64,000 nucleotides of DNA from Solirubrobacter pauli (lineage in GTDB: Bacteria > Actinomycetota > Thermoleophilia > Solirubrobacterales > Solirubrobacteraceae): contig NZ_RBIL01000002.1 of assembly GCF_003633755.1 (NCBI RefSeq), positions 868,001-932,000 of the forward strand, given 5' to 3'. Position 1 is the first letter of the stretch, and each line of letters begins with the position of its first letter. Made by a program: the position numbers and the translations under genes. The notes beneath the pieces were generated by a model. The model searched no databases, was not told the origin of the DNA, and worked only from the letters and a program-made list of their open reading frames with translations. This document shows positions 1 to 64,000 of this stretch, piece after piece.

Positions 1-3000
1 GTTCTGCTCCCGCAGCAGCACGACGCGCAGCTTGTTGATGGCCTGCGTCGAGCTCGCCATCTCCCAGCCGACCTTCACGTAGTTCTGGTCGTCGGCGTAG
101 GCGAGCACGCCGGCCTGCTCGTTGTTCTGCGCGAGCGGGCGGGAGAAGACGACCTTGGTCTCGGTCGTCCAATCCCCGTTGACGTCCTGCAGCACGAGGT
201 TGCGGGCCGTGTTCGTCGAGCCCTGCAGGTCACCGGCCTGGGAGGTGAGGACGAGCGAGCCGTTCTGGACCCGGCGACGGGCGTCGTCGGGACGCACCAC
301 CTGCCACTGCGAGCCGAGCGCGGTGCCGTCGAACTCGTCGCTGCCACGCAGCCGCGTGTCGAGGTTGACCGTGTAGACGGCGGTCGCCGTGCCGTTGGCG
401 ACGGTGACCTTCGCGGCGCCGGTGCGCGTCGGCGCTTGCTCGACGGTCACGGTGGCCGCCGGGTCGGCGGCGGTCGCGTCGACGACCGGCACCTGGTCGA
501 CCCCGGTCTCGACGAGCGCGTTGTAGCTGAGCGTCTCGGGCTTGAGCGTGAGCGCGTGCCGGTTGACCCGCAGCGCGGCCAGGGTCGTGTCCGGCACGAA
601 GTTGAGCACGTAGTTCTTGACCAGCGGACCGAAGAAGTCGGTCTTGGTGACCTTCACGACGGCCTGGTCGGCCGACTGGCTGACGATCTCGGCGCGCGCG
701 CCGGGATCCAGCGCGCGGACCGCCGTGATCGTGCGCGACGCGCCCGCCTTGACCGGGATCGTGTACGCGGAGGCCGACAGGTCGAACCCGCGGCGCTCGA
801 CGCCGCCGACCGTGATCGCGGCCGACAGCGGGCCACCGTCCACCGGGTTCGGGCGCCCGCTGAACTCGCGCCAGTAGTTCACGCTGGTGTCACGCCACGA
901 GCTCGCGTCGGCCTCGTGCTGGGCGAGCTTGGCCTTGACCTCGGCGAAGCGCCGCGCGTCGACCAGCGGCTGCAACGTGTCCCACGTCTCGCGCAGCCAC
1001 GTCACGTACTGCACGCCCATCTGGTAGCGGTACACGAGCTCGTCCCAGAACGGCCGGCCGCTCTGCATGCGACGGTCCCACGGCACGTGGTGGAACCACA
1101 TCAGCAGGTTCTCGGGCGTGGTGTCGATGCTGCTGTAGCGCTCCTTGAGCGGCGAGAAGTACTGCGCGGCGAAGTTCGAGCCGGTGGGGGAGCGGTCGAA
1201 CCCGAGCCCGGCGCTGTCGGCCTTGTTGTAGTAGACGGGGCTCCAGTCGTCGCGCTGGAACCACTCGTTGGGCATCGGGCCGTAGTGGTCGCTGGAGCGG
1301 AACTGGTGCGCGACGCCGAGCGGCGTCTCGTAGCTCACGTTCGCCTCCCAGGAGCCCATCATCATCTTCACCACGGTGTCGACGACGCCGGGGTTCGTGC
1401 CCCAGGTCATCCGCACCCACTCGCGCGCGATCGCCTCCGACCCGAGCTTCCAGTCCCAGGCCAGCCGGCCGAACGCGTACAGGTTGGCCTGGCCGAAGTG
1501 GTGGCCGGTGAGGTTCTCGGAGTTGCCGAGGTTGGCGACGCCGACGAACGCGGTGTCCGCCTGGCCCTGCGAGGTGCCGTCGACGACCTCGCCGGCGAGG
1601 CCGGCGCCACCCGTGTCGGTCTTGAGGACCTCTTCCCACATCGGCGCCAGGTACGTGAGCATCCGGCTCTGGCCGGTGTACTCCTGCGTGATCTGGACCT
1701 CCATGGCCTGGTTGGTGTGCTCCATCCGGCCGAACATCGGATGCAGCGGCTCGCGCGACTGGAAGTCCAGCGGGCCGTTCTTGGTCTGCAGGAACACGTT
1801 GTCGGCGAAGCGGCCCTTGGTGCCGTCGGGCTGTGGCTCCTCGTCGATCGGATCGAACTCGAGGATCGGTCGCTTCAGCCGGTCGTTGTCGACGTTGGCG
1901 TTGTAGACGAAGGTGCGCCAGAAGACCTTCATGCCCAGCGGCGCGAGCGCGGCGCCCATCCCGTTGGCGCCGTCGCCGTGATCGTCCCCGAAGTCCTGCG
2001 GGCCGGGCTGGCCCTCCGAGTTCGCCTTCACGGTGAAGCCGATGAAGTCCGGGATGGCGAGCTTGATCTGGTTCGCCTTGCGCGACCACCAGCCGCGGAA
2101 CTCGGCGCTGTACGGGTCCAGCTGCGCGGCGGTGAGCGTGTCGGGCGCGAAGCGGTTGTCGGTCGGCGCGTCGTAGCGCACCGAGAGCGCGAGCCGGATG
2201 CCGTACGGGCGCAACGCGTCGGCGAGCGCGGCCTCCTGCGCGATGTACGCGCTCGTCAGGTACGCGTTGTTCGCGTTGACGTTGTTGATCGTGATGCCGT
2301 TGATGCCCACCGAGGCCAGCGCGCGGGCCATGACGACGTAGCGGTCCAGGATCAGCGGCAGGTTGCGCGGCGCGCTGGCACCGGTGGCCGCGAAGTTGAA
2401 GATCGCGCCGTTCTCGCCGTTGAGGCCGCCGGTGCCCGCGGTGTTGTTGCCCGCGTACAGGCGCTCCGTGTCCCAGTAGTTGAGGTGGCGGTGCTTGATC
2501 TTGGGGGAGGAGGCGACGTCGAGCGCGCCGATCGGCTGCAGCGTCTGGAGGTGCCGCAGGAAGGCGAAGCTGCCGTAGAGCGCGCCGAGCTCGGTGCGGC
2601 CGGCGATGATCGTCCGGCTGCCGACCGTGCGGATCACGTAGCCCTCGGCGTTGACCAGGTCGGCGGCCGGGATGGCGTCGCGCACGACGGCCGAGCTCTC
2701 GCGCGTGCCGACGACGACGGAGCCGTCGGCGGCGGCCGGGACGGGCCGGTCCAGCAGTCCGCTCAGACCGCGGACGAGCTCCTCGCGCGCGGCCTCGAGG
2801 CTCGTGCGGGAGAGCTTCTCCGTGCCGCCGCTCTCCATCGCGAGGTTCGCGGTCTGGCGGTGGACGGGGTTCGCGTCGGCGTTCTCGACCGCGACGCCGG
2901 TGATCGCCGCGCGGTACTGCGCGAGCCGATCGGCGTCGGTGATCGGCACGTAGCGCAGCCAGAGCTGCGAGCCGTTGTACGTGTCGCTCTGCGCCTGCGC

Positions 3001-3075
3001 GGTGGACGGCGCCGCGAACGCGGCCGCGCACAGCACCAACAGCGCCACAGCGCGCCGCCGGAATACCCCTGTCAT
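1..3075 (-). CDS. Secreted GH67 alpha-glucuronidase with C-terminal beta-sandwich modules (partial, runs off left edge)
   Basis: Predicted to remove 4-O-methyl-glucuronic acid from xylan fragments outside the cell. The product starts with a signal peptide (RRRAVALLVLCAAAFAAPSTAQA). The GH67 part covers about residues 30-740, with KANSEGQPGP (Glu354, the expected general acid), KNGPLDFQ (Asp437) and QITQEY (Glu465). The 28-residue Asp-Glu spacing matches the general-base pair of Cellvibrio GlcA67A. After it come an Ig-like segment (about 760-900) and the start of a concanavalin-like module (about 915 on) resembling the C-terminal domain of GH43 beta-xylosidases. At least 1025 residues, against about 700 for most family members, which are often intracellular. 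ATG at 3075 is preceded by GGGAGAGCTCG. It lies downstream of a GntR gene on the same strand. The C-terminus is outside the window. Confidence 0.9.
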   Translation of the reverse strand, partial: MTGVFRRRAVALLVLCAAAFAAPSTAQAQSDTYNGSQLWLRYVPITDADRLAQYRAAITGVAVENADANPVHRQTANLAMESGGTEKLSRTSLEAAREELVRGLSGLLDRPVPAAADGSVVVGTRESSAVVRDAIPAADLVNAEGYVIRTVGSRTIIAGRTELGALYGSFAFLRHLQTLQPIGALDVASSPKIKHRHLNYWDTERLYAGNNTAGTGGLNGENGAIFNFAATGASAPRNLPLILDRYVVMARALASVGINGITINNVNANNAYLTSAYIAQEAALADALRPYGIRLALSVRYDAPTDNRFAPDTLTAAQLDPYSAEFRGWWSRKANQIKLAIPDFIGFTVKANSEGQPGPQDFGDDHGDGANGMGAALAPLGMKVFWRTFVYNANVDNDRLKRPILEFDPIDEEPQPDGTKGRFADNVFLQTKNGPLDFQSREPLHPMFGRMEHTNQAMEVQITQEYTGQSRMLTYLAPMWEEVLKTDTGGAGLAGEVVDGTSQGQADTAFVGVANLGNSENLTGHHFGQANLYAFGRLAWDWKLGSEAIAREWVRMTWGTNPGVVDTVVKMMMGSWEANVSYETPLGVAHQFRSSDHYGPMPNEWFQRDDWSPVYYNKADSAGLGFDRSPTGSNFAAQYFSPLKERYSSIDTTPENLLMWFHHVPWDRRMQSGRPFWDELVYRYQMGVQYVTWLRETWDTLQPLVDARRFAEVKAKLAQHEADASSWRDTSVNYWREFSGRPNPVDGGPLSAAITVGGVERRGFDLSASAYTIPVKAGASRTITAVRALDPGARAEIVSQSADQAVVKVTKTDFFGPLVKNYVLNFVPDTTLAALRVNRHALTLKPETLSYNALVETGVDQVPVVDATAADPAATVTVEQAPTRTGAAKVTVANGTATAVYTVNLDTRLRGSDEFDGTALGSQWQVVRPDDARRRVQNGSLVLTSQAGDLQGSTNTARNLVLQDVNGDWTTETKVVFSRPLAQNNEQAGVLAYADDQNYVKVGWEMASSTQAINKLRVVLLREQN

Positions 3076-3116
3076 CGAGCTCTCCCTCTCGTGGGCCGGG
3101 TTCGGCCAGTCGCACA

Positions 3117-3145
3117 ACTATCTAAGCTGTATGACTGTCTGTCAA
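3117..3145 (-). promoter_or_regulatory. Promoter of the GH67 gene with a GntR-like inverted repeat
   Basis: On the minus strand a perfect -35 TTGACA (3140-3145) is separated by 17 bp from GATAGT (3117-3122), 4 of 6 matches to the -10 consensus. Transcription would start near 3109, leaving about 35 nt of leader with a good ribosome site. The -35 overlaps an inverted repeat TGAC-N5-GTCA (3132-3144), so the upstream GntR protein may repress here. The promoter call is from consensus only. Confidence 0.5.
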
Positions 3146-3265
3146 GCCCCGTCGGCGGTTCGGTGCGGGAGGGAGATTCCGCTCTACAGCTTCTGGTTAC
3201 ACGAGTCGACGAGTGCTCATGTCGTCGTCATGTCAGGTACACGACGTGCGCGCGTGGTGCGCGGG

Positions 3266-3937
3266 TCAGCGGGCGAAGCGCGAGGACGCGCTGGGCCGGC
3301 CCGTGGTGAGGTCCCGGAGCGCGCGCTGCAGGTGCGCGGTCATCCGCGCCGCCGCAGCGTCGGTGTCACCGCTCTCGATGATCGCGAGCAGGTCGCGGTG
3401 CTCGTCGGACATGTGCATCGGGGACTTCCAGGACGGACGCAGCTGCGACATGCACAGGCGGATCTCGCCGGTCATCGAGCCGTACAGCCGCTCCAGCCGC
3501 GACGAGCCGGCCGCGCGCGCCAGCGCCTGGTGGAACGCGAGATCGGAGTCGACCACCTCCGACCACGGCGAGCTCGGCGTGAGCGTCGTGAGCCGCGCGA
3601 CGGCCGCGTGCACCTCTTCGAGCGGCGCCGCGCGTTCCAGCGCGTTGCGGACGATCAGGCACTCGATCGGGATCCGCACGACGAACAGGTCCTCGACGTC
3701 CTCGCGCGTCATGCGGGGCACGTAGGCGCTGCGGTTGCGCTCGCGGACCAGCAGACCCTCGTGGCACAGCGTCTGGATCGCGGCGCGCACCGTGGGGCGG
3801 GCGACGCCGAACTCGCGCGTGAGGTCGGCCTCGGGCAGCGGGTCGCCCGGCTCGATCGCGCCGTCGAGGATCTTGTCCCGCAGCGACGCCACGACGGCCT
3901 CGGTCAGCGACACCGGGGCGACCGCCAAGCCGCCCAT
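3266..3937 (-). CDS. GntR family (FadR/FCD subfamily) transcriptional regulator
   Basis: A 223-residue DNA-binding repressor or activator. Residues about 10-75 form the winged helix (LTREFGVARPTVRAAIQTL, then the EGLLVRERNRSAYV wing). Residues about 90-215 form the all-helical FCD effector domain, with the DLAFHQAL and later SDEHRDLLAII histidines typical of the metal or ligand site. It is followed 190 bp downstream, on the same strand, by the GH67 alpha-glucuronidase and probably senses a uronic acid or related breakdown product; the ligand is inferred from this neighbour only. ATG at 3937 lacks a clear Shine-Dalgarno sequence. Confidence 0.88.
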   Translation of the reverse strand: MGGLAVAPVSLTEAVVASLRDKILDGAIEPGDPLPEADLTREFGVARPTVRAAIQTLCHEGLLVRERNRSAYVPRMTREDVEDLFVVRIPIECLIVRNALERAAPLEEVHAAVARLTTLTPSSPWSEVVDSDLAFHQALARAAGSSRLERLYGSMTGEIRLCMSQLRPSWKSPMHMSDEHRDLLAIIESGDTDAAAARMTAHLQRALRDLTTGRPSASSRFAR

Positions 3938-4003
3938 CAGGCCACCCGCGTTCGCGGGGTGAACATCGCGGCCGTCTCGGTCAAGAACGCCTCCACTCGG
4001 CAG

Positions 4004-4032
4004 ACCCTATCCTGTCACACAGTTAGACACAA
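4004..4032 (-). promoter_or_regulatory. Promoter and possible auto-operator of the GntR gene
   Basis: Minus-strand TTGTGT (4027-4032), 17-bp spacer, TAGGGT (4004-4009). The spacer contains TGTC-N9-GACA (4013-4029), an inverted repeat of the kind bound by FadR-type GntR proteins, placed so that binding would block polymerase. The leader to the ATG at 3937 would be about 60 nt. Assigned by consensus only. Confidence 0.4.
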
Positions 4033-4042
4033 GCTTTCCGTG

Positions 4043-4116
4043 AAGGCCCGCTCATGCGGGCCTTTTGCGTCGGCGGACACGGCGGGGAGAGCGCCGGTCG
4101 CCACGACCGGCGCTCA
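4043..4116 (-). terminator. Two tandem hairpins after the modular CBM35/PA14 gene
   Basis: An 11-bp perfect stem with a 5-nt loop (about 4090-4116, arm GAGCGCCGGTC) lies just beyond the stop of the large minus-strand gene. A 9-bp stem with a 4-nt loop (4043-4064, arm AAGGCCCGC) follows. Neither has a U-rich tail on the minus strand; the second has TTTT on the plus strand. The pair separates the modular gene from the GntR promoter. Confidence 0.5.
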
Positions 4117-4128
4117 CCCCGCACGGGT

Positions 4129-7100
4129 CTACGGCGTGGTGGTGGAGAGGGTGAAGACCAGCGTCTTCCCGTACCGCCCGGCCCGCAGCGCGTCGGTCTC
4201 GTCGATCGCCTGTCGGGCGTCGATCGCGAGCGACCGCTTGCCGGTCGGGGCGTCATAGCGCGCCAGCACGAGCGGCGCCCCGGTCGTGCTGAGCGCCGCG
4301 AACCCTCCGGCGCCCGCCCGCAGCTGGACCGGCCGCGGCAGCGCGGAGGCGCCGTTGACGAGCCGGCCGGTGGCGTTCGCGCTTGGATCGTGCACGGACA
4401 GCTGGGCCTGTGGCTCGCTCGACACGACCGAGCCGGTGAGCGTCGCGGCGTACTCGTCCGTCACGCCCGGGAGGAACGTGCCGAAGGTCGCCGCCGCTCC
4501 GAGCGTGAGCCCGAGCGCGCCGGGAACCTCACCGCCGACCGTCACCGACGCCTCGGCGCCCGAGAGCGGCGGCTGGCCGAGCTTGCGCAGCCGGATGTTC
4601 CGGAAGAACACGTCGTCACCGGCGGCGTGGTTCTGGATGCCGATGAAGCCGGGGATGGTCATCCGGTTCGGGTCGGTGTTCGTGAAGTCGTTGATCTTCA
4701 CGCCGTTCAGGAACACCTGGATCCGCTGGCCCTCGACGACGATCTCGTACTCGTTCCATTGCCCGGCGGGCCTGAGGGCGGCGTCGCGGGCGGCGGCGTC
4801 CGGCGCGCTGTAGTTGTAGATCGAGCCGGTGGTGGAGTCCGCGTCGTCGGTCGGGTCGATCTGGACCTCGTGCCCGCGCGTGAACGCGACATTCCAGTCG
4901 TTGCCCGGGTCCGGGAACCCGACGAAGACGCCGGAGTTGTCGTCGCCCGCGAGCTTCCAGTCGAGCTTGAGGCTGTACGTGTCGAACCGCTCGCCCGGCC
5001 ACCACAGCATGCCCGCGTTGCCCACCGTCTTCAGCGAGCAGTCGGCCTGGCGGGCGAACGACCCGGCGCTGGCCTGCCGCCAGCCGGCGAGGCTATCGAG
5101 CGTGCCGTCGAAGAGGCTGGTGTAGCCCGTGCCCGCGGCCTGGGGCGTGCAGATGTCCCGCTCGGCGCCGAGCTTGAGCAGGTCGACGTTGACCCACCCG
5201 TCGTCACCCGCGTCGTAGCGCAGCGTGATCGTGTTGCTGCCGGCCTTCAAGTCGAGCTGGCGGGTCGTGAACGCCCACGTCTTCCAGTCGACGGTGCTCG
5301 GCAGTGACAGCGGCTCGACCTCCGTGCCGTTGACCAGCAGCGAGACGACCTTCGTCTTCGCGCTCGGGTTCGGCCCGTTGGAGTACCGGACGTGCACGGG
5401 CTGTGTGCCGGCCTGCGCCGCGTCGACCGTGAACGTGACCCCTGAGCCTTGCGTGGTCATGTTGTCGACGAAGCCCGACCCCGAGTACTTGCTGTGGTCG
5501 GTGTTGATGCCGGCCCCACCGAAGACGGACGCCTCCTCGGCCTCGTAGAGGCCGAGATCGGCGGGCGCCTGGTAGCCCGGCACGGCGTTGGCCGTGTACC
5601 AGACCTCGGTGCTCCACAGCTGCTCGCCGTCCGCGGCGCTGAACGGCCGCGCCGAGCGCAGGTGGACCACACGGCCGGGCTTGACGCCGGGCACGACGAG
5701 CTCGACGGTCTTGCCGTCGGCGCCGACCGTCGCCGCGGTCACGGCGAGCGTCTCCTGGTCGAGCTTGGGCCCGCCGTAGCCGGCGGTCGCGTTGTAGCGC
5801 CACTGCTGGGCCTGATAGCGAGCGGCGAGACCCAGCCGCGTCTCCGGCGACAGCGGCTTGGTGTACGTCAGCTTGAAGCCGGTCTCGGTGATCTCCGTCT
5901 TGAGGATGTCCATCGTGACCGTGTCGTTCGCGCGCAGCTTCTGGAAGCCGTAGCGCAGCTTGCCCGGCTGGTTCCAGTTGCCGTCGTAGCCGATGCCGCC
6001 GAGGTAGAGGTCGCCGTCGGGGCCGGTCGCGACCTCGTTGATGCCGGCCTCCAGGCCCTGCGTCATCCGGTACAGCGCGCCCTGCAGCTTGCCGTCGACC
6101 TCCTCGAGGTAGACGCGCTGCAGGCCCCCGTAGGTGACGTCACCGATCGCGAGCTGTCCCGCGAAGAGGCCTTCCTCCATCACGACCGGGGTCGACGGCG
6201 AGTTGGCGATCTCGTTGTGCGGCATCCACACGACCGGCGGTGTGACCGGCTGGCCGTCGAAGCGGCCCGGGACGCTGGCGCCGCTGATCGGGTCGCGGAA
6301 CGTCGTGAACATGTTGTAGAAGCCGCCGGGCTTGATCTCCACGAGCTTGCTCGTCGGCACCCAGCCGCCCTGGTTGTCGGTGACGAGCAGCCGCCCGCCG
6401 GGACCGAAGTTGATGCCGTTGGGCGTGCGCAGCCCGCCCGCGATGTACTCGATGACGCCCGTGTCCTTGTTGACCCTGGCGACGGTGCCGCGGTCGGGGG
6501 ACGGCTGGGGGAGGGTGGTCAGCCCGGCGCGGTCCAGCGCGCCCGACAGCGCGACGTAGAAGTGCCCGTCCTTGTACGGGAGTCCGAAGGCGAACTCGTG
6601 GTAGTTGTTCGCGTACGGCCAGCTCGCCAGCCGGGCACGGCCCTCGAAGAAGCCGTCGCCGTCCGCGTCGACGAGGCGGTCGAGCCCGGCCTTGGTCGAG
6701 ACGTACGTGACGCCGTCGACCACCGCGACCCCCTGCGGCTCCTGCAGACCCGTGGCGGTCTCGGTGTAGGTGACCTTGGAGACGTCGACGTCTCCCTGCA
6801 CGTTCGTGACGCGGTACAGCTTGCCGTTGGAGGAGGTCTGGGCGGCGCCCCACGTGAGCACGGCCGCGCTGCCGTCCGGGTACCAGGCGATCCCCGACAC
6901 GTCAGGGCGGAACGCGTCCGGTCGCAGGTTGCTCAGCGTGAAGCTGGGGTGGACGCGGTTCAGCGGCGAGCCGTCGCCCGGCAGGTCGGTGAGGTTCTCG
7001 CACTCCTTGACACCCGGCGCGACCACGCGGGCCCCGCCGCCCTCGACCGAGAAGACGGAGCTCGGCACGGTCTCGAACGTGGACTGCCCCGGCCGGCGCC

Positions 7101-7983
7101 ACTGCAGGTTCAGCCGCGCGCCGCCTCCGGCCTGGAAGTAGCGGATCTCCACGGTGTGCGCGCCCGCCGCGAGCGTGACGTCGCCGTCCTTGGGCGTGTC
7201 GCCGTGCACGCCGTCATGGTCGATGACCTGCCGGTCGTCGATCAGCAGCCGGGAGCCGTCGTCGCTGATCAGGCGGAACGTGTACGCACCCGCCTGCGCG
7301 ATCTCGAGGTCGGCGACCACCTGCGCGACGAAGTTCGACGTGTAGGACTCCCAGTCGGCGGCCGTGGTGAAGTCGACGGTCGGCCGGAGCACGTCCACGT
7401 TGGGCGTCTGGCCGGGCTTGAGGTTGCACAGCGTCTGCAGCGGCGCGTTGACGTTGAAGATCCGCAGCGTCACGCCCTGCTCGGTGATCTCCGTCGTGGG
7501 GGCCACGACGATGTGGTCGATGTTGATGGGGCCGTTGTTGTCCGGCCCCGTGTGCAGGTCGATCTGGTTCGTTCCCGCCGTCAGCGGCACCAGCACCGTC
7601 ACGGTCGACCACGTCGCCCAGCTCGCCGTCACGGGGAACAGGACGGGAACGTGCGTCGTGCCGTTGACGGTGAGGGTGAAGCGGCGGCTCGCGAGCCCGG
7701 AGCCGGGATTGGCGTTGGCGTAGCGGACGGTCACGCGATGCGTGCCGGCCTCGGTCGCGTTGACGCGCAGGACGACGCCGGCGGCGCCGAACAACCGGTC
7801 GACGAAGCCCGTGCCCGTGTAGCCCGCATGCTCGGTCTGCGTTCCGGCGCCGTCGTGCAACGTGCCGGATTCGGCCTCGCAGACGACGTTCAGCGCGCAT
7901 GGCGTGGACTGCGCCGCCGCCGGTCCGGCCCAGAGGGCGAGTGCCGCCCCCGCCAGGGCCAGCACGCGCGAAGTCGCTCCCAT
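4129..7983 (-). CDS. Secreted multi-modular protein: CBM35, PA14, sorbosone-dehydrogenase-like propeller, CBM35, DUF1080
   Basis: A 1284-residue exported protein. After a signal peptide (VLALAGAALALWAGPAAAQS) it has a CBM35-like module (about 30-165), a PA14 sugar-binding module (about 173-296, with ISDDGSRLLIDD), a beta-propeller related to glucose/sorbosone dehydrogenases (about 350-683, with TPNGINFGPGGRLLVTDNQG), an Fn3-like linker, a second CBM35 (about 808-935), a DUF1080/3-keto-disaccharide hydrolase lectin-like fold (about 953-1140) and an unassigned C-terminal domain. Likely binds and oxidises or cleaves a glycan at the cell surface; the substrate is unknown. An upstream in-frame TTG at 8148 is possible, but ATG at 7983 sits at the signal peptide and follows GGAGGG at 11 nt. 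Confidence 0.82.
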   Translation of the reverse strand: MGATSRVLALAGAALALWAGPAAAQSTPCALNVVCEAESGTLHDGAGTQTEHAGYTGTGFVDRLFGAAGVVLRVNATEAGTHRVTVRYANANPGSGLASRRFTLTVNGTTHVPVLFPVTASWATWSTVTVLVPLTAGTNQIDLHTGPDNNGPINIDHIVVAPTTEITEQGVTLRIFNVNAPLQTLCNLKPGQTPNVDVLRPTVDFTTAADWESYTSNFVAQVVADLEIAQAGAYTFRLISDDGSRLLIDDRQVIDHDGVHGDTPKDGDVTLAAGAHTVEIRYFQAGGGARLNLQWRRPGQSTFETVPSSVFSVEGGGARVVAPGVKECENLTDLPGDGSPLNRVHPSFTLSNLRPDAFRPDVSGIAWYPDGSAAVLTWGAAQTSSNGKLYRVTNVQGDVDVSKVTYTETATGLQEPQGVAVVDGVTYVSTKAGLDRLVDADGDGFFEGRARLASWPYANNYHEFAFGLPYKDGHFYVALSGALDRAGLTTLPQPSPDRGTVARVNKDTGVIEYIAGGLRTPNGINFGPGGRLLVTDNQGGWVPTSKLVEIKPGGFYNMFTTFRDPISGASVPGRFDGQPVTPPVVWMPHNEIANSPSTPVVMEEGLFAGQLAIGDVTYGGLQRVYLEEVDGKLQGALYRMTQGLEAGINEVATGPDGDLYLGGIGYDGNWNQPGKLRYGFQKLRANDTVTMDILKTEITETGFKLTYTKPLSPETRLGLAARYQAQQWRYNATAGYGGPKLDQETLAVTAATVGADGKTVELVVPGVKPGRVVHLRSARPFSAADGEQLWSTEVWYTANAVPGYQAPADLGLYEAEEASVFGGAGINTDHSKYSGSGFVDNMTTQGSGVTFTVDAAQAGTQPVHVRYSNGPNPSAKTKVVSLLVNGTEVEPLSLPSTVDWKTWAFTTRQLDLKAGSNTITLRYDAGDDGWVNVDLLKLGAERDICTPQAAGTGYTSLFDGTLDSLAGWRQASAGSFARQADCSLKTVGNAGMLWWPGERFDTYSLKLDWKLAGDDNSGVFVGFPDPGNDWNVAFTRGHEVQIDPTDDADSTTGSIYNYSAPDAAARDAALRPAGQWNEYEIVVEGQRIQVFLNGVKINDFTNTDPNRMTIPGFIGIQNHAAGDDVFFRNIRLRKLGQPPLSGAEASVTVGGEVPGALGLTLGAAATFGTFLPGVTDEYAATLTGSVVSSEPQAQLSVHDPSANATGRLVNGASALPRPVQLRAGAGGFAALSTTGAPLVLARYDAPTGKRSLAIDARQAIDETDALRAGRYGKTLVFTLSTTTP

Positions 7984-8152
7984 CCGCGATCGCGCCCTCC
8001 GCGCGAAAGGTCGTTGCCCTGTACCGCCCACGGCTCTCGACACGTCTCTCTCCCCTCGTGCGGACGTGCCCGCGATTTCGCCGGGCGCGAACGCACTTAC
8101 ATTGGTGACCGACGTATTCGTTCTACCAGTCGACGAATTGATCCGCAAGTGC

Positions 8153-8172
8153 GGCCGCGGCGATCCGCGGCC
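8153..8172 (-). terminator. Hairpin downstream of the chemoreceptor gene
   Basis: Arms GGCCGCGG and CCGCGGCC pair perfectly over 8 bp around a CGAT loop, 17 bp past the chemoreceptor stop. There is no U-tract. Confidence 0.4.
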
Positions 8173-8188
8173 ACGCTCGCGGCTCGCG

Positions 8189-10012
8189 TCAGGTGGCGAC
8201 GCGGAAGCGGCTGACCAGCGCCTCGAGCTGGTCAGCGGTCTGGGCGAGGCCCGCCGCGCCGGCGGCGATCTCTTGCGCGGATGCGCTCGTCTGCTGCGTG
8301 GAGGCCGAGACCTCCTCGGTCGATGCCGAGGACTGCTCGGCGACGGCGGCCACCTCGGCCACGTCCGCCTGCATGCGCTCGGTGGCCGCGGAGATCTCGT
8401 CCACGGCCGCGACGATGCCGGAGACGCGGGTGTGCATGTCCTGCACGTCGCCGCCGATCCGCTCGAGCGCCTCGCGCGTGTGCTCCACCGTGGCGACGCC
8501 TTCCTGCGTGCGGCGCGCGCCGGCCTCGACGACCTCCACGACGCGCCCCGTGTCGTTCTGGATCTCCTCGATCAGGGTCGAGATGGACGCCGCGGCGGTC
8601 TGGGACTCCTCGGCGAGCTTGCGCACCTCCTCGGCGACGACGGCGAAGCCCTTGCCCTGCTCACCCGCGCGGGCGGCCTCGATGGCGGCGTTGAGCGCGA
8701 GCAGGTTCGTCTGCTGCGCGAGGCCGGTGATGGCCTCGACGATCGTGCCGATCCGCTCGGAGCGGTCGGCCAGCTCGCGGATGGCGTCGGAGACGGCCTC
8801 CGAGTTGCGCGCGACGTCGCCCATCGTGGTCGACGCGACGCGCGCCGCCTCGGCGCCTTCGTCGGCCACCTCGCGAGCGCGGCTGGCGGCCTCGGCGGTC
8901 TCGCGTGCCGACGACGCGCTCTCGGAGGCGATCCGCGCGGCGTGCTGCGCGGCGTCGCGGACCGACTCGACCATCCGGACCTGGCGCTCGGTGCCCTCGG
9001 CGACGTCGCCGACGGCGGACGCGATCTCGTGCACGGCGCGGCCGGTCTCGTTGCTGGTCCCGGCCATCTCCTCGGAGGCGGTGGCGACGGTCGCGGCGGT
9101 GCTGGCCACCTCGCCGATCATCTCGCCCAGCTGCGCGCGCATGGCGTCGTAGCCGGTGACGCCGCGCCGCGACTTCTCGATCATCTCGTTGAACACGGCG
9201 GACAGCTCGCCGAGCTCGTCGCGGCCCTCGACCTCGACCGGCTCGGTGACGGCCTGCGCGCTGCGGGTGAAGTCGCCGCGCGCGGCGGCGTCCAGGCCAC
9301 CGGCGAGGCTCTCGAGGTCGGTGTCGTTGAGGCTGTGCAGGCGCGCGCGCAGGCGATGGACCGGACGGGTCACCGAGCGCGTGACGAGCCACACGGCCGC
9401 CGCGGAGAGCAGCGCGAGCGCGATGGCGAGCGCGATCAGCACGGTCCGCGCGCTCACGTACGTGTCCTTGGCGTCCTGGACGTGCGCCGCGCGCGCCTTC
9501 TCGGCGAACGCGATCCACTGGTCGAGGTCGCCGATCAGCGCGACCAGCGGCCCGACCTCACGCTTGAGGACGGCGTAGGCGCCGGCGTGGTCGCCCTTGC
9601 GGCTGAGCGGCAGGAACGCGGCGCTGGCGGTCTTGTAGGCCTCCCAGTTGGCCTTGGCGCTGGCGGCCAGCTTGCGGTCCTGCTCGTCGACGTAGAGGCC
9701 CTCGTACTGCTGGAAGGCCTTCTGCATGATCGCGTCGTGCTCGGCCATCTGGGACTCCTGGTCCGCGCGGCCGGCGTCGTCGGTCTGGTGGGCGTGGGCC
9801 AGCTGGTCCGCGCGGTACGCGACCATCGCGAACTGGATCGAGCCGAGGTTCTTGACGGCGGGGATGTCCTTGTGGCCGAGCCGCTCGGCCGTCTCGTACT
9901 CGCTGCCGAGCGAGCGGACGCCGAAGACGGCGAGGATCAGCAGGCCCGCCGCGACGGTGCCGAACACGGCACCCAGGCGCACGGAGAGCCGCAGGTTTCT
10001 GAAGAGTTGCAT
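8189..10012 (-). CDS. Methyl-accepting chemotaxis protein
   Basis: A 607-residue inner-membrane chemoreceptor. It has TM1 (about 10-32), a periplasmic four-helix-bundle sensor of the 4HB_MCP type (about 35-180), TM2 ([19 protein letters not shown]), a HAMP domain after SVTRPVHRL, and a long cytoplasmic coiled coil. The coiled coil ends in the conserved hairpin tip, [19 protein letters not shown] then [16 protein letters not shown], which binds CheA and CheW. No cheA, cheW or flagellar gene is in the window, so it may feed a distant che cluster. ATG at 10012 ([13 protein letters not shown]) places TM1 right after the start; a longer in-frame start at 10078 would put a non-membrane extension before it. 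The ribosome site is weak. Confidence 0.92.
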
Positions 10013-10225
10013 CGTGAGTCCAAATCGGGGGGAGAGAGCTGCCCGGAGGCATTGCCACCCGTTATCGGCACCGCTCAAGGACCGTTGAGGTCAGCGTTCT
10101 GCCGTCGCCCCGTGGGGAGGGGGCCTGCTCCACAATTGAAGGTCCCCGGCCGGAGGAGGAGAGGGTGAGGCCGCGGCGCTGTGGAGCAGGCCCGCGGTCT
10201 CTATCGGGCGGCTGCGCGAGGACCT

Positions 10226-10741
10226 TTAGCGCGAGCTCGAGAACTCGACGGCGAGGTCTTCGAGATGGCGCATGACGACGGCGATGTCCCCGACCAGCTC
10301 GTCGATCGACGACGTCTCGGCGTAGAACGGCGCGCCGATCACGACGCGCACGCGCGGCTGGGGGCGGACCCGCGCGCTCGGGTCGGGCGTGCCCTGCGCG
10401 ACGACCGGGATGATCGGCGGGTTGACCGTGAGCGCGACGAGCGCGGCCGCGCGGGTCGGAAGGGGGGCGCCGAAGACGAAGCCCAGCGAGTGCCCGGCCG
10501 TCAGCTCGTCCGCCGTGCTGGTGGCCGTGACGTGCGTCCCGTACCGCGTGGGCGTGACGAGGGCGCACGCGGTCAGCTCGCGCGGGACCAGGCGGTCGAG
10601 CACCCACCGCTGGTTGGCGACGAAGAGGGCGGGAGCGGCGAGCGGCCAGCGCTGGCCGCTGAAGTCCAGGTAGTCGACGCGCGTGCGGCCGGACCGTCGC
10701 GCCAGCGACTGCAGCCCGGTGCCGAGGTTCTCGCCCTTCAT
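10226..10741 (-). CDS. Degenerate PlsC-like acyltransferase homologue
   Basis: A 171-residue protein that resembles the second half of 1-acyl-glycerol-3-phosphate acyltransferases: NPPIIPVVAQGT and RVRVVIGAPF correspond to the 'PVVPV...GT' and 'VRxGxPI' blocks. The HX4D catalytic motif is altered: NQRWVLD puts Gln44 where the catalytic His should be and keeps Asp49, and no FPEGTR block is visible. It is therefore probably a non-catalytic lipid-binding or regulatory relative, though convergent similarity is possible. The start is uncertain: ATG 10741 or the in-frame ATG 10777, neither with a good ribosome site. It diverges from a Ser/Thr kinase. Confidence 0.6.
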   Translation of the reverse strand: MKGENLGTGLQSLARRSGRTRVDYLDFSGQRWPLAAPALFVANQRWVLDRLVPRELTACALVTPTRYGTHVTATSTADELTAGHSLGFVFGAPLPTRAAALVALTVNPPIIPVVAQGTPDPSARVRPQPRVRVVIGAPFYAETSSIDELVGDIAVVMRHLEDLAVEFSSSR

Positions 10742-10808
10742 GGTGCCGACGCTACGCCAGCCGGGGTCCCGCGGCATCGCATGAAGTGCATATCTCTCGA
10801 AGCGGGGC

Positions 10809-10864
10809 GACATATATGTCAGCGCCGCCGACGCTTGCGTCGGCCCGCACCCACGCTGTAGGTT
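10809..10864 (+). promoter_or_regulatory. Divergent regulatory region: 12-bp palindrome and kinase promoter
   Basis: GACATATATGTC (10809-10820) is a perfect 12-bp palindrome in otherwise GC-rich DNA, between the divergent PlsC-like and kinase genes. Downstream, TTGCGT (10835-10840), an 18-bp spacer and TAGGTT (10859-10864) resemble a sigma-70-type promoter. It would start transcription at or near the ATG at 10874, a leaderless mRNA. Consensus match only. Confidence 0.35.
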
Positions 10865-10873
10865 CCCTGCGCA

Positions 10874-12016
<1,143 letters not shown>

Positions 12017-12172
12017 CCGCCCGCGAGCCCCGCCCGGCTGGGTAAGAATCCGCCCGCCCGCTCGCTTCGGCCGGCGGCGCGGAGAACGATCGGCGCGGCA
12101 TTCGAACTCGAGGGGGCGACGCGTGAGCCGGAACGGTCCGGCCTCGGCCGACCCCAGAGAGAGAGGGTATGG

Positions 12173-13426
12173 ATGACGCGCAAGCGACGGTTCTTGACTC
12201 CGATCGTGGCGTTCGCGGTCGTGCTGGGAGGTGTGCTGGGGCAGAGCGCCAGCGCGATGGCCCAGCAGAAGCTCCAGGCGCCGAACACCGCGCTGTTCGG
12301 CGCCGCCGTGTCGGTGAGCGCCGACGGCAACCTGGCGCTGGTCGGCGCGCCGAACACGGACGGACCGCTCGGCGCGGCGTACGTGTTCGCGCGCAGCGGC
12401 CGGACGTGGACGCTGCAGCAGAAGCTGCAGGTCCCGCACCCGGTGCAGCTCGGCGCGCTGCGGTTCGGCTCGTCGGTGTCGTTGAGCCCGGACGGGCGGA
12501 CGGCGGTGATCGGCGCGCAGGGCAGCAACCCCGCGATCGGCGGTGAGGACGCGGCCTACGTGTTCACCCGCGGCTTCGTCGGTGGCTTCACGCTGCAGCA
12601 GAAGCTGGTCAACCCGGCCGGCGGCTTGTCCGGCAACGCGTTCGGCACCTCGGTGTCGATGGGCGCGGACGGACGCACCGCGCTGGTCGGCGCACCGTCC
12701 CCGACGGGCGGCGCCGGCGGCGGGTCCGCGTATCTGTTCGCCCGCAACCTGGCCGGGCTCTGGATCCTGCAGCAGCGGCTGCTGCCGAACGACACCAGCG
12801 ACTTCGACGGCTTCGGCACGTCGGTGGTGCTGGGTGCGGACGGCCGCTCCGCGCTGGTCGGCGCGCCGTCGAAGGGCGGCACGGGCGCGGCGTACACGTT
12901 CGCGCGCGGCTTCGTCGGCGCGTTCGCGCAGCAGCAGAAGCTGCAGGCGGCGGACCGCGCGTCCGGCGACGCCTTCGGCGGCGCCGTGGCGCTCAGCGGT
13001 GACGGCCGGACGGCGCTGATCGGCGCCGCCCAGAAGGAGGTCGGGCAGTTCCAGGGCGTCGCCTACGTGTTCGGGCGCAACCTGCTGGGCAGCTTCTCCC
13101 AGCAGCAGCGCCTGCAGGCCTCCGATCGCGCGGCCAACGACGGCTTCGGCGGCGCGGTGGCGCTCGACCGCGGTGGCAGCCGCGCGCTGATCGGCGCGCG
13201 CGGGACCGACGGAGACCGGGGCTCGGCGTACGTGTTCGGCCGGGGCTTCGTCGGCGGGTTCAACCAGCGTCAGGAGTTGCAGGTTGCCCCACGGGTGGCC
13301 GGCGACTTCCTCGGCTGGTCGGTGGCGCTGACGTCGGCCGGCGACACGGGCCTGATCGGCGCACCGGAGCTGCGGAGCGGCACCCCGAGCCCGGGCTCCG
13401 CCTACGTGTTCACCGGGCTCAACTGA
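12173..13426 (+). CDS. Secreted FG-GAP repeat protein, seven-bladed beta-propeller
   Basis: A 417-residue exported protein: signal peptide FLTPIVAFAVVLGGVLGQSASA, then seven repeats with the pattern FGxxVxLxxDGxxALIGAP followed by GxAYVFxR and QQKLQ. Seven such repeats form an integrin-alpha-like propeller and account for the whole mature protein. The blades lack clear DxDxDG calcium loops. Likely roles are binding or adhesion outside the cell, without enzymatic residues. ATG at 12173 follows AGAGAGAGGG at a good distance. It is transcribed with, or just after, the kinase gene (156 bp gap) and ends in a strong hairpin. Confidence 0.85.
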   Translation: MTRKRRFLTPIVAFAVVLGGVLGQSASAMAQQKLQAPNTALFGAAVSVSADGNLALVGAPNTDGPLGAAYVFARSGRTWTLQQKLQVPHPVQLGALRFGSSVSLSPDGRTAVIGAQGSNPAIGGEDAAYVFTRGFVGGFTLQQKLVNPAGGLSGNAFGTSVSMGADGRTALVGAPSPTGGAGGGSAYLFARNLAGLWILQQRLLPNDTSDFDGFGTSVVLGADGRSALVGAPSKGGTGAAYTFARGFVGAFAQQQKLQAADRASGDAFGGAVALSGDGRTALIGAAQKEVGQFQGVAYVFGRNLLGSFSQQQRLQASDRAANDGFGGAVALDRGGSRALIGARGTDGDRGSAYVFGRGFVGGFNQRQELQVAPRVAGDFLGWSVALTSAGDTGLIGAPELRSGTPSPGSAYVFTGLN

Positions 13427-13434
13427 GCCACGCA

Positions 13435-13475
13435 CGCCGGCACCGGCATCACCCATTGGTGCGCCGGTGCCGGCG
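13435..13475 (+). terminator. Strong hairpin after the FG-GAP gene
   Basis: A 13-bp perfect stem (arm CGCCGGCACCGGC, 13435-13447, with 13463-13475) starts 8 bp after the stop. The loop can itself pair (CACC with GGTG). No U-tract follows. Confidence 0.55.
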
Positions 13476-13529
13476 ACGGGTTGGCGGACGCCGCCGCGAC
13501 GCGATCAGATCTTTGGCGAGGAGCTGCCC

Positions 13530-14390
13530 ATGCATGCACGTACCGGGACCGATGACCGCGCGACGACCTGCGCCGAGCTGACTCGGCCGTCCTCCTGGGG
13601 CCACAGCCGCGGGGACTCGATCGCCGCCGGCCGGATCGTCGCGAGCCGCCTCGGCGGAGGCGCCGAGTACGAGGTGCTCGTCGTCGAGGACGAGCGCTTC
13701 GGGCGCGCGGTCGCCAAGGTCGTCCGGCCCCACCTCGTGGCGGCGGGCGCGGCGTGCGCGCTGCTGGCGCGGGAGGCGGCGGCGCTCGCCGCGATCTCCT
13801 CGCCGTTCGTGGTCCGCCCGCTCGACGTGGAGCTCGAGGTCGAGCCGCCGCACCTGCTGGTCGAGCACGTCGAAGGTCCGACGCTGCGCCGCGTGCTCCG
13901 CCGCCGGGGGCAGCTGCGTCCCGACGAGGTGGTCTGCCTCGGCGCGACCCTGGCACTCGCGCTCGCCGCGGTGGCCGACAGCGGGTGGCTGCACCTGGAC
14001 GTCAAGCCCGAGAACATCGTCATGGCGAGCCCGGCGTGCCTGCTGGACTTCAGCATCTCCCAGCGCATCCACGGCGCGATGGCGTGCGACCCGCTGGTCG
14101 GCACGCCGGCCTACATGGCCCCGGAGCAGCACGCGGGCGCGGCGGGCACGCTCGGTCCGGCGGCCGACGTCTACGCGCTGGCGGTCACGCTCACGGAGGC
14201 CCTCACGGGGGAGCTGCCGACGGGCGCCGGGATCCGCTCGCAGCTGCTGCCGCCACCGTTCGAGTCCCTGCTGGGCCGCGCCCTCGCGCCGCACCCCGAC
14301 GTGCGCCCGAGCGCCGCGGAGCTGGCCGACGCGCTGCTCGCGCCGCTCGAGGCGGCCGGCGGGCACGCGGAGCGCCGGCGCGTCGGCTAA
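13530..14390 (+). CDS. Atypical Ser/Thr kinase-like protein (HLD and DFS in place of HRD and DFG)
   Basis: A 286-residue soluble protein kinase fold without a membrane helix. Lys63 (AVAKVV), the loop HLDVKPENI (His155-Leu156-Asp157), DFS (173-175) and GTPAYMAPEQ are all visible. The HRD arginine is replaced by Leu and the DFG glycine by Ser, and the glycine-rich loop (RLGGGAEYEV) is loose. The catalytic Asp and Lys remain, so activity is possible but probably atypical in its activation. ATG at 13530 follows GAGGAG at 6 nt; a longer frame from 13467 has no ribosome site. Its stop overlaps the end of the convergent LysR gene by 4 bp. Confidence 0.82.
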   Translation: MHARTGTDDRATTCAELTRPSSWGHSRGDSIAAGRIVASRLGGGAEYEVLVVEDERFGRAVAKVVRPHLVAAGAACALLAREAAALAAISSPFVVRPLDVELEVEPPHLLVEHVEGPTLRRVLRRRGQLRPDEVVCLGATLALALAAVADSGWLHLDVKPENIVMASPACLLDFSISQRIHGAMACDPLVGTPAYMAPEQHAGAAGTLGPAADVYALAVTLTEALTGELPTGAGIRSQLLPPPFESLLGRALAPHPDVRPSAAELADALLAPLEAAGGHAERRRVG

Positions 14391-15283
14391 GCGGCGGCGC
14401 GGAGCCCCGTCGCCGCCGTCAGGGCCGCCACGAACGCGGCGAGCCCGGGCGCGACCGGTTCGTCGCGCGACACGACGGCGACGTGTGCGGCGACGCCGCC
14501 GGCCACGGGCGTCAGCAGCGTGCCGAGCATCGCCAGCCGGGCACCCGCCGACGCCGGGACGATCGCGCGCCGCCCGGTCGCGCTGACGTCGAGCAGGAGC
14601 TGCTCGAGGGTTGCGGCGGGATGGTCGACGAGCCGCGGATGCAGCCCCTCGGCGACGAAGCTCGCGGTGACCGAGTCGTGGAAGCCGGGGCTCGTCGCCC
14701 GGGCGAGCACGAACAGCGGCTCGGCGGCCAGCTCGGCCCACGCCACGGGGCGACCGCGCGCCGTGGCCGCGACCACCGCCGCGTGCTCGGTCGCGACCGG
14801 CACGACCCGGAACCCGCCCACGGGGGCCGGGAGGACGACGATGGCGGCGTCCGCGCGGCGGTGCTGCACGTCGTCGAGCAGGCGCCCGCAGCCGTCGACG
14901 CGCAGCTGGACGGGCCCGAGGTCGTGGCGCTCGCGCAGCGTGCGCAGCGCGCCGGGCAGGGCGGCGGGCAGCACGTCGGGCGTCAGGCCGACCCGCAGCC
15001 GCGTGGCCGACACGTCGCGGGCGCGGCGGGCCGCCTCCTCGATCTCCGCCGCCTGGGCCAGCAGCCCACGGACGTCGACCAGGAACGCGGCGCCCGCCTC
15101 GGTGAGCCGCACGAACTGCGAGGTCCGCTCGAACAGCTGGACGCCGAGCTCGGACTCGAGCTTGCGGACGTGCTCGCTCACAACCGGCTGGGTCACGTAC
15201 AGGCGCTCGGCGGCACGGCGGAAGTGCAGCTCCTCGGCGACGGCGACGAAGGAGCGGACGCGGCGCAGATCCATGAGCCGCAT
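14387..15283 (-). CDS. LysR family transcriptional regulator
   Basis: A 298-residue protein with an N-terminal winged helix (LRRVRSFVAVAEELHFRRAA, then LYVTQPVVSEHVRKLE) and a periplasmic-binding-like effector domain from about residue 90. It diverges from the oxalate decarboxylase gene with 118 bp between them, the classical LysR layout, so oxalate or a related acid is a reasonable guess for the inducer. ATG at 15283 (MRLMDLRRV) has a second ATG three codons later, which may be the real start. Confidence 0.9.
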   Translation of the reverse strand: MRLMDLRRVRSFVAVAEELHFRRAAERLYVTQPVVSEHVRKLESELGVQLFERTSQFVRLTEAGAAFLVDVRGLLAQAAEIEEAARRARDVSATRLRVGLTPDVLPAALPGALRTLRERHDLGPVQLRVDGCGRLLDDVQHRRADAAIVVLPAPVGGFRVVPVATEHAAVVAATARGRPVAWAELAAEPLFVLARATSPGFHDSVTASFVAEGLHPRLVDHPAATLEQLLLDVSATGRRAIVPASAGARLAMLGTLLTPVAGGVAAHVAVVSRDEPVAPGLAAFVAALTAATGLRAAA

Positions 15284-15310
15284 ACGTTGCGTGAACGGGC
15301 CGCACGCGGC

Positions 15311-15344
15311 GGATGCTCCTTGGGCGGGCGCGTACGGAACATCC
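15311..15344. promoter_or_regulatory. Candidate LysR operator between lysR and oxdC
   Basis: GGATGCTCC (15311-15319) and GGAACATCC (15336-15344) form a 9-bp inverted repeat with one mismatch and a 16-bp spacer. It lies 28 bp upstream of the LysR start and 57 bp upstream of the oxalate decarboxylase start, a usual place for an activator site. Confidence 0.45.
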
Positions 15345-15401
15345 GATCACGTGAACGTCAGAGCCGATTGCGCTAGCGGCGCGGAGCCGGAGACTGGCGG
15401 G

Positions 15402-16553
15402 ATGACCGGAATCGACGTCCAGACGGAGCCCGTGCGCGGCGAGCTCGGCGCCACGATCCTCGGCCCGCGGAACGTCGCGGTCGAGGCGGAGAACCCGACC
15501 TCGATGGCGGCGCCGCTGACCGACTCGGGAACCGTTCCGAACCTCAAGTACCCCTACGCCCAGGCCCACAACCGCGTGCTGACCGGTGGCTGGGCGCGCG
15601 AGATCACGACGCGTGAGCTGCCGGTCGCCGTGGACATGGCCGGCGTCAACATGCGCCTCAAGCCGGGAGCGTTCCGCGAGCTGCACTGGCACAAGGAGTC
15701 CGAGTGGGCGTACATGCTCGCGGGCGGCGCGCGGATCACCGTGGTCGACGCCGAGGGCCGGAACTTCATCGACGACGTCGGCGCGGGCGACCTCTGGTAC
15801 TTCCCGGCCGGGCTCCCACACTCGATCCAGGCACTGGCTGACGGCTGCGAGTTCCTGCTCGTGTTCGACGACGGCGCGTTCTCGGAGAACGAGACGTTCC
15901 TGATCACCGACTGGTTCGCGCATACGCCGCGCGACGTGCTGGCGCAGAACTTCGGCGTGCCCGAGACCGCGTTCGACGCGATCCCACTCGACTACGAGCA
16001 CTCGCGCTACATCTTCCCCGGCCCGGTGCCGCCGTCGATCGAGCGCGAGCGGGTGCTCGCGCCCGCCGGGCGGTCACCGATCAGCTACAGCCACCGGATG
16101 CTCGCGCAGACGCCGACCGAGACCGCCGGTGGCCGTGTGCGGATCGTCGACTCCTCGACCTTCCCGGTCGCGCAGACCATCGCCGCTGCGCTCGTGGAGG
16201 TCGATCCGGGCGGGCTGCGCGAGCTGCACTGGCATCCCAACGGCAGCGAGTGGCAGTACTACCTCCGCGGGACCGGCACGATGACCGTGTTCGCGTCCGG
16301 CGGGAAGGCGCGCACGTTCGACTACCAGGCGGGGGATGTCGGCTATGTGCCGTTCGCGATGGGTCATTACGTCAAGAACACCGGCGACGAGCCGCTCGTG
16401 TTCCTGGAGCTGTTCCGCAGCGACCGGTTCGCCGACCTGTCGCTGAACCAGTGGATGGGCCTGGTCCCGCCGGCGCTCGTGCAGGCGCACCTGAACCTTG
16501 ATGACGCGACCGTCGCCGCGCTGGCCAAGGACAAGCCCGTGATCGTGCCCTGA
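15402..16553 (+). CDS. oxdC: Oxalate decarboxylase (bicupin, Mn-dependent)
   Basis: Converts oxalate to formate and CO2. At 383 residues it matches Bacillus subtilis OxdC (385) almost codon for codon. The first cupin has HWHKESEW giving metal ligands His95, His97 and Glu101, with a later PHS histidine. The second has HWHPNGSEW (His276, His278, Glu283) and a GHY histidine. The active-site lid SENST of OxdC (161-165) is SENET here at the same numbering, keeping the proton-donating Glu162; this favours decarboxylase over oxalate oxidase. No signal peptide, so cytosolic. ATG at 15402 has GGAG 10 nt upstream. The divergent LysR probably controls it. No formate dehydrogenase or oxalate transporter is nearby. 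Confidence 0.93.
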   Translation: MTGIDVQTEPVRGELGATILGPRNVAVEAENPTSMAAPLTDSGTVPNLKYPYAQAHNRVLTGGWAREITTRELPVAVDMAGVNMRLKPGAFRELHWHKESEWAYMLAGGARITVVDAEGRNFIDDVGAGDLWYFPAGLPHSIQALADGCEFLLVFDDGAFSENETFLITDWFAHTPRDVLAQNFGVPETAFDAIPLDYEHSRYIFPGPVPPSIERERVLAPAGRSPISYSHRMLAQTPTETAGGRVRIVDSSTFPVAQTIAAALVEVDPGGLRELHWHPNGSEWQYYLRGTGTMTVFASGGKARTFDYQAGDVGYVPFAMGHYVKNTGDEPLVFLELFRSDRFADLSLNQWMGLVPPALVQAHLNLDDATVAALAKDKPVIVP

Positions 16554-16623
16554 GCGCGCCCGTTCGGGGCGACCGGTCGCCGGCCGCCGCCGGTCTTAAC
16601 CGCCGGCCGGTACGCCCGGGAAC

Positions 16624-18120
16624 GTGGGCAACCGCAACCCGTGGCTGGCGACCGACGTCCTGACGGACCCCCGAGCCCGCGCGCGTGAGCTGCGGGAGGC
16701 CCGTGCGCGGTTCTTCGGCGCGGGGACCGCGAACGGCGTCCGCCCGCTGATCCTCGCCTCCTGGCGCCGGAGCCTGGCGGCCGGGCTGCGCTCCGGGGAC
16801 GTCTCCCCGGCGCCCGCGCCCGACGACGACGCGAGCGCGCGCTGGGACGCGCATCCGCTGCGCGCGGGGCTGCCGTTCGTGCGCGACGCGCTGGCCGCGA
16901 TCGCCGAGGAGGCGCAGCACCTGACCGCGATCGCCGACGCCGACGGCCGGCTCGTGTGGATCGACGGGCCCGCGCGACTGCGGCAGGCGGCGGCCGAGCT
17001 CGGCTTCGTCGCGGGGGCCGTGTGGAGCGAGCGCGCCGCCGGCACCAACGGCATCGGCACCGCGCTCGCCGTCGACCACGCGGTGCAGGTGTTCGCCGGC
17101 GAGCACTTCATCGACGCGGCCCAGCCCTGGACCGCCGTCGCGGCGCCGGTCCACGCGCCCGCGACCGGCGCGATCCTGGGCGCGATCGGCCTGATGGGCC
17201 GGCTCGAGACCGTGCACCCGCACAGCCTCGCGCTCGCCCTGGCCGCCGCCCGGGCGCTCGAGGACCGGCTGCTCGCCGCGCAGCACGAACGCGACGCGGG
17301 CCTGCGCGAGCGTCACCTCGACCGCGTCGTCCACTCGGCTGCGCCCCGGCGCGCCCTCGTCGGCTCTGACGGGCGCGTGCTGCTCGCCGAGCCCCGTGGG
17401 TGGCTGCCACCGGCGGTGACGGTCCCGGCGGGCGGCGGCGACGTGCGGCTGCCCGGGGACGTGCACGCCGTCGCGGAGTCGCTCGGCCCCGACGGCGCCT
17501 ACCTGCTGCACGCCGGCGAGTCGCGCCCGCCGCCGACCGAGCCCGTGCTGCACCTCGCCACGCTCGGCCAGGACCAGGGCGCCGCCCGCCTCGGCCGCGA
17601 GGCGCTGCGCCTGCGCCAGCGGCACACCGAGCTGCTCGTGCTGCTCGCGCACCGCCCCGACGGGATCGGGGCGGAGGAGCTCGCGGAGGCGATCTACGGG
17701 GACGAGGGGCGCCCCTCGACGGTCCGCACGGAGATGTTCCGGCTGCGGCGGCTGCTGGGCCGGTGGATCATCAACGCGCCGTACCGGCTGACGATCCGCG
17801 TCGACGCCGACTTCCTCGAGGTGCAGCGGCGCCTGCGCGCCGGCGCGGTGCTGGAGGCGGCGCAGGCCTACCCCGCGCCGCTGCTGCCGGACTCCGACGC
17901 GCCGGGCGTCGCGGCGCTGCGCGACGAGCTCGACGACTGGATGCGGCGCGCGGTGCTGTCCGACGGAGGCGTCGAGACGCTGTGGGCGTGGCTGCAGAGC
18001 GCCTCCGGCCGCGCGGACGCCCCCGCCTGGAAGCGCTTCCTCGCCACGGTCGACTTCGGCGATCCGCGCCGCTCGCTCGCCGCCTGCCGGGTGGCGCAGC
18101 TGCGTGCGAGCGGGCTGTAG
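16624..18120 (+). CDS. GAF-domain transcriptional regulator, AcoR-like, with winged-helix C-terminus
   Basis: A 498-residue protein. Residues about 25-75 resemble the N-terminus of AcoR/DhaR regulators (ILASWRRSLAAGL). Residues about 85-220 form a GAF domain with the SERAAGTNGIGTAL and HFIDAAQPWTAVAAPV motifs typical of that group. There is no AAA+ sigma-54 domain; the C-terminal part (about 330-420, with GIGAEELAEAIYG and STVRTEMFRLRRLLG) is a winged helix like those of SARP/OmpR-type regulators. Such actinobacterial proteins usually sit beside aldehyde or alcohol dehydrogenase genes, which are missing here. GTG at 16624 lacks a good ribosome site. It lies 70 bp after oxdC and may be co-transcribed. 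Confidence 0.8.
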   Translation: MGNRNPWLATDVLTDPRARARELREARARFFGAGTANGVRPLILASWRRSLAAGLRSGDVSPAPAPDDDASARWDAHPLRAGLPFVRDALAAIAEEAQHLTAIADADGRLVWIDGPARLRQAAAELGFVAGAVWSERAAGTNGIGTALAVDHAVQVFAGEHFIDAAQPWTAVAAPVHAPATGAILGAIGLMGRLETVHPHSLALALAAARALEDRLLAAQHERDAGLRERHLDRVVHSAAPRRALVGSDGRVLLAEPRGWLPPAVTVPAGGGDVRLPGDVHAVAESLGPDGAYLLHAGESRPPPTEPVLHLATLGQDQGAARLGREALRLRQRHTELLVLLAHRPDGIGAEELAEAIYGDEGRPSTVRTEMFRLRRLLGRWIINAPYRLTIRVDADFLEVQRRLRAGAVLEAAQAYPAPLLPDSDAPGVAALRDELDDWMRRAVLSDGGVETLWAWLQSASGRADAPAWKRFLATVDFGDPRRSLAACRVAQLRASGL

Positions 18121-18172
18121 CGCGAGTGCAACCCGGACCCGCCTACAACCGGAGTACCGGATCCAACCAGCC

Positions 18173-18256
18173 AAAGGAGGTCACATGATCGGTGCCATCG
18201 CCTGCACCGGTGCGATACGCCACCCGATGGCGGCCGAGAACGGATCGCCTGACTGA
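18173..18256 (+). CDS. Possible 23-residue peptide with a perfect Shine-Dalgarno (coding part 18185-18256)
   Basis: AAAGGAGG at 18173-18180 is one of the best ribosome sites in the window. It is followed 4 nt later by ATG and a 23-codon frame, beginning MIGAIACTGAIRHP and ending at TGA. It could be a leader peptide, a real micro-protein or the surviving start of a decayed gene. No homologue is known to me. It lies after the GAF regulator gene and 330 bp before gvpL/F. Confidence 0.35.
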   Translation, partial: KGGHMIGAIACTGAIRHPMAAENGSPD

Positions 18257-18591
18257 GCTCCGGTCGAGCTGCCCCTCGACCGCGAGGTGGGCGTGCGCGA
18301 GCGACGGTGACCCGGCGCTCGAGCAGATCGTCGAGCTCCGCGGCCGGCCCTCGTCCCCTCCTCAACGAGCCCGCCCGGCACACAGCGCCCGTCTTCGGCA
18401 TGACGTGCGCGCTTCTGGAGTCCTCGGCGTGACCCCGGCGATGAATGCCCGCCGGGAGGCCCGCCACCAGGTCGTCCCCCGCGATCGCTCCCGGGTCGCG
18501 GGGGACGCCTTCGTCGCGCTCCCTTCGAGCGTCGGCGACTGTCCCGCGGCCGCACGGCGGCCGTGACTCGAACGCGACCGCGGAGGGCTTG
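18257..18591. other. Gene-poor stretch before the gvpL/F-like gene
   Basis: No convincing gene on either strand: the open frames are Arg-rich and lack ribosome sites. It contains a 9-bp perfect hairpin (CCCCCGCGA at 18476-18484 with TCGCGGGGG at 18496-18504) and a smaller GC hairpin near 18548-18563. It may be the remains of a lost gene or a structured leader. Confidence 0.4.
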
Positions 18592-19206
18592 ATGATCTGG
18601 GTCTACGGGATCTGCGCGCGCGACGCCCGGCCGCCGCTGGACGTGCGCGGCCGCGGTGAGGCGCCGCTGGAGACGGTCGCGCACGGCGGCCTGCTCGCGG
18701 TCGTCAGCCAGGCCGCGGACGGCGACGAGCGGCCGAGCACGGGCGCGCTGCACGCCCACGCGCGCGTGGTCGACGCGCTGATGGACGAGACGACGGTGCT
18801 GCCGGTGCGGTTCGGGACCGGCTTCGCCGGCGCGCTCGCGGTCCGCTCGGCGCTCGCGGTCCGGCGGACGCCGCTGCTGCACGCGCTGCACCACGTCGAC
18901 GGCTGCGTCGAGATGGCGGTCCGCGCGAGCGTGCCCGACCGGCCGCGGCTGGCCGCGGTCGACCAGCTCCCGTTCCCGCCCGACCGGCGCCTGAAGGCCG
19001 CGCTTCACGAGCCGCTCGGGGGCCTGGCCGTCGCCGTCCGGGTGTGGCCGGCGCTCGTGCCCGGGGAGGTGCTGCGCGCCGCCTACCTGGTCCCGCGCGC
19101 GGAGCTGCCCGCGTTCCAGGAGGCCGCGGCCGAGCTCGAGCTCGAGTTCCCGCGGGTCCTGCTGACGTGCACCGGACCGTGGCCGCCGTACTCGTTCGTG
19201 GAGTGA
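18592..19206 (+). CDS. Orphan gas-vesicle GvpL/GvpF family protein
   Basis: A 204-residue protein with the family's N-terminal 'IWVYGIC' strand, the central ETTVLPVRFGTGF block and the diagnostic C-terminus CTGPWPPYSFVE. GvpF/L proteins help assemble or nucleate gas vesicles by binding the shell protein GvpA. No gvpA, gvpN, gvpK or other gvp gene lies in the window, so it is either isolated from its cluster or used for another purpose. ATG at 18592 follows GGAGGG at a good distance. It ends against the convergent secreted-protein gene. Confidence 0.85.
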   Translation: MIWVYGICARDARPPLDVRGRGEAPLETVAHGGLLAVVSQAADGDERPSTGALHAHARVVDALMDETTVLPVRFGTGFAGALAVRSALAVRRTPLLHALHHVDGCVEMAVRASVPDRPRLAAVDQLPFPPDRRLKAALHEPLGGLAVAVRVWPALVPGEVLRAAYLVPRAELPAFQEAAAELELEFPRVLLTCTGPWPPYSFVE

Positions 19207-20379
19207 TCAGCGCACGCGCAGCGTGCGGTCGGTGGCCGGCCCGAACGCGGAGCGGCTGGGACCGGCGGCCACGCTCAGCGTGTGACGGCCGCGGCGCAGC
19301 ACGCGCCGGAGCTGCTTCCCGGTGAGGGCGACGGCCTGGCGGCGGCCATGCACGGCGGCGACGACCCGGGTCAGGACGACGCGGCCGCCGCGCGCCAGCT
19401 GGACGCGGATCACCTTGGCCTCGGCCGGCGCGTCGAAGGACACGCGCAGGCCGTGCGCGCGAGCCCGGGTGAGGGTCACCCGCGACGGCGCGCGGACGCC
19501 CCGGACCCGCACGACCGGCGGCAGCGGCTCCTGCACGGCCGGCGGCGCCGCCTGCGGCGGGACGGCCGCGGGCGGCGGCGGCGTCGGGGGCGATGGGTCG
19601 CCGACCGGTGGAGCCTCGCGCGGCGACCGCTGCGTGAACGTGGCGGGCACGCCGGTGATGTGCGCCGGGGCGGCGGTGCTGACGTCCGGGACCGCGTAGA
19701 CCCCGGCGACGGTGACCGTGCCGTCAGCGAGGGGCGCGAGGTCCTGGTGCGGGACGGTGGCCGTCCAGGTCCCGTCGTCGGCGAGCGCCGCGGCGACCGG
19801 CGCCGTCGTCCGCGCGCCGTCCGTCGCCGTCACCGTGACGTCCGTCGCCAGCGGTTGGGCCACGCCGCGCACGACGAGGTCGGCGCCGCTGCCGCCCGCC
19901 AGCTCGGTGACGGCGTTATGGGCGTACGCCGTGATGTCGCCGCAGCCGATCGCCGGTCCGCCGCTCGTGGGCTCCGGCCCGGGCGCCACCACCGTGCTCA
20001 GCCCGCTCGAGAGCGCGACGGTGTCGCCCGCGCGGATGTCGGGCGTCAGGCCGGTCCCCCCGGGCAAGGACAGCGCTCCCGCGTGCCAGCAGTCGCCGTC
20101 CGGGTCGAAGATCGTCGGCGTGGTCGTGTTGATCGTGAACGGGAGGATCGAGGCGACCTCGACGTACTGCCCGATCACGACGGGTGTGCCGGTGCGCGCG
20201 TCGGGACGCGTGACCTGGGCGGTCGTCGCGCCGACCGGGATGCCGGTGGCGATCACCGAGTCGCCGGCGGCGTCGACGCGCAGCGTGGCCTGTTGGCCGT
20301 GCGCGACGGCGGGCGTGCTCGCGGCGATGACGCACGCCGCGAGCACGGCCCCGCCGGTGAGCGGCGTGCGGTTCGTCAT
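19207..20379 (-). CDS. Secreted protein, paralogue of the 48.4-kb gene, with shared C-terminal module
   Basis: A 390-residue exported protein: signal peptide, then a beta-rich N-terminal half with DSVIATGIPVGATTAQVTRP, GTPVVIGQY and DGDCWHAGAL...GLTPDIRAGDT. A Pro-rich linker (about 255-290) precedes a module of about 95 residues ending ALTGKQLRRVLRRGRHTLSV...LRVR. The same architecture, length and motifs occur in the gene at 48439-49608, so the two are clear paralogues. No enzymatic motif is recognised; a cell-surface or structural role is likely but unproven. ATG at 20379 lies 15 residues before the hydrophobic core. Confidence 0.75.
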   Translation of the reverse strand: MTNRTPLTGGAVLAACVIAASTPAVAHGQQATLRVDAAGDSVIATGIPVGATTAQVTRPDARTGTPVVIGQYVEVASILPFTINTTTPTIFDPDGDCWHAGALSLPGGTGLTPDIRAGDTVALSSGLSTVVAPGPEPTSGGPAIGCGDITAYAHNAVTELAGGSGADLVVRGVAQPLATDVTVTATDGARTTAPVAAALADDGTWTATVPHQDLAPLADGTVTVAGVYAVPDVSTAAPAHITGVPATFTQRSPREAPPVGDPSPPTPPPPAAVPPQAAPPAVQEPLPPVVRVRGVRAPSRVTLTRARAHGLRVSFDAPAEAKVIRVQLARGGRVVLTRVVAAVHGRRQAVALTGKQLRRVLRRGRHTLSVAAGPSRSAFGPATDRTLRVR

Positions 20380-20405
20380 GGTCAGCGGACTCTGAAGCGC
20401 TCGCG

Positions 20406-20460
20406 CCTGGCCCGAGACTGGTCCGAGGGCCGGTGCACGTCGCGCCTGAGGTCAGGCGCG
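20406..20460. promoter_or_regulatory. Inverted repeat between the secreted-protein gene and the LAL regulator
   Basis: CGCGCCTGA (20441-20449) and TCAGGCGCG (20452-20460) are perfect 9-bp arms around GG. Just before it is CCTGGCCCGAGACTGGTCC (20406-20424), closely similar to a sequence at 48269-48288 that also lies in a divergent promoter region, upstream of the paralogous gene. Possible operator for the LAL regulator or a shared promoter element. Confidence 0.35.
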
Positions 20461-20502
20461 AGCCCACGGTGAGCCGTCATCGTGTCGCCCTTGGGAGCCT
20501 CG

Positions 20503-23217
20503 GTGGAGCCGACCGGACTGCGCGGCCGGGAACGCCACTGCGCGGCGCTCGAGCAGCTGGTCGAAGCGGTCCGGTCCGGCGAAGGGCGCGCACTCGTGCT
20601 GCGCGGCGAGCCGGGGGTGGGCAAGAGCGCGTTGCTCGGGCACCTGGCGCAGGTCGCGACCGGCTTCCGGCGGCTGCGTGCCGTCGGGGTCGAGTCCGAG
20701 ATGGTGCTGCCGTTCGCCGGGCTCCACCAGCTGTGCGCGCCGCTGCTCGACGGGCTCGAGCGGCTGCCGGCGCCCCAGCGCGTCGCGCTCGCCACCGCCT
20801 TCGGCCTGAGCGACGGACCCGCGCCCGACCGCTTCCTGGTCAGCCTGGCGGCGCTCAGCCTGCTCGGCGAGGCGGCCGAGCGGCAGCCGCTGCTGTGCCT
20901 GGTCGACGATGCGCAGTGGGTGGACCGCACGTCCGCGCAGGTGCTCGCGTTCGTCGCCCGCCGGCTGCTGGCCGAGCCCGTCGGGATCGTGTTCAGCGTC
21001 CTGGACACGCCCGCCGACTTCGCCGGGCTGCCCGAGCTGCTCGTCGAAGGCCTCGACCACGGCGATGCGTGGGCGCTGCTGGACTCCGTCGTCGCCGGGC
21101 GCCTGGACCGGCGCATCGGCGACCGGATCATCGACGAGACCCGCGGCAACCCGCTCGCCCTGCTCGAGCTGCCCCGCAGCTGGACGCCCGCCGAGCTGAC
21201 GAGCGGGCTGGCGCTGTCGGACACGGCCCCGCTGTCCACGCACATCGAGCGCAGCTTCCTGCGCCGCGTCGCGCAGATGCCGGCGGACACGCAGCGGCTG
21301 CTGCTCGTCGCGGCCGCCGACCCGATCGGTGACCCGGCGCTGCTGTGGCGGGCGGCCGCACGGCTCGACCTCGACCCGGAGGCGGCGCTGCGTCCGGCCG
21401 GCGACCTGATCGCGGTCGACGCCCGCGTGCGCTTCCGTCACCCGCTGGTCCGCTCGGCCGTCTATCGCGTGGCCACGCCCGAGGAGCGCCGCCGCGCGCA
21501 CGCGACGCTCGTGCCCGCCGAGCTCGACCCCGACCGGCGGACGTGGCACCGCGCCCATGCCGCCGACGGTCCGGACGAAGCCGTCTCCGCCGCGCTGGAA
21601 GCGTCGGCCGACCGCGCGCAGGCACGCGGGAGCCTGGTCGCGGCGGTCGCGTTCCTGGAGCGGGCGGTGCAGCTGACGCCGAACGCCGGGCGCCGAGCCG
21701 CGCGTGCTCTCAAGGGCGCGCGGGCGGCCCACGCGGCCGGTGCGTCCGAGTCCGCGCCGGCGTTGCTCGAGATCGCCCGTGAAGGCCCGCTGGACGCGCT
21801 CGAGCAGGCGCGCTGCGGGCTGCTGGAGGCGCAGATCGCGTTCACCCGCAGCCGCGGCCGGGGCGTCGCCTCGCGGCTGGTGACGGCGGCCCGGCGGCTG
21901 GAGCCGCACGATCCCGCGCTGGCGCGGACCGGGTACCGGCAGGCGTTCTGGGCCGCCTGCTTCGCCGGCCACCTCGCCGATCCCAGCGGCACGCTCGACG
22001 TCGCGTTCGCCGTGCGTGCCGCGTCGGCGCGCCCCGCGCCGCGCCCGCCGGCCGACCGCATGCTCGACGGGCTCGCCACCCGCATCGTCGACGGCTACCG
22101 CGCCGGGGCGCCGGAGATGCAGGCCGCGTTGCGCACCTTCCGGACGGCACTTCCGGAGGGTCGCTTCGACCTCGCGTGGGTCTGGCTCGCGGTCGACCTC
22201 TTCGACGCCGACGCATGGCTGGAGCTCGGCACCCGCCAGGTGCAGGTCACGCGCGACGCGGGCGGGTTGACGATGCTGCCGCTGGCGTTGCACACGCTCT
22301 CCTCCTGGCATGAGCACGCCGGCGAGCTGTCCGTCTGCGAGTCGCTGCTCGACGAGGCCGACGCGATCCTGGCCGCGGTCGGCCAGGCGCCGATGACCCA
22401 CGCCCGGCTCGGCCTGGAGGCGCTGCGCGGCGGCGACGTGCCCGCGCTGATCGAGGCGAGCATCAGCGACGCGACCGAACGCGGCGAGGGCATCCTCGTC
22501 CGTCACGCCGAGCACGCCGCGGCCCGCTGGCACAACGGCCTCGGGCGCTACGACGAGGCGCTGCGCTGGGCCCGGTCCGAGCACGAGCACAACCCGCACG
22601 TGTTCTACATGACGGCGTTGCCGGAGCTGGTCGAGGCGGCCGTGCGCTGCGGCGAGGACGAGCTCGCGAGGCGTGCGCTCGAACCTCTGCGCGAGCGGGC
22701 GCACGCCGGCGCGACGCCGTGGGCGCGCGGCGTCGAGGCACGCGCCCGCGCGCTGCTCAGCGACGGCGACGAGGCCGAGGTGCTGTACCGGCAGGCGATC
22801 GCGTTGCTCACGGACTCGCGTCTGCGGGTCGAGGCCGCGCGGGCGCAGCTGCTCTACGGCGAGTGGCTGCGCGGTCAGGGCCGCCGGCGTGACGCGCGTC
22901 ATGAGCTGCACAGCGCCCAGGAGCGGTTCACCGCGATGGGGGCGACCGTGTTCGCCGAGCGCGCCGCGCGCGAGCTGCAGGCGATCGGCGGCGCGGCCCG
23001 CAGCCGCGACGAGCGCGCGGGGGAGCGCCTGACGGGGCAGGAGGCGCAGATCGCGCGGCTCGCGCGCGACGGGCTGTCGAACGCGCAGATCGGCGGCCAG
23101 CTGTTCATCAGCCCCCGGACCGTGGAGTACCACCTGCACAAGGTCTTCGCCAAGCTCGGGGTCGCCTCACGCGATCAGCTGGCCGGGCCGCTCGCCGACG
23201 AGCCCGGCGCCGCGTAG
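20503..23217 (+). CDS. LAL-type (MalT-like) LuxR family ATP-binding regulator
   Basis: A 904-residue transcription factor of the large ATP-binding LuxR type. Residues about 5-170 hold an AAA-like domain with Walker A GEPGVGKS (35-42) and Walker B LLCLVDDAQW. A long helical repeat region follows, and the last 60 residues are the LuxR winged helix (LTGQEAQIARLARDGLSNAQ, then PRTVEYHLHKVFAKLG). Its end closely resembles the regulator cut by the right edge of the window (63570 on). GTG at 20503 follows GGGAG at 5 nt and gives the usual short lead into LRGRE; an in-frame GTG at 20482 is possible. Its stop is 3 bp from the convergent YoaK-like gene. Confidence 0.9.
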   Translation: MEPTGLRGRERHCAALEQLVEAVRSGEGRALVLRGEPGVGKSALLGHLAQVATGFRRLRAVGVESEMVLPFAGLHQLCAPLLDGLERLPAPQRVALATAFGLSDGPAPDRFLVSLAALSLLGEAAERQPLLCLVDDAQWVDRTSAQVLAFVARRLLAEPVGIVFSVLDTPADFAGLPELLVEGLDHGDAWALLDSVVAGRLDRRIGDRIIDETRGNPLALLELPRSWTPAELTSGLALSDTAPLSTHIERSFLRRVAQMPADTQRLLLVAAADPIGDPALLWRAAARLDLDPEAALRPAGDLIAVDARVRFRHPLVRSAVYRVATPEERRRAHATLVPAELDPDRRTWHRAHAADGPDEAVSAALEASADRAQARGSLVAAVAFLERAVQLTPNAGRRAARALKGARAAHAAGASESAPALLEIAREGPLDALEQARCGLLEAQIAFTRSRGRGVASRLVTAARRLEPHDPALARTGYRQAFWAACFAGHLADPSGTLDVAFAVRAASARPAPRPPADRMLDGLATRIVDGYRAGAPEMQAALRTFRTALPEGRFDLAWVWLAVDLFDADAWLELGTRQVQVTRDAGGLTMLPLALHTLSSWHEHAGELSVCESLLDEADAILAAVGQAPMTHARLGLEALRGGDVPALIEASISDATERGEGILVRHAEHAAARWHNGLGRYDEALRWARSEHEHNPHVFYMTALPELVEAAVRCGEDELARRALEPLRERAHAGATPWARGVEARARALLSDGDEAEVLYRQAIALLTDSRLRVEAARAQLLYGEWLRGQGRRRDARHELHSAQERFTAMGATVFAERAARELQAIGGAARSRDERAGERLTGQEAQIARLARDGLSNAQIGGQLFISPRTVEYHLHKVFAKLGVASRDQLAGPLADEPGAA

Positions 23218-23220
23218 GTG

Positions 23221-23916
23221 TCAGTCCCCGGCCGTCACCGGCGCCCGGGCGGTGAGCAGCGCCAGCGCGAACAGGGTGAGCAGGGGCGGCAGCGCGGCCG
23301 CGAGCGGGTGCGCGTGCACCAGCAGCAGGCCGCCGCCGAGGGCACCGAGGACGAGCCCCACGAGCACGCGGGCCATTCGCGCCGGGTCGGCCTGCGTCAC
23401 GCGCCGGTCGGCCGCCTCGCGCGAGAGGTTGACCAGGGTCCCGGTCGCGGCCGTGGTGAAGACGCCCTTGATCTCGAGGGAGCCGATCGCGCTCGTCTGC
23501 ATGCCCATGGCGAGGGCGGCGATCACCGCCAGCAGCGTCGCCGCGGCGCTGGACGGCTCGCCCTCGACCACCAGCCAGCCGCCGAGGAACAGCAACTCGA
23601 TCCCGAGGACCACGCCCAGTGAGCGGGTCAGCCCGGTGGTGCCGTGGGCGCGGCGGGCGCGGCGGGCGCGGCGGGCCAGCCGAGCGGCCGCGAACACGCC
23701 GGCGGAGAAGGCCACGACGACGATGCAGACCCGGCCCAGGTCCGGGCCGCCCGGCGCGAACGCGTCCGCGGTCCCCAGCCCGAGGAAGACGAGGTTGCCG
23801 GTCATGAAGGCGCTGAACACCTTCCCGAAGACGATGAAGCTGATGGCGTCGAGCGCGCCCGATGCCGCCGACAGCAGCATCAGGGCGCCGTCGCCCGAGG
23901 TGGGGTGGGTCCGCAT
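23221..23916 (-). CDS. YoaK/DUF1275 family membrane protein
   Basis: A 231-residue protein with about six membrane segments. Family signatures are GALDAISFIVFGKVFSAFMT followed by GNLVFLG, and SLEIKGVFTTAATGTLVNL. DUF1275 proteins are widespread with poorly defined function; the conserved polar segments near 'FMTGN' suggest a channel or transporter. It lies between two regulators on a short minus-strand stretch. No signal for co-regulation is seen. Confidence 0.85.
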   Translation of the reverse strand: MRTHPTSGDGALMLLSAASGALDAISFIVFGKVFSAFMTGNLVFLGLGTADAFAPGGPDLGRVCIVVVAFSAGVFAAARLARRARRARRAHGTTGLTRSLGVVLGIELLFLGGWLVVEGEPSSAAATLLAVIAALAMGMQTSAIGSLEIKGVFTTAATGTLVNLSREAADRRVTQADPARMARVLVGLVLGALGGGLLLVHAHPLAAALPPLLTLFALALLTARAPVTAGD

Positions 23917-23994
23917 CGTGCAACCGAGGCTGCCGCCCGCGGCGAGGGCGTGGACCGGGAGCGCGACGCGTCGCCACCTTCGGGCGAGGCCGCC

Positions 23995-24699
23995 TCAGCC
24001 GAGCTGCGTGATCGTCGCTTCGACGTCGTCCGCGAGCCGCAGGGAGTGCTCACGCACGAGCCGTTCCGCGCGGTCGGCGTCGCGCTCGTGCAGCGCCGTG
24101 ACGATCGGCCCGTGGTCCACGAGCAGAGGGTCGCCCGGGTCGCGCTCGGCGGTAACGATCCCACGGACGTGCGCGAGCAGGTTGTCGGCCATGCCCGTCA
24201 GCACGGTCGAGTGGCCGAGCTCGACGATCCGCGCGTGCAGGCGCAGGTTCTCGCGCGAGTACTCGTCGAGCCGGCCGGTGCCGGCCGGCTCGGCGAGCTC
24301 GCGCAGCTCGGCGTCGGACGCCCGCTCGCAGGCCAGGCGGGCCGCGGCGGCTTCCAGCGCGCCCCAGGCGATCAGCATCTCGACGACCTCGGCCTTGCTC
24401 TTGCGCAGGATGTCGACGCCGCGGCGGGGGCGGATGCGCACCAGGCCCTCGTGCTCCAGGCGGGCGAGCGCCTCGCGCACGGGCGTCCGGCTGACGCCGA
24501 GCTCGGCCGCGAGCCGCTTCTCGTCGAGGCGGAGGTCCGCCGTGGACGCGTACACGTCCATGGCCAGGATCGCCCCGCGCAGCGCGTTGTAGGTGAGCTG
24601 CCCGACGCTCGCGGTGGCGTCGGTCAAGGAGGGCACCTCGAGCGCGTCCGTGGGCGTGCGCGCGAGCAGCTGATCACCGAGACTGGGCGCTTCTGGCAT
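23995..24699 (-). CDS. GntR family (FCD) regulator of the ThDP-enzyme operon
   Basis: A 234-residue regulator with a winged helix at about 35-100 (RLAAELGVSRTPVREALARL, then HEGLVRIRPRRGVDIL) and an FCD effector domain (about 110-230). It is the last gene of the operon 26967-23995: its start lies inside the final 26 bp of the ThDP-enzyme gene, in a different frame. The sequence around its ATG, GTATACCAGATGCCA, is repeated exactly at the start of the divergent MoeA-PBP gene. This suggests that it represses both units. No Shine-Dalgarno is present, so an internal leaderless transcript is possible. Confidence 0.88.
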   Translation of the reverse strand: MPEAPSLGDQLLARTPTDALEVPSLTDATASVGQLTYNALRGAILAMDVYASTADLRLDEKRLAAELGVSRTPVREALARLEHEGLVRIRPRRGVDILRKSKAEVVEMLIAWGALEAAAARLACERASDAELRELAEPAGTGRLDEYSRENLRLHARIVELGHSTVLTGMADNLLAHVRGIVTAERDPGDPLLVDHGPIVTALHERDADRAERLVREHSLRLADDVEATITQLG

Positions 24700-26296
24700 C
24701 TGGTATACACGATACCATCAGCGACGGGTGGGCGACGCGTGTCGCGGTGCGCTCGATCGCCACGTCGACGAGCGCCGGGCGCCGGTGGCGCTCGGCCGTC
24801 TCGACCGCCCATCCGAGCGCCGCGGCGATCGCGTCCGGCCGCTCGACCCGCCGTGCGAACGCGCCCGTGTCCGGTGGGTCGTCCATCCGGTCGGCGGCGT
24901 CGAGCAGCACGACCACGAGCGGCACCGCGTGCCGGGCGGCCACCGAGAGCTCCTCGACCAGCGTGGTGCGGTCGCCCACGATGGCGACCACCGTCGCGTC
25001 GGGGCGGCCGAGCTTCGCGCCCATGCAGGCCGCGAGCTCCCACCCGGGCGGTCCGGACCGCCCGCGGATCAGGTGCTGACGCGGCTGGTGGGCCTCCTGG
25101 AACTGGCCGGAGACGATCTCGTAGAGGTCGATGGCGGTCACGAACACGGTGGCGGCGTCGAAGTGCCGGTTGAGCTCGCGGAAGACGCGCTGCGGCTTGA
25201 TCGGCGTCTCGTCGTGGTCGTCCCGGCGGGCCAGGGCCGCGCGCCGGTGGGGGACGCGGGCCGCCCAGGCGTTGCCGTTGCGGCCCAGCCCGACACGTCG
25301 CCGCGCACCCTCCAGCAGCGCCTGCAGCGCGAGCTTGGCGTCGCCGACGATGCCGAGGTCGGGGCCGAGGACGCGGCCGAGCTCGGTCGGGTCGACGTCG
25401 ATGTGGATGAACGTGCGGTCGCCGCGGTAGACGTCGAGGTCGCCCGTGTGGTGCTCGGCGAAACGTGCGCCGATCGCGAGCACGAGGTCGGCGTCCAGGA
25501 GCGCCTCGTTCCCGGCGCGCGTCTGGACGCGAACGCCCGCGAGGCCGGCGTACAGCGGATGGTCGTGCGGGATCGTGCCCCAACCCATCAACGTCGGGAG
25601 GACCGGGATCTGCAGCAGCTCGGCCAGCTCCACCAGCTCCGCGGCGCCGTCGGCGCTCACGACGCCGCCGCCCGCCAGCAGCAGCGGGCGGGCGGCGGCG
25701 AGCAGCCGGTCGAGGGCGCGCTCGATCGCGAGCGGGTTCGGGGCGATGCGGTGCGGCCTCAGCGGCGAGTCCGCCTCCGGCGCGTAAGCGATGGGATCCG
25801 CCAGCACGTCGGTGGGCACGGCGACGTGCACCGGACCCGGGCGACCCTCGCGCGCGAGCCGGAAGGCGTCCCGCAGGACCCAGGGCAGCTGCTCGGGGCG
25901 GTCGGCGAGATAGCTGCGCTTGACCACGGAGCGCACCACGGCGCCGACGTCGACGGCGCCGAGGTGATGGCGATCCACGTGCGCGGGCGGGGTCTGCGCG
26001 GTGATCGCCAGCAGCGGGACGGAGTCCGACATGGCCGTGTGGAGGCCGGCGACGAGGTTCGCGTCGGTCGGCTTCAGCGTGCCGGCGCAGACGCCGACGC
26101 GGCCGGTGGCGCGGCTGTACCCGTCGGCGGCGTTGGCCGCGCTCTCGCCGTGGCGCGCGGTGAGCCGCCGGATCGACGAGCCGCTCAGCCCGTCGTACAG
26201 CGGCGCGAGCGACGGGTCCGGGACGCCGAACACGGCGTCGACGCCCTCGGACTCGAGCACCTTGACGGCTGCGTGGATCGCGGTGAGCTGCGTCAT
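24674..26296 (-). CDS. Degenerate ThDP-dependent enzyme, glyoxylate-carboligase/acetolactate-synthase-like
   Basis: A 540-residue protein with the three ThDP-enzyme domains. The N-terminal ESEGVDAVFGVPDPS and ATGRVGVCAGTLKPT blocks, then GRPGPVHVAVPTDVL, match glyoxylate carboligase and acetolactate synthase. The normal 'RHE' cofactor-activating Glu is absent (His49-Gly50-Glu51); Gcl also lacks it, with Val there. The C-terminal cofactor motif GDG...NN is GDR (441-443)...DA (466-467), which should weaken Mg-ThDP binding. It may be a non-catalytic or strongly modified relative. ATG at 26296 overlaps the stop of the upstream gene by 4 bp; its own 3' end overlaps the GntR gene. Confidence 0.82.
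   Translation of the reverse strand: MTQLTAIHAAVKVLESEGVDAVFGVPDPSLAPLYDGLSGSSIRRLTARHGESAANAADGYSRATGRVGVCAGTLKPTDANLVAGLHTAMSDSVPLLAITAQTPPAHVDRHHLGAVDVGAVVRSVVKRSYLADRPEQLPWVLRDAFRLAREGRPGPVHVAVPTDVLADPIAYAPEADSPLRPHRIAPNPLAIERALDRLLAAARPLLLAGGGVVSADGAAELVELAELLQIPVLPTLMGWGTIPHDHPLYAGLAGVRVQTRAGNEALLDADLVLAIGARFAEHHTGDLDVYRGDRTFIHIDVDPTELGRVLGPDLGIVGDAKLALQALLEGARRRVGLGRNGNAWAARVPHRRAALARRDDHDETPIKPQRVFRELNRHFDAATVFVTAIDLYEIVSGQFQEAHQPRQHLIRGRSGPPGWELAACMGAKLGRPDATVVAIVGDRTTLVEELSVAARHAVPLVVVLLDAADRMDDPPDTGAFARRVERPDAIAAALGWAVETAERHRRPALVDVAIERTATRVAHPSLMVSCIPDARSAQSR
24694..24717 (-). promoter_or_regulatory. GntR operator overlapping its own start codon
   Basis: TGGTAT (24701-24706) and ATACCA (24712-24717) form an inverted repeat. 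On the minus strand GTATACCAGATGCCA (24708-24694) spans the GntR ATG and is identical over 15 bp to 27144-27158. The site lies within the 3' coding end of the ThDP-enzyme gene. Confidence 0.6.
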
Positions 26297-26967
26297 GGGT
26301 CGGCCTTCCTGGTCGTGCGGGGTGGGGCGGCGGGCCGGCTGGTCCCGCCGAGGGCGGTCACGAGTGCGCACACGCGCTCGTGCCAACGCCGGTCGACGTC
26401 GAGCTCGAGCGGCTTGCCGTCGACCTCGAGCACGAGCCGGTCGAAGAGCAGGTCGCCACCGGGCCACACGGTCTCGTGCACGCGCACGCGCGCCGTCGCC
26501 CGCGGGCAGCAGAGCGCGATCTCCGTGCGGATCTGCCGGCGGGCGAGCACCAGCAGCCGCTCGCGGGTGAGCACGAGCGCGCAGTGCTCACACCCGTCCA
26601 GGTCCAACGCGCGCCGGGTGCGGTGCGGCAGGTCGATCGTGTCCAGGACGGCGACGAACGGCTCGTGGGCGAGCGCCGCCAGCACCTCCTCGGCGTGCTC
26701 GTGCTCCTCGGCGGGCACGCGCAGCGCCCAGCGCTCACCGGCGAACGCCACCACGAGCTCGTTCGGAGGCGTCCACGTCGCGTCGGCCACGACGCGCGGG
26801 AGGTCGGCCACCGGCTGGTGCGCGTCGAAGACCACGAGACGGCGCTCGGTGACGATCACCGAGCGCGGCCCGTGCCGCAACCGCAGGCCGGCCGCCACGC
26901 CACGAGCCGACGCGACGACGGGGTCCGCGACCTCCGGCAGCAGGGCGTCAGGCGGGCGGTGCCGCAC
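26293..26967 (-). CDS. Uncharacterised protein with two PH-like repeats
   Basis: A 224-residue soluble protein I cannot place in a named family. Two similar beta-rich blocks are visible, SVIVTERRLVVFD...LRVP (about 37-100) and CALVLTRERLLVLA...LELDV (about 128-210). Each has the 'xxLTxxRLLVL' strand seen in bacterial PH-like/GRAM-like domains. It is the first gene of the operon with the ThDP-like enzyme and the GntR regulator, joined by a 4-bp ATGA overlap that implies translational coupling. A scaffold or regulatory partner of the ThDP-like protein is possible. Confidence 0.7.
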   Translation of the reverse strand: MRHRPPDALLPEVADPVVASARGVAAGLRLRHGPRSVIVTERRLVVFDAHQPVADLPRVVADATWTPPNELVVAFAGERWALRVPAEEHEHAEEVLAALAHEPFVAVLDTIDLPHRTRRALDLDGCEHCALVLTRERLLVLARRQIRTEIALCCPRATARVRVHETVWPGGDLLFDRLVLEVDGKPLELDVDRRWHERVCALVTALGGTSRPAAPPRTTRKADP

Positions 26968-27143
26968 GCGCGTTCCGGACTAGCCCGTTCGGGGCGCGTT
27001 CCCCGCGGTTCGCTACCCGTCGGCGGCGCGGCGGCTCACGCTCGACTGTGGCGGGCGTCGGCTCGCCCGCCCTGGCGCCTGCCGGCGTACCTCGACCGGC
27101 TGACGCCCAGGAACCGATCCCAGTCCGCTTCTTCATGTATTAG

Positions 27144-27158
27144 GTATACCAGATGCCA
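27144..27158 (+). promoter_or_regulatory. Second copy of the GntR operator, at the MoeA-PBP start
   Basis: GTATACCAGATGCCA is identical to the element at the GntR start and includes the palindrome GGTATACC (27143-27150). The ATG at 27153 lies inside it. TATTAG nine bases before the ATG may be a -10 element, giving a leaderless mRNA. Confidence 0.6.
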
Positions 27159-28919
27159 ACGCGCACGCCACGCCCGTTCCGCCCGCCCGCCGAGGCGGGC
27201 GCCGCACCCGACGACCGCGGACGGCACGCGCACCGCGACCGGGCGGGCGACGCGCCGACCGGGGCCGACGGGGCCTCGGAAGCGAGCGTGGCGCCGGACC
27301 TCGCCGCCGCGATGTGGCTGGCGGCGTGGGGCGGGGGACGGACTCAGCGTGAGCGCGTTCCGCTGGTCGCGGCGCTTGGTCGCGTGACCGCCGACCCGGT
27401 CTGGGCGCAGCGGTCGTCTCCGGCGCAGGCGGTTGCCGCCGCCGACGGCATCGCCGTCTGCTCGCTCGAGACGGCCGGCGCCGCCGCCAACCAGCGCGTG
27501 CGGCTGGTGCCCCGGCAGTTCGAGCTGGTCAGCGCCGGCGATCCGCTGCCGCCCGGCCGCGACGCGGTGATCGCGCTCGAGCTGGTCGAGTGCGGCGGCG
27601 CCGGACGCGGGGCGTGGATCACCGCGCCGGCCGGACACGGGCAGCACGTGCGCGCCGGCGCCGACGACGTCGCGGCGGGCGAGCTGCTGCTCGTCGCCGG
27701 GCACCGGTTGCGGGCGCTCGACCTCGCGCTGGCCGCGGCCGCGGGCGTGACCGAGCTGACCGTCCGACGGCGCCCCGCGGTGGCGGTCATCCCGGTCGGC
27801 GACGTCGCCGCCACGGCGTCGCTGCTGCTCGACGGCCAGGCCCGGGAGGCGGGCTGCCTCGTCGAGCACGGGCCGACCGTCTCGCTCGAGCGCGCATTGC
27901 TGGACGCGGCCTGCACGACGGACCTCGTGATCGTCGTGGCCGGCCCGGGCACGATGCGCCCGCCGGGGCTGCCCGAAGTGCTCCGGCGCTGCGGGGAGGT
28001 GGTGGTGCGCGGCGTCGACGTGGCTTCCGGGCGCCCCGCGCTGCTCGGCCTCGTCCGCAACACGCCGGTGCTGGTGTGCCCGGCCTGCCCGGTCGCCGCG
28101 GCGTCCGCGTTCGCCGCGCTGGCGGAGCCGGTGCTGGCGGCGCTCTCCGGCGCGAGCCCCGCCCGTCGCGAGGAGACCGCGCAGCTGGCCGCGACGTGCG
28201 GGAGCCGCGGACGGCTGCCGGTCCGCCTGGCGACCGTGGAAGGACGCCGCGTCGCCGTGCCGGTGCGGCGCGGCGCGCAGGCGTTGAGCGGACTCGTCCG
28301 GGCGGACGGCTGGCTCGCGGACGCCGACGGCGACCACGAGCTGCCGGCCGGCCTCCCGGTCGTGGTCGAGCGGCTCCACGCCGACGCGCCCGCCACCGTG
28401 CTCGTGGCCGGCGCGCCCGACCCAGCGCTCGACCGGCTCCTGCTCGCGCACCGGGGACTCGGGTTCTGCGAGCTGACGCCGACGCAGGCGGTCGCGCTCG
28501 TCCGCGCCGGCGGCTGTCACGCCGCGGCGTTCTCCGGGGTGCTCGGCGAGCCGGCGGAGGAGCTCGAGGTCGTGCCGCTCGCCGACGTCGACCTCGTGAT
28601 CGCCGGCGGACCCGCGCTCCGCGCCGACGCGCGGGTCGCGGTCGGCCCGCAGGGCACACCGGCGCACCGGGCCGTGGCGGCCGTCGTCGCGCCGCGCGAC
28701 GTCGTGGCCGTGCGCTCCGACGCGGCGGCCTTCGCCGCGCTTGCGGCCGGGCACGCGGAGCTCGCGGTGGGCGCGGCCGCCGCCGTCCCTCCCGGGATGC
28801 CGACCACGGACCTCGGTCGCGCGCCGCTCAACCTGATCGTGCGGCGCGGCGCCGCCGAGCGCGACCCCGCCCTGCGTGCGCTGCTGGACACCGTCGCCCG
28901 CCTGCGCGAGCAGCGGTGA
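27153..28919 (+). CDS. MoeA-like domain fused to a PBP-like (LysR-substrate-binding) domain
   Basis: A 588-residue fusion. Residues about 60-320 follow the MoeA plan: GRVTADPVWAQRSSPAQAVA then ADGIAV, and a MogA/MoeA-type domain with AVIPVGD and TDLVIVVAGPG. Residues about 360-588 form a periplasmic-binding-like domain with GCHAAAFSGVLG and PLNLIVRRGA. This MoeA-PBP arrangement is known in archaea and bacteria and is linked by context to molybdate or tungstate metabolism. Conserved MoeA residues are sparse here, so a sensor or scaffold role is as likely as catalysis. It is divergent from, and shares an operator with, the GntR operon. Confidence 0.75.
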   Translation: MPTRTPRPFRPPAEAGAAPDDRGRHAHRDRAGDAPTGADGASEASVAPDLAAAMWLAAWGGGRTQRERVPLVAALGRVTADPVWAQRSSPAQAVAAADGIAVCSLETAGAAANQRVRLVPRQFELVSAGDPLPPGRDAVIALELVECGGAGRGAWITAPAGHGQHVRAGADDVAAGELLLVAGHRLRALDLALAAAAGVTELTVRRRPAVAVIPVGDVAATASLLLDGQAREAGCLVEHGPTVSLERALLDAACTTDLVIVVAGPGTMRPPGLPEVLRRCGEVVVRGVDVASGRPALLGLVRNTPVLVCPACPVAAASAFAALAEPVLAALSGASPARREETAQLAATCGSRGRLPVRLATVEGRRVAVPVRRGAQALSGLVRADGWLADADGDHELPAGLPVVVERLHADAPATVLVAGAPDPALDRLLLAHRGLGFCELTPTQAVALVRAGGCHAAAFSGVLGEPAEELEVVPLADVDLVIAGGPALRADARVAVGPQGTPAHRAVAAVVAPRDVVAVRSDAAAFAALAAGHAELAVGAAAAVPPGMPTTDLGRAPLNLIVRRGAAERDPALRALLDTVARLREQR

Positions 28920-29134
28920 GTTGCATCCCGCGCGCGTGCGCCGGGCTGGTCGACGGCGCCTATCGCGCCTGGCAGGTGGCGCAGCTCGAAGCCGAGATCG
29001 CGCTCACCGCGTGGCGACTCGCCGGGACCGCCGCGGCCCATCGCGTGTACGTCGGCGCGCTCGACCGGGAAGCCGCGGTTGCACGCGAGCTGGAGGAGCT
29101 GTGCCGGGTCACACGGGCGCTGCGGTCGACCTGA
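28916..29134 (+). CDS. Small helical protein coupled to the MoeA-PBP gene
   Basis: A 72-residue protein starting with GTG that overlaps the upstream stop (GTGA), so it is probably translated by coupling. The sequence is nearly all helix, with AYRAWQVAQLEAEIAL then YVGALDREAAVARELEEL. The same spacing of AYxxW, W and YVxxLxREAxxARxxEL is found in the 84-residue protein at 60627-60881, so the two may be distant relatives. Function unknown; a small partner of the MoeA-PBP protein is one possibility. Confidence 0.6.
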   Translation: MSCIPRACAGLVDGAYRAWQVAQLEAEIALTAWRLAGTAAAHRVYVGALDREAAVARELEELCRVTRALRST

Positions 29135-29265
29135 TCGGGCACGACCGCACCAAAGGCCAGCCGCGCCGTGCCGCTGGGCCAGCTTTCGCAGACGCGACGC
29201 GGCGGGACGCTGGGAACGTGCCTGCTACCACCCTTCACCCGCGCGGTCGTGTCGCCGCGCCGGCC

Positions 29266-30705
29266 ATGACCGGCCGCTTCACCCGCTCGACGCTCGAGCG
29301 CCGGACCAAGATCGTGGCGACGCTCGGCCCGGCGACCGACGCGCCGGGCGTGCTGGATGCGCTGATCGCGGCCGGGCTGGACTGCGCCCGCCTGAACTGC
29401 TCGCACGGCACCGCCGAGGACCTGTCCCGGCGCGCGGAGGCGGTGCGGACGGCGGCGGCCCGCGCGGGCCGGCCGCTCGGGGTGATGTTCGACCTGCAGG
29501 GACCGAAGCTGCGCCTGGCGGCGGACACCGTCGAGCGGAGCCTGCGCTCGGGCGACCGGCTCGTGCTGAGCGAGCACGGGCGGCCGGGCGCCGCCGACCG
29601 CGCGGTCGTCGACTTCAAGGGCTTCTCGCGGCTCGTGACGGATCGCTCGGAGATCGTCATCGGTGACGGCGTCCCGCGGCTGGCGGTCGAGCACACCAGC
29701 AACGGCGACGTGCACGCGCGCGTCATCGCCGACGGGCGGATCGCTCCGAGCAAAGGTGTCAACGTGACCTTCGCGCAGCCCGAGCTGCCCGCGATCACCG
29801 AGAAGGACGTCGCGGACATCGCCCTCGCCGTCGAGCACGACGCGGACTTCGTCGCGCAGTCCTTCGTGCGCCACGGGGCCGACGTCGAGGACCTGCGCTG
29901 GCGCCTGAACGAGCTCGGCTCCCGCGCGCGGATCATCGCCAAGCTCGAGTCGGTCGAGGGCTACGACAACCTCGACTCGATCCTGGCCGCCGCGGACGGC
30001 GTGATGGTCGCCCGCGGGGACTACGGGGTGACGGCCGGCCTCGCCGGGATCCCGCTGATGCAGAAGGACGTGATCGCGCGCGCGGCGGCCGCCGGCAAGG
30101 CCGTGATCACGGCCACCCAGATGCTCGAGTCGATGATCGTGGCCTCCGAGCCGACCCGCGCGGAGGTCACCGACGTCGCCAACGCGGTGATCGACGGCAC
30201 CTCGGCGGTGATGCTCTCCGCCGAGTCGAGCGTCGGCCAGCACCCGGTCCGCGCCGTCGCGGCGATGGCGACGATCGCCCACGCCGCCGAGGCGTACCCG
30301 GACCTCGGGCAGCGGAGCCGGAGCGCGAAGATCGAGGCGTGCACCTCCGACGACGCGGTCATGCACGCGGCCGTCCAGCTCGCCGACGAGCTCAGGGCCG
30401 CGGCGATCGTCGTCCCGACCGCCTCCGGCGCGTCGGCGCGCGCGTGCTCGCGCTACCGCCCACGCCAGCCGATCGTCGCGCTCGCCCATGACGCGGCGGT
30501 GGCCGAGCAGCTGACCCTCGAGTGGGGCGTGTACCCGGTCGCGGCCGAGATCGAGTCGTCGCTGGACGACCTCGTGGAGGTCGCGCTCGACCTCGCGCGC
30601 GACTTCGCGGGGCTGCGCAGCGGCGACCGGATCGTCGTCACGCACGGCCGCCAGCCGGGCGCGTCGGGCTCGACCAACGCGATCATCGACCTCGTGCTCC
30701 CGTGA
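29266..30705 (+). CDS. pyk: Pyruvate kinase
   Basis: Transfers phosphate from phosphoenolpyruvate to ADP, the last step of glycolysis. A 479-residue protein of normal length. It shows KIVATLGPAT, ARLNCSHG (usually RLNFSHG), FDLQGPKLR, IIAKLESVEGYDNLD (Lys and Glu of the active site), ADGVMVARGDYGV (usually GDLGVE), KAVITATQMLESMI and the C-terminal allosteric-type domain with VVPTASGASAR. ATG at 29266 is chosen because the conserved sequence begins at once; longer in-frame starts are not supported. No Shine-Dalgarno. Its product feeds acetyl-CoA and so the PHA genes of this window. Confidence 0.94.
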   Translation: MTGRFTRSTLERRTKIVATLGPATDAPGVLDALIAAGLDCARLNCSHGTAEDLSRRAEAVRTAAARAGRPLGVMFDLQGPKLRLAADTVERSLRSGDRLVLSEHGRPGAADRAVVDFKGFSRLVTDRSEIVIGDGVPRLAVEHTSNGDVHARVIADGRIAPSKGVNVTFAQPELPAITEKDVADIALAVEHDADFVAQSFVRHGADVEDLRWRLNELGSRARIIAKLESVEGYDNLDSILAAADGVMVARGDYGVTAGLAGIPLMQKDVIARAAAAGKAVITATQMLESMIVASEPTRAEVTDVANAVIDGTSAVMLSAESSVGQHPVRAVAAMATIAHAAEAYPDLGQRSRSAKIEACTSDDAVMHAAVQLADELRAAAIVVPTASGASARACSRYRPRQPIVALAHDAAVAEQLTLEWGVYPVAAEIESSLDDLVEVALDLARDFAGLRSGDRIVVTHGRQPGASGSTNAIIDLVLP

Positions 30706-30802
30706 GCGGGTCCGGCCGTGGCGTTCCGCGGCCGAGCGATCCCACGAATACCGGGGAAATACGTCGCGGAGAGGCTGGCGGACGCGGTAGGCAGCGGAGA
30801 GA

Positions 30803-33631
30803 ATGCCGCTCGTGGCCGGGAGTCGGAGCACTATCTCGTCGCCGCACGTCGTACCTGCCGTCGTCCTGCTGGGGATCACGCTGCTGGGCTTCGTCGGCTC
30901 CGCGCTCCTCGCGCAGGCGGGAGCGCGTCAAGATGCGGGGCGCCGCGCGGATGTCGCCGCGGCGCAGATCCGCGCGCACGTGGAGCACGGCGCGTCCCTG
31001 AGCGCGGGCCTGGCCGGCTTCATGGCCACCTTCGACGCCGAGCGCGTGCCCACCGACGCGTTCGCGCGCGTCACGTCGCGGTGGCTGAGCCCGTCGGGCT
31101 TCCCGGCGGCCGCCTGGGTCGAGGACGTCCCGGGCGATCGGCGCGCGGCGTACGAGCGCCGGATCGGGCATCCGATCGTGGACCTCGGCGGACGCACGGG
31201 GGCCCCGGCGAGACCGCGCGGCGCCTACGTTCCCGCGACGTTCGTGTCGGGCGGGCCGCCGCTGTCGCGGCCCGGCGTGGACCTCGGGGGCGTTCCCGGC
31301 CTGCCCACGGCGATGTGGCGGGCGCGTGCGCTGCGTGTGCCGGGCGTCACGCCGCTGGCCGCGCTGCCCGACGGCTCGCGCGGGCTGTTCGTCATCAGCC
31401 CGGCCGAACGCCGCGACACGCGGCTGGGGTTCGCCGTCCTGTTCCTGTCGGAGGCGACGCTGCGGGCGGCCGTCACGGACATCCGCGATCTCCGCCTGGC
31501 CACCGCCGAGCAGCGCGGTCGGGTCGACTCCGTGCGACGGTCGTTCACGGTCGCCGGGCAGCGCCTCGACCTCGACATCGACCCGGGACCACCGCGGAAC
31601 GCGGCCGCCGTGCTGCCGTGGATCGTGCTGGTCGGCGGCGTGCTGCTGGCCTGGCTCGCGGTCGCCTGGGGATCGAGCGCTTCGCGGCGCGCGCGGGCCC
31701 AGGAAGAGCTCGACCGGATCTTCATGCAGTCCAAGGACGTCATCGCCGTCCTCGACGCCCACGGCCAGGTGCGCCGGGTCAATCCGGGCGTGGAGCAGGT
31801 CCTCGGCTACACCCGCGACGAGCTCGTCGGTCAGCCCTACGCGGCGTTCGTGCATCCCGACGACCGCGCACGGACGGCGCTGCACGCCGCCGCGGTGGCC
31901 CGTGGCGATGTCCGGCAGACGTTCGAGAACCGCGTCGTGCACAAGGACGGCTCAGAGCGCGTGCTCGAGTGGCACGCGACACCGGCCGTCGAGGACGGCG
32001 TCGCCTTCGCCACGGGCCGCGATGTGACCGAGCGCCGGATCATCGAGACCGCGCTCGAGCGGATCGTGGGGGAGCAGACCGCGCTGCGCCGGGTCGCGAC
32101 CCTGATCGCCCGCGGCGACCTGCCCGAGTCGGTGTTCCCGGCGGTCGTGGCCGAGGTCGGCCAGTTCCTCGAGGGCGATCTGGCCGGCATGGCGCGCTAC
32201 GACGACGACGGCACGCTCACGGTCATGGCCTGGTGGTCGGCCGCCGGCGACCACTCGGCGGTCCGCGGCCGCTGGAAGATCGACGAGGGCGATCTCGTCG
32301 CCCGGATCATCGACTCGGGGCGGGCGGCGCGGATCGACGACTGGTCGACCGTCCCCGGTCGGACGGCGGCGCTGCTGCGCGACCGCATGGGCGTGCGGTC
32401 CTCGGTCGGGACCGCGATCCGGGTCGGCGGCCGGACGTGGGGTGGGTTGTGCGTCCATCGCAACGGACCGGATCCGCTCCCGGACGACACCGCGGACCGG
32501 CTCGAGGGATTCGCGGAGCTGATCGCGACCGCCGTGGCCAACGCGGAGGCCCGCGCCGAGACCGACGCGCTCGTCCGCGAGCAGACGGCCCTGCAGCGCG
32601 TGACGACGCTCGTGGCCCAGGCGGCGCCACCCGCGGCGGTGTTCGACGCCGTCGCCGCCGAGACGGCCGGCCTGCTCGACGCCGAGTCGGTCGTGGTGAG
32701 CCGCTACGACGCCGGACGGCAGCTCACCGCTCTGGCGCACTTCGGCGCGGTCGACGGCCCGGCGGACGGCTGCGCCCGCCGCGATGCCGACCGCGCGGAG
32801 GCGATCGTGCGCGAGACCGGGCACACGGCGCGCGTGGACCGCGTCGGTGAAGCGGGCGACGAGACACGCGCGGTCACGCTCGCCGCCCCCATCGTCGTGG
32901 AGGGCAGCACCTGGGGGGTGCTCACCGTGCGCAGCGTGACGCCGCCGCCCGGCGCGGACGCGCGGCTCGAGCAGTTCGCGCAGCTGCTCGGGACCGCGAT
33001 CGCCAACGCCGACAGCCGCGACCAGCTGATGGCCTCGCGCGCCCGGCTGCTGGCGGCGGGGGACGAGGCGCGCCGGCATGTGGTGCGCGACCTGCACGAC
33101 GGCGCGCAGCAGCGGCTGGTGCACGCGACGATCGCGCTCAAGCTCGCGTTGCGTGCGTTCGAGACGGGCGGCGACGACGCCCGGGCCCTGGTCGCCGAGG
33201 CGCTCGAGCACACCGAGCAGGGCAACGTGGCGCTGCGCGAGCTCGTGCACGGGATCCTGCCCGCGTTGCTGACCACCAGCGGCGTGCACGCGGCGATCGA
33301 CGCGCTCGTGGAGAGCTTCGACGTGCCGATCGAGGTCGCGGTCACCGAGGAGCGCTTCGCGACCGAGATCGAGGCGAGCGCGTACTTCATCGTCGCCGAG
33401 GCGCTGACCAACGTCGTCAAGCACGCACACGCGTCCCGGGCCGTGGTGGCGGGCACGATCGAGCACGGCGTGCTGCACCTCGAGATCAGCGACGACGGCA
33501 TCGGCGGTGCCGATCCGGCGGGCGGCGGGCTCGTCGGGATCCGCGACCGCGCGACCGCGCTGGGCGGCCAGCTCGAGGTCCACAGCCCGCCCGGCCACGG
33601 GACCCGCCTCACGGTGACGCTGCCGCTCTGA
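30803..33631 (+). CDS. Sensor histidine kinase: CHASE, PAS, two GAF domains, HisKA_3/HATPase (NarL type)
   Basis: A 942-residue membrane kinase. TM1 (about 17-38) and TM2 (about 268-290, LPWIVLVGGVLLAWLAVAW) flank an extracellular CHASE-like sensor. Inside are a PAS domain (about 300-415, NPGVEQVLGYTRDELVG), two GAF domains (about 425-570 and 580-730), a HisKA_3 helix pair with RDLHDGAQQRLVHA (His765 phosphorylated) and an ATPase with EALTNVVKHAHAS and DDGIGG. The partner should be a NarL/LuxR response regulator; none is adjacent, but one lies at 46628-47320 in the PHA operon. ATG at 30803 has GGAGAG just before it. Confidence 0.92.
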   Translation: MPLVAGSRSTISSPHVVPAVVLLGITLLGFVGSALLAQAGARQDAGRRADVAAAQIRAHVEHGASLSAGLAGFMATFDAERVPTDAFARVTSRWLSPSGFPAAAWVEDVPGDRRAAYERRIGHPIVDLGGRTGAPARPRGAYVPATFVSGGPPLSRPGVDLGGVPGLPTAMWRARALRVPGVTPLAALPDGSRGLFVISPAERRDTRLGFAVLFLSEATLRAAVTDIRDLRLATAEQRGRVDSVRRSFTVAGQRLDLDIDPGPPRNAAAVLPWIVLVGGVLLAWLAVAWGSSASRRARAQEELDRIFMQSKDVIAVLDAHGQVRRVNPGVEQVLGYTRDELVGQPYAAFVHPDDRARTALHAAAVARGDVRQTFENRVVHKDGSERVLEWHATPAVEDGVAFATGRDVTERRIIETALERIVGEQTALRRVATLIARGDLPESVFPAVVAEVGQFLEGDLAGMARYDDDGTLTVMAWWSAAGDHSAVRGRWKIDEGDLVARIIDSGRAARIDDWSTVPGRTAALLRDRMGVRSSVGTAIRVGGRTWGGLCVHRNGPDPLPDDTADRLEGFAELIATAVANAEARAETDALVREQTALQRVTTLVAQAAPPAAVFDAVAAETAGLLDAESVVVSRYDAGRQLTALAHFGAVDGPADGCARRDADRAEAIVRETGHTARVDRVGEAGDETRAVTLAAPIVVEGSTWGVLTVRSVTPPPGADARLEQFAQLLGTAIANADSRDQLMASRARLLAAGDEARRHVVRDLHDGAQQRLVHATIALKLALRAFETGGDDARALVAEALEHTEQGNVALRELVHGILPALLTTSGVHAAIDALVESFDVPIEVAVTEERFATEIEASAYFIVAEALTNVVKHAHASRAVVAGTIEHGVLHLEISDDGIGGADPAGGGLVGIRDRATALGGQLEVHSPPGHGTRLTVTLPL

Positions 33632-33718
33632 GCGCGGCGCGCACCGGGCGACGGGACAGGCAGGACCGGGAAAGAGACCAGCGGGCAGGCCCGGTCCGCC
33701 GTCGGATCCTGTGCGTCG

Positions 33719-35389
33719 ATGCAACTGACGACGGCCGCTCGGTCCCACGGCCACGCGGTGCTGCGGGACCCCCATCTCAATCGCGGCACCGCGTTCACGC
33801 ACTCCGAGCGCGCGGCGCTCGGCCTCGACGGGCTGCTGCCGCCGGCGGTCCAGTCGCTCGCCGACCAGGCCTGGCGGACCTACCAGCAGTACCGCGCTCA
33901 GCCGACGGTGCTGGCCAAGAACACGTTCCTCGCCGCGCTGCACGACCGCAACCGCGTGCTGTATTTCAAGCTGCTCGAGGATCACCTGAAGGAGCTGCTG
34001 CCGGTCGTCTACGCGCCCGGCGTCGCGGACGCGATCCAGCGCTACAGCCACGAGTTCCAGCGACCGCACGGCGTGTACCTCTCGGTCGACGATCCCGACG
34101 GCGTGGAGCGCGCGCTGCGCAACTACGGCCTGGGTCCGGAGGACGTCGACCTGCTGGTCGCGACCGACGCCGAGCAGATCCTCGGCATCGGCGACTGGGG
34201 CGCGAACGGGATGGTGATCTCGATCGGCAAGCTCGCGATCTACACCGCCGCGGCCGGGATCGATCCGGCCCGCGTGATCCCGGTCATGCTCGACGTCGGC
34301 ACGGACCGCGAGTCGCTGCTCAACGACCCGCTGTACGTGGGGAGCCGCCACCGCCGGGTGCGTGGGGATCGCTACGACGCATTGGTCAGCACGTTCGTCG
34401 AGAGCGCGAGCCGCCAGTTCCCGCACGCGCTGCTGCACTTCGAGGACTTCGGCCCATCCAACGCCCGGCGGATCCTGCGGCGTTACCAGCGCTCGGCACG
34501 GGTGTTCAACGACGACCTGCAGGGCACGGGCGCCGTCGCGCTGGCGGCGGTGCTCGCGGGTCTGCGGGCGATCGGCAGCCACCCGAGCGAGCAGCGCGTC
34601 GTGATCTTCGGCGCCGGGACGGCCGGTGTCGGCATCGCCGACCAGGTCCGCGCGCTGATGATCCGGGCGGGGCTCGACGCCGACGAGGCCACGCGGCGCG
34701 TCTGGTGCATCGATCGTGACGGGCTGCTCGTCGACGACATGCCCGCGCTGCGCGATTACCAGCGCGCCTACGCGCGGCCCGCGCGCGAGGTCGCCGGCTG
34801 GGGGACGGGAGGCGTGATCGGCCTCGCCGAGGTCGTCGCGCGCGTGCACCCGACGATCCTCGTCGGCACCTCGACGGCCGGCGGCGCCTTCACGCGGCCG
34901 ATCCTGCGTGAGCTCGCGACGCACGTCGACCGTCCGATCATCCTCCCGCTCTCGAACCCCACGGAGCGGATCGAGGTCGTGCCCGCGGACGCGATCGCGT
35001 GGACCGACGGACGCGCGCTGGTCGCGACGGGGACGCCGTGGGACCCGGTGTCCCACGGCGGCACCGAGCATGTGATCGCGCAGGCCAACAACGCGCTCGT
35101 GTACCCGGGGATCGGCCTCGGGACGATCGTCGCGCGCGCCGAGGCGGTGACCGACGGGATGCTGCTGGCCGCCGCGGAGGCGATGGCCGCCCTCGTCGAC
35201 GCCGGCCAGCCCGGCGCCGGCCTCCTGCCGCCGGTCGAGGAGCTGCGGACGATGTCGGTCGCCGTGGCGGTGGCCGTCGCACGCCAGGCGCTGCGCGACG
35301 GCGTAGCCCACGCCGAGCTGCCCGACATCCCGCAGGCGGTGCTCGACGCGATGTGGCACGCCTCCTACCGGCCGCTCGACGTTCGATGA
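33719..35389 (+). CDS. maeA: NAD-dependent malic enzyme (oxaloacetate-decarboxylating malate dehydrogenase)
   Basis: Oxidative decarboxylation of malate to pyruvate. The 556-residue length and architecture match E. coli MaeA. Visible are LDGLLPPAVQSL, LLPVVYAPGVADAIQ, the metal-site HFEDFGPSNA (usually FEDF) and FNDDLQGTGAV, the nucleotide-binding IFGAGTAGVGIA, and PLSNPTERIEV. ATG at 33719 is supported by the conserved start of the malic domain; the ribosome site is weak. With pyruvate kinase 3 kb upstream it converges on pyruvate, a precursor of the polyhydroxyalkanoate pathway. Confidence 0.95.
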   Translation: MQLTTAARSHGHAVLRDPHLNRGTAFTHSERAALGLDGLLPPAVQSLADQAWRTYQQYRAQPTVLAKNTFLAALHDRNRVLYFKLLEDHLKELLPVVYAPGVADAIQRYSHEFQRPHGVYLSVDDPDGVERALRNYGLGPEDVDLLVATDAEQILGIGDWGANGMVISIGKLAIYTAAAGIDPARVIPVMLDVGTDRESLLNDPLYVGSRHRRVRGDRYDALVSTFVESASRQFPHALLHFEDFGPSNARRILRRYQRSARVFNDDLQGTGAVALAAVLAGLRAIGSHPSEQRVVIFGAGTAGVGIADQVRALMIRAGLDADEATRRVWCIDRDGLLVDDMPALRDYQRAYARPAREVAGWGTGGVIGLAEVVARVHPTILVGTSTAGGAFTRPILRELATHVDRPIILPLSNPTERIEVVPADAIAWTDGRALVATGTPWDPVSHGGTEHVIAQANNALVYPGIGLGTIVARAEAVTDGMLLAAAEAMAALVDAGQPGAGLLPPVEELRTMSVAVAVAVARQALRDGVAHAELPDIPQAVLDAMWHASYRPLDVR

Positions 35390-35481
35390 CCCGACGACCT
35401 GGAGGATCCACAGAGCTGAGCGCCGGGATCTCGTAGCTTCACGGATTGTCCGGGCGGGCCGGCGCGGCCACCGTTCCCGGC

Positions 35482-36186
35482 ATGCTCACTCGTCTGACGC
35501 GACGCGCCGCGGTTGGAGCCGCAGGCGTGCTCGCGGGCTGCGCGCTCGCCCTGCCCGCCACGTCCATCGCGGCCCCCACGCCGCTCACGCCGTTCCTCGA
35601 CGGCCTGCTGTCCAACGTCACCACCTACTGGGACCAGACGGACGCCGCGCTGGGTCGACCGGCCCCGGCGGTCGGGCACGTCTGGGTCGCGCCGGGCGCC
35701 AAGGTGGCGACAGCGTGCGGCGCCGAGGCCGACGACGGCTCCGCGTTCTACTGCTCCGCCGACGACACGATCTACGTCGGCCAGCGGTTCGCCGGCGAGC
35801 TCTACGACGGCGTGCTCGCGTCGCTGCCCGGACAGCGTGCGGGGTTCGGTCGCGCGGCCGGCGCCGTCGCCGTCGGCTACGTGATCGCGCACGAGTTCGC
35901 GCACAACGTGCAGGCCGAGCGCAGGCTGCCGACGAACCCGCTGCACGTGCTGCCGATCGAGCTGAACGCGGACTGCCTGGCCGGCACGTACACGCGCTGG
36001 GCGTACGGCCAGGGCGAGGTCACGGACGCCCAGGTCGAGCAGGTGCTGGACGCGGCGCTCGCGGTCGGCGACTTCGACTTCCTCTCCCCGCAGCACCACG
36101 GCACGCCGCGCCAGCGCCGCCAGGCCGTGCTGACGGGGTTCGACAGCGGCCGGCCGGCCGCGTGCGACGCGTACCTGCTGAGCTGA
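35482..36186 (+). CDS. Neutral zinc metallopeptidase lipoprotein (YpfJ-like family)
   Basis: A 234-residue exported metallopeptidase. The signal region ends in a lipobox LAGC (Cys18), so the protein is probably anchored in the membrane. Family motifs are DGSAFYCSADDTIYVGQRF, the zinc site HEFAH (137-141) and ELNADCLAGTY, the usual ELxADCLAG third-ligand block. The biological substrate of this family is not known. ATG at 35482 is preferred over an in-frame TTG at 35446 because it starts the signal peptide. No obvious operon partner. Confidence 0.85.
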   Translation: MLTRLTRRAAVGAAGVLAGCALALPATSIAAPTPLTPFLDGLLSNVTTYWDQTDAALGRPAPAVGHVWVAPGAKVATACGAEADDGSAFYCSADDTIYVGQRFAGELYDGVLASLPGQRAGFGRAAGAVAVGYVIAHEFAHNVQAERRLPTNPLHVLPIELNADCLAGTYTRWAYGQGEVTDAQVEQVLDAALAVGDFDFLSPQHHGTPRQRRQAVLTGFDSGRPAACDAYLLS

Positions 36187-36257
36187 TCGGACGGCCAGGC
36201 GGGGCCGCCTGCGAGGACAGGTGAGGCGGCATCCGCGCGCCGGGACGATCCGAGGTC

Positions 36258-36569
36258 ATGAACCGAGCACGGATCGACCAGGCCGTCGGCGCGGACAGCG
36301 GCGTGCGCGGGTACGCCGCGACGGCGCGGCGGTGCCAGGAGCGCATCGCGCAGGTGCGGCGCGCGCTGGAGCCGGCGCTGCGCGCCGTCGACGACGCCGC
36401 GCAGCGCGGGGCGGGGGTCGAGGCGGCCGCCGACCACGCGCTGCGGCTGGCCCTCGAGCTCGACGCGCTGGAGCGCGTGCAGGCGCGCGTCGACGCGTGG
36501 CTGCGGCTCGTGGGCGGCGTGGACGCGAACGAGGACTGGCTCGCGCCCTTCGGCAAGGCCCCGGCCTGA
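36258..36569 (+). CDS. Small coiled-coil protein of unknown function
   Basis: A 103-residue, almost fully helical protein with heptad-like Ala/Leu spacing (QVRRALEPALRAVDDAAQRG, then LALELDALERVQARVDAWLR). ATG at 36258 is preceded by CGAGG at 5 nt, supporting a real gene. It lies between the metallopeptidase and the convergent PucR gene. No known family; it could be a phasin-like or structural coiled coil, without direct evidence. Confidence 0.55.
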   Translation: MNRARIDQAVGADSGVRGYAATARRCQERIAQVRRALEPALRAVDDAAQRGAGVEAAADHALRLALELDALERVQARVDAWLRLVGGVDANEDWLAPFGKAPA

Positions 36570-36581
36570 GCGTCCGCGCGC

Positions 36582-37832
36582 TCACCCGGGGCTGCTGGTC
36601 AGCTCCTGGACCTTGAGCGCCAGGAAGAGGATCTGCAGGTCGTGCATGAGCGTCGGGTCGCGGCCGCTCACCGTCGCGATCCGGCGTAGCCGGTACACGA
36701 CGGTGTTGGCGTGCACGGTCAGCACGGCGGCGCTCCGGGTCAGGTTGGCGCCCGAGTCGACGTAGGCGCGCAGCGTCGGCAGCAGCTCCGCGCGATGGTC
36801 GCGGTCGTAGTCGATCAGCGGCTGCAGCGTGTCGCGCAGGATCCGCTGGGCGTGCGGGCTCGAGCGCACCATGTGGTCGACGAGGACGTCGTCGAGCGTC
36901 ACGGCGCGCCCCTGGATGCCCATCCCGACCGCGATGTCCACCGCTTCGCGGGCTTCGGCGTAGGCGGTGGCGATCGCGCGCCGGCCGAGGTGCCAGCCGC
37001 TCATGCCGACGGCGACGGCGCCGTCGAGCCGGCGGCTGAGCTCAGAGCACTCGGCCCTGACCGTCTCGATCGTCAGCGGCGTCGCCGCCGGGTAGAGCGC
37101 GACGACGTCGCCCTGGCGGACCCCCACCAGGAGCGCGGCGTGGCCGGGTTGCAGCACGTCGCGTGCGGTGGTCACGACGCGGTCGAACGTCAGCGCGTCC
37201 TGGTACGGCGGCTTGCGGCTGTCGTCGCGCGGCGTGTCCTTGGGGCGCGCCACGATCACGATGAAGTCCTCGCCGATCCGCCGGTGCAGGGACCGGGCGA
37301 TCCGGCGGACGTTCTCGCTGTCCCCGCGGCCGGCGAGCAGCCCGTCGAGCAGATCGCGGCTGAGCAGCCCGCGGTGGTTGACCTCGTCCAGGTAGGCGTG
37401 CGCGATCGTGTTGGCGACGGCGTCGATGTAGCGCCAGGCCCGCTGCCCGATCTCGAGCGCGGCCTCGACCTCGTCCGGGTCGTCGATCTCGACCACCTCG
37501 AGCAACATCTCCCACAGGGTCTCGCCCCAGAGCAGGGCGGTGCGCAGCAGCGCCTCGAACGAGATGCCCATGTGCACGCGCCGCGCGCCGACCGCCCGCG
37601 CGGACGCGAGCAGCGCCTCGCTGACCGGCTCGTTGCGGGTGACGCCGGACAGGAACGCCTCGACGTTGGCCTGCGCGAAGCCGCGCGCCTCGTCGAGCTC
37701 GGCCTCGTCGAGCTGCTGGAAGCCGACGAGCCACTCCCGGTAGCGATCGACAGCGCGGCTGGCGATCTCGTCGCTGCGCGTGCACAGCCGCTGGACGACC
37801 ACGACGAGCGCCTGCTCGCGGCTCTTGCTCAC
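36582..37832 (-). CDS. PucR family transcriptional regulator
   Basis: About 416 residues. The C-terminal PucR helix-turn-helix is clear: LRAYVDSGANLTRSAAVL then TVHANTVVYRLRRI. The middle has the GGDEF-like/CdaR region of this family (VAVGMSGWHLGRRAIATAYA then EAREAVDIA). The N-terminal 150 residues are helical (RsbR-like). PucR proteins control genes for nitrogen compounds or hydroxy acids. It diverges from the PHB-depolymerase-like esterase with a 12-bp perfect palindrome between them, so control of the esterase is plausible. The start is uncertain: GTG 37832 is preferred, since ATG 37925 would leave 12 bp to the divergent gene. Confidence 0.82.
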   Translation of the reverse strand: MSKSREQALVVVVQRLCTRSDEIASRAVDRYREWLVGFQQLDEAELDEARGFAQANVEAFLSGVTRNEPVSEALLASARAVGARRVHMGISFEALLRTALLWGETLWEMLLEVVEIDDPDEVEAALEIGQRAWRYIDAVANTIAHAYLDEVNHRGLLSRDLLDGLLAGRGDSENVRRIARSLHRRIGEDFIVIVARPKDTPRDDSRKPPYQDALTFDRVVTTARDVLQPGHAALLVGVRQGDVVALYPAATPLTIETVRAECSELSRRLDGAVAVGMSGWHLGRRAIATAYAEAREAVDIAVGMGIQGRAVTLDDVLVDHMVRSSPHAQRILRDTLQPLIDYDRDHRAELLPTLRAYVDSGANLTRSAAVLTVHANTVVYRLRRIATVSGRDPTLMHDLQILFLALKVQELTSSPG

Positions 37833-37895
37833 CGCCACGATCGCAACCGGACGCTTGCGGATCCTACGAACGGCACCCTTCGGAGTCCTCGGTTT

Positions 37896-37907
37896 GCCCA
37901 ATTGGGC
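37896..37907. promoter_or_regulatory. Palindrome between pucR and the esterase gene
   Basis: GCCCAATTGGGC is a perfect 12-bp palindrome 30 bp upstream of the esterase ATG and 63 bp upstream of the preferred pucR start. Candidate PucR operator. Confidence 0.4.
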
Positions 37908-37937
37908 CGGCGAAAACCCGTACATACCTTCTCAGGC

Positions 37938-39146
37938 ATGCGAATCAGCTTTGCCCGAGCTGGTGTCGCAGCGGCGTGCGCGCTGCTGGCGGCGACCATC
38001 TCGCTCACACCCGGGGTGGCCCACGCCGCCGCCGGAGGCACGCTCACGACCGGCACGTACGCGAACGCCGCCGGAGAGCTCAAGTACCAGCTCTTCGTCC
38101 CCTCGAGCTACCAGCCGGGCACGTCCGTCCCGTTGGTCGTCGGACTCCACGGCTGCACCCAGACGTCCGACAAGTTCCGCCTGCTGTCCCGGCTCGACGA
38201 GCTCGCCGCCGAGCGCAACTTCATCGTCGTCTATCCGGAGCAGCCGTCGTCCAGCAACCGGCTGGGCTGCTGGAACTGGTACACGGCCGCGCACGTGAGC
38301 CGCGACGCGGGCGAGCCGTCCCTGATCGCGGGGATCACGAGGACCGTGCAACAGGCCTACGGCGCGGACGCCAAGCGCACGTTCGTCACGGGCCTGTCGG
38401 CCGGTGGGGCGATGGCGACGGTGATGGGCGTGACCTACCCCGACCTGTACGCCGCGGTCGGCGTCGGCTCGGGGTGCGAGTACACGGGCGGTGCCGCGTG
38501 TGCGGGCTACAAGAGCGACGACCCGGAGCTGGCCGGCAAGCGCGCCTACGACGCGATGGGCGCTTACGCGCGCGTGATGCCGTTCATCGTCTTCCAGGGC
38601 GACGAGGACAAGACGGTCCCGCCGGTCAACGCGGACCAGCTCGTGCGCTCGCAGCAGGTCGCGTCCGACTACGCCGACGACGGCAGCAAGAACGGCTCGA
38701 TCCCGCAGAAGGCGGTCAAGACGACCACCGGACGCAAGCAGGGCGGGCGGCAGTACACGACGCGGCTGTACTCCGACGGCAAGGGCCATGAGCTCGGCCA
38801 GTACTGGACCGTGCACGGCATGGCGCACGCCTGGTCGGGTGGCAGCGCGGACCAGCAGTACTCGGACCCCGCGGGCCCGGACGAGAGCGCGGCCATGTAC
38901 GACTTCTTCCTCAAGCATCCGCTCGGCGAGCCTGGTCCGCCGCTGGGCGGTGGCGGCACGACGCCGGGCATCCCGGGCGCCCCTCAGCCGAGCTGGCCGA
39001 TCCCGGAGTGGCCGCCACCCGGAGCTCCCGGCCTGCCTCAGCTGCCCGGGATGCCCGGCCTGCCGCAGCTGCCGGGGATGCCGCAGCTGCCCGGAATGCC
39101 GCAGCTGCCGGGCCTGCCCGGCTGGCCGAAGCCGTCGCGCGGCTGA
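37938..39146 (+). CDS. Secreted PHB-depolymerase-family esterase with Pro/Leu/Gly/Met tail
   Basis: A 402-residue exported alpha/beta-hydrolase. After the signal peptide come the oxyanion region PLVVGLHGCTQ, the lipase box GLSAGG with Ser154, the acidic DEDKTVPPVNADQL block and the catalytic His in WTVHGMAHAWSGG. This places it with PHB depolymerase, feruloyl and acetylxylan esterases of type Esterase_phb. It could act on extracellular polyhydroxybutyrate or on plant esters. The last 75 residues are a Pro-rich tail ending in repeated LPGM/LPGL units. ATG at 37938 is at the signal peptide; no Shine-Dalgarno. Probable control by the divergent PucR. Confidence 0.88.
   Translation: MRISFARAGVAAACALLAATISLTPGVAHAAAGGTLTTGTYANAAGELKYQLFVPSSYQPGTSVPLVVGLHGCTQTSDKFRLLSRLDELAAERNFIVVYPEQPSSSNRLGCWNWYTAAHVSRDAGEPSLIAGITRTVQQAYGADAKRTFVTGLSAGGAMATVMGVTYPDLYAAVGVGSGCEYTGGAACAGYKSDDPELAGKRAYDAMGAYARVMPFIVFQGDEDKTVPPVNADQLVRSQQVASDYADDGSKNGSIPQKAVKTTTGRKQGGRQYTTRLYSDGKGHELGQYWTVHGMAHAWSGGSADQQYSDPAGPDESAAMYDFFLKHPLGEPGPPLGGGGTTPGIPGAPQPSWPIPEWPPPGAPGLPQLPGMPGLPQLPGMPQLPGMPQLPGLPGWPKPSRG
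39061..39130 (+). repeat. Tandem LPGM/LPQLPGM codon repeats in the esterase tail
   Basis: Degenerate 12-21 bp units encode LPQLPGMP, PQLPGMP and PQLPGLPG in a row. The tail is disordered and may span the cell wall or bind polymer. Confidence 0.6.
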
Positions 39147-39305
39147 GGGATCTCCGAAGCGGCTCACCCTCTCAGGGGTACGCGGGCCGGCCAGGTCGCT
39201 GACTGGCCCGCGGACCAGCCCGCATGGGTCCGCCGGGGCATGCTCCGCGCGCGCCTGCTCACGCGAGCATGGACGTTCCTGACTTCGCTGATGAAAGGAT
39301 CTTCC

Positions 39306-39695
39306 ATGCTGTCACGACGAACGCCGCTGCTCGCGGCGCTCGCCACCGGTGCCGCGCTCGCCTCGGCGGCGCCGGCGGCGCACGCGGTGACGATGCCCAA
39401 CCTCAAGCTCGGCGCCCCGGCGAACCTGCAGCTCCCGATCGCCCCGGGCATCGGCGGCATCGGCGGTTACGGCGGCGGCTACGGCGGCCTGACCACCGGC
39501 AAGCTGTGCGGCAACTCGGTCTACCCGGACGCCGCCGGTCCCTCCGGGAGCAACAACCAGACGGTCTGCAACTGGGGCGGCCTGACCTTCGTCGGACCGT
39601 CGACCGCGGTCACCAGCGTGGTCGGGCCGACGATCATCAGCCCGGGCTTCGTGGGCACGATCATCACGAGCTCCGGCAACGTCGGCATCGGCTGA
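39306..39695 (+). CDS. Small secreted Gly-rich protein
   Basis: A 129-residue exported protein: signal peptide PLLAALATGAALASAAPAAHA, a Gly/Tyr-rich stretch (IGGIGGYGGGYGGL), two cysteines (KLCGNS and QTVCNWGG) that could form a disulfide, and a repetitive valine/isoleucine end (VVGPTIISPGFVGTIITSS). ATG at 39306 follows AAAGGA at 6 nt. It is followed 5 bp later by another small secreted gene with a similar 'GPxII' pattern. No known family; structural or surface role inferred only. Confidence 0.7.
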   Translation: MLSRRTPLLAALATGAALASAAPAAHAVTMPNLKLGAPANLQLPIAPGIGGIGGYGGGYGGLTTGKLCGNSVYPDAAGPSGSNNQTVCNWGGLTFVGPSTAVTSVVGPTIISPGFVGTIITSSGNVGIG

Positions 39696-39700
39696 GCCCG

Positions 39701-39958
39701 GTGAGCCGGACCCTCAAGCGCAGCGTCGCCGTCGCCACGCTGAGCGCCGTCGCGGCGCTGGCGCCGGCGGCCGGCGCGGGCGCGCAGGCGACGAGCCCGC
39801 CGCTCACCTTCGTCCCGCCGAAGGTCGGGTCGATCACGGTCGTGATCGGCCCGGTGATCATCGGCGGGCGCGTGATGAGCCCCGGCATCAACCTGACGTT
39901 GACGCCGGCGGCGATCCCCACGTTCACGCTGCCCGCGTTCGAGTGGCCACGCCGCTAG
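39701..39958 (+). CDS. Small secreted protein, possible partner of the preceding gene
   Basis: An 85-residue exported protein that starts with GTG 5 bp after the preceding stop. The signal peptide (VAVATLSAVAALAPAAGAGA) is followed by a short mature part VGSITVVIGPVIIGGRVMSP ending in EWPRR. Its GPVII...SPG pattern echoes GPTIISPG of the upstream protein. The pair was probably co-transcribed and may have arisen by duplication. No known function. Confidence 0.6.
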   Translation: MSRTLKRSVAVATLSAVAALAPAAGAGAQATSPPLTFVPPKVGSITVVIGPVIIGGRVMSPGINLTLTPAAIPTFTLPAFEWPRR

Positions 39959-39973
39959 GCGAGCCAGAACGCA

Positions 39974-40020
39974 GACAGCGGCCCGGCCATGCGCTTCGTG
40001 CACATGGGCGGGCCGCTGTC
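39974..40020. terminator. Bidirectional hairpin between convergent genes
   Basis: An 18-bp stem with one mismatch (39974-39991 with 40003-40020; outer arm GACAGCGGCCCG) and an 11-nt loop. It lies between the small secreted gene and the convergent collagen-like gene. No U-tract. Confidence 0.6.
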
Positions 40021-40034
40021 GTCGTGGGGGAGGG

Positions 40035-40805
40035 TCAGCCGAACGCCAGCACGTCGAGCTTGACGCCGTGGACGGTGTAGTCCTGCCCGGCCTGCGCACA
40101 CGAGTTGGCGAAGCTGGCGGTCACCGTGCGCGGCGTGTCGTTGTCGGGCTCGGACAGCGTCCCGACGACGATCGGCATCGTGATCCGGCCCGCGGGGACG
40201 AGCGGGGCGATGGCGACGGTCGTGGCCTGTCCGTCGACCGAGAAGATCACGTTGTTGCCGAGCGAGCCCGTGCACCCGGAGGGCACGGTCAGGTCGACGC
40301 TGCCGACCACCAGGTTGACCTGCCCGGCGCCCTGCGTCCACGTGGCGCCGGTCAGGGGCACGCTGGTCTGGGCGCCGTTCTTCGCGGTCACCGCACCGGT
40401 GCCCCGCGCGCGCACCGCGACCGACGCGCTGCCGTCGTGGCCCGGGTCGCCCTTGCCGCCGGGGACGCCCTGCACACCCTGCGGGCCGGGCTCGCCCTGC
40501 GGACCCTGGAGGCCGTCGAAGCCGCGGTCGCCGTCGGCGCCGGCAGAGCCGGTGTCGCCCTTGATCCCTTGCAGGAACGTGCCGGCTTTGAAGTCCGACG
40601 CGGTCAAGGAGCCGTTCTTGACGTTCCCGCTGGTGACGCTGTTGGGCGCCAGCTTGGCGTTGGTGACCGCGCGCTTGGCGATCGTGGTCGTCGTCACGCT
40701 GTTGGGCGCGAGGCGCACGGCGGCGTACGAGCTGCCGCCCAGGGCGATGAAGAGCGCGACGTAGCCGACGGCATTGCCGCGCAGATGGGCGGATAAGCGA
40801 TGCAT
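40035..40805 (-). CDS. Collagen-like secreted or membrane-anchored protein
   Basis: A 256-residue protein. An N-terminal hydrophobic anchor (VGYVALFIALGGSSYAAVRL) precedes LAPNSVTTTTIAKRAVT, a segment common in Thermoleophilia. Then come about 15 Gly-X-Y triplets (GIKGDTGSAGADGDRGFDGL, then GPQGEPGPQGVQGVPGGKGD) and a C-terminal beta domain of about 120 residues. The triplets should form a collagen triple helix displaying the C-terminal head outside the cell. ATG at 40805 is preceded by GAGGTC at 7 nt, inside an inverted repeat. Confidence 0.85.
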   Translation of the reverse strand: MHRLSAHLRGNAVGYVALFIALGGSSYAAVRLAPNSVTTTTIAKRAVTNAKLAPNSVTSGNVKNGSLTASDFKAGTFLQGIKGDTGSAGADGDRGFDGLQGPQGEPGPQGVQGVPGGKGDPGHDGSASVAVRARGTGAVTAKNGAQTSVPLTGATWTQGAGQVNLVVGSVDLTVPSGCTGSLGNNVIFSVDGQATTVAIAPLVPAGRITMPIVVGTLSEPDNDTPRTVTASFANSCAQAGQDYTVHGVKLDVLAFG

Positions 40806-40811
40806 GATGCT

Positions 40812-40824
40812 GACCTCTGAGGTC
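40812..40824 (-). promoter_or_regulatory. Inverted repeat covering the ribosome site of the collagen-like gene
   Basis: GACCTC-T-GAGGTC on the plus strand reads GACCTCAGAGGTC on the minus strand. The GAGG of the ribosome site is in the second arm. As RNA it could hide the site; as DNA it could be an operator. Confidence 0.35.
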
Positions 40825-40852
40825 GGGGGCAGAAGTGGGTGAAGCGCGAAAG

Positions 40853-41650
40853 TCAGAGGCGCCGGAAGCGCCACGTGGCGAGCACCGCGGAGACGACCAG
40901 GATCCCCACGGACCACGCGAGCGCCGACGGCACCGCGGCGGTGGTGTCCGCGCCGGAGCTGAGCTCCCGGAGCGCGTCGGCCACCCGCGTGACGGGCTGC
41001 GCCTCCGCGATCGACCGCAGCCAGCCGGGGAACGTCGCCGGCGACGTGAAGATCGACGAGGCGAAGACGAGCGGGAAGGTGACGATGAAGCCGAGCATCG
41101 TCGCGCTCTCCGCGTTGCGCGCGGCGAGGCCGACCAGCGTGAACAGCCACGAGCAGGCGTAGCCGAACAGCAGCGCGACGCCGAGGCCGGCCGCGACCTG
41201 CGCCGGCGTGCCGCCGAAGCGGAAGCCGACCAGCAGGCCGAGGGCGATCAGGATCCCGATCGTGTACGCGAGCCGCAGCAGGTCGGCGAGCGTGCGCGCG
41301 GCGAGGATCGCCGTGCGACTCGTCGGCAGCGCGCGCAGGCGGTCCGTCACCCCCTTCGCGAGGTCCTCGGCGACGCCGACCGCGGAGGATGAGCCGCCGA
41401 ACAGCGACGTCTGGATGATGATCCCCGGGATCAGGTAGTCGACGTAGCTCGGATAGCCCGGTACGTGGATCGAGCCGCCGAACACGTAGCGGAACAGCAG
41501 CACGAACATCACCGGCGTGATCGTCGCGAGCGCCAGCAGCTGCGGCGTGCGCAGCGCCAGCCGCAGGTTGCGGCCCGTGAGCAGCAGCGTGTCGCTGACG
41601 AAGGCGCGCGGCCCACCCGTGCGGGCGCGGATGATCATCGGAGCGCTCAT
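40853..41650 (-). CDS. ABC-2 type exporter permease (DrrB-like)
   Basis: A 265-residue protein with six membrane segments and the ABC-2 signature around GVTDRLRALPTSRTAILAAR. It would form the channel of a drug, lipid or polyketide exporter with the ATPase encoded just upstream (ATGA overlap, 4 bp). DrrB-type permeases export daunorubicin and similar compounds, but the substrate here is unknown. A secreted Thr-rich protein gene comes first in the same operon. Confidence 0.9.
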   Translation of the reverse strand: MSAPMIIRARTGGPRAFVSDTLLLTGRNLRLALRTPQLLALATITPVMFVLLFRYVFGGSIHVPGYPSYVDYLIPGIIIQTSLFGGSSSAVGVAEDLAKGVTDRLRALPTSRTAILAARTLADLLRLAYTIGILIALGLLVGFRFGGTPAQVAAGLGVALLFGYACSWLFTLVGLAARNAESATMLGFIVTFPLVFASSIFTSPATFPGWLRSIAEAQPVTRVADALRELSSGADTTAAVPSALAWSVGILVVSAVLATWRFRRL

Positions 41651-42639
41651 GCGGCCGCCTCGCTCGGCTTGCGGACCGTGTGCACCCACGCGCCGGGGAG
41701 CGCGGCGCCGGTCAAGGTCAGGAACACGTCGTCGAGCGATGGGCCGCGGACCCCGAGGTCGGCCACGGGGATCTCGGCCTCCTCGATCCGCCGGGCGGCG
41801 GCGAGCAGCGTGGTCACGCGCTCGGTCGCCGGCACGGTCACCTTCTGCGCGCGCACGTCGACGACGGGCTTGCCCGGGCCGAGGCCGCGCAGCAGCTTCG
41901 CGAGCCGGTCCAGGTCGGCGGGGCGCGTCGCACGCACCTCCAGCACGTCGGTGCCGACCCGGCGCTTGAGCTCGTCCGGGCGGCCTTCGGCGATCACCGC
42001 GCCGCGCTCGATGATCACGATCCGGTTCGCGAGGCGGTCGGCTTCCTCGAGGTACTGCGTGGTCAGCAGCAGCGTCGTGCCGTCCCGGATCAGGTCCTCG
42101 ATCAGCGTCCACAGCTCGGCCCGCGAGTGCGGGTCGAGGCCCGTGCTCGGCTCGTCCAGGAGCAGGATCGGCGGCCGTCCGGTGAGGCTCGCGCCGAGGT
42201 CGATCCGGCGCCGCATCCCGCCCGAGTAGGTCTTGACCATGCGGTCGGCGGCGTCGGTCAGCCGCAGGCGCTCGAGCACCTCCTCGGCGCGGAGCTTCGC
42301 GGTGCGCCGGTCGAGGCCGTAGAGCCGGCCGACGAGCTCGAGGTTCTCGCGCCCGGTCAGCATCTCGTCGACGGCCGCGAACTGGCCGGCGAGGCCGATC
42401 ACCGAGCGGACGGTGGGGGCGTCGCGGACGGCGTCGATGCCGGCGATCCGGACCGACCCCGCGTCGGGCGCGAGCAGGGTCGAGACGATCCGGACGAACG
42501 TCGTCTTGCCGGCGCCGTTGCGGCCGAGCAGCGACAGCACGGTGCCGGTCTCGACGCTCAGGTCGACGCCGTCGAGGGCCGTCACCGAGCCGAAGGCCTT
42601 CCGAAGCCCTTCGGCGATGATCATGGGGGTGCTGGACAC
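41647..42639 (-). CDS. ABC exporter ATP-binding protein (DrrA-like)
   Basis: A 330-residue ATPase. Walker A LGRNGAGKTT, the Q-loop at GLAGQFAAVDEML, signature YSGGMRRRIDLG, Walker B PILLLDEPSTGLDP and the C-terminal DUF4162-like extension (LEVRATRPADLDRLAKLLRG) match the DrrA subfamily. GTG at 42639 follows AAAGGAG at 5 nt. It is translationally coupled to the permease and probably co-transcribed with the upstream Thr-rich secreted protein (15-bp gap). Likely energises efflux. Confidence 0.92.
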   Translation of the reverse strand: MSSTPMIIAEGLRKAFGSVTALDGVDLSVETGTVLSLLGRNGAGKTTFVRIVSTLLAPDAGSVRIAGIDAVRDAPTVRSVIGLAGQFAAVDEMLTGRENLELVGRLYGLDRRTAKLRAEEVLERLRLTDAADRMVKTYSGGMRRRIDLGASLTGRPPILLLDEPSTGLDPHSRAELWTLIEDLIRDGTTLLLTTQYLEEADRLANRIVIIERGAVIAEGRPDELKRRVGTDVLEVRATRPADLDRLAKLLRGLGPGKPVVDVRAQKVTVPATERVTTLLAAARRIEEAEIPVADLGVRGPSLDDVFLTLTGAALPGAWVHTVRKPSEAAA

Positions 42640-42654
42640 AGGCGCTCCTTTGGC

Positions 42655-43308
42655 CTAGCGGGCGCTGCAGCCCTGAATTCGAAGCACCCGGCCCGACGGG
42701 CGCTGCACCGTGAGGACGCCGTCGGCGCGCAGCGTGATCCGCAGCGGCAACGGCTTGGCGTTCGCGCCCCGGTCGCCGTCGAGGTCGAGCACCCCGACGC
42801 GGCGGCCGTTGACCCGCAGCACGAGGCTCGTGCCCCGCGGCAGCCGCAGCTGCGTGCGCGAGCCGTCGAGCCGCGCCCGCTTGCGGGCACACCCGCGCAG
42901 GTTGATCTCGAGGCTCCCGCGCCCGTTGCGGTCGCTCGCGGCGACGTTCGCCGCCGACTGCGGGCTCTGCGTGGTCGCGCTCGTGGTCGACGAGCTGTTG
43001 CTGTTGTTCGTCGTGGTCGTCGTGGTCGTGACCGGCGCGGCGATGACCGTGATCGGCGCGGTGGTCGTCGTGGTCGTGATCGTCGTGGTGACGGTGACGA
43101 CGTAGATGACCGTCCCGCCGAGGTCGGGGACCTCGGGCAGCCCGGGCACGATCGGGGTCGCGGTGGGCGCGGCGGTCGGGGTCGGCGTCGGAGTCGGCTC
43201 GGGCGTAGGCGTCGGAACGGGCTCCGCGGAGTCGGCCCCCGCAGGCACCGCTTGAGCGGCGAGCAGAGCGGCGGCGGCCGTCGCGACGGCCCACGGGCGT
43301 GCTGGCAT
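42655..43308 (-). CDS. Secreted Thr/Pro-rich protein with conserved C-terminal domain
   Basis: A 217-residue exported protein: signal peptide, a PTPTPEPTPTPTPT linker, a very Thr-rich stretch with runs of six or seven threonines (about 75-115), a short Ser/Asn patch and a C-terminal domain of about 85 residues with two cysteines (LRGCARKRARL and IQGCSAR). The linker would be highly O-glycosylated if a mannosyltransferase is present. It lies 15 bp before the DrrA-like gene, so it may belong to the exporter operon. Confidence 0.7.
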   Translation of the reverse strand: MPARPWAVATAAAALLAAQAVPAGADSAEPVPTPTPEPTPTPTPTAAPTATPIVPGLPEVPDLGGTVIYVVTVTTTITTTTTTAPITVIAAPVTTTTTTTNNSNSSSTTSATTQSPQSAANVAASDRNGRGSLEINLRGCARKRARLDGSRTQLRLPRGTSLVLRVNGRRVGVLDLDGDRGANAKPLPLRITLRADGVLTVQRPSGRVLRIQGCSAR

Positions 43309-43636
43309 CGCTACAGCTTGCGGGCGCTCCCGGCACGCCCCCGCTGGCCCGAGTGACAGCGCGTGCTGACCACGGGAACGGTCCGCGCAGGGGGCCCGCG
43401 CCGGCGCCTACCGCGACGTCAGCGCCCGTGGGGCCGTCAGGACCTCGACATCCGCCGGCGCGGGGACCCAAACGTACGTGGCGTGCGGTGACCGGAGCCG
43501 CGGCCGCTCCGTGGTGAGCACATTCAGGCGCCGGAGGGCACAAGGTGAAGGCGCGACACGCCCTTCGGCCAGCGCGCCGCCGTCCGTGCCGTCACAGCCT
43601 TGGACGAGGGGCCGGACAACGCGCACGGAGGTAGCA
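43309..43636. other. Divergent intergenic region, no gene seen
   Basis: 328 bp between the Thr-rich protein and asparagine synthase. It must hold both promoters, but I see no consensus pair. CTGGCCCGAG at 43344-43353 resembles a motif in several other upstream regions. Frames here are in-phase extensions of asnB without a ribosome site. Confidence 0.4.
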
Positions 43637-45469
43637 ATGTGTGGCATCACCGGTTGGATCGCGTTTGACCGTGACCTCGCCACCGAACGGCCCGTCGTCG
43701 ACGCGATGACGGAGACGATGGCCTGTCGCGGCCCGGACGCGGCGGGGACCTGGATCGACGGCCACGCCGCGCTCGGCCACCGACGGCTCGCGATCATCGA
43801 CCTCGACGGCGGCGTGCAGCCGATGACCGTCCACACGCCCGACGGTCCGGTCTCGATGGTCTACAGCGGCGAGGCTTACAACTTCCGCGAGCTGCGCGAC
43901 GAGCTCCAGGCCGCCGGCGTGGGCTTCCGCACCGACAGCGACACCGAGGTCGTCCTGCGCGCGTACGTCCACTGGGGCGACGGCCTCGCCGAGCGGCTCA
44001 ACGGCATGTACGCGTTCGCGATCTGGGACGGGCGCCGGCAGCGGCTCGTGCTGATCCGCGACCGCCTCGGGATCAAGCCGCTGCTCGTCTACCGGACGCC
44101 CGACGGCGTGCTCTTCGGCTCCGAGCCCAAGGCGATCCTGGCCAACCCGCTCGCGCGCCGCGTCGTCACCGCCGACGGCCTGCGCGAGCTGTTCGCGTTC
44201 GTCCGCACGCCACGTCACGCCGTCTGGGCGGGCATGCGGGAGGTCGAGCCGGGCACCGTGCTCGCCGTCGACCGCGACGGCCTGCACGAGCGCCGCTACT
44301 GGGCCCTGCGCACGCACCCGCACGAGGACGACCTCCCGGTCTCGCTCGCCCACGTGCGCGACCTGCTCGACGACATCGTGCGCCGCCAGCTGATCGCCGA
44401 CGTGCCGCGCTGCGTCCTGCTCTCCGGCGGGCTGGACTCGAGCGTCGTCACCGCGCTCGCCGCGCAGTTCCTGCGCGAGGACGGCGAGCGCGTGCGCAGC
44501 TTCGCGGTCGACTTCGTCGGGCAGACGGAGCGCTTCCAGGCCGACGGGCTGCGCCCGACGCCCGACACGCCCTACGTGCACGACGTCGCCGAGCACGTCG
44601 GCGCCGCCCACACCGACATCGTGCTCGACAACGAGACGCTGACGGACCCGGACCTGCGGCGCCGGGTGATCGCCGCGCACGACCTCCCGGTCGGCCTGGG
44701 CGACATGTACGCGTCGCTGTACCTGCTCTGCCAGGCGATCCGCGAGCGCTCGACGGTGGCGCTCTCGGGCGAGTCGGCCGACGAGCTCTTCGGCGGCTAC
44801 CAGCAGTTCCACGACCCCGTCATCCAGCACGCGCACGCGTTCCCGTGGCTGGCGGTCGGCCAGACGTTCGGCATGCACCCGGACGCGATCCTCGCCCCGG
44901 ACGTCGCCGCGCTGCTCGACCTGCCCGGATACCGCGCCGCGGCGTACGAGAGCGCGATCGCCGAGGTCGAGCACCTCGACGGCGAGACCGGGCTCGAGGC
45001 GCGCATGCGCACCGCCACGTACCTGCACGTCACGCGTTTCCTGCGCTACCTGCTGGACCGCAAGGACCGCATGAGCATGGCGGTCGGGCTGGAGGTGCGC
45101 GTGCCGTTCTGCGACCACCGGCTGGTGGAGTACGTGTACAACGCGCCGTGGGCGATGAAGACCTACGACGGCCGCGAGAAGAGCCTGCTGCGCGGGGCGG
45201 CGCGCGACCTGTTGCCGCGCTCCGTCGCCGAGCGGGTCAAGAGCCCGTACCCGTCGACGCAGGACCCGCACTACCTCGCGGCGCTGCAGGTGCAGGCGCG
45301 AGCGGTGCTCGAGCGCGCGGGCGGCGTGCTCGAGCTCGTCGACCGCGGCTGGCTCGAGCGTGCGGTGCAGCCGGCGGCGCCGCTGTCGGTCGGCGATCGG
45401 CACGGGCTCGAGTGGACGCTGAACCTCGACACCTGGCTCGACGTCCACGAGCCGCAGGTCCTGGTGTGA
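43637..45469 (+). CDS. asnB: Asparagine synthase (glutamine-hydrolysing)
   Basis: A 610-residue protein. The N-terminal class II glutaminase starts MCGITGW, so Cys2 becomes the nucleophile after Met removal, and includes MACRGPDAAGTW and YSGEAYNFRELR (usually YNGE-x-YN). The synthetase part has the ATP motif LLSGGLDSSVV and SGESADELFGGYQQF. It makes asparagine from aspartate, ATP and glutamine; a related role in amidating a secondary metabolite is possible. ATG at 43637 follows ACGGAGG at a good distance. It is a single-gene unit ended by a 16-bp hairpin. Confidence 0.93.
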   Translation: MCGITGWIAFDRDLATERPVVDAMTETMACRGPDAAGTWIDGHAALGHRRLAIIDLDGGVQPMTVHTPDGPVSMVYSGEAYNFRELRDELQAAGVGFRTDSDTEVVLRAYVHWGDGLAERLNGMYAFAIWDGRRQRLVLIRDRLGIKPLLVYRTPDGVLFGSEPKAILANPLARRVVTADGLRELFAFVRTPRHAVWAGMREVEPGTVLAVDRDGLHERRYWALRTHPHEDDLPVSLAHVRDLLDDIVRRQLIADVPRCVLLSGGLDSSVVTALAAQFLREDGERVRSFAVDFVGQTERFQADGLRPTPDTPYVHDVAEHVGAAHTDIVLDNETLTDPDLRRRVIAAHDLPVGLGDMYASLYLLCQAIRERSTVALSGESADELFGGYQQFHDPVIQHAHAFPWLAVGQTFGMHPDAILAPDVAALLDLPGYRAAAYESAIAEVEHLDGETGLEARMRTATYLHVTRFLRYLLDRKDRMSMAVGLEVRVPFCDHRLVEYVYNAPWAMKTYDGREKSLLRGAARDLLPRSVAERVKSPYPSTQDPHYLAALQVQARAVLERAGGVLELVDRGWLERAVQPAAPLSVGDRHGLEWTLNLDTWLDVHEPQVLV

Positions 45470-45471
45470 GC

Positions 45472-45512
45472 CGGTCGCCCGGGCGCGGCGGTCGAGCGCG
45501 CCCGGGCGACCG
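45472..45512. terminator. Perfect 16-bp bidirectional hairpin between asnB and phaB
   Basis: CGGTCGCCCGGGCGCG (45472-45487) pairs perfectly with 45497-45512 around a 9-nt loop. It fills the gap between the two convergent stop codons. No U-tract on either strand. Confidence 0.7.
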
Positions 45513-45514
45513 CG

Positions 45515-46339
45515 TCACATCTCCATGCCGCCGTTGACCGCGATCACCTGGCCGGTGATGTACGCGGACGCGTCCGACACGAGGAACTCGACCGCGCGGG
45601 CGACCTCCTCGGGGCGGCCGAGCCGGTTGAGCGGCACCTGCGCGCGGATGCCGTCGAGGACCTTCCCGGGCACGGTCGCGAGCATGTCGGTCTCGACGAA
45701 GCCGGGGGCCACGGCGTTGACGGTCACGTTGCGCCCGTCGGGGTCGAGCCGCTCCGCGCGCTTGAGCATGAACGCCGCCTCCTTGGCCAGCGACATCGTC
45801 AGCCCGAACAGCCCCGACTTGGACGCGGCGTAGTTCACCTGGCCGACGTTGCCCGTCTGCCCGATGATCGAGGAGATGTTCACGATCCGGCCGGCGGCCT
45901 GCTCGAGCATGTGCGGCAGCGCCGCCTGCGCGGTGAAGAACGCGCCCGACAGGTTGACCGCGAGCACGCGGTGCCAGTCGTCGTCGCTCATCCGGAGCGT
46001 GATCCGGTCGGCGGTGATGCCGGCGTTGTTGACCAGGATGTCGAGGCGCCCGCAGCGGTCGAGCACCTCCTGCACCGAGCGCCGGCACTCGTCGGGCGAG
46101 CTGATGTCGCTGCGGTGGACCGAGATCGGCACCTCGGTCCAGGCGCAGTCGGCCGTGAAGCGGGCCGCGGACGCCTCGTCGTGCGCGAAGCCGGCCACGA
46201 CCGTCGCGCCGCGCGCCGCCAGCCGCCGGCTGATCGCGGCGCCGATGCCGCGGGTCCCGCCGGTGACGAACGCGACGCGCCCGGACAGGTCGTCGTCCAG
46301 CTTCGGCGCGGTCTCGCCGTGGGTCTCGATGATGGCCAT
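45515..46339 (-). CDS. phaB: Acetoacetyl-CoA reductase / 3-oxoacyl reductase (PhaB type)
   Basis: A 274-residue short-chain dehydrogenase. TGGTRGIG is the NADPH motif, NNAG is at LVNNAGITAD, the active site has ISSIIGQ (Ser) and YAASK (Tyr, Lys), and the C-terminus is VNGGMEM. It reduces acetoacetyl-CoA to 3-hydroxybutyryl-CoA, the PHA monomer. The assignment over FabG rests on the phasin gene 5 bp upstream and PhaA and PhaC elsewhere in the window. ATG at 46339 has no Shine-Dalgarno and is probably coupled to the phasin stop. Last gene of the NmrA, regulator, phasin, phaB operon. Confidence 0.88.
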   Translation of the reverse strand: MAIIETHGETAPKLDDDLSGRVAFVTGGTRGIGAAISRRLAARGATVVAGFAHDEASAARFTADCAWTEVPISVHRSDISSPDECRRSVQEVLDRCGRLDILVNNAGITADRITLRMSDDDWHRVLAVNLSGAFFTAQAALPHMLEQAAGRIVNISSIIGQTGNVGQVNYAASKSGLFGLTMSLAKEAAFMLKRAERLDPDGRNVTVNAVAPGFVETDMLATVPGKVLDGIRAQVPLNRLGRPEEVARAVEFLVSDASAYITGQVIAVNGGMEM

Positions 46340-46344
46340 GGCGA

Positions 46345-46614
46345 CTAGGGGGCCAGGACCTGGCGGGCGAACCGGCTGGAGGCGCTGAGCATGTCGCGGG
46401 CGAACGCGGCGCGGGCCCGCAGCAGGCGGCTCATCCACTCGACGTCAGTCGCGTCGGCCAGCTTGTCGTCGGCGTCGGCGAACATCCCGAGCGTCTGCTC
46501 CATGGCGTCGGTGGCCTCGAGCATCGTCTTGCGGCCACTGGCAAGCAGCTCCTCGTGGCCGACGCGGAGCGCCGCCACGATCTTCTCCGGGTCCTGCGTG
46601 AACGTCTCTGGCAT
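46345..46614 (-). CDS. Phasin-like PHA-granule protein
   Basis: An 89-residue helical protein (ALRVGHEELLASGRKTMLEA, then TDVEWMSRLLRARAAFARDM). The 'LxxGxEExxxxxKxxxE...A...ARxxF' layout and length are phasin-like: such proteins coat polyhydroxyalkanoate granules. The 5-bp gap to phaB is the strongest support. A second phasin-like gene lies at 58595-58867 beside PhaC. ATG at 46614 follows GGGAG. Sequence similarity within this family is weak, so context carries much of the call. Confidence 0.78.
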   Translation of the reverse strand: MPETFTQDPEKIVAALRVGHEELLASGRKTMLEATDAMEQTLGMFADADDKLADATDVEWMSRLLRARAAFARDMLSASSRFARQVLAP

Positions 46615-46627
46615 GGGGGTCTCCCTG

Positions 46628-47320
46628 TTAGGCAGCGCGTTGCATGGGGGATGGGGGCGTCGCCGGGACCGCGTGACGCTGCGGCACGCGGACGGCGGGT
46701 TGCAGCAGCCCGAGCTGCTGCCCGTGATGGACGGCGGCCGCGCGGTTGCGCACGTCCAGGCGCCGGTAGATCAGCGTCGTGTGGTGCTTGACGGTGTCCA
46801 CGGACAGCCCGAGGATCTGAGCGATGGTGCGGTTCGTCGCGCCCTGCGCCATCAGCTCGAGGATCTGCTGCTGACGGCCGGAGAGCGCGCCGCGCGCCAC
46901 GTCGGAACGCCAGACGAACGGGTCCTCGCCCATGGCGACGGTGCGGATGCTGTTGACGAACTCCGTGGCGGGGACGTCCTTGGCGACGAAGCCCAGGGCG
47001 CCCGCCTCGCGCGCGGCGTGCTGGGTGATCGAGCGCGCGCTCGACGTGAGCAGCACGCGCACGTCGCGGGCGCGCTCGCAGATCGCGGCCGCGATCTCGG
47101 TGCCGAACTCGTCTCCGACGAAGAGGTCGATGACCGCGACGCGCGGGGCGTGGCGCTCGGCGAGCAGGACGGCGTCCGCGCCGCGGCGCGCGCCGATGAT
47201 CCGCGTCACCCACTCCTGGCGTTGCAGGACGACGCGCAGGCCGACATGGATCAGGTCCTGGTTGTCGACGAGCAGGACGCTGCCGCGGGCGGGGAACTTC
47301 ACGACGGCCATGCGGGTCAC
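46628..47320 (-). CDS. NarL/FixJ-type response regulator in the PHA operon
   Basis: A 230-residue regulator. Receiver domain residues about 12-130: LLVDNQDL, phosphorylatable Asp65 in VIDLFVGDEFG, LLTSSA and the Lys in GFVAKDV. The usual acidic pair near the N-terminus is reduced to DN. The LuxR helix-turn-helix is at about 155-215 (LSGRQQQILELMAQGATNRT, then LSVDTVKHHTTLIYRRLDV). GTG at 47320 overlaps the NmrA gene stop by 4 bp, and the phasin gene starts 13 bp after its stop. This places a two-component regulator inside the phasin-PhaB operon. Its kinase is not adjacent. Confidence 0.88.
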   Translation of the reverse strand: MTRMAVVKFPARGSVLLVDNQDLIHVGLRVVLQRQEWVTRIIGARRGADAVLLAERHAPRVAVIDLFVGDEFGTEIAAAICERARDVRVLLTSSARSITQHAAREAGALGFVAKDVPATEFVNSIRTVAMGEDPFVWRSDVARGALSGRQQQILELMAQGATNRTIAQILGLSVDTVKHHTTLIYRRLDVRNRAAAVHHGQQLGLLQPAVRVPQRHAVPATPPSPMQRAA

Positions 47321-48195
47321 GTGTACGTGAGGAGGTCGCCGCGGTGCGCGATCAGGACGTCCCGCAACGTGGTGGGGGACTGGCCGGTGATCGCGGTCGC
47401 CGCCGGGTCGACGACCTCGTAGTAGCCCTCCCGGATCGCGCGGCCGAAGGCGGCGATCGCCTTCGCGACCGGCTTGGGCGCGCCGTTGCGGGTCAGGCCC
47501 CAGGTCAGCACGCGGTCGCCGAGCTGGATCAGCTTGACCGCGCGGCCGCTGACCTCGGAGAGCAGGTCGACCAGCTCGCTCTGCGAGATCGCCTCGCCGG
47601 AGGTGACGTCGTAGGTCTGCTCCTCGTGGCCGTCGGTGGTGAGCACCGTGGCGGCGACGCGGGCGACGTCGTGGCGGGACACGTACCCGAGCCGCCCGTT
47701 GCCGGCGTTCGTGTAGAGCTTGCCGCCGGCGACGGCGAGCGCTCCGGGCTGCACCTGCAGCTCCGCGAAGGTCGCGTTGCGCAGGATGGTCCAGGAGACC
47801 TTCGTGGCGCGCAGGATGTCCTCGGTCTGGCCGTGCTCGGTGGCGACCGGGCCGACCGGGTGCCGCGGGACCGGGTTCAGGAACGACGTGTAGACCACGT
47901 GCTCCACGCCGGCGGCCACGGCGGCTTCGATGGCGGCCTGGTGCTGCGCGACCCGCCGGCCCACGGCCAGCGTGCTGATCAGCAGCATCTGCTCCCCACC
48001 GGCGAACGCGGCAGGCAGGGTGTGCGGCGCGTCGAAGTCGCCGTGGCGCACCGTGGCGCCACGCGCGGTCAGGTCCTGCAACGCCTCGGGGTGGCGCGTC
48101 ACGAGCACCAGCTCCGAGGCGGGCGACCGCTCGAGCAACTCCTCCGCGACGAGGCGCCCGAGGTGTCCGGACGCCCCGGTGACGATCGTCGACAC
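47317..48195 (-). CDS. NmrA-like NAD(P)-binding oxidoreductase (quinone-reductase-2-like)
   Basis: A 292-residue atypical short-chain dehydrogenase. TIVTGASGHLGRLVAEEL is the dinucleotide-binding motif, GDFDAPHTL follows, and GVEHVVYTSFLN replaces the classical YxxxK site, as in NmrA and QOR2 proteins. It may bind NAD(P) as a redox sensor or reduce quinones. GTG at 48195 follows GGAGA at 7 nt. First gene of the operon with the response regulator, phasin and phaB; a redox link to PHA synthesis is an inference. Confidence 0.82.
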   Translation of the reverse strand: MSTIVTGASGHLGRLVAEELLERSPASELVLVTRHPEALQDLTARGATVRHGDFDAPHTLPAAFAGGEQMLLISTLAVGRRVAQHQAAIEAAVAAGVEHVVYTSFLNPVPRHPVGPVATEHGQTEDILRATKVSWTILRNATFAELQVQPGALAVAGGKLYTNAGNGRLGYVSRHDVARVAATVLTTDGHEEQTYDVTSGEAISQSELVDLLSEVSGRAVKLIQLGDRVLTWGLTRNGAPKPVAKAIAAFGRAIREGYYEVVDPAATAITGQSPTTLRDVLIAHRGDLLTYT

Positions 48196-48438
48196 AGGCA
48201 ATCTCCGTTTCTTGTGAGCCGGCGCGCGGGGTACGCGGCGCTCGACGGCAACGAAGCTATGGCCGCGCTGGCCCGAATGGGACTGGTCCGAGCGCCAGCT
48301 CGACCCGCCCAACGGGGCGGCCCTTCGACGCGCGGGGCACAAGGGCCGGTGGGTGCGCGTCCTCGGTCCAGTGTGCCGGTCGCCGGGGCGGGGCGACATT
48401 GACGGACAGCCTGCCCCCTACCGACAGGACCTTTCGGA

Positions 48439-49608
48439 ATGCACAACATCACGTCTCCCGGACGCCTCAACGGCCGGCGTGTCGTGCCGGCCGCCGCGGC
48501 GGCGTTGACCGCCGTGGCGCTGGCCGCGCCGGGCGCGAACGCGCAGACCTCACCGATCGCCGTCGACGTCGCCCAGGACTCCGTGCTCGTGACCGGGCTG
48601 CCGTTCGGCCAGGCGAAGCTGCAGATCACGCGTCCGGACCTCCGGACCGGGTCGCCGGTCGTGATCGGCGAGATCTCGGGCCTCTCGCTCTTCGGCTTCC
48701 CGTTCGGGGCCAACACGACCGCGCCGACGTTGCTGAACCCGCTCGGCGACTGCTGGCAGGCGGGCGTGCTCGCCCTCGCCAACAACGCGGGCCTGACGCC
48801 GGACATCCTGCCCGGTGACACGGCCACGGTCGTGGGCGGCCCGACCTACACGGTGCCCGCCGACACGCCGCTGTCCAACGGCTCACCCGGCGGCCCGATC
48901 TCCGGCTGCGACACGGTGTCCCTGTTCGGCAAGAACATCGTCACCGACGCGCAGTTCTCCGGTCCGGGCACCGACCTGGCCGTCGCCGGACACGCGCAGC
49001 CGGGAGCCAAGGCCGTCTCGGTGTTCGTCAAGGACGCGAACGGCGTCGCGTCCGAGCCGGTCGACGCCACGCTCGCCGCCGACGGCAGCTACACCGCGAC
49101 GGTCCCGGTGGCGAAGCTCGCCGGGCTCGCCGACGGGAAGGTGACCGTCGCCGGCGACTACAACATCCCGGATGTCGCCACCGGCACGCTGGCCCACGTC
49201 GGCGGCGTGACGATGGAGGCCGAGAAGAGCACCCCGGCCGCCCCGCCGCGCAGCGAGCCGCCGGCCAACCCCGGCCCGCCGGCGGCACCGGCGAAGATCG
49301 CCCTGTCCGGCCTGTTCATGCGGTCGGCGATCAAGGCCAAGTCCGTCGCCGCGGGCAAGCTCCGCGTGTCGTTCATCACCCCGACCGGCGCCCAGTTCGT
49401 CCGCGTCCGCCTGTGGCGGCCCGGCCAGACCGCGGCGCTGAACGTCGTCGCCGCCGGCACGCCGGGCAAGCGCCAGACCGTGGCGTTGACCGGCGCGAAG
49501 GCGAGCAAGCTCAAGAAGGGCGCGACCTACAACGTGACCGTGAGCGCCAGCCCGCTGAAGACGATGTTCGTCGGCCCGTCGCTGCGAGCCAAGGTGCGCA
49601 TCCGCTAG
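48439..49608 (+). CDS. Secreted protein, paralogue of the 19.2-kb gene, with shared C-terminal module
   Basis: A 389-residue exported protein with the signal peptide RVVPAAAAALTAVALAAPGANA. Its blocks DSVLVTGLPFGQAKLQITRP, GSPVVIGEI, LGDCWQAGVLAL and GLTPDILPGDTATV align end to end with the 390-residue protein at 19207-20379. It lacks the Pro-rich linker's length but has the same C-terminal module (KLRVSFITPTGAQFVRVRLW, then RQTVALTGAKASKLKKG). Function unknown. It diverges from the NmrA operon and ends in a 13-bp hairpin. ATG at 48439 precedes the hydrophobic core. Confidence 0.75.
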   Translation: MHNITSPGRLNGRRVVPAAAAALTAVALAAPGANAQTSPIAVDVAQDSVLVTGLPFGQAKLQITRPDLRTGSPVVIGEISGLSLFGFPFGANTTAPTLLNPLGDCWQAGVLALANNAGLTPDILPGDTATVVGGPTYTVPADTPLSNGSPGGPISGCDTVSLFGKNIVTDAQFSGPGTDLAVAGHAQPGAKAVSVFVKDANGVASEPVDATLAADGSYTATVPVAKLAGLADGKVTVAGDYNIPDVATGTLAHVGGVTMEAEKSTPAAPPRSEPPANPGPPAAPAKIALSGLFMRSAIKAKSVAAGKLRVSFITPTGAQFVRVRLWRPGQTAALNVVAAGTPGKRQTVALTGAKASKLKKGATYNVTVSASPLKTMFVGPSLRAKVRIR

Positions 49609-49638
49609 CCGGTCCGCACGACCACCGCTGAAGGACCC

Positions 49639-49668
49639 GAACGGCCCCGGACTGCTCCGGGGCCGTTC
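49639..49668 (+). terminator. Hairpin after the secreted paralogue
   Basis: GAACGGCCCCGGA (49639-49651) pairs perfectly with 49656-49668 around a 4-nt loop. The stem starts 30 bp past the stop. Confidence 0.6.
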
Positions 49669-49764
49669 TGCGTCTCGCACGTGCGCGCGTGCGCGCGCGC
49701 CCGAAGGTGCTCAGCAGGCCGGTTCCGGCGGCGCCGCCGCGCGGCGTCCGCGCACCTTCGATGA

Positions 49765-50973
49765 GTGACTTCCAGACGCTACATACTCGTGGCGACGCTG
49801 CTCCTGATCTCGCTCTCCGTCGTCCCTACGGCCGCGAGCGCGCGCTCGCGCCCGCTGATCGTCGGGGGGACGGTCGCGCCGGCCACCGCGTGGCCGTCCG
49901 TCGCCTACCTCTACGGGGTCGTCCCCAAGCCGGACGGCGCCGACACGGCGTACGCGTGCACCGGGACCGTGATCGCTCCACAGTGGATCCTGACCGCCGC
50001 CCACTGCACGCAAGGGCGCACGGGCGAGCCGTTGCGCACGTTGACCGCGACGCTCGGCGCCGCCGACCACGACGACCCGCGCGCCGACGCGGTCCCGATC
50101 GACCGGGTCGTCCAGGACGGCTACGACCCCGAGCGCAACCGCAACGACGTCGCGCTCGTGCACCTCGCACGGCCGACGTCGCAGCCCGCGATGCGGATCG
50201 CGACCGGCGCGGACAACCTCGTCAGCCCCGCCGACCGGCCCAACGCCGCCGGCTGGGGCGCGACCGACACGTCCGGCACCGAGTTCACGCCCGCGCTCCA
50301 GCAGGGCTACCTGCAGATCTGGTCCGCCGCCGACTGCGCGACCGTCAGCAGCGACTTCGACCCGCAGACGCAGGTCTGCGCCGGCACGACGGGCCGGACC
50401 GGCGCGTGCTTCGGCGACAGCGGCGGGCCGCTCGTGCAGTTCGACGCGATCACGGGCGAGCCGGTGCTGTGGGGCGTCACGAGCTACGCGCCGCAGGACG
50501 GCGGACCGCCCTGCGCGCTCTCGCACCCGGTCGTCTACTCGCTGGTGCCGGCGTTCGCGTCGTTCATCACGTCGACGCTGACCGCCTCGCCCTCGCTGCC
50601 CCCGAGCATCGTGCCGTTCCCCGTGCCGGAGCCCGAGGCCGAGCCGGACGAGCTCGAGCCGGCGGTCGGGCCGAGCGACCTCCGCGTCCGCGAGCGCATC
50701 TCCTTGGGCGCCGCGCGCGCCGGGAAGCTGCGCGCCTCGGTGGTCGTGCCCACCGACGCCCGCTACCTCCGTGTGCGGCTCTCGCGCCGCGGCGACACCC
50801 GCGTCCTGCGGATCGTCCACGCCGACCTGCCCGGGGAGCGCCAGGCGTTCGCGCTCCGCGGCCGCGGGCTCTCCAAGCTGCGGCGCGGGCGCTACACGCT
50901 CACCGTCGGCGCGGGTCCGAGCCGCGACGGGCTGACGTCCGCCGTCGTGCGCGCGTCCATCCTCGTCCGCTGA
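49765..50973 (+). CDS. Secreted trypsin-like serine protease (S1) with the shared C-terminal module
   Basis: A 402-residue exported protease. Mature start region RPLIVGGTVAPATAWPSVAY resembles the IVGG activation site, then LTAAHC (His80), RNDVALVHL (Asp128) and CFGDSGGPL (Ser219) complete the triad. After the protease domain a Pro/Glu-rich linker (about 273-300) leads to a module of about 95 residues (KLRASVVVPTDARYLRVRLS, then ALRGRGLSKLRRGRYTLTVG) shared with the proteins at 19207 and 48439. GTG at 49765 is used; an ATG four bases earlier is in another frame. A 14-bp hairpin follows. Confidence 0.9.
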   Translation: MTSRRYILVATLLLISLSVVPTAASARSRPLIVGGTVAPATAWPSVAYLYGVVPKPDGADTAYACTGTVIAPQWILTAAHCTQGRTGEPLRTLTATLGAADHDDPRADAVPIDRVVQDGYDPERNRNDVALVHLARPTSQPAMRIATGADNLVSPADRPNAAGWGATDTSGTEFTPALQQGYLQIWSAADCATVSSDFDPQTQVCAGTTGRTGACFGDSGGPLVQFDAITGEPVLWGVTSYAPQDGGPPCALSHPVVYSLVPAFASFITSTLTASPSLPPSIVPFPVPEPEAEPDELEPAVGPSDLRVRERISLGAARAGKLRASVVVPTDARYLRVRLSRRGDTRVLRIVHADLPGERQAFALRGRGLSKLRRGRYTLTVGAGPSRDGLTSAVVRASILVR

Positions 50974-50983
50974 TCGACGTCCA

Positions 50984-51019
50984 GAGCCACCGGAGGGCGA
51001 ACGGCCCCTCCGGTGGCTC
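50984..51019. terminator. Bidirectional hairpin between the protease and CAP genes
   Basis: GAGCCACCGGAGGG (50984-50997) pairs perfectly over 14 bp with 51006-51019 around an 8-nt loop, between convergent genes. Confidence 0.65.
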
Positions 51020-51031
51020 GGCGTCCTTCGG

Positions 51032-51520
51032 TCAGGTGCCGAAGTCGGCGGTGTAGGTGCGGCCGTCGTGGTCGCTCAGGTCCGGCACGGGGACGCCGAA
51101 CGCGCGCCCCACGCCGACGACCCGGAACCGCGGGTCCAGGAGGATCTCGCGGTGCTCGGCGCTCGCCATCCACGCGGCGACGGTGGCCACCGGGGTGGCC
51201 AGCTCACCGGTTCCCCAGGCGAGCGTCTCGCCGGCCGCCCAGGACCGGCGGCCGCGCGCCCACGCGGTGCGGGCGACGCGGGCGCCGAAGTCGCCGTGGG
51301 CGAAGCGCCGGCGGGCGACCATGGCGACCGAGTGCGAGCGGGCGATCGCGGCCAGCGACCGGTCGCCGCGCACGAGGCGCAGGCCGTGGGCGCTGCGCTG
51401 GACGTTGATCGCGCAGATGACCGCCGCGACGTCGCCCCTGCAGCGCGGCCGTGCGGACGACACGGCCGGCACGGCCACGACCGCCGCGGCCATGACGACC
51501 GCGGCGACCCTGGCCAGCAC
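51032..51520 (-). CDS. Secreted CAP/SCP (PR-1-like) domain protein
   Basis: A 162-residue exported protein with a short signal peptide (VVMAAAVVAVPAVSSA). The CAP fold is shown by INVQRSAHGLRLVRGDRSL, RFAHGDFGARV (conserved His), WAAGETLAWGTG (conserved Glu) and WMASAEHREILLDPRFRVVG. Bacterial CAP proteins bind lipids or wall material; the exact role is unknown. GTG at 51520 lies 11 bp after a small upstream gene and is probably co-transcribed with it. Confidence 0.85.
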   Translation of the reverse strand: MLARVAAVVMAAAVVAVPAVSSARPRCRGDVAAVICAINVQRSAHGLRLVRGDRSLAAIARSHSVAMVARRRFAHGDFGARVARTAWARGRRSWAAGETLAWGTGELATPVATVAAWMASAEHREILLDPRFRVVGVGRAFGVPVPDLSDHDGRTYTADFGT

Positions 51521-51531
51521 GGCCAGGGAGC

Positions 51532-51717
51532 TCAGCTCTGCGTCCGGCGGTGGTTGGGCGCTGGGGAGGCCGCCCGGAACCGGCGGGTGGATCCGTCACG
51601 CTGCGCCGCCGCGGGCTGGTGGGCGCGGATCTGCTCCACGGCCATCAGGAACTGCCGGCGCGTCTGGTCGAGATCCGCCTGCGTCGGGGTCACTGCCTTG
51701 TGGGTGCGGTGCGTCAT
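51532..51717 (-). CDS. Small basic protein upstream of the CAP gene
   Basis: A 61-residue protein (MTHRTHKAVTPTQADLDQTR, then RQFLMAVEQIRAHQPAAAQ) rich in Arg and Gln, with no signal peptide. GAGGAGG at 7 nt before the ATG is a strong ribosome site, which supports a real gene. No known family. The exact 13-bp sequence TGGGCCAACGGCC lies 70 bp upstream and recurs upstream of PhaC. Confidence 0.6.
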   Translation of the reverse strand: MTHRTHKAVTPTQADLDQTRRQFLMAVEQIRAHQPAAAQRDGSTRRFRAASPAPNHRRTQS

Positions 51718-51787
51718 GTGACGACCTCCTCATCGGGGTTGTGTACAGCCACGGTCGAGCTTGCAAAGCGCGGCGCGCCGTCGAAAC

Positions 51788-51800
51788 TGGCCGTTGGCCC
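51788..51800 (-). promoter_or_regulatory. 13-bp element TGGGCCAACGGCC (copy 1)
   Basis: Identical to 58980-58992 upstream of PhaC, in the same orientation relative to the downstream gene. A one-mismatch copy (TGGCCCAACGGCC) is at 56235-56247. Candidate activator or sigma-factor site. Confidence 0.4.
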
Positions 51801-51820
51801 AGCGACGGCCGCTCGGGCGG

Positions 51821-53443
51821 TCACGCGCGGGCCCGCAGCGCGACGGAGGTCTGGAAGAGCGCGCGGTCGCCCCGCTCGCCGGTCACGCGAAAGCGCACGA
51901 CGGTCGGCAGGCCCTGCGCACGTCGGAGGCGCTGCCGGCCGCGGCGTGAGAGCACGAGCCGCAGGCGGACCGCGCTCCCGGCGCGCAGGCGCACGCTGGT
52001 GCTCCCGAGCGGCGCCGTGCGTCCTCGCACCTTCGCGGTGTACGTGCCGTGCACGCTGCAGGCCCGCGCGCAGGCGAGCGCGACCGTGCCGAAGCCGCCG
52101 CGGCGGTCCGGGCGCTTCGCGAGCCGCAAGAAGCGCGCGGTGGCGAGCGCTGGTCGCTTGGCTGCGGCGGGCGGGGCGGGGGCGGTCGGGGGTGCGGTCG
52201 GGACCTGGGGCTCGGGCGGTCCGGGCTCCACGGGTGCGGGCGGGGCCGTCGCGAACCCGTCCAGGGGCGTGATGGCCGCCGCTGCGCCGTCCGCCCGCGC
52301 GCTGTAGAGGAACGGCCGCCGCGCGCCGATGTACCCGGCGGTGCCGATGCCGGCGATCCGGTCGGGGGTCGCCGCGACGGCCGCGAAGCTCGACGGCAGG
52401 TAGGGGAACGGGTCCAGGACCCGCGCGCCGCTGGGCGCGAGCACATCCTCCGCGGGCTCCAGCGCCGCCGGTTCGAACGCCGCGACCGCGGCCCGTGCCA
52501 GCCAGCCCGCGGGCGTGCCCCAGCCGAGCTGCGAGCCGCCGACGAGCCAGCTGCCCGACGCGAGCCGGGTGAGCGCGGCCGTGCCCGTCGGCGCGCCGCC
52601 GCTGCCGAAGCTCAGCGCGCGCCGGCCGCCGGCGCCGCAGCGCGTGTCGGCGGTCAGGGCCGGGAGCGTGAAGCACTGGCCGTAGAGGGCGGTGCCGGAG
52701 AGCCCGACCGCGACGCCCGAGCCGGGGGCCGCTCCGACCGCGGTGAACGCGTCGCCGAGCAGCCCGCCGAGGTCGAAGGTCCGCGTGGCGCCCGGCAGCA
52801 GGTCGGCGCCGAAGCGGAACAGCGCGGCGTCGGTGCCGGAGAAGCCGGCCGCGATCGGGGCGCCGGAGGCGTCGAGCGCGACCGACGTGAAGCCGACGTT
52901 CGTGGCCGCGTCCGGGCCGCCGATGGTCGCGGAGGCGCGCACCGTGCAGGTGCCGCCGTCGACGATCGCGATGACGCCGCGGGTCGGCAGCGCGAGCGTC
53001 CCGCCGACGACCACCAGGTCGCGGCCGAGGGCCGCCGCGCGACCGGGGAGGATCGCCGTGCCGAGGCTGTTGACCGTCACGCCGGTCGGCCCGCAGGCAC
53101 GTTGCAGCGTGCCGGTGTCGGGGTCGAGCTTGGCGACGACGAGCCCGCCGTTGCCGTAGCCGACGCTGTACAGGTAGCCGCCGGCGGCGACGAGGTCGGT
53201 CACCCCGTCGGCGGAGCCGAGCGCGCCCTCGACGCGCTCGAGCCAGTCGAAGCCCGCGGTCTGCGGGTTCCAGCGGCCGACGACGCTCGAGCGCAGGTCA
53301 CCGCTGTGGAACGCGGAGCCACCGACGTACACGCGGCCGTCGGCGAGGGCGACCGCGGTGGCGTCGGCGTCCTGCGCCTGGGCCGGTGGTGCGGTCACGG
53401 CAGCGGTCGCGGCCAGCACGGCCGTCAGCACGCAGCGCTTCAT
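51821..53443 (-). CDS. Large secreted protein with WD/Kelch-like repeats and Arg-rich C-terminal domain
   Basis: A 540-residue exported protein: signal peptide [20 protein letters not shown], then about 360 residues of repeating strands ([58 protein letters not shown]) consistent with a beta-propeller. A Pro-rich linker (about 405-435) leads to a C-terminal domain of about 105 residues with [20 protein letters not shown]. That domain recalls the shared secreted module but is not clearly homologous. Three or four cysteines. No enzymatic motif. It diverges from the thiolase gene. Confidence 0.7.
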
Positions 53444-53581
53444 CCTCGGGTTCCCTCTCCAGCGGACACTGGACCGCAAGGCTGTGCCCGATCGCGCTCG
53501 ACGGCCACTGTCCCGAGGACCGGGTGGACCGCCCGCATGGGACAGCGGCGGGCCGCGCGCGACGCGCTTAGCGTCCCGCGG

Positions 53582-54871
53582 ATGGACCAGCCCGTCATCG
53601 TCAGCGCGCTGCGCACGCCCGTGGGCACCTTCGGCGGCGCCTTCAAAGACATCCCCGCTCCGGCGCTCGCCGCTCACGCGATGCGCGCGGCGCTCGAGCA
53701 GGTCGACCTCCCACCGGACGCCGTCGACGAGGTGCTGCTCGGCTGCGTGCTGCAGGCCGGCCTCGGCCAGAACCCGGCACGTCAGGCCGCGATGGCGGCC
53801 GGCATCCCGCAGGAGGTGCCGGCGACCACGATCAACATGCTCTGCGGCTCGGGCCTGAAGGCCACGGCGCTCGCGGCGCAGATCATCCGCGCGGGCGACG
53901 CCGACGTCGTCGTGGCGGGCGGCATGGAGAACATGTCGCGCGCGCCGTACCTCGCGCCCACCGCGCGCTTCGGCGCGCGCATGGGGGACGCGGTGCTGAT
54001 CGACTCGATGGTCAGCGACGGGCTCACCGACGCGTTCCACGAGGTCCACATGGGCGTGACGGCGGAGAACGTCGCCGACCAGTTCGGGATCACGCGTGAC
54101 GAGCAGGACGCGTTCGCGGCCGGAAGCCAGCGGAAGGCCGAGCAGGCGCTCGCCGAGGGCGTCTTCCGTGACGAGATCGTGCCGATCGAGATCGTCGAGC
54201 GGCACGGCATCCGCGTCGTCGACACCGACGAGGCGCCGCGGCCCGGGACGACGATGGACGTGCTGGCGCGGCTGCGGACCGCGTTCCGCCCCGACGGCGG
54301 GACGGTCACGGCCGGGAACGCGTCGGGCCTCAACGACGGGGCCGCGGTGGTGGTCGTGATGTCGGCGCGCAAGGCGGTCCAGCTCGGCCTCGAGCCGCTG
54401 GGCACGGTCGAGAGCCACGCGTCGGTCGGCGTCGACCCGGCGGTCATGGGCATCGGGCCCGTGCCGGCCGTGCGCATGGCGCTCGCGAAGGCCGGGGTGG
54501 ACCTCGCCGACGTCGACGTGTTCGAGCTCAACGAGGCGTTCGCGGCGCAGTCGCTGGCGGTCATCCGCGAGCTCGGCCTGGACCCGGAGCGGGTCAACCC
54601 GCACGGCGGCGCGATCGCGCTCGGGCACCCGATCGGCGCCAGCGGCGGCCGGATCCTCGTCAGCCTGCTGCACCAGATGCGCCGGACGAACGCCGAGCGC
54701 GGGGTGGCGGCGCTGTGCGTGGGCGGTGGCCAGGGCCAGGCGGCGGTGATCCGCAACGGCGTGCACGCGATCCCGGGGCGGACCGCCGCCGACGCCGCCC
54801 GCCTCCGGCTCGCGGCGCAGCCGGGGTTGGACGTCGGCCGGCCGGCCGTGTCATTGACGGTCGACTCGTGA
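53582..54871 (+). CDS. Acetyl-CoA acetyltransferase (PhaA-type thiolase) with C-terminal extension
   Basis: Condenses two acetyl-CoA to acetoacetyl-CoA, the first step of polyhydroxybutyrate synthesis. Catalytic residues are Cys88 (NMLCGSGL), His349 ([12 protein letters not shown]) and Cys379 (ALCVGGGQG). The usual thiolase end at [10 protein letters not shown] is followed by about 35 extra residues, so the protein has 429 instead of about 393. The other PHA genes are 8 kb upstream and 4-5 kb downstream. ATG at 53582 begins the standard '[11 protein letters not shown]' start. A 39-codon frame overlaps its stop. Confidence 0.93.
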
Positions 54872-54987
54872 CCACGATCCGGGTGCGCTCCACCCGTCGG
54901 CCGGGGCGGCACGTCTTCGCGCTGCCGGTGGTGCGGGAGATCACGCCCAAGCGACCGCCGCGCAAGCCGCGGCCGCCGGCCCGCTGA
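54868..54987 (+). CDS. Possible 39-residue basic peptide coupled to the thiolase gene
   Basis: GTG at 54868 overlaps the thiolase stop (GTGA). The frame encodes 39 residues with ten arginines, three lysines and a [13 protein letters not shown] end. It may be a small nucleic-acid-binding or membrane-associated peptide, or a chance frame. No homologue known to me. Confidence 0.35.
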
Positions 54988-55119
54988 CGGCCCGCGTCGA
55001 TGGTCCGGGTTCCGTCGTCCACCGGGACAGCGGACGTGCGGGCCTTCCGGGGTGATGATCGAGGCTCATCACCACCCGGGTGGCCTTGGCCGCCCGCTGA
55101 CGTAGGAGCTACGACTGAC

Positions 55120-55389
55120 ATGTCCTCGCATCGCACGACCGTGGCGGCCGTCATCGCGACCCTGGCGTTCGCCGCGCCGGTCGCGACGGCCAACGCCGCG
55201 CCCGCCGGACCCACGGTGGATCCCACCGTCTGCGGCCTGTTCGGGCTCGCCCTGAGCCCGTGGGGGCCGACCTCGTTCTTCGGCGGGGCCGGCCTCGCCG
55301 ACGTCCTCAACCGGGCGCGGACGTCGGTCAACTGCCCGGCGCCCACGCCGAAGCCCGGCCTGCCGGGCTGGCAGTTCCCCTGGTCCTGA
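55120..55389 (+). CDS. Small secreted protein of unknown function
   Basis: An 89-residue exported protein: signal peptide TVAAVIATLAFAAPVATANA, two cysteines (PTVCGLFGLAL and SVNCPAP) and an end rich in Pro/Trp/Phe (GLPGWQFPWS). It belongs to the set of short exported proteins in this window (39306, 39701, 61069) that share a signal peptide and a mature part of 60-90 residues but no family. ATG at 55120; AGGAG lies about 12 nt upstream. Confidence 0.6.
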   Translation: MSSHRTTVAAVIATLAFAAPVATANAAPAGPTVDPTVCGLFGLALSPWGPTSFFGGAGLADVLNRARTSVNCPAPTPKPGLPGWQFPWS

Positions 55390-55456
55390 CGCCCGTGAGC
55401 GGTTGACCACCGTGGCGCTGCGCTTCGGCGCGGCGCCGCGGTGGTCGTTCCTCGTC

Positions 55457-56179
55457 CTAGGGGCGTGCGGCGTGGGCGATGTAGCCGGCGCCGCCGTAGC
55501 GCTCTTCGACCTCGACGTCGGGGACGAGCTCCGCGAGCCGTTCCCACGGGCACTGGAAGCCCGCGAACGTGCTGACGCAGTCGCGGTTCAGGTGCCAGGT
55601 CGTGCGGTTGAGCCAGAGCGCGCCGAGCCGTTTCCACGGCACCCACTTCGGTCCGCCGGCGGCGATGCGCCCGCCGCTGCGGACGTGCTCGAGGACGTTC
55701 GTGAGCGCGCTCGTCGAGCGCATCACGTCGTGCACGGCGCACAGGATCGCGCCGTCGGCGACGACGGGGATCTCGGCCTCTTCGGCGCCGGCGCAGATCA
55801 GCTCGACGTTGGTCCATCCGCGTCGGCGCACGAGCGCCTCGGCGAGCGTGAGCATCTCCGGGCTCGGCTCGATCCCGATCAAGCGGCCGGTCGGCCCGAT
55901 CCGCTCGCGGATCTGCTCGAAGTTGCGGCCCGTGCCGCAGCCGACGTCGAGGATGACCTCTCCGGGACGCGGTCCGAGGCGTTCGACGAGCTCGCGGCGA
56001 CCGAAGTCGCCACTCGCCGTACGCAGCTCGTAGCTGTGGGCCATCGCGCCGTAGCGGAGCTGTGAGCGCGCGCGGTCGGGCTCGCCGCCGCGCACTGCCT
56101 GGCGGACGGTGAGCGCCGCCGCGATCAACCCTCGCGGGCGTGCGTTGGCCATGTTCGTCAGTAGGTCGTGTAGGTGCAT
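55457..56179 (-). CDS. Class I SAM-dependent methyltransferase (UbiE-like)
   Basis: A 240-residue soluble enzyme. SAM motif I is VILDVGCGTGRNFEQI, then LIGIEPSPEML (motif II region) and AILCAVHDVMRS. N-terminal RYGAMAHSYELRTASG matches the UbiE-type lead-in (quinone or lipid methylases). The substrate is unknown. Two starts are possible: ATG 56179 and, nine codons later, ATG 56152. It is transcribed in the same direction as the Gly-rich gene upstream, with a 110-bp gap. Confidence 0.82.
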   Translation of the reverse strand: MHLHDLLTNMANARPRGLIAAALTVRQAVRGGEPDRARSQLRYGAMAHSYELRTASGDFGRRELVERLGPRPGEVILDVGCGTGRNFEQIRERIGPTGRLIGIEPSPEMLTLAEALVRRRGWTNVELICAGAEEAEIPVVADGAILCAVHDVMRSTSALTNVLEHVRSGGRIAAGGPKWVPWKRLGALWLNRTTWHLNRDCVSTFAGFQCPWERLAELVPDVEVEERYGGAGYIAHAARP

Positions 56180-56289
56180 AAGACTCGTGGCGCCGCGGCG
56201 CGGACCGCTATACGGTCCCGGCCCGCAGGCCCCGCGCCGACTGGCCCAACGGCCGGTCGGCGCTGGCCCGTCCGGGGATCGCCTCGTCG

Positions 56290-58329
56290 TCACGCGCGCG
56301 GCCGCAGCCGTCGCGACACGAGCGCGGGCACCGCCAGCAGCACGAGGAGCGCCGCGATCGCGTAGGGCGCCGCCGACCGCACCTGCTTGGCCGTGGGCTT
56401 CAGGAACGCGAACGGCCCGGTCTCCACCGGCTCCGGCCGCGCCGCCTGGTGCCCCGTCCCGCGAGTGCGCGCGGTCGTGCCGTCGGCGGCCGCGGGCGCG
56501 GCCGCCCCGATCCCGGGCACGACCCGCACCGGGGTCACCGGCCCGACGAATCCATTGACGCCCGAGGAAGGCGCCGGCCCGAACCGACCCGGCCCGACGA
56601 CGCTCACGCCGGGAGTCCGCGCCTGGCCGGAGACGCCCGGCCCGGAAGGCACGGCGGGCCCGTAGATCCCGCTCCCGGGCACGCCGGCGCCGCCACCCGG
56701 AGCCCCGGGCACCGCATCGCCCGGACCGGGCACGACCGGCAGACCCGGAGCCGGCCCACCGCCCGCCGGCCCGTCAGCACCGCCGGACGGCCCACGTCCG
56801 CCACCCGAGGGTCCGCGTCCGCCGCCGGAAGGTCCACGCCCACCGCCCGAGGGCCCGCGCCCGCCGCCAGAAGGCCCGATGATCGGCCCGACGCCGCCAC
56901 CACCAGGCCCGATCGGCCCGCCACTGCCGGGCCGATCCCCGCCCGCGCCGCCGTGCCCGGGCCCGTCGCCGCGTCCGCCGCCGTCGTGGCCACCGCGCCC
57001 GCCACCGGGTCGCTCGCCGCCGTCGTGGCCACCGCGTCCACCGCCGGGCCGGTCGCCGCGTCCGCCGCCGTCGTGGCGACCGCCGCCGCGGCCGGGTCGC
57101 TCGCCGCGTCCGCCGCCGTCGTGGCCGCCGCGCCCGCCGCCCGGCCGGTCGCCGCGTCCGCCGCCGTCGTGGCCGCCGCGTCCGCCGCCGGGCCGGTCGC
57201 CGCGTCCGCCGCCGTCGCGTCCGCCGCGCCCGCCGCCGGGCCGCTCGCCGCGTCCGCCACCGCTGTCGCCAGGCCTGCCGCCTTCGCCGCCGCCGTGGCC
57301 GGGGTTGTCGCCGCGTCCGCCACCGCTGTCGCCAGGCCTGCCGCCTTCGCCGCCGCTGTGGCCGGGGTTGTCGCCGCGTCCGCCACCGCCGGGGCCGTCA
57401 CCACGACCCCCGCCGCCGGGGCCGTCACCACGACCCCCGCCGCCTGGGCCGTCACTGCGCCCGCCGCCGCCGTGGCCAGGGCCGTCACCACGACCCCCGC
57501 CGCCTGGGTTGTCGCCGCGTCCTCCGCCGCCTGGGCCGGCACCGCCGCCTTGTCCGCCGCCTGGGCTCTCGCCGCGACCGCCGCCGCCTGGGCCGGGGCC
57601 ATCGCCGGGGCTCTCGCCGCGACCGCCGCCGGGGTTGTCACCGCGTCCGCCACTGCCAGGGCCCGCGCCGTCACCGCCGGCGGGACCGGAGCCGCCATGG
57701 CCGCCGCGCCCGCCGCCGGGGGCTGCACCGCCGCCATGATCGCCAGGTCCCTCGACGTGGCCGGCGCCGTCGTCGCGTCCGCCGCCCTGGTTGGGGCCGG
57801 ACCCTCCACCGTTGCCGGGGCCGCGGTCGGCAGGGTTGCCGCCGCCGGGGTCGGGCCCTTCACCGCTCCTGGGGCCGCCGCCACCGCCAGGGCCGCCGCC
57901 GCCCGGGCCGGAGCCGCCGTCAGATCCGGCTTGTCCGGCGCTGCGATCAGGGCCGGGGCCACTGCGGCCGCCGCTGTTCCCAGGGCCGCTGTCGCCGCGG
58001 AGGCCGACGCCGCTCTGGCCGGCGCTGTCATCGCGCTCGCCGGCCGGACCCGGGGCGCTCGTGGGCACGTCGTAGGTCGTGCCGCCCGGTGGGGTTGCGG
58101 CGAAGGGGCGGACGGCTTCGACCCCGGGCGGCCCGCCGTTCGCGTCGGGCGCGAGGCGGGCGGCCAGCGGGGGGTTCGGGGTCGTCGTCAGGCCCGGGAA
58201 GCGGGCCTGGTCGGTGGGGACCGTGGGGCGGGCGGCGTGGCCGTCCGTGTCGAGAGTCAGTGCGGCGGCCGCCAGGACGGCGCAGGCCGCGACTCCGGGG
58301 AGGAGCCGATGGGTCGAGACGCGGGGCAT
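56290..58329 (-). CDS. Large Gly/Arg/Asp low-complexity surface protein with many RGD motifs
   Basis: A 679-residue protein. A signal or anchor sequence at the N-terminus and a C-terminal membrane segment with basic tail (APYAIAALLVLLAVPALVSRR, simplified: hydrophobic then RRLRPRA) flank a central region of about 400 residues made almost only of Gly, Arg, Asp, Pro, His and Ser. The repeats vary GGRGDxPGGGRGGHDGG, giving about 20 RGD tripeptides. There is no LPXTG sortase motif. Antisense and shifted frames are also open because the DNA is repetitive, but only this frame has both export signal and anchor. Possible adhesive or hydrophilic wall-spanning protein. Confidence 0.65.
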   Translation of the reverse strand: MPRVSTHRLLPGVAACAVLAAAALTLDTDGHAARPTVPTDQARFPGLTTTPNPPLAARLAPDANGGPPGVEAVRPFAATPPGGTTYDVPTSAPGPAGERDDSAGQSGVGLRGDSGPGNSGGRSGPGPDRSAGQAGSDGGSGPGGGGPGGGGGPRSGEGPDPGGGNPADRGPGNGGGSGPNQGGGRDDGAGHVEGPGDHGGGAAPGGGRGGHGGSGPAGGDGAGPGSGGRGDNPGGGRGESPGDGPGPGGGGRGESPGGGQGGGAGPGGGGRGDNPGGGGRGDGPGHGGGGRSDGPGGGGRGDGPGGGGRGDGPGGGGRGDNPGHSGGEGGRPGDSGGGRGDNPGHGGGEGGRPGDSGGGRGERPGGGRGGRDGGGRGDRPGGGRGGHDGGGRGDRPGGGRGGHDGGGRGERPGRGGGRHDGGGRGDRPGGGRGGHDGGERPGGGRGGHDGGGRGDGPGHGGAGGDRPGSGGPIGPGGGGVGPIIGPSGGGRGPSGGGRGPSGGGRGPSGGGRGPSGGADGPAGGGPAPGLPVVPGPGDAVPGAPGGGAGVPGSGIYGPAVPSGPGVSGQARTPGVSVVGPGRFGPAPSSGVNGFVGPVTPVRVVPGIGAAAPAAADGTTARTRGTGHQAARPEPVETGPFAFLKPTAKQVRSAAPYAIAALLVLLAVPALVSRRLRPRA
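56940..57680 (-). repeat. GC-rich tandem codon repeats encoding GGRGD/GGHDGG units
   Basis: Degenerate 15-39 bp units (GGCGGACGCGGCGA-like on the minus strand) repeated many times. The array is prone to slippage and to assembly error, so its length should be treated with care. Confidence 0.7.
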
Positions 58330-58594
58330 GCTGCAGCCAAGGCTGCGAGCGGCCCCGCGGGCGATTCCCTGGCCCCCGGTCCGGGCATGTCAGTCCACCG
58401 GGTCGGTCGTCGCGTCACCCAGGCGTATCGCCGCGCCGTCGGCGTGGGCGGAACGTCGGGTCCGCCCGCTCGAGGCCGCGGCGGCGCAGGGCGGCGGTAG
58501 TTGGACGTCGAACTCGAACCACTCGAGCTCCGCGCGCCTCGGCACCGTCGGGTGGACGGACGGCGGTCGCCGCCGCGCCGGACGCGTGAGCTCT

Positions 58595-58867
58595 TCAGGA
58601 GTCGATGAAGTCACGGATCGTGGTCACGTAGGCGTCGCAGACGTCGCGCCGGATCGCGGCGCTGCTCTCGGCGATCGGCACGAGCGCCGGCACCTTGGCG
58701 GCCCGGGCGCTCTCGACCTGGGCGTCCGCGAGCCGGCTGACCGTCGAGCTGTAGAGGTCGAGGTAGCGGTGCGTGACCTGGCGCGTGGTCTGGCGCCAGC
58801 GCTCGAGCGAAGCCGGGATGTCGACGCCGCCGAAGAGGTCCGTGTCAATCGGAGTCTGAGTGCTCAT
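58595..58867 (-). CDS. Phasin-like PHA-granule protein (divergent from phaC)
   Basis: A 90-residue helical protein: IPASLERWRQTTRQVTHRYL, then SSTVSRLADAQVESARAAKV and a final DVCDAYVTTIRDFIDS. It shares length and layout, not close sequence, with the phasin at 46345. Its position, divergent from the PHA synthase with about 170 bp between, supports a granule-coat role. GAGGTCCTC lies just upstream of the ATG. The intergenic DNA contains the TGGGCCAACGGCC element. Confidence 0.75.
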   Translation of the reverse strand: MSTQTPIDTDLFGGVDIPASLERWRQTTRQVTHRYLDLYSSTVSRLADAQVESARAAKVPALVPIAESSAAIRRDVCDAYVTTIRDFIDS

Positions 58868-58979
58868 GAGGTCCTCCCGTCTTTGAGGCCACCCCCTTGA
58901 CCGAGGTGACCCTGATGGCGCCGAAAGCTAGGACGGTCTCGGCCGCCGGACCACCTCTCGCACCGCCACATCACCCATT

Positions 58980-59032
58980 TGGGCCAACGGCCGCGCGGGG
59001 CGTGGACCCGGCTCCTCGCGCTCGGCTACAAG
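58980..59032 (+). promoter_or_regulatory. TGGGCCAACGGCC element (copy 2) and -10-like TACAAG before phaC
   Basis: The exact 13-mer (58980-58992) is preceded by ACCCATT, part of CCC-ATTT-GGG. TACAAG at 59027-59032 lies 6 nt before the ATG at 59039 and could be a -10 box for a leaderless transcript. An in-frame TTG at 58979 would place the element inside the gene. Confidence 0.4.
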
Positions 59033-59038
59033 CCGGGC

Positions 59039-60622
59039 ATGCTCGCTCCTCTCGCCGATCTCGTGGCCCCGCGGCGGCTCGTCACCGAATCGATGCGCGC
59101 GACCGGCGAGCTGGCCCGGATCGCGATCGGCCGCTCCGACGTCGCGCCCGCACCCACCGACCGCCGCTTCGACGATCCCGCCTGGACGCTGAACCCGGTG
59201 TACCGCCGCTGGGCGCAGACCTACCTGACGTACAGCGGCGTCCTCGACCGGCTCGCGGAAGCGCCCCGCCACCAGGGCGACTGGCGCCGCGCCGAGCGCG
59301 CCCGCTTCGTCGCGAAGCTGCTGGCCGACGCCACCGCGCCGACGAACACGCTCGCCGGCAACCCGGCTGCGCTCAAGCACGCGTTCGACACCGGCGGGGT
59401 GAGCTTGCTGCGCGGCGCGCGCAACGCCACCCGTGACGTCGTCCGCAACCACGGCCTGCCCAAGCAGGTCGACCGCCGGCCGTACGTCGTCGGCGAGAAC
59501 CTGGCGGCCACGCCCGGTGCCGTCGTCTACCGCGACGACGTCTTCGAGCTCGTCCAGTACGCGCCGTCCAGCGCCTCGGTGCAGACGCTGCCCGTCCTGA
59601 TGATCCCGCCGCAGGTCAACAAGCACTACTTCCTCGACCTCGCGCCCGGCCGGAGCATGGTCGAGTACCTCGTCGCCCGCGGCCTGCAGTACTTCACGGT
59701 CGTCTGGCGCAACCCGACGCAGGCCGACGGCGGCCGCTCGATCGACGACTACGTCGCGGCGCAGCTGCGCGCGGTCGACGTCGTCCTCGAGATCACCGGT
59801 GCCGAGTCGCTCAACCTGATCGGCGTCTGCGCCGGCGGCCTGACGACCGGCCTGATGCTCGGCCACCTCGCCGCGACCGGCCAGGCGGAGCAGGTGACCT
59901 CCGCGACGTTCGCGATCAGCATGATCGACACGCGGCACCCCAACCCGATGGGCATGCTCGCCACCGGCGACGTGCTGCGCGACGTGGCGCGCGACGCGGA
60001 CGCCCGCGCCGTCTACGACCGCCGTCGGATCGGCCGCGCGTTCGCGTGGCTGCGGCCCGACGACCTCGTCTTCAACTACGTCGTCAACGACTGGCTGATG
60101 GGCAAGGACGCGCCCGCGTTCGACATCCTCGCGTGGAACGACGACGGCTCGGACCTGCCCTCGCGCTTCTTCAGCGAGCTGCTCGACCTGTACGTCCACA
60201 ACCACGCCGCCCAGCCCGGGCGCGTGGACGTGCTCGACGTCCCGGTCGACCTGCGGTCCGTCACCTGCGACAGCTTCGTCGTCTCCGGCATGCGCGACCA
60301 CATCACGCCGTGGGACTGCGGCTACGAGACCGCCCGGCTGCTCGGCGGCCGCAGCGAGGTCGTCGTCACGACGACCGGTCACATCCAGACGATGGTCAAC
60401 CCGCCCGGCAAGCCGCGGGCGCGCTACTTCGCCGGCCCTGAGCCGGGCCCCGAGCCGCAGCAGTGGCTCGACGCGGCGACCGAACACGAAGGCTCGTGGT
60501 GGCCGCGCTATGCGGACTGGCTGCTCCATCGCTCCGGCGAGGGTCGTGCGGCTCCGGGGCGGCTCGGCAGCCGCCGCCACCGGGTGTTGGACCCGGCGCC
60601 CGGTCGCTACGTGCACGGCTGA
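59039..60622 (+). CDS. phaC: Polyhydroxyalkanoate synthase (PhaC, class I/II-like)
   Basis: Polymerises 3-hydroxyacyl-CoA into PHA on the granule surface. The 527-residue protein has the PhaC_N region (DRRFDDPAWTLNPVYRRWAQ), the lipase-like box GVCAGG with nucleophile Cys264, Asp420 in SGMRDHITPW and His448 in TTGHIQ. PPQVNKHYFLDLAPGRSMVE and YFTVVWRNPT are PhaC hallmarks. No phaE or phaR is nearby, so a single-subunit synthase. ATG at 59039 is chosen over TTG 58979 because of the upstream element. It ends 4 bp from a convergent small gene. Confidence 0.93.
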   Translation: MLAPLADLVAPRRLVTESMRATGELARIAIGRSDVAPAPTDRRFDDPAWTLNPVYRRWAQTYLTYSGVLDRLAEAPRHQGDWRRAERARFVAKLLADATAPTNTLAGNPAALKHAFDTGGVSLLRGARNATRDVVRNHGLPKQVDRRPYVVGENLAATPGAVVYRDDVFELVQYAPSSASVQTLPVLMIPPQVNKHYFLDLAPGRSMVEYLVARGLQYFTVVWRNPTQADGGRSIDDYVAAQLRAVDVVLEITGAESLNLIGVCAGGLTTGLMLGHLAATGQAEQVTSATFAISMIDTRHPNPMGMLATGDVLRDVARDADARAVYDRRRIGRAFAWLRPDDLVFNYVVNDWLMGKDAPAFDILAWNDDGSDLPSRFFSELLDLYVHNHAAQPGRVDVLDVPVDLRSVTCDSFVVSGMRDHITPWDCGYETARLLGGRSEVVVTTTGHIQTMVNPPGKPRARYFAGPEPGPEPQQWLDAATEHEGSWWPRYADWLLHRSGEGRAAPGRLGSRRHRVLDPAPGRYVHG

Positions 60623-60626
60623 GCGG

Positions 60627-60881
60627 CTAGGCGCTCGGCAGCGCCGCGCCTTGGGCCAGCAGCAGCTCGTAGCGGCGGGCGGCGCGCGCCTCCCGCTCGA
60701 GCTCGCACACGTAGAGCTCGAACGGCAGCTCGCGGGCGTAGGACGGAGCGGCGCACCAGCGCTGCCACGCCTCGTCGAGGAACGTGCAGGCCTGGCGCCA
60801 CACGAGGTAGGCGGACAGCGCCTCCTTGATCAGCGCGTCACGGGAGGGCTGGACCGGTGGATGAGCGTTGACGGTGTCCAT
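60627..60881 (-). CDS. Small helical protein convergent with phaC
   Basis: An 84-residue protein, highly charged and helical: LIKEALSAYLVWRQACTFLD, then ELYVCELEREARAARRYELL. The W/YV/REA/AR/EL spacing resembles the 72-residue protein at 28916, suggesting a dispersed small-protein family. ATG at 60881; no strong Shine-Dalgarno. The position beside PhaC is suggestive of granule association but not evidence for it. Confidence 0.55.
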   Translation of the reverse strand: MDTVNAHPPVQPSRDALIKEALSAYLVWRQACTFLDEAWQRWCAAPSYARELPFELYVCELEREARAARRYELLLAQGAALPSA

Positions 60882-61068
60882 CCCGGCAGCGTCGCGGCGG
60901 CCGACCCGGGGCAGAACTGGCCGCCGGACCCGCCCCGTCCGGTCCGACGAACGCTCGACCTACGCCCGCCCGCGGTCCAGCGCGACCCCGGCGACGGGCC
61001 AGGCCCCGGCGCTCGCCGGCCGACCAGCCTCGAGGCACAAGTACCCATCGGGCAAGGAGCTCCTCGCC

Positions 61069-61395
61069 ATGCATCGACCGACGCGCATCGCGACGCTGGT
61101 AGGCGTCGCCGTGACGCTCACCGCGGCCGCGCCCGCCGCTGCCGACGCCGCCTCGGCGTCCACGCCACGTTCCTCGGACCAGGTGTGCCTGTCCGGGGTC
61201 CTGGACCTCGGCCCGTTCGGCCCGTACGGACCGTACGGCGCCAGCGGGCCCTACGGCCCCAACGGCCCGCTGCACGACCGGCCGAACCCGATCGGCGACG
61301 CCGCCCAGTGCGGCGGCCTGATCACGTTCATCCTGCGCGGCGGCACGCTCGACTCGTTCATCCAGGCGAACATCGACTCGGCGAAGCCGCGCTGA
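61069..61395 (+). CDS. Small secreted protein with GPYG repeats
   Basis: A 108-residue exported protein: signal peptide IATLVGVAVTLTAAAPAAADA, then GPFGPYGPYGASGPYGPNGP, a Pro/Gly/Tyr repeat, and a C-terminal segment GGLITFILRGGTLDSFIQAN. Two cysteines flank the repeat (DQVCLSG and AAQCGG). AAGGAG at 9 nt before ATG 61069 supports the start. No known family; a wall or matrix protein is possible. A perfect 32-bp palindrome follows. Confidence 0.65.
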   Translation: MHRPTRIATLVGVAVTLTAAAPAAADAASASTPRSSDQVCLSGVLDLGPFGPYGPYGASGPYGPNGPLHDRPNPIGDAAQCGGLITFILRGGTLDSFIQANIDSAKPR

Positions 61396-61401
61396 ACGAC
61401 C

Positions 61402-61433
61402 GGTGGCGCGGCGGCTCGAGCCGCCGCGCCACC
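61402..61433. terminator. Perfect 32-bp palindrome between convergent genes
   Basis: GGTGGCGCGGCGGCTC (61402-61417) is followed directly by its exact reverse complement (61418-61433), starting 7 bp after the stop of the GPYG-repeat gene. A very stable terminator without a U-tract, between convergent genes. Confidence 0.65.
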
Positions 61434-61437
61434 TTGG

Positions 61438-61698
61438 TCAAGGCCGGCTCGCCGGCAACGGGAGGATCACCGGCGCAGGACCGCCGCCCGCACACGCGGG
61501 TTCAGGTCGGCAGCCCGGCCACGGCCCGCCGAACTCCGGCGCGGCGCCTGAGCTGGGGGCCTCCCGGCAGACCACGGACAGGCCGAGGATCGCGGCCGCG
61601 CTCAGCAACGCGGCCGACGCGACCGCGAGCAGGCGCGCCGAGCGCGCCGGCGCGGAGGCGGAGCGCTCGGCCCCGTCCTCCGCGGGCGCTTCGCTCAC
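61438..61698 (-). CDS. Small single-pass membrane protein
   Basis: An 86-residue protein with a charged N-terminus (MSEAPAEDGAERS), one membrane helix (LLAVASAALLSAAAILGLSV) and a Pro/Gly-rich outer part with two cysteines. Its ATG overlaps the stop of the upstream WQAG-repeat gene by 4 bp (ATGA), so the two are translationally coupled. No known family. It may anchor or partner the repeat protein. Confidence 0.55.
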   Translation of the reverse strand: MSEAPAEDGAERSASAPARSARLLAVASAALLSAAAILGLSVVCREAPSSGAAPEFGGPWPGCRPEPACAGGGPAPVILPLPASRP

Positions 61699-62066
61699 CG
61701 CGGCGGCGCGAACGCGCCTTGGAACCCGGTGAACGCGGCCTGCCAGCCACTGCGCGCGGCCGCCGCGCCGGCCTGCCAGCCGCTCTGGGCGGCGGCGGCG
61801 CCGGCCTGCCAGCCGCTCCGCGCGGCGTCCGCACCGGCCTGCCAGCCGGCGAGGCCCGCCTGCCAGCCGGCGAGCCCGGCGTCCCAGCCGGTCTGCGCGG
61901 CGGCGATGCCGGCCTGCCAGCCGTCGATCGCGGCGGCCGTGCCGGCCGCCTGCGCGGGCGGGGGCGTCGCCGGCGGCGCGGCGGCGTGCGCCCCGGCCAC
62001 CGGTCCGGCGGCGGCGATCGCGCCGGCCAAGGCCGTCAGGGTCACGACCCGCTTGAGCGTGGACAT
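61695..62066 (-). CDS. Secreted Trp-containing 7/11-residue repeat protein
   Basis: A 123-residue exported protein: signal peptide (VVTLTALAGAIAAAGPVAGAHA), a Pro/Ala linker, then seven consecutive GW(Q/D)A-headed units alternating 11 and 7 residues (GWQAGIAAAQT, GWDAGLA, GWQAGLA, GWQAGADAARS, GWQAGAAAAQS, GWQAGAAAARS, GWQAAFTGFQG). Such spacing gives an amphipathic helix with Trp along one face, as in lipid-surface proteins. ATG at 62066 follows AAAGGAG at 8 nt. Function unknown; it shares an operon with the membrane protein downstream. Confidence 0.7.
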   Translation of the reverse strand: MSTLKRVVTLTALAGAIAAAGPVAGAHAAAPPATPPPAQAAGTAAAIDGWQAGIAAAQTGWDAGLAGWQAGLAGWQAGADAARSGWQAGAAAAQSGWQAGAAAARSGWQAAFTGFQGAFAPPR

Positions 62067-62193
62067 AGAACCGTCTCCTTTCACCGCGCGCCTGAGGCGC
62101 GACGGCGCTTGCGTGTTCAGGTTGCGCACAGTCGATGCTGGAGCCCGCGGGGAGGGGTCACGCCTGTCCCCGCGTCCGGTCGGCGCTGACCGC

Positions 62194-63486
62194 TTAGCCC
62201 TCATCGGTGGGCCAGGCGAGCACGCCGCGGAACAGCGCCAGGAACTGCTCGGCCGCGGTGCGGTCGAACTCGGCGTGGCGGTAGCGCAGCGTCAGGTGCA
62301 TGCGGCCGCCGTGCGTGAGCACGCCGAGGGCCGCGCCGAGCGGCATCCGGCCGGGGGGCGAGAAGCGGACCGCCTGCACGGCACCGGGCAGTGGCGGCAG
62401 CGTCCCGAGGTTCGACAAGCTCGCCGTGTCGACCACGACGTCGCCCGTCAGCGGGATCAGGTCGACGAGCCGGTGCTTGGTGGCGATCGTCGAGAGGCTC
62501 GGGCCGGCGAGCAGGTCGACGACCACGCCCGCCAGCCCGTGGCGCTTGATCTCGCTCGTCTGCGCCGCGACCGCTTCGGCGGTGGCGCGGACGCCGTGCG
62601 GCGCGATCGGCATGACGATGCTCACGTAGGAGGCGAAGTTGCCGACGACCTCGTCCCGCCACGCCGGCGGCCGCAGGTTGACCGGCATCGTGAGCGTGAT
62701 CGGCCACGCCCGGCGCCCGTGTGCGACGTTCCAGCGCCGCGCCGTCACCGCCAGCGCGGCGAGCAGGACGTCGTTGACCGTGGCGCCCTCGGGCCGGGCG
62801 CGCACGAGCGCGTCGGTCTCCGCGGCGGTCAGCGCCGTGTGCGCGACCCCGTACCCCGGCCGGTCCTCGCCCCCGGAGCGCGCGAGCCGGGCCGGTGGCA
62901 CCGCGGTTGCGGCGGCGTGGCGCAGGATCGCCCCGCGGCGCAGATGCCGGTCCGCGGGCGTCTTGGCTCCTGCGAGCTGCGTCACGTCGCGCACGGCGAG
63001 CGGGTCCAGCAGCGGTGCGGGATCGGTCTCGCCCGCGTACGCGAGCAGGATCGAGCGCATCAACCGCGCCGCGGCGATCCCGTCGCCGGCCGCATGGTGG
63101 AGGTTCAGGACCAGCGCGTCGCCGTCCGGGCCGTGCGCGAGGAGGACCGCGAACGGCGGTGCGGTCGTGAGGATGGGGGAGCGGCCCAGCAGCGCTTCGC
63201 GCGCCGCGTCGACGTCGGCCTCGGTCGCGCACTCGGCGACGGTCAGCGGGACGGCGGGCGACTCCGCGATCCGCCAGTGGTAGCGACGGTCGTAGGGGCG
63301 GGCGTCGGCGAGGGAAGCTCGGGCGATCGGGTTCCGGCGCATGGCGGCCGCGATTGCGCTCGCGAGCCGGTCGGCGTCGAGGCGCTCGCTGAGCAGAGCC
63401 TCGAAGTGGACGTTCCATGGCTCGGCGTCCCGATCCAGGACGAGGAAGTGCTCGTCGAGTCGATCCAGCGGAACGGTGTTGGCCAT
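62194..63486 (-). CDS. WS/DGAT-like or condensation-domain acyltransferase
   Basis: A 430-residue protein of the acyl-CoA acyltransferase/condensation superfamily. The N-terminal PLDRLDEHFLVLDRDAEPWN matches the PLDxxFLxLE lead of wax-ester synthase/diacylglycerol acyltransferases, and the active site HHAAGDG (130-136, HHxxxDG) is intact. TVNDVLLAALAVTARRW and SNLGTLPPLPG are further blocks. It may make triacylglycerols, wax esters or an acylated polyketide. It is a lone gene; ATG 63486 is preferred (in-frame ATG at 63513 is possible). Confidence 0.8.
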   Translation of the reverse strand: MANTVPLDRLDEHFLVLDRDAEPWNVHFEALLSERLDADRLASAIAAAMRRNPIARASLADARPYDRRYHWRIAESPAVPLTVAECATEADVDAAREALLGRSPILTTAPPFAVLLAHGPDGDALVLNLHHAAGDGIAAARLMRSILLAYAGETDPAPLLDPLAVRDVTQLAGAKTPADRHLRRGAILRHAAATAVPPARLARSGGEDRPGYGVAHTALTAAETDALVRARPEGATVNDVLLAALAVTARRWNVAHGRRAWPITLTMPVNLRPPAWRDEVVGNFASYVSIVMPIAPHGVRATAEAVAAQTSEIKRHGLAGVVVDLLAGPSLSTIATKHRLVDLIPLTGDVVVDTASLSNLGTLPPLPGAVQAVRFSPPGRMPLGAALGVLTHGGRMHLTLRYRHAEFDRTAAEQFLALFRGVLAWPTDEG

Positions 63487-63569
63487 GGATCCAGCGTGTA
63501 CGGCGTCCGGCACGAGACGCTGGACCAGAGGGCCCGCCGGCGCCGTCCGTGGGGCCGGGACCGATCACG

Positions 63570-64000
63570 TCAGTGCGCGTGCACGGGCTCCAGCGCCTCC
63601 TCGGGAAGCGCGCCCGCGAGCTGCGCGCGCGAGCTGATCCCGAGCTTGGCGAAGATCTTGCTCAGGTGGTACTCGACCGTACGTGGGCTGATGTACAGGC
63701 GCGTGCCGATCTCGGCGTTCGTCATCCCGTCCGACGCGCACTGGGCGATCTGCCACTCGCGCTCGGTGAGCCCGTCGCCGGCCTGCGTGCCGCGTTGGCG
63801 CGCCGTGCTGCCCGTCGCGCGCAGCTCCTGGGCGCTGCGCTCCGCGAAGGCGCGCGCGTCCATGCCCACGAACTGCGAGTGGGCGTCGAGCAGCATCGCG
63901 CGCGCGTCCCGTCGCCGGCGTTCGCGGCGGAGCGCCTCGCCGTACAGCAGCTTGGCGCGGGCCAGCATCGGCAGGACGCGGGCGCGGGCGAGCCGGGCGA
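63570..64000 (-). CDS. LAL-type LuxR regulator, C-terminal part (runs off right edge)
   Basis: The last 142 residues of a large LuxR regulator. LLYGEALRRERRRRDARAML, then LTEREWQIAQCASDGMTNAE and SPRTVEYHLSKIFAKLGISS are close to the end of the LAL protein at 20503-23217. The N-terminal ATPase part is outside the window. It is followed on the same strand, 84 bp later, by the WS/DGAT-like gene, which it may control. Confidence 0.88.
   Translation of the reverse strand, partial: ARLARARVLPMLARAKLLYGEALRRERRRRDARAMLLDAHSQFVGMDARAFAERSAQELRATGSTARQRGTQAGDGLTEREWQIAQCASDGMTNAEIGTRLYISPRTVEYHLSKIFAKLGISSRAQLAGALPEEALEPVHAH

Follow-up and report, generated by a model that had tools for sequence, protein, structure and literature searches.

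The locus described here raises the question of whether a response regulator (RR) encoded among genes for PHA granules brings a two-component or redox signal to them. In the window, the whole stretch of 64,000 nucleotides that was analysed, four genes follow one another on the minus strand: an NmrA-like NAD(P)-binding reductase (47317..48195, GTG start), which is the first gene of the operon, a NarL/FixJ-type RR (46628..47311, ATG start), a phasin-like protein of 89 aa (46345..46614) and a PhaB/FabG-type short-chain reductase (45515..46339). A preliminary description of the sequence had the genes overlapping or at most 13 bp apart, and this is borne out by intergenic gaps of 5, 13 and 5 bp; an alternative GTG start of the RR at 47320 would give a 4-bp overlap with the NmrA stop codon. 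Because of these short gaps, and because a terminator scan detected no terminator-like site within 45400-48600, the four genes may form a single transcription unit for the making of PHA granules. Co-transcription is part of the overall explanation given below and shares its even chance. A sigma-70 scan did not find anything.

The phasin-like protein had no Pfam match even at E 1, but nine of 13 aligned family members matched Phasin_2 (PF09361) at E up to 1, the best at 5.3e-6. Comparison of the phasin profile with solved structures gave nothing convincing. The PhaB-like protein matched PF13561 and PF00106. It remained under the cut-offs of the curated acetoacetyl-CoA reductase models TIGR01829 (273.4, cut-off 302.1) and NF042966 (185, cut-off 436) and of the FabG model TIGR01830 (279.7 bits, cut-off 297.75). 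Its relatives at 61-67% identity sit in PHA neighbourhoods, and its role as PhaB is assigned from genomic context. The names phasin and PhaB are thus backed by relatives and context, but no curated model calls either outright. phaC is not a member of this operon: the class I/II-like PHA synthase gene (59093..60622, plus strand; PF07167 173 bits; TIGR01839 554 and TIGR01838 442 bits, both sub-cut-off) lies about 11 kb away. Since phaC is outside the unit and on the other strand, this is not a classical phaCAB operon. A second phasin-like protein, included in the phasin-like alignment, is encoded divergently from phaC (58595..58867, minus strand) and is 50% identical to a counterpart in genome G002 that is likewise divergent from phaC. 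A phaA-like thiolase (53582..54871, plus strand) matched PF00108 and PF02803 and scored 484 bits with TIGR01930, over the cut-off of 240.55.

The RR itself is recognised as a NarL/FixJ response regulator by PF00072 (43.3 bits, cut-off 30.2) and PF00196 (58.1 bits, cut-off 23.5). When compared with the five canonical receiver residues (D, D, D, T/S, K), it reads D16, N17, D62, S90 and K111: the active-site Asp, the Ser (read off the alignment) and the Lys are kept, and the acidic pair, in LLVDNQD, departs from the canon at its second member. At this second metal-binding position (DD2), all three RR orthologues have Asn, and the sister paralogues have Asp (19 of 19). The reduced acidic pair noted at the outset is therefore real and fixed, and the atypical phosphorylation that had been suspected from it is likely. 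In the part of PMC12632262 that treats them, pseudo-receivers are defined as domains recognised as receivers in which any one of the five catalytic residues is missing; DD2, a direct metal ligand, is described there as the position most often non-acidic, and their switching as little understood. With Asn at this position in 3/3 orthologues, the RR falls under that definition and is a pseudo-receiver. At sixteen positions that 18 or more of the 19 sisters share, all three orthologues differ, and the Trp of helix 1, invariant in the sister clade, is replaced by V, V and I. As D62, S90 and K111 are kept, weak or metal-altered phosphorylation may still occur.

In the tree, the RR sits inside a 22-row clade with RRs linked to fatty acid synthesis (FAS; support 100/100), where the PHA-linked RRs form a clade of their own (support 100/100, branch length 1.33). 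It is 46.6% identical to the sister copy of its own genome (L067). In each of the 18 loci fetched for the sister pairs (L067, L021-L038), a GAF-HisKA_3 kinase adjoins the sister RR, and 12 of the 18 have FabH or FabG no more than 1.5 kb away; the kinase of the sister RR is also encoded in the RR's own genome (L067). No kinase adjoins the RR in G000, the genome of the window, or in G002. An adjacent cognate kinase, as expected of a two-component pair, is thus missing; only in G028 is a PAS-type kinase gene convergent with the RR, 20 bp apart, and its product is 44% identical to the CHASE-PAS-GAF kinase of the window (30803-33631). The latter was tried as the cognate kinase of the RR and dropped, since kinases 45-47% identical to it occur at other loci. 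We conclude that the RR is an orphan, fast-evolving paralogue within a GAF-kinase/RR clade and no ordinary two-component regulator. The two-component input proposed in the preliminary description is accordingly doubtful.

Conservation of the gene order in a relative had been named as a check, and it was found. G002, of the same genus, keeps the operon order with one extra condensation-domain gene before PhaB, so a lack of conservation in any relative does not apply. The gaps in G002 are wider (97, 15, 287 and 100 bp), which makes a single transcript less certain there. NmrA and RR share 65-73% protein identity between G000 and G002, and the neighbourhood is rearranged; G028, from another genus, keeps NmrA-RR. 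Among 61 genomes compared, the RR occurs in these three, which are also the only ones with a PhaC at least 60% identical to that of the window (64% and 66%); the remaining full-length PhaC matches are 39-43% identical. The RR is absent from five of seven same-genus genomes and from nearly all others searched. A class-wide search (E 1e-55) recovered it in one of 399 genomes, namely its own, and an order-wide search in two of 232, with a cut-off that hides the split G028 copy. In G002 the last gene of the cluster encodes a PucR-type regulator and follows PhaB at a distance of 16 bp; NmrA has a LuxR-HTH protein beside it in G002, G028, G009 and a second G199 locus.

An ungapped alignment of the three genomes revealed a conserved box, CTGGCGCTCGGACCAGTC (48281..48298, minus strand), upstream of the operon. 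It stands 21 bp before TAGCTT (48254-48259), a putative -10 element, and matches exactly only at the operon promoter in G000 and only at the corresponding place in G002. The footprints of the NmrA and phaC promoters, the latter being ATCACCCRTTYGGGC, are conserved in G000, G002 and G028. The operon promoter also contains the near-palindrome CCCATTCGGGC (48271..48281, minus strand). Further elements are CCCATTTGGGC in the phaC promoter (58974..58984, plus strand), CCCATGCGGGC upstream of the phaA-like thiolase (53531..53541, minus strand) and the palindrome GCCCAATTGGGC (37896..37907, not assigned to a strand) between a PucR-type regulator and a PHB-depolymerase-like gene. As a genome-wide regulon motif, CTGGCGCTCGGWCCAGTC was rejected: with at most two mismatches it was found 9 times in G000 (reversed control 9) and 4 times in G002 (control 7), and it counts solely as a conserved element of the operon promoter. 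The NmrA promoters of G002 and G028 have not retained CCCATTYGGGC. The element was found in 11 places in G002 (control 1), of which eight were fetched and three called intergenic by the gene caller, and was likewise rejected as a clean regulon mark there. A PucR-type or LuxR-HTH protein could bind these promoters instead of the RR, and no site is tied to the RR.

The explanation to which we give an even chance is that a duplicated RR of the fatty-acid type was recruited to the PHA genes and acts largely without phosphorylation. The ancestor would have been a conserved GAF-kinase/NarL-type pair beside fatty-acid-synthesis genes. After duplication of its regulator, one copy would have shed both the adjacent kinase and the receiver's second metal-binding acid, altered receiver-helix and DNA-recognition residues, and become the dedicated regulator of the lineage's PHA genes. 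Phosphorylation of its Asp would play little part in the activity of such an RR, which would act as a dimer and be controlled in amount through the operon that encodes it. Its binding to the conserved box, which lies about 21 bp ahead of the operon's putative -10, and possibly to the CCCRTTYGGG element at phaC, would raise granule coat, monomer supply and synthase together. In a stronger form, which we think unlikely, the RR, deprived of its kinase and its Mg2+ ligand and placed in the granule-coat operon, would be a phosphorylation-free, dosage-controlled PHA master switch with its own level as the signal; it would drive its own operon through the box CTGGCGC-TC-GGACCAG (7-2-7-like) and phaC, phaA and the depolymerase through CCCRNNYGGG, and its tail, which ends in Ala-Ala in all three orthologues, may add proteolytic control.

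Two further readings of the RR have to be weighed. It could still be a two-component regulator in which a distant kinase, FAS-linked GAF or CHASE-PAS-GAF, phosphorylates D62 despite N17, and the PHA genes would then share the signal of fatty acid synthesis. The kept residues D62, S90 and K111 fit this proposal, as do the presence of the sister RR's kinase in the same genome (L067) and the convergent kinase of G028 with its similarity to the window kinase. However, DD2, in PMC12632262 as far as it deals with this position a direct metal ligand, is Asn in 3/3 orthologues, the invariant helix 1 Trp is lost, neither G000 nor G002 has a kinase next to the RR, and kinases resembling that of the window are found elsewhere too; we therefore regard the proposal, including the shared signal, as rather unlikely. 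Just as improbable to us is that the RR is a passenger of a chance insertion that controls something else, with PucR-type or LuxR-HTH regulators governing the PHA genes. The PucR gene after PhaB in G002 and the patchy distribution of the RR would be expected in this case, and the pha cluster of Pseudomonas extremaustralis holds a LuxR-type regulator in a fimbrial insertion that PMC4041789, in its account of the cluster, terms PHA-unrelated. A passenger is disfavoured by the gene order that G000 and G002 share, which has survived the insertion of a gene and rearrangement of the surroundings, and by the joint presence of the RR and this PhaC type in 3/3 genomes.

The redox input put forward in the preliminary description has as its only basis the kinship of the NmrA-like protein to NAD(P)H-dependent reductases (PF13460 87 bits; PF05368 63.4 bits, over the cut-off of 27). 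It would require NADP(H) binding by the protein and, in the manner of fungal NmrA, a modulating effect of the protein on the RR or on a different regulator, so that the NADPH state sets PHA synthesis. This agrees with the fold and with the position of the gene next to LuxR-HTH regulators in the four loci named above and alongside PHA genes in two other genera (G009, G199), where it directly precedes class III-like PhaC genes. Yet the solved structures most similar to it are those of two catalytic reductases, triphenylmethane reductase (E 1.6e-45) and YtfG (E 5e-38), the match to an entry labelled as an NmrA family transcriptional regulator is much weaker (E 2.2e-10), and the PHA operons of G009 and G199 have NmrA without the RR, which points to a role independent of it. 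We consider redox sensing very unlikely. Most probably the protein is not the sensor but a reductase that uses NADPH and accompanies PHA genes. No literature match combined phaC, phasin and NmrA.

Among solved structures, DesR of Bacillus subtilis is the nearest to the RR over its full length (E 1.4e-18); it has the same REC + GerE layout. DesR is a lipid-linked NarL-type regulator of membrane lipid desaturation and works with the adjacent kinase DesK and phosphorylation, whereas the RR has neither a kinase neighbour nor DD2. The FAS-II-linked GAF-HisKA_3 kinase/NarL-type pairs share its clade, but the PHA copy lacks their kinase, their DD pair and the frequent FabH/FabG neighbour. Response-regulator-type control of PHA is described in the parts of PMC9049629 on regulation for GacS/GacA, NtrB/NtrC, CbrA/CbrB and Rre37; these are global or cross-pathway, in contrast to an RR gene within a phasin-reductase operon, and of the dedicated regulators reviewed there, PhaQ and PhaD, none is described as an in-operon response regulator. 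The remark that PHA operons usually lack a two-component regulator fits that review; the LuxR-family response regulator within the P. extremaustralis cluster qualifies it, although that one lies in the PHA-unrelated insertion (PMC4041789, same account) and order and promoter are conserved here. With pseudo-receiver regulators the RR shares the loss of one of five catalytic residues, and the passages of PMC12632262 on them contain no PHA-linked example. If recruitment is correct, the locus would let one trace how a two-component regulator was duplicated, lost the link to its kinase and passed from the control of fatty acids to that of a storage polymer; the same genome retains the canonical copy as a comparison partner, and the conserved operon promoter is a concrete test object.

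Four minus-strand genes form a compact predicted operon, in which an NmrA-like gene (48195-47317) is followed after 5 bp by a NarL/FixJ-type response regulator (RR, 47311-46628), after a further 13 bp by a phasin-like gene (46614-46345) and after another 5 bp by a PhaB-like gene (46339-45515). All four are favoured by a codon-usage gene model trained on the window, and a scan of 45400-48600 found no terminator-like or sigma-70-like sites. It belongs to a dispersed polyhydroxyalkanoate (PHA) cluster that also contains a PHB-depolymerase-like gene (38016-39146), a phaA-like thiolase (53582-54871) and phaC (59093-60622), all on the plus strand, and a second phasin-like gene (58595-58867) on the minus strand. 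An asparagine-synthase-like gene (43637-45469, plus strand) converges on the operon and has a 72% relative in the PHA neighbourhood of G199, a genome of another genus (locus L096). An ABC transporter pair (40853-42639, minus strand) is 61-71% conserved near NmrA/PHA genes of G002 (same genus), G009 (a further genus) and G199; a PHA role is not evident. The Ala/Pro-rich ORF at 56604-57737 (minus strand), with no Pfam match and a coding score of 21 for 377 aa, very low for its length, may not be a real gene.

The NmrA-like protein exceeds the Pfam cut-offs for PF05368 and PF13460. A structure search ranks triphenylmethane reductase (E 1.6e-45) and YtfG (E 5e-38) highest among its solved relatives; both are NAD(P)H reductases with catalytic activity. 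The match to an entry titled NmrA family transcriptional regulator has E 2.2e-10. The 89-aa phasin-like protein has no Pfam or NCBIfam match, but of its 13 aligned relatives 9 hit Phasin_2 with E values of 1 or lower (lowest 5.3e-6), and its relatives are located in PHA gene sets (loci L106 and L062). The PhaB-like protein is intermediate between the acetoacetyl-CoA reductase and FabG models, below the cut-off of both. Its solved-structure matches tend towards FabG (top match E 1.3e-63; the highest-ranked one titled acetoacetyl-CoA reductase has E 1e-54), and relatives at 61-67% occupy the PHA neighbourhoods of loci L062, L064, L066, L096 and L106.

RR consists of REC and GerE domains, and DesR is its best full-length solved relative (structure search, E 1.4e-18); the repeat protein topping the solved-structure list matches over short HTH-like stretches only. 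Within the same genome the closest paralogue of RR (46.6%) lies at locus L067, where a GAF-HisKA_3-HATPase kinase overlaps the RR and FabH, FabG, ACP-like, FabF-like, FabI-type and reductase genes follow, the small ACP-like gene and the FabF-like gene being named from position and sequence. Relatives of this FAS-linked regulator have a kinase beside the RR in 18 of 18 fetched loci (L021-L038; best matches first, with 31 further matches listed without a locus), and FabH or FabG lies inside the 1.5 kb examined in 12 of the 18. A tree of 30 rows groups the three PHA-operon RRs together (100/100), their stem branch measuring 1.33 changes per site, and unites them with 19 FAS-linked RRs in a 22-row clade (100/100). 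The bootstrap is not fully settled; the order within the 22-row clade is open and long outgroup branches meet, so that "nested within" and "sister to" the FAS-linked RRs are not separated.

Among the first 61 genomes, RR orthologues (64-68% identity, next best 48%) are present only in the source genome (G000), G002 and G028, the last from another genus of the family; at E 1e-55, RR is found in 2 of 232 genomes of the order and 1 of 399 of the class. PhaC_N scores above cut-off in 10 of the 61. A PhaC close to that of G000 occurs only in G002 (64%) and G028 (66%), other full-length PhaCs reaching 39-43%, and thus RR and this PhaC type are found together in three of three cases. G002 has NmrA, RR, phasin and PhaB co-directional and in the same order as G000 (73, 65, 54 and 72% identity), with gaps of 97, 15, 287 and 100 bp from NmrA through PhaB, a condensation-domain gene separating phasin from PhaB, a PucR-type gene 16 bp past PhaB, and phaC about 8 kb beyond PhaB. 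The inserted gene is a 60% relative of a condensation/PapA-type acyltransferase in the window (62194-63486, minus strand), perhaps a wax-ester or lipid link. In G028, RR is split by two contig ends, NmrA lies upstream of it, and the place of phasin after it is taken by a convergent kinase gene; a phasin search of this genome, which is 75% complete, gave no match.

A 59% NmrA relative in G009 (L097) and G199 (L096) is followed 5 and 6 bp later by a gene of 112-122 aa and then by a PhaC that scores highest with the class III model (TIGR01836, 290 and 279 bits, cut-off 365). No Pfam model matches the small gene, and we call it PhaE-like by position only. RR is absent from both loci. This pattern suggests that, of the two, NmrA is the older partner of PHA genes in these genera, with RR a lineage-specific addition. 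Beside the other fetched NmrA relatives (L098-L105) there was no PhaC or phasin.

RR keeps D16, D62, S90 and K111; the automatically assigned T column lay one residue to the side and read T/I, and the adjacent aligned Ser is common to all. The second metal-binding acid of the receiver (DD2, residue 17) is N in all three PHA-operon orthologues versus D in 19 of 19 sisters, and 16 positions that are constant across 18 or more of the 19 sisters are altered in all three, including W23 in receiver helix 1 and P171, E176 and K184 in the HTH. The accessible part of one review defines a pseudo-receiver as a receiver without any one of five residues, has DD2 bind the metal directly, and puts pseudo-receivers at about 6% of bacterial receivers, with DD2 non-acidic in about 80% of them (PMC12632262); N17 is therefore not rare in itself. 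What is informative is its fixation in a kinase-less duplicate. At the C-terminus (46628-46690), RR and its orthologues at L055 and L057 carry an extension that the 19 FAS-linked paralogues, as extracted, lack. The three differ in the middle of this extension, but all end in Ala-Ala (QRAA, RRAA, QIAA), as do 25 of 390 called proteins of G000; the tail is a possible degron.

The likeliest reading, to which we give roughly even chances, is that RR is a kinase-free dimeric regulator whose amount would be set by its own operon and which would control that operon and perhaps phaC. RR might still be phosphorylated by a distant kinase, and N17 does not prove that phosphorylation is absent; with DD2 altered in all three orthologues, we consider this unlikely. 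It seems equally unlikely that RR is a passenger in the PHA operon, its order being kept in G002 and its occurrence matching that of the PhaC type. Redox sensing through the NmrA-like protein, an input raised in the preliminary description, has family resemblance alone behind it, and we regard it as very improbable. Response-regulator inputs to PHA include GacS/GacA, NtrB/NtrC, CbrA/CbrB and Rre37, according to the accessible part of a review (PMC9049629). The accessible portions of the open-licence literature on PHA, phasins, NmrA, regulators and Thermoleophilia yielded no description of the NmrA-RR-phasin-PhaB arrangement and one precedent, the P. extremaustralis pha cluster, which likewise has a LuxR-type regulator, but there inside an insertion (PMC4041789).

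As for where a kinase-free RR might bind, the regions upstream of NmrA in G000, G002 and G028 have in common GCTGSCGCTCGG, CA.TC and TAnnTT, with constant, gap-free distances between them. The TA of TAnnTT lies 21 bp past the GCTGSCGCTCGG box, which is placed where an activator could sit. NarL sites have a 7-2-7 inverted-repeat architecture, and this 18-mer box can be read in the same way; G000 and G002 each have a single exact copy, at the NmrA promoter, and looser matches are no more frequent than the control in these two genomes. In front of phaC, ATCACCCRTTYGGGC, GTGGAC and GGCTAMA are common to the three genomes. The window has the pattern CCCANNYGGGC at 7 separate places, of which 6 are intergenic (upstream of NmrA, phaC and phaA, in the PucR/depolymerase gap, and before two secreted-protein-like genes), against 14 places, 2 intergenic, in 400 kb of G000. 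Among 400 permuted patterns, one had at least 6 intergenic places and none had at least 5 places at 80% intergenic. The pattern was derived from two of its tested sites, which makes the test exploratory; without these, 4 of 5 places are intergenic, with 11.7% of the window intergenic. Against it, neither G002 nor G028 has the site in its NmrA promoter, and CCCATTYGGGC is present 11 times in G002.

Rivals to RR as binder of these candidate sites are a LuxR-HTH protein and PucR. The LuxR-HTH proteins are large, carry the HTH at the C-terminus (Pfam scan: L056:1972-3213, L058:1560-2945 and L097:6670-8106, plus strand; L099:8525-9862, minus strand) and adjoin NmrA in G002, G028, G009 and, at a second locus, G199; no clear Pfam domain is seen in their N-terminal parts. 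The window's PucR-type regulator (36582-37838, minus strand) is divergent from the PHB-depolymerase-like gene, with the perfect palindrome GCCCAATTGGGC between them, and has a 48% relative after PhaB in G002. Two secreted-protein-like genes (19207-20379, minus strand; 48439-49608, plus strand) are alike in their N-terminal parts, and the latter is divergent from the PHA operon, with which it shares an intergenic region.

Follow-up and report, generated by a model that had tools for sequence, protein, structure and literature searches.

A gene in the window (the whole stretch of 64,000 nucleotides of Solirubrobacter pauli DNA that was analysed) encodes a small GW-repeat protein with a predicted export signal (Table 1). 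Gene context suggests, at a rough probability of 0.45, that this protein leaves the cytoplasm and, as an amphipathic helix, coats a hydrophobic surface of polyester or lipid across the membrane, with phasin-like physics though not itself a phasin. The main clue to the protein was the conserved island of PHA and lipid genes in which its gene lies.

Table 1. Positions in the window of the GW-repeat gene, its neighbours and the PHA/lipid island genes.
Feature	Position	Strand	Remarks
GW-repeat exported protein	61695..62066	-	123 aa; putative signal peptide ~residues 1-28; predicted helix 37-118; GW units from residue 49
Repeat tract GW(Q/D)AG...	61710..61922	-	spacing 11,7,7,11,11,11; closed by W-x6-F-x3-F
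86-aa ORF, one hydrophobic stretch	61438..61698	-	GTG start overlaps GW stop; doubtful gene
Phasin-like helical protein, 90 aa	58595..58867	-	G002 orthologue matches Phasin_2 weakly, E 0.05
PHA synthase (PhaC)	58979..60622	+	PF07167 E 5.7e-51; TIGR01839/TIGR01838
Small exported GPxGPYG protein	61069..61395	+	conserved in islands
PapA/condensation/wax-synthase-like acyltransferase	62194..63513	-	conserved island gene
Exported PHB-depolymerase-type esterase	37938..39146	+	PF10503 E 5.8e-25; signal peptide read from sequence
DrrA/DrrB-type ABC exporter	40853..42639	-	ATPase 41647-42639, membrane part below; G009 orthologue TIGR01188 drrA E 2.8e-104
SDR reductase	45515..46438	-	72% identity to G002 acetoacetyl-CoA-reductase-like protein
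Thiolase (PhaA-like)	53567..54799	+	boundaries from homology; 74% identity to G002 thiolase region

The GW-repeat gene is real. Its start was preceded by a clear and strong Shine-Dalgarno sequence (AAAGGAGA), and the protein began with MSTLKRVVTLTALAGAIAAAGPVAGAHA-A... and continued with seven GW units, starting at residues 49, 60, 67, 74, 85, 96 and 107. The seven units of 11 and 7 residues described in the first-pass annotation were thus confirmed, and their spacing was beyond that of shuffled sequences: seven GWxA units in 7- or 11-residue steps were observed, and when the mature part was shuffled 100,000 times with its composition preserved, the longest chain had three. The putative signal peptide was of the Sec type and ended in AHA, and a signal peptide with an A-x-A site was read from the sequence in all six members of the family, in agreement with the export that had been proposed. 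Cysteine was absent throughout the protein, and the lipobox cysteine of LppX-type lipoproteins was therefore without a match.

AlphaFold2 predicted one continuous helix for the window protein, with pLDDT >90 in the middle, to be read with the caution that an Ala-rich sequence is easily modelled as helix. Plotted at 100 degrees per residue, the Trp/Phe ladder fell on a single face (mean resultant 0.92), since steps of 7 and 11 place all aromatics on one face of a helix. This one-face ladder and the predicted helix support the earlier description of an amphipathic repeat with one Trp per unit. The ladder was significant in the window, G002, G009 and the distant MAG relative BP_133 (p < 0.002), and weak or degraded in G158 (p = 0.5). 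Rungs of aromatic residues or Met at exact 11-residue steps numbered five in G002, five in G009 and six in BP_133, and an aromatic cap closed the ladder. One helix was predicted for BP_133 too, with lower confidence (pLDDT ~70-75). Except for the G158 ladder, a hydrophobic residue recurred in an 11- (or 7-) residue register on the predicted helix, as in hendecad amphipathic helices. The mean hydrophobic moment of the GW protein was moderate, which counts against the surface-coating reading.

Synuclein and perilipin are lipid-binding helices with 11-residue repeats. The GW protein would resemble them in an 11/3-type helix whose lipid-like face stays in register, and differs from them in lacking a KTKEGV-type motif, in its Ala/Gly/Trp composition and in being bacterial and putatively exported; homology is not claimed.

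Comparisons among three middle units gave pS of 0.37-0.54 vs. pN of 0.06-0.08, and comparisons with the first unit were less clear (pN 0.12-0.22). Because the middle units differed mainly at synonymous sites, purifying selection appears to keep the repeat, which would not be a fresh duplication. The ladder was also retained across genera at ~40-45% identity. Both results argue against a low-complexity repeat of little function, grown by GC-rich tandem duplication; such a repeat would agree with the variable repeat number, the Ala/Gly-rich composition and the rarity of the family, and is improbable.

Clear members of the GW family were found in a genome of the same genus (G002) and in two genomes of other genera of the same family (G009 and G158), and further members on the Actinomycetota MAG contigs JAUZEY010000226.1 and JAUZEX010000407.1. 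The window genome and G002, G009 and G158 all come from soil actinobacteria. The unit G-W-x-A-G-A-x-A-x-x-G was common to all members, and the number of units differed. The first-pass annotation had tied its reading to export and to conservation of repeat number and phase among relatives; the signal peptide was recognised in all relatives and the 11-residue phase in most, but the repeat number varied. An antifreeze-like reading, taken from Thr every 11 residues in a MAG relative, was rejected, the window protein being without that Thr.

Genomes sampled across the order, the class and the phylum yielded no GW members beyond those of the four genomes; because the number of first-look candidates scored in each genome was limited, the rarity of the family may be somewhat overstated. 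A tblastn search of plasmids gave no match. The Pfam, NCBIfam and PHROGs profile libraries gave nothing above chance (no Pfam family at E up to 1, phasin models included), and a PDB sequence search gave chance matches only (E ~0.4-0.6), which were rejected, a short stretch of pleurotolysin B among them. Weak search matches L006-L011 had E of 0.002-0.01, and the weak matches L004, L005, L012, L017, L018 and L020-L024 were rejected as signal peptide only or frame noise. The literature searched for an exported phasin or a GW-type repeat yielded none. The initial impression that the protein belongs to no known family held in the libraries and in the PDB. The GW family is real and rare, and the libraries searched contain no description of it.

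The GW protein had also been proposed to be made together with a small membrane protein encoded by the next ORF. The 4-nt overlap of that ORF's GTG with the GW stop (GTGA) was verified, but an obligate pair was unsupported, because the 86-aa ORF was not preceded by a Shine-Dalgarno sequence, matched no family in the profile libraries searched and had only one marginal, chance-level match in nine related genomes (E 0.009), and because a Lipase_2 gene occupies the place downstream of the GW gene in the nearest relative, G002. The 86-aa membrane protein is doubtful as a gene. Its doubtful status, together with the lack of a recognisable immunity gene, also argues against a secreted, bacteriocin-like peptide that would disturb the membranes of other cells; the predicted Trp-rich, amphipathic exported helix would suit such a peptide, but the sequence has few charges and no cationic face, and this explanation is very improbable.

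Compared among the window, G002 and G009, the island was loosely conserved and patchy, and extended over several tens of kilobases. Common to the three were the acyltransferase, at 56-59% identity, a DrrA-type ATPase and the membrane protein that partners it (reciprocal best matches between window and G009, DNA match in G002), an NmrA-like protein, pyruvate kinase, the collagen-like and GPxGPYG exported proteins and a LuxR-type regulator. All three islands had a PHA synthase; those of the window and G002 are of the PhaC_N type, and that of G009 is of class III. The window and G002 shared the phasin-like gene, the thiolase (the G002 protein of this region resembles acetyl-CoA C-acetyltransferase), the acetoacetyl-CoA-reductase-like SDR and the exported PHB-type esterase, and G002 and G009 shared Lipase_2, a CoA transferase and an alpha/beta hydrolase. 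With G002, the phasin-like, GW, Lipase_2 and PHB esterase genes formed a same-strand run. In G158, much of the island was on contig C42. Its GW gene lay on C397, with a further copy of the alpha/beta hydrolase and a methyltransferase as neighbours, the latter sharing 69% identity with the one at 55457-56293 of the window. No tRNA insertion site was found in the island regions of G002 and G009.

Several small families accompanied the island. The GPxGPYG proteins (L065:3430-3759, G009 C303:17825-18430 and G158 C42:10544-10969 besides the window copy) had a GPxGPYGxxGPYGxNGP motif, ended in a conserved CGG...F-LRGGT tail and travelled with the island. The collagen-like G-x-y exported protein occurred in all four islands (window 40035-41150 (-), G002 C1 ~232621-233484, G009 C303:17070-17891 and G158 C42:11767-12600). 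A Gly-rich, GGGGRGD-type low-complexity protein (window 56290-58329 (-)), with a putative signal peptide and a C-terminal hydrophobic segment, had a Gly-rich counterpart in the G002 island (C1 ~249364-250644), and a small exported protein whose tail is of the VGPTIISPGFVGTIITSSGNVGIG type (window 39240-39695 (+)) had a relative at G002 C1 ~230863-231321. Tiny proteins of 60-70 aa with a D-L-D-x-T-R type motif were found at G002 C1 ~276768-276983, G009 C303:18631-18828 and window 51532-51717 (-), the window copy being matched by eye.

An envelope spacer or self-assembling coiled coil, in which Ala/Gly-rich hendecad helices would pack through the Trp face into a cell-wall rod or fibre unrelated to lipid, is consistent with the hendecad and heptad spacing, the continuous predicted helix and the other exported low-complexity proteins of the islands (collagen-like and GPxGPYG). 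The neighbours of the GW gene, however, were mostly lipid and polyester enzymes, and a structural role of this kind is possible though unlikely.

The acyltransferase was present in 5 of 146 family genomes (G000, G002, G009, G028 and G158). Four of these five also had the GW protein, which was absent from the remaining 141 (Fisher p = 2.8e-7, ignoring kinship, with two of the four GW genomes belonging to one genus). The fifth, G028, is an assembly of 75% completeness in which the acyltransferase gene lies on an 8-kb contig. PhaC_N was present in 23 of the 146 genomes, with the GW protein in 2 and absent in 21. The GW gene was linked to a PHA synthase gene in G000, G002 and G009; at the MAG loci, on short contigs, the neighbours were amino-acid-transporter-like and LuxR-type regulator genes, and no PHA genes were seen. 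The link of GW to PHA was thus weaker than that to the acyltransferase, both for the 21 PhaC_N genomes without GW and for the MAG loci without PHA genes. In five of the seven genomes of the genus, the GW protein, the phasin-like protein and the acyltransferase were all missing (one of these genomes, G005, does have PhaC), and the phasin-like 90-aa protein was found within the genus only in the two GW-bearing genomes. A new family of exported, amphipathic Trp-ladder helices encoded in PHA islands, which would coat polyester or lipid outside the cytoplasm ('exophasin'), is a tentative proposal, doubtful at present.

Phasins are cytoplasmic coats of PHA granules. The export signal of the GW protein fits ordinary granule coating poorly, because PHA granules are cytoplasmic. 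Phasins bind PHA through amphipathic helices (PMC5658603), and the GW protein is likewise small and predicted to be amphipathic and alpha-helical; its gene has phaC close by in the window and G002 and shares the island with a class III phaC in G009. Together, the PHA synthase, the phasin-like protein and the PHB-type esterase of the island recall the storage and breakdown of polyester. It differs from phasins (PF09361, PF05597, PF09602, PF09650) in its hendecad Trp repeat and in the signal peptide conserved among GW members, which would place it outside the cytoplasm, and a separate phasin-like gene stands beside the GW gene. A true PHA granule protein, related to phasins and anchored to the granule by its N-terminus instead of being exported, would agree with the helical nature of phasins and with the phasin-like genes and phaC that adjoin the GW gene in two genomes, but is quite improbable given the canonical signal peptide, with A-x-A in all six members, and the lack of a phasin Pfam match. 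The GW protein would work like an amphipathic surface-binding helix; having an export signal and no Pfam match, it is not a phasin by membership. The phasin-like proteins of 89-90 aa (the window copy, L065:6687-6956 (-) and L065:19022-19291 (-)) are possibly a new phasin branch.

In mycobacteria, a single path of lipid synthesis and export involves PapA5, DrrABC and the lipoprotein LppX (PMC11237470). The GW island similarly unites a PapA-like acyltransferase, a DrrAB-type exporter and a putatively exported accessory protein. It differs in that no polyketide synthase was noticed among the shared island genes and in that it also carries PHA genes; LppX is a lipoprotein, whereas the GW protein is predicted to be a single helix without a lipobox.

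Adsorption to a surface outside the cytoplasmic membrane best fits the combination of an export signal, an amphipathic Trp-ladder helix and lipid and polyester enzymes as neighbours. The GW protein would leave the cytoplasm by the Sec route, and its mature part would be one long amphipathic alpha-helix, an Ala/Gly-rich rod with a Trp/Phe/Met ladder recurring every 11 (sometimes 7) residues along one face. The Trp face would adsorb to a hydrophobic lipid or polyester, for which candidates include a product of the acyltransferase that the DrrAB exporter would carry out and a polyester that the exported esterase and lipase would attack. Once bound, the GW protein may stabilise or present that surface.

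The 'exophasin' proposal, if true, implies that a hydrophobic polymer or lipid is exported by these actinobacteria or handled at the cell surface. An exported phasin-like helix whose gene accompanies those for a PHA synthase, a PHB-type esterase, a lipase and PapA/DrrAB-like acyl-lipid export would indicate an unrecognised surface lipid or polyester system, and the GW unit would be a short repeat, open to design, for attachment to hydrophobic surfaces.
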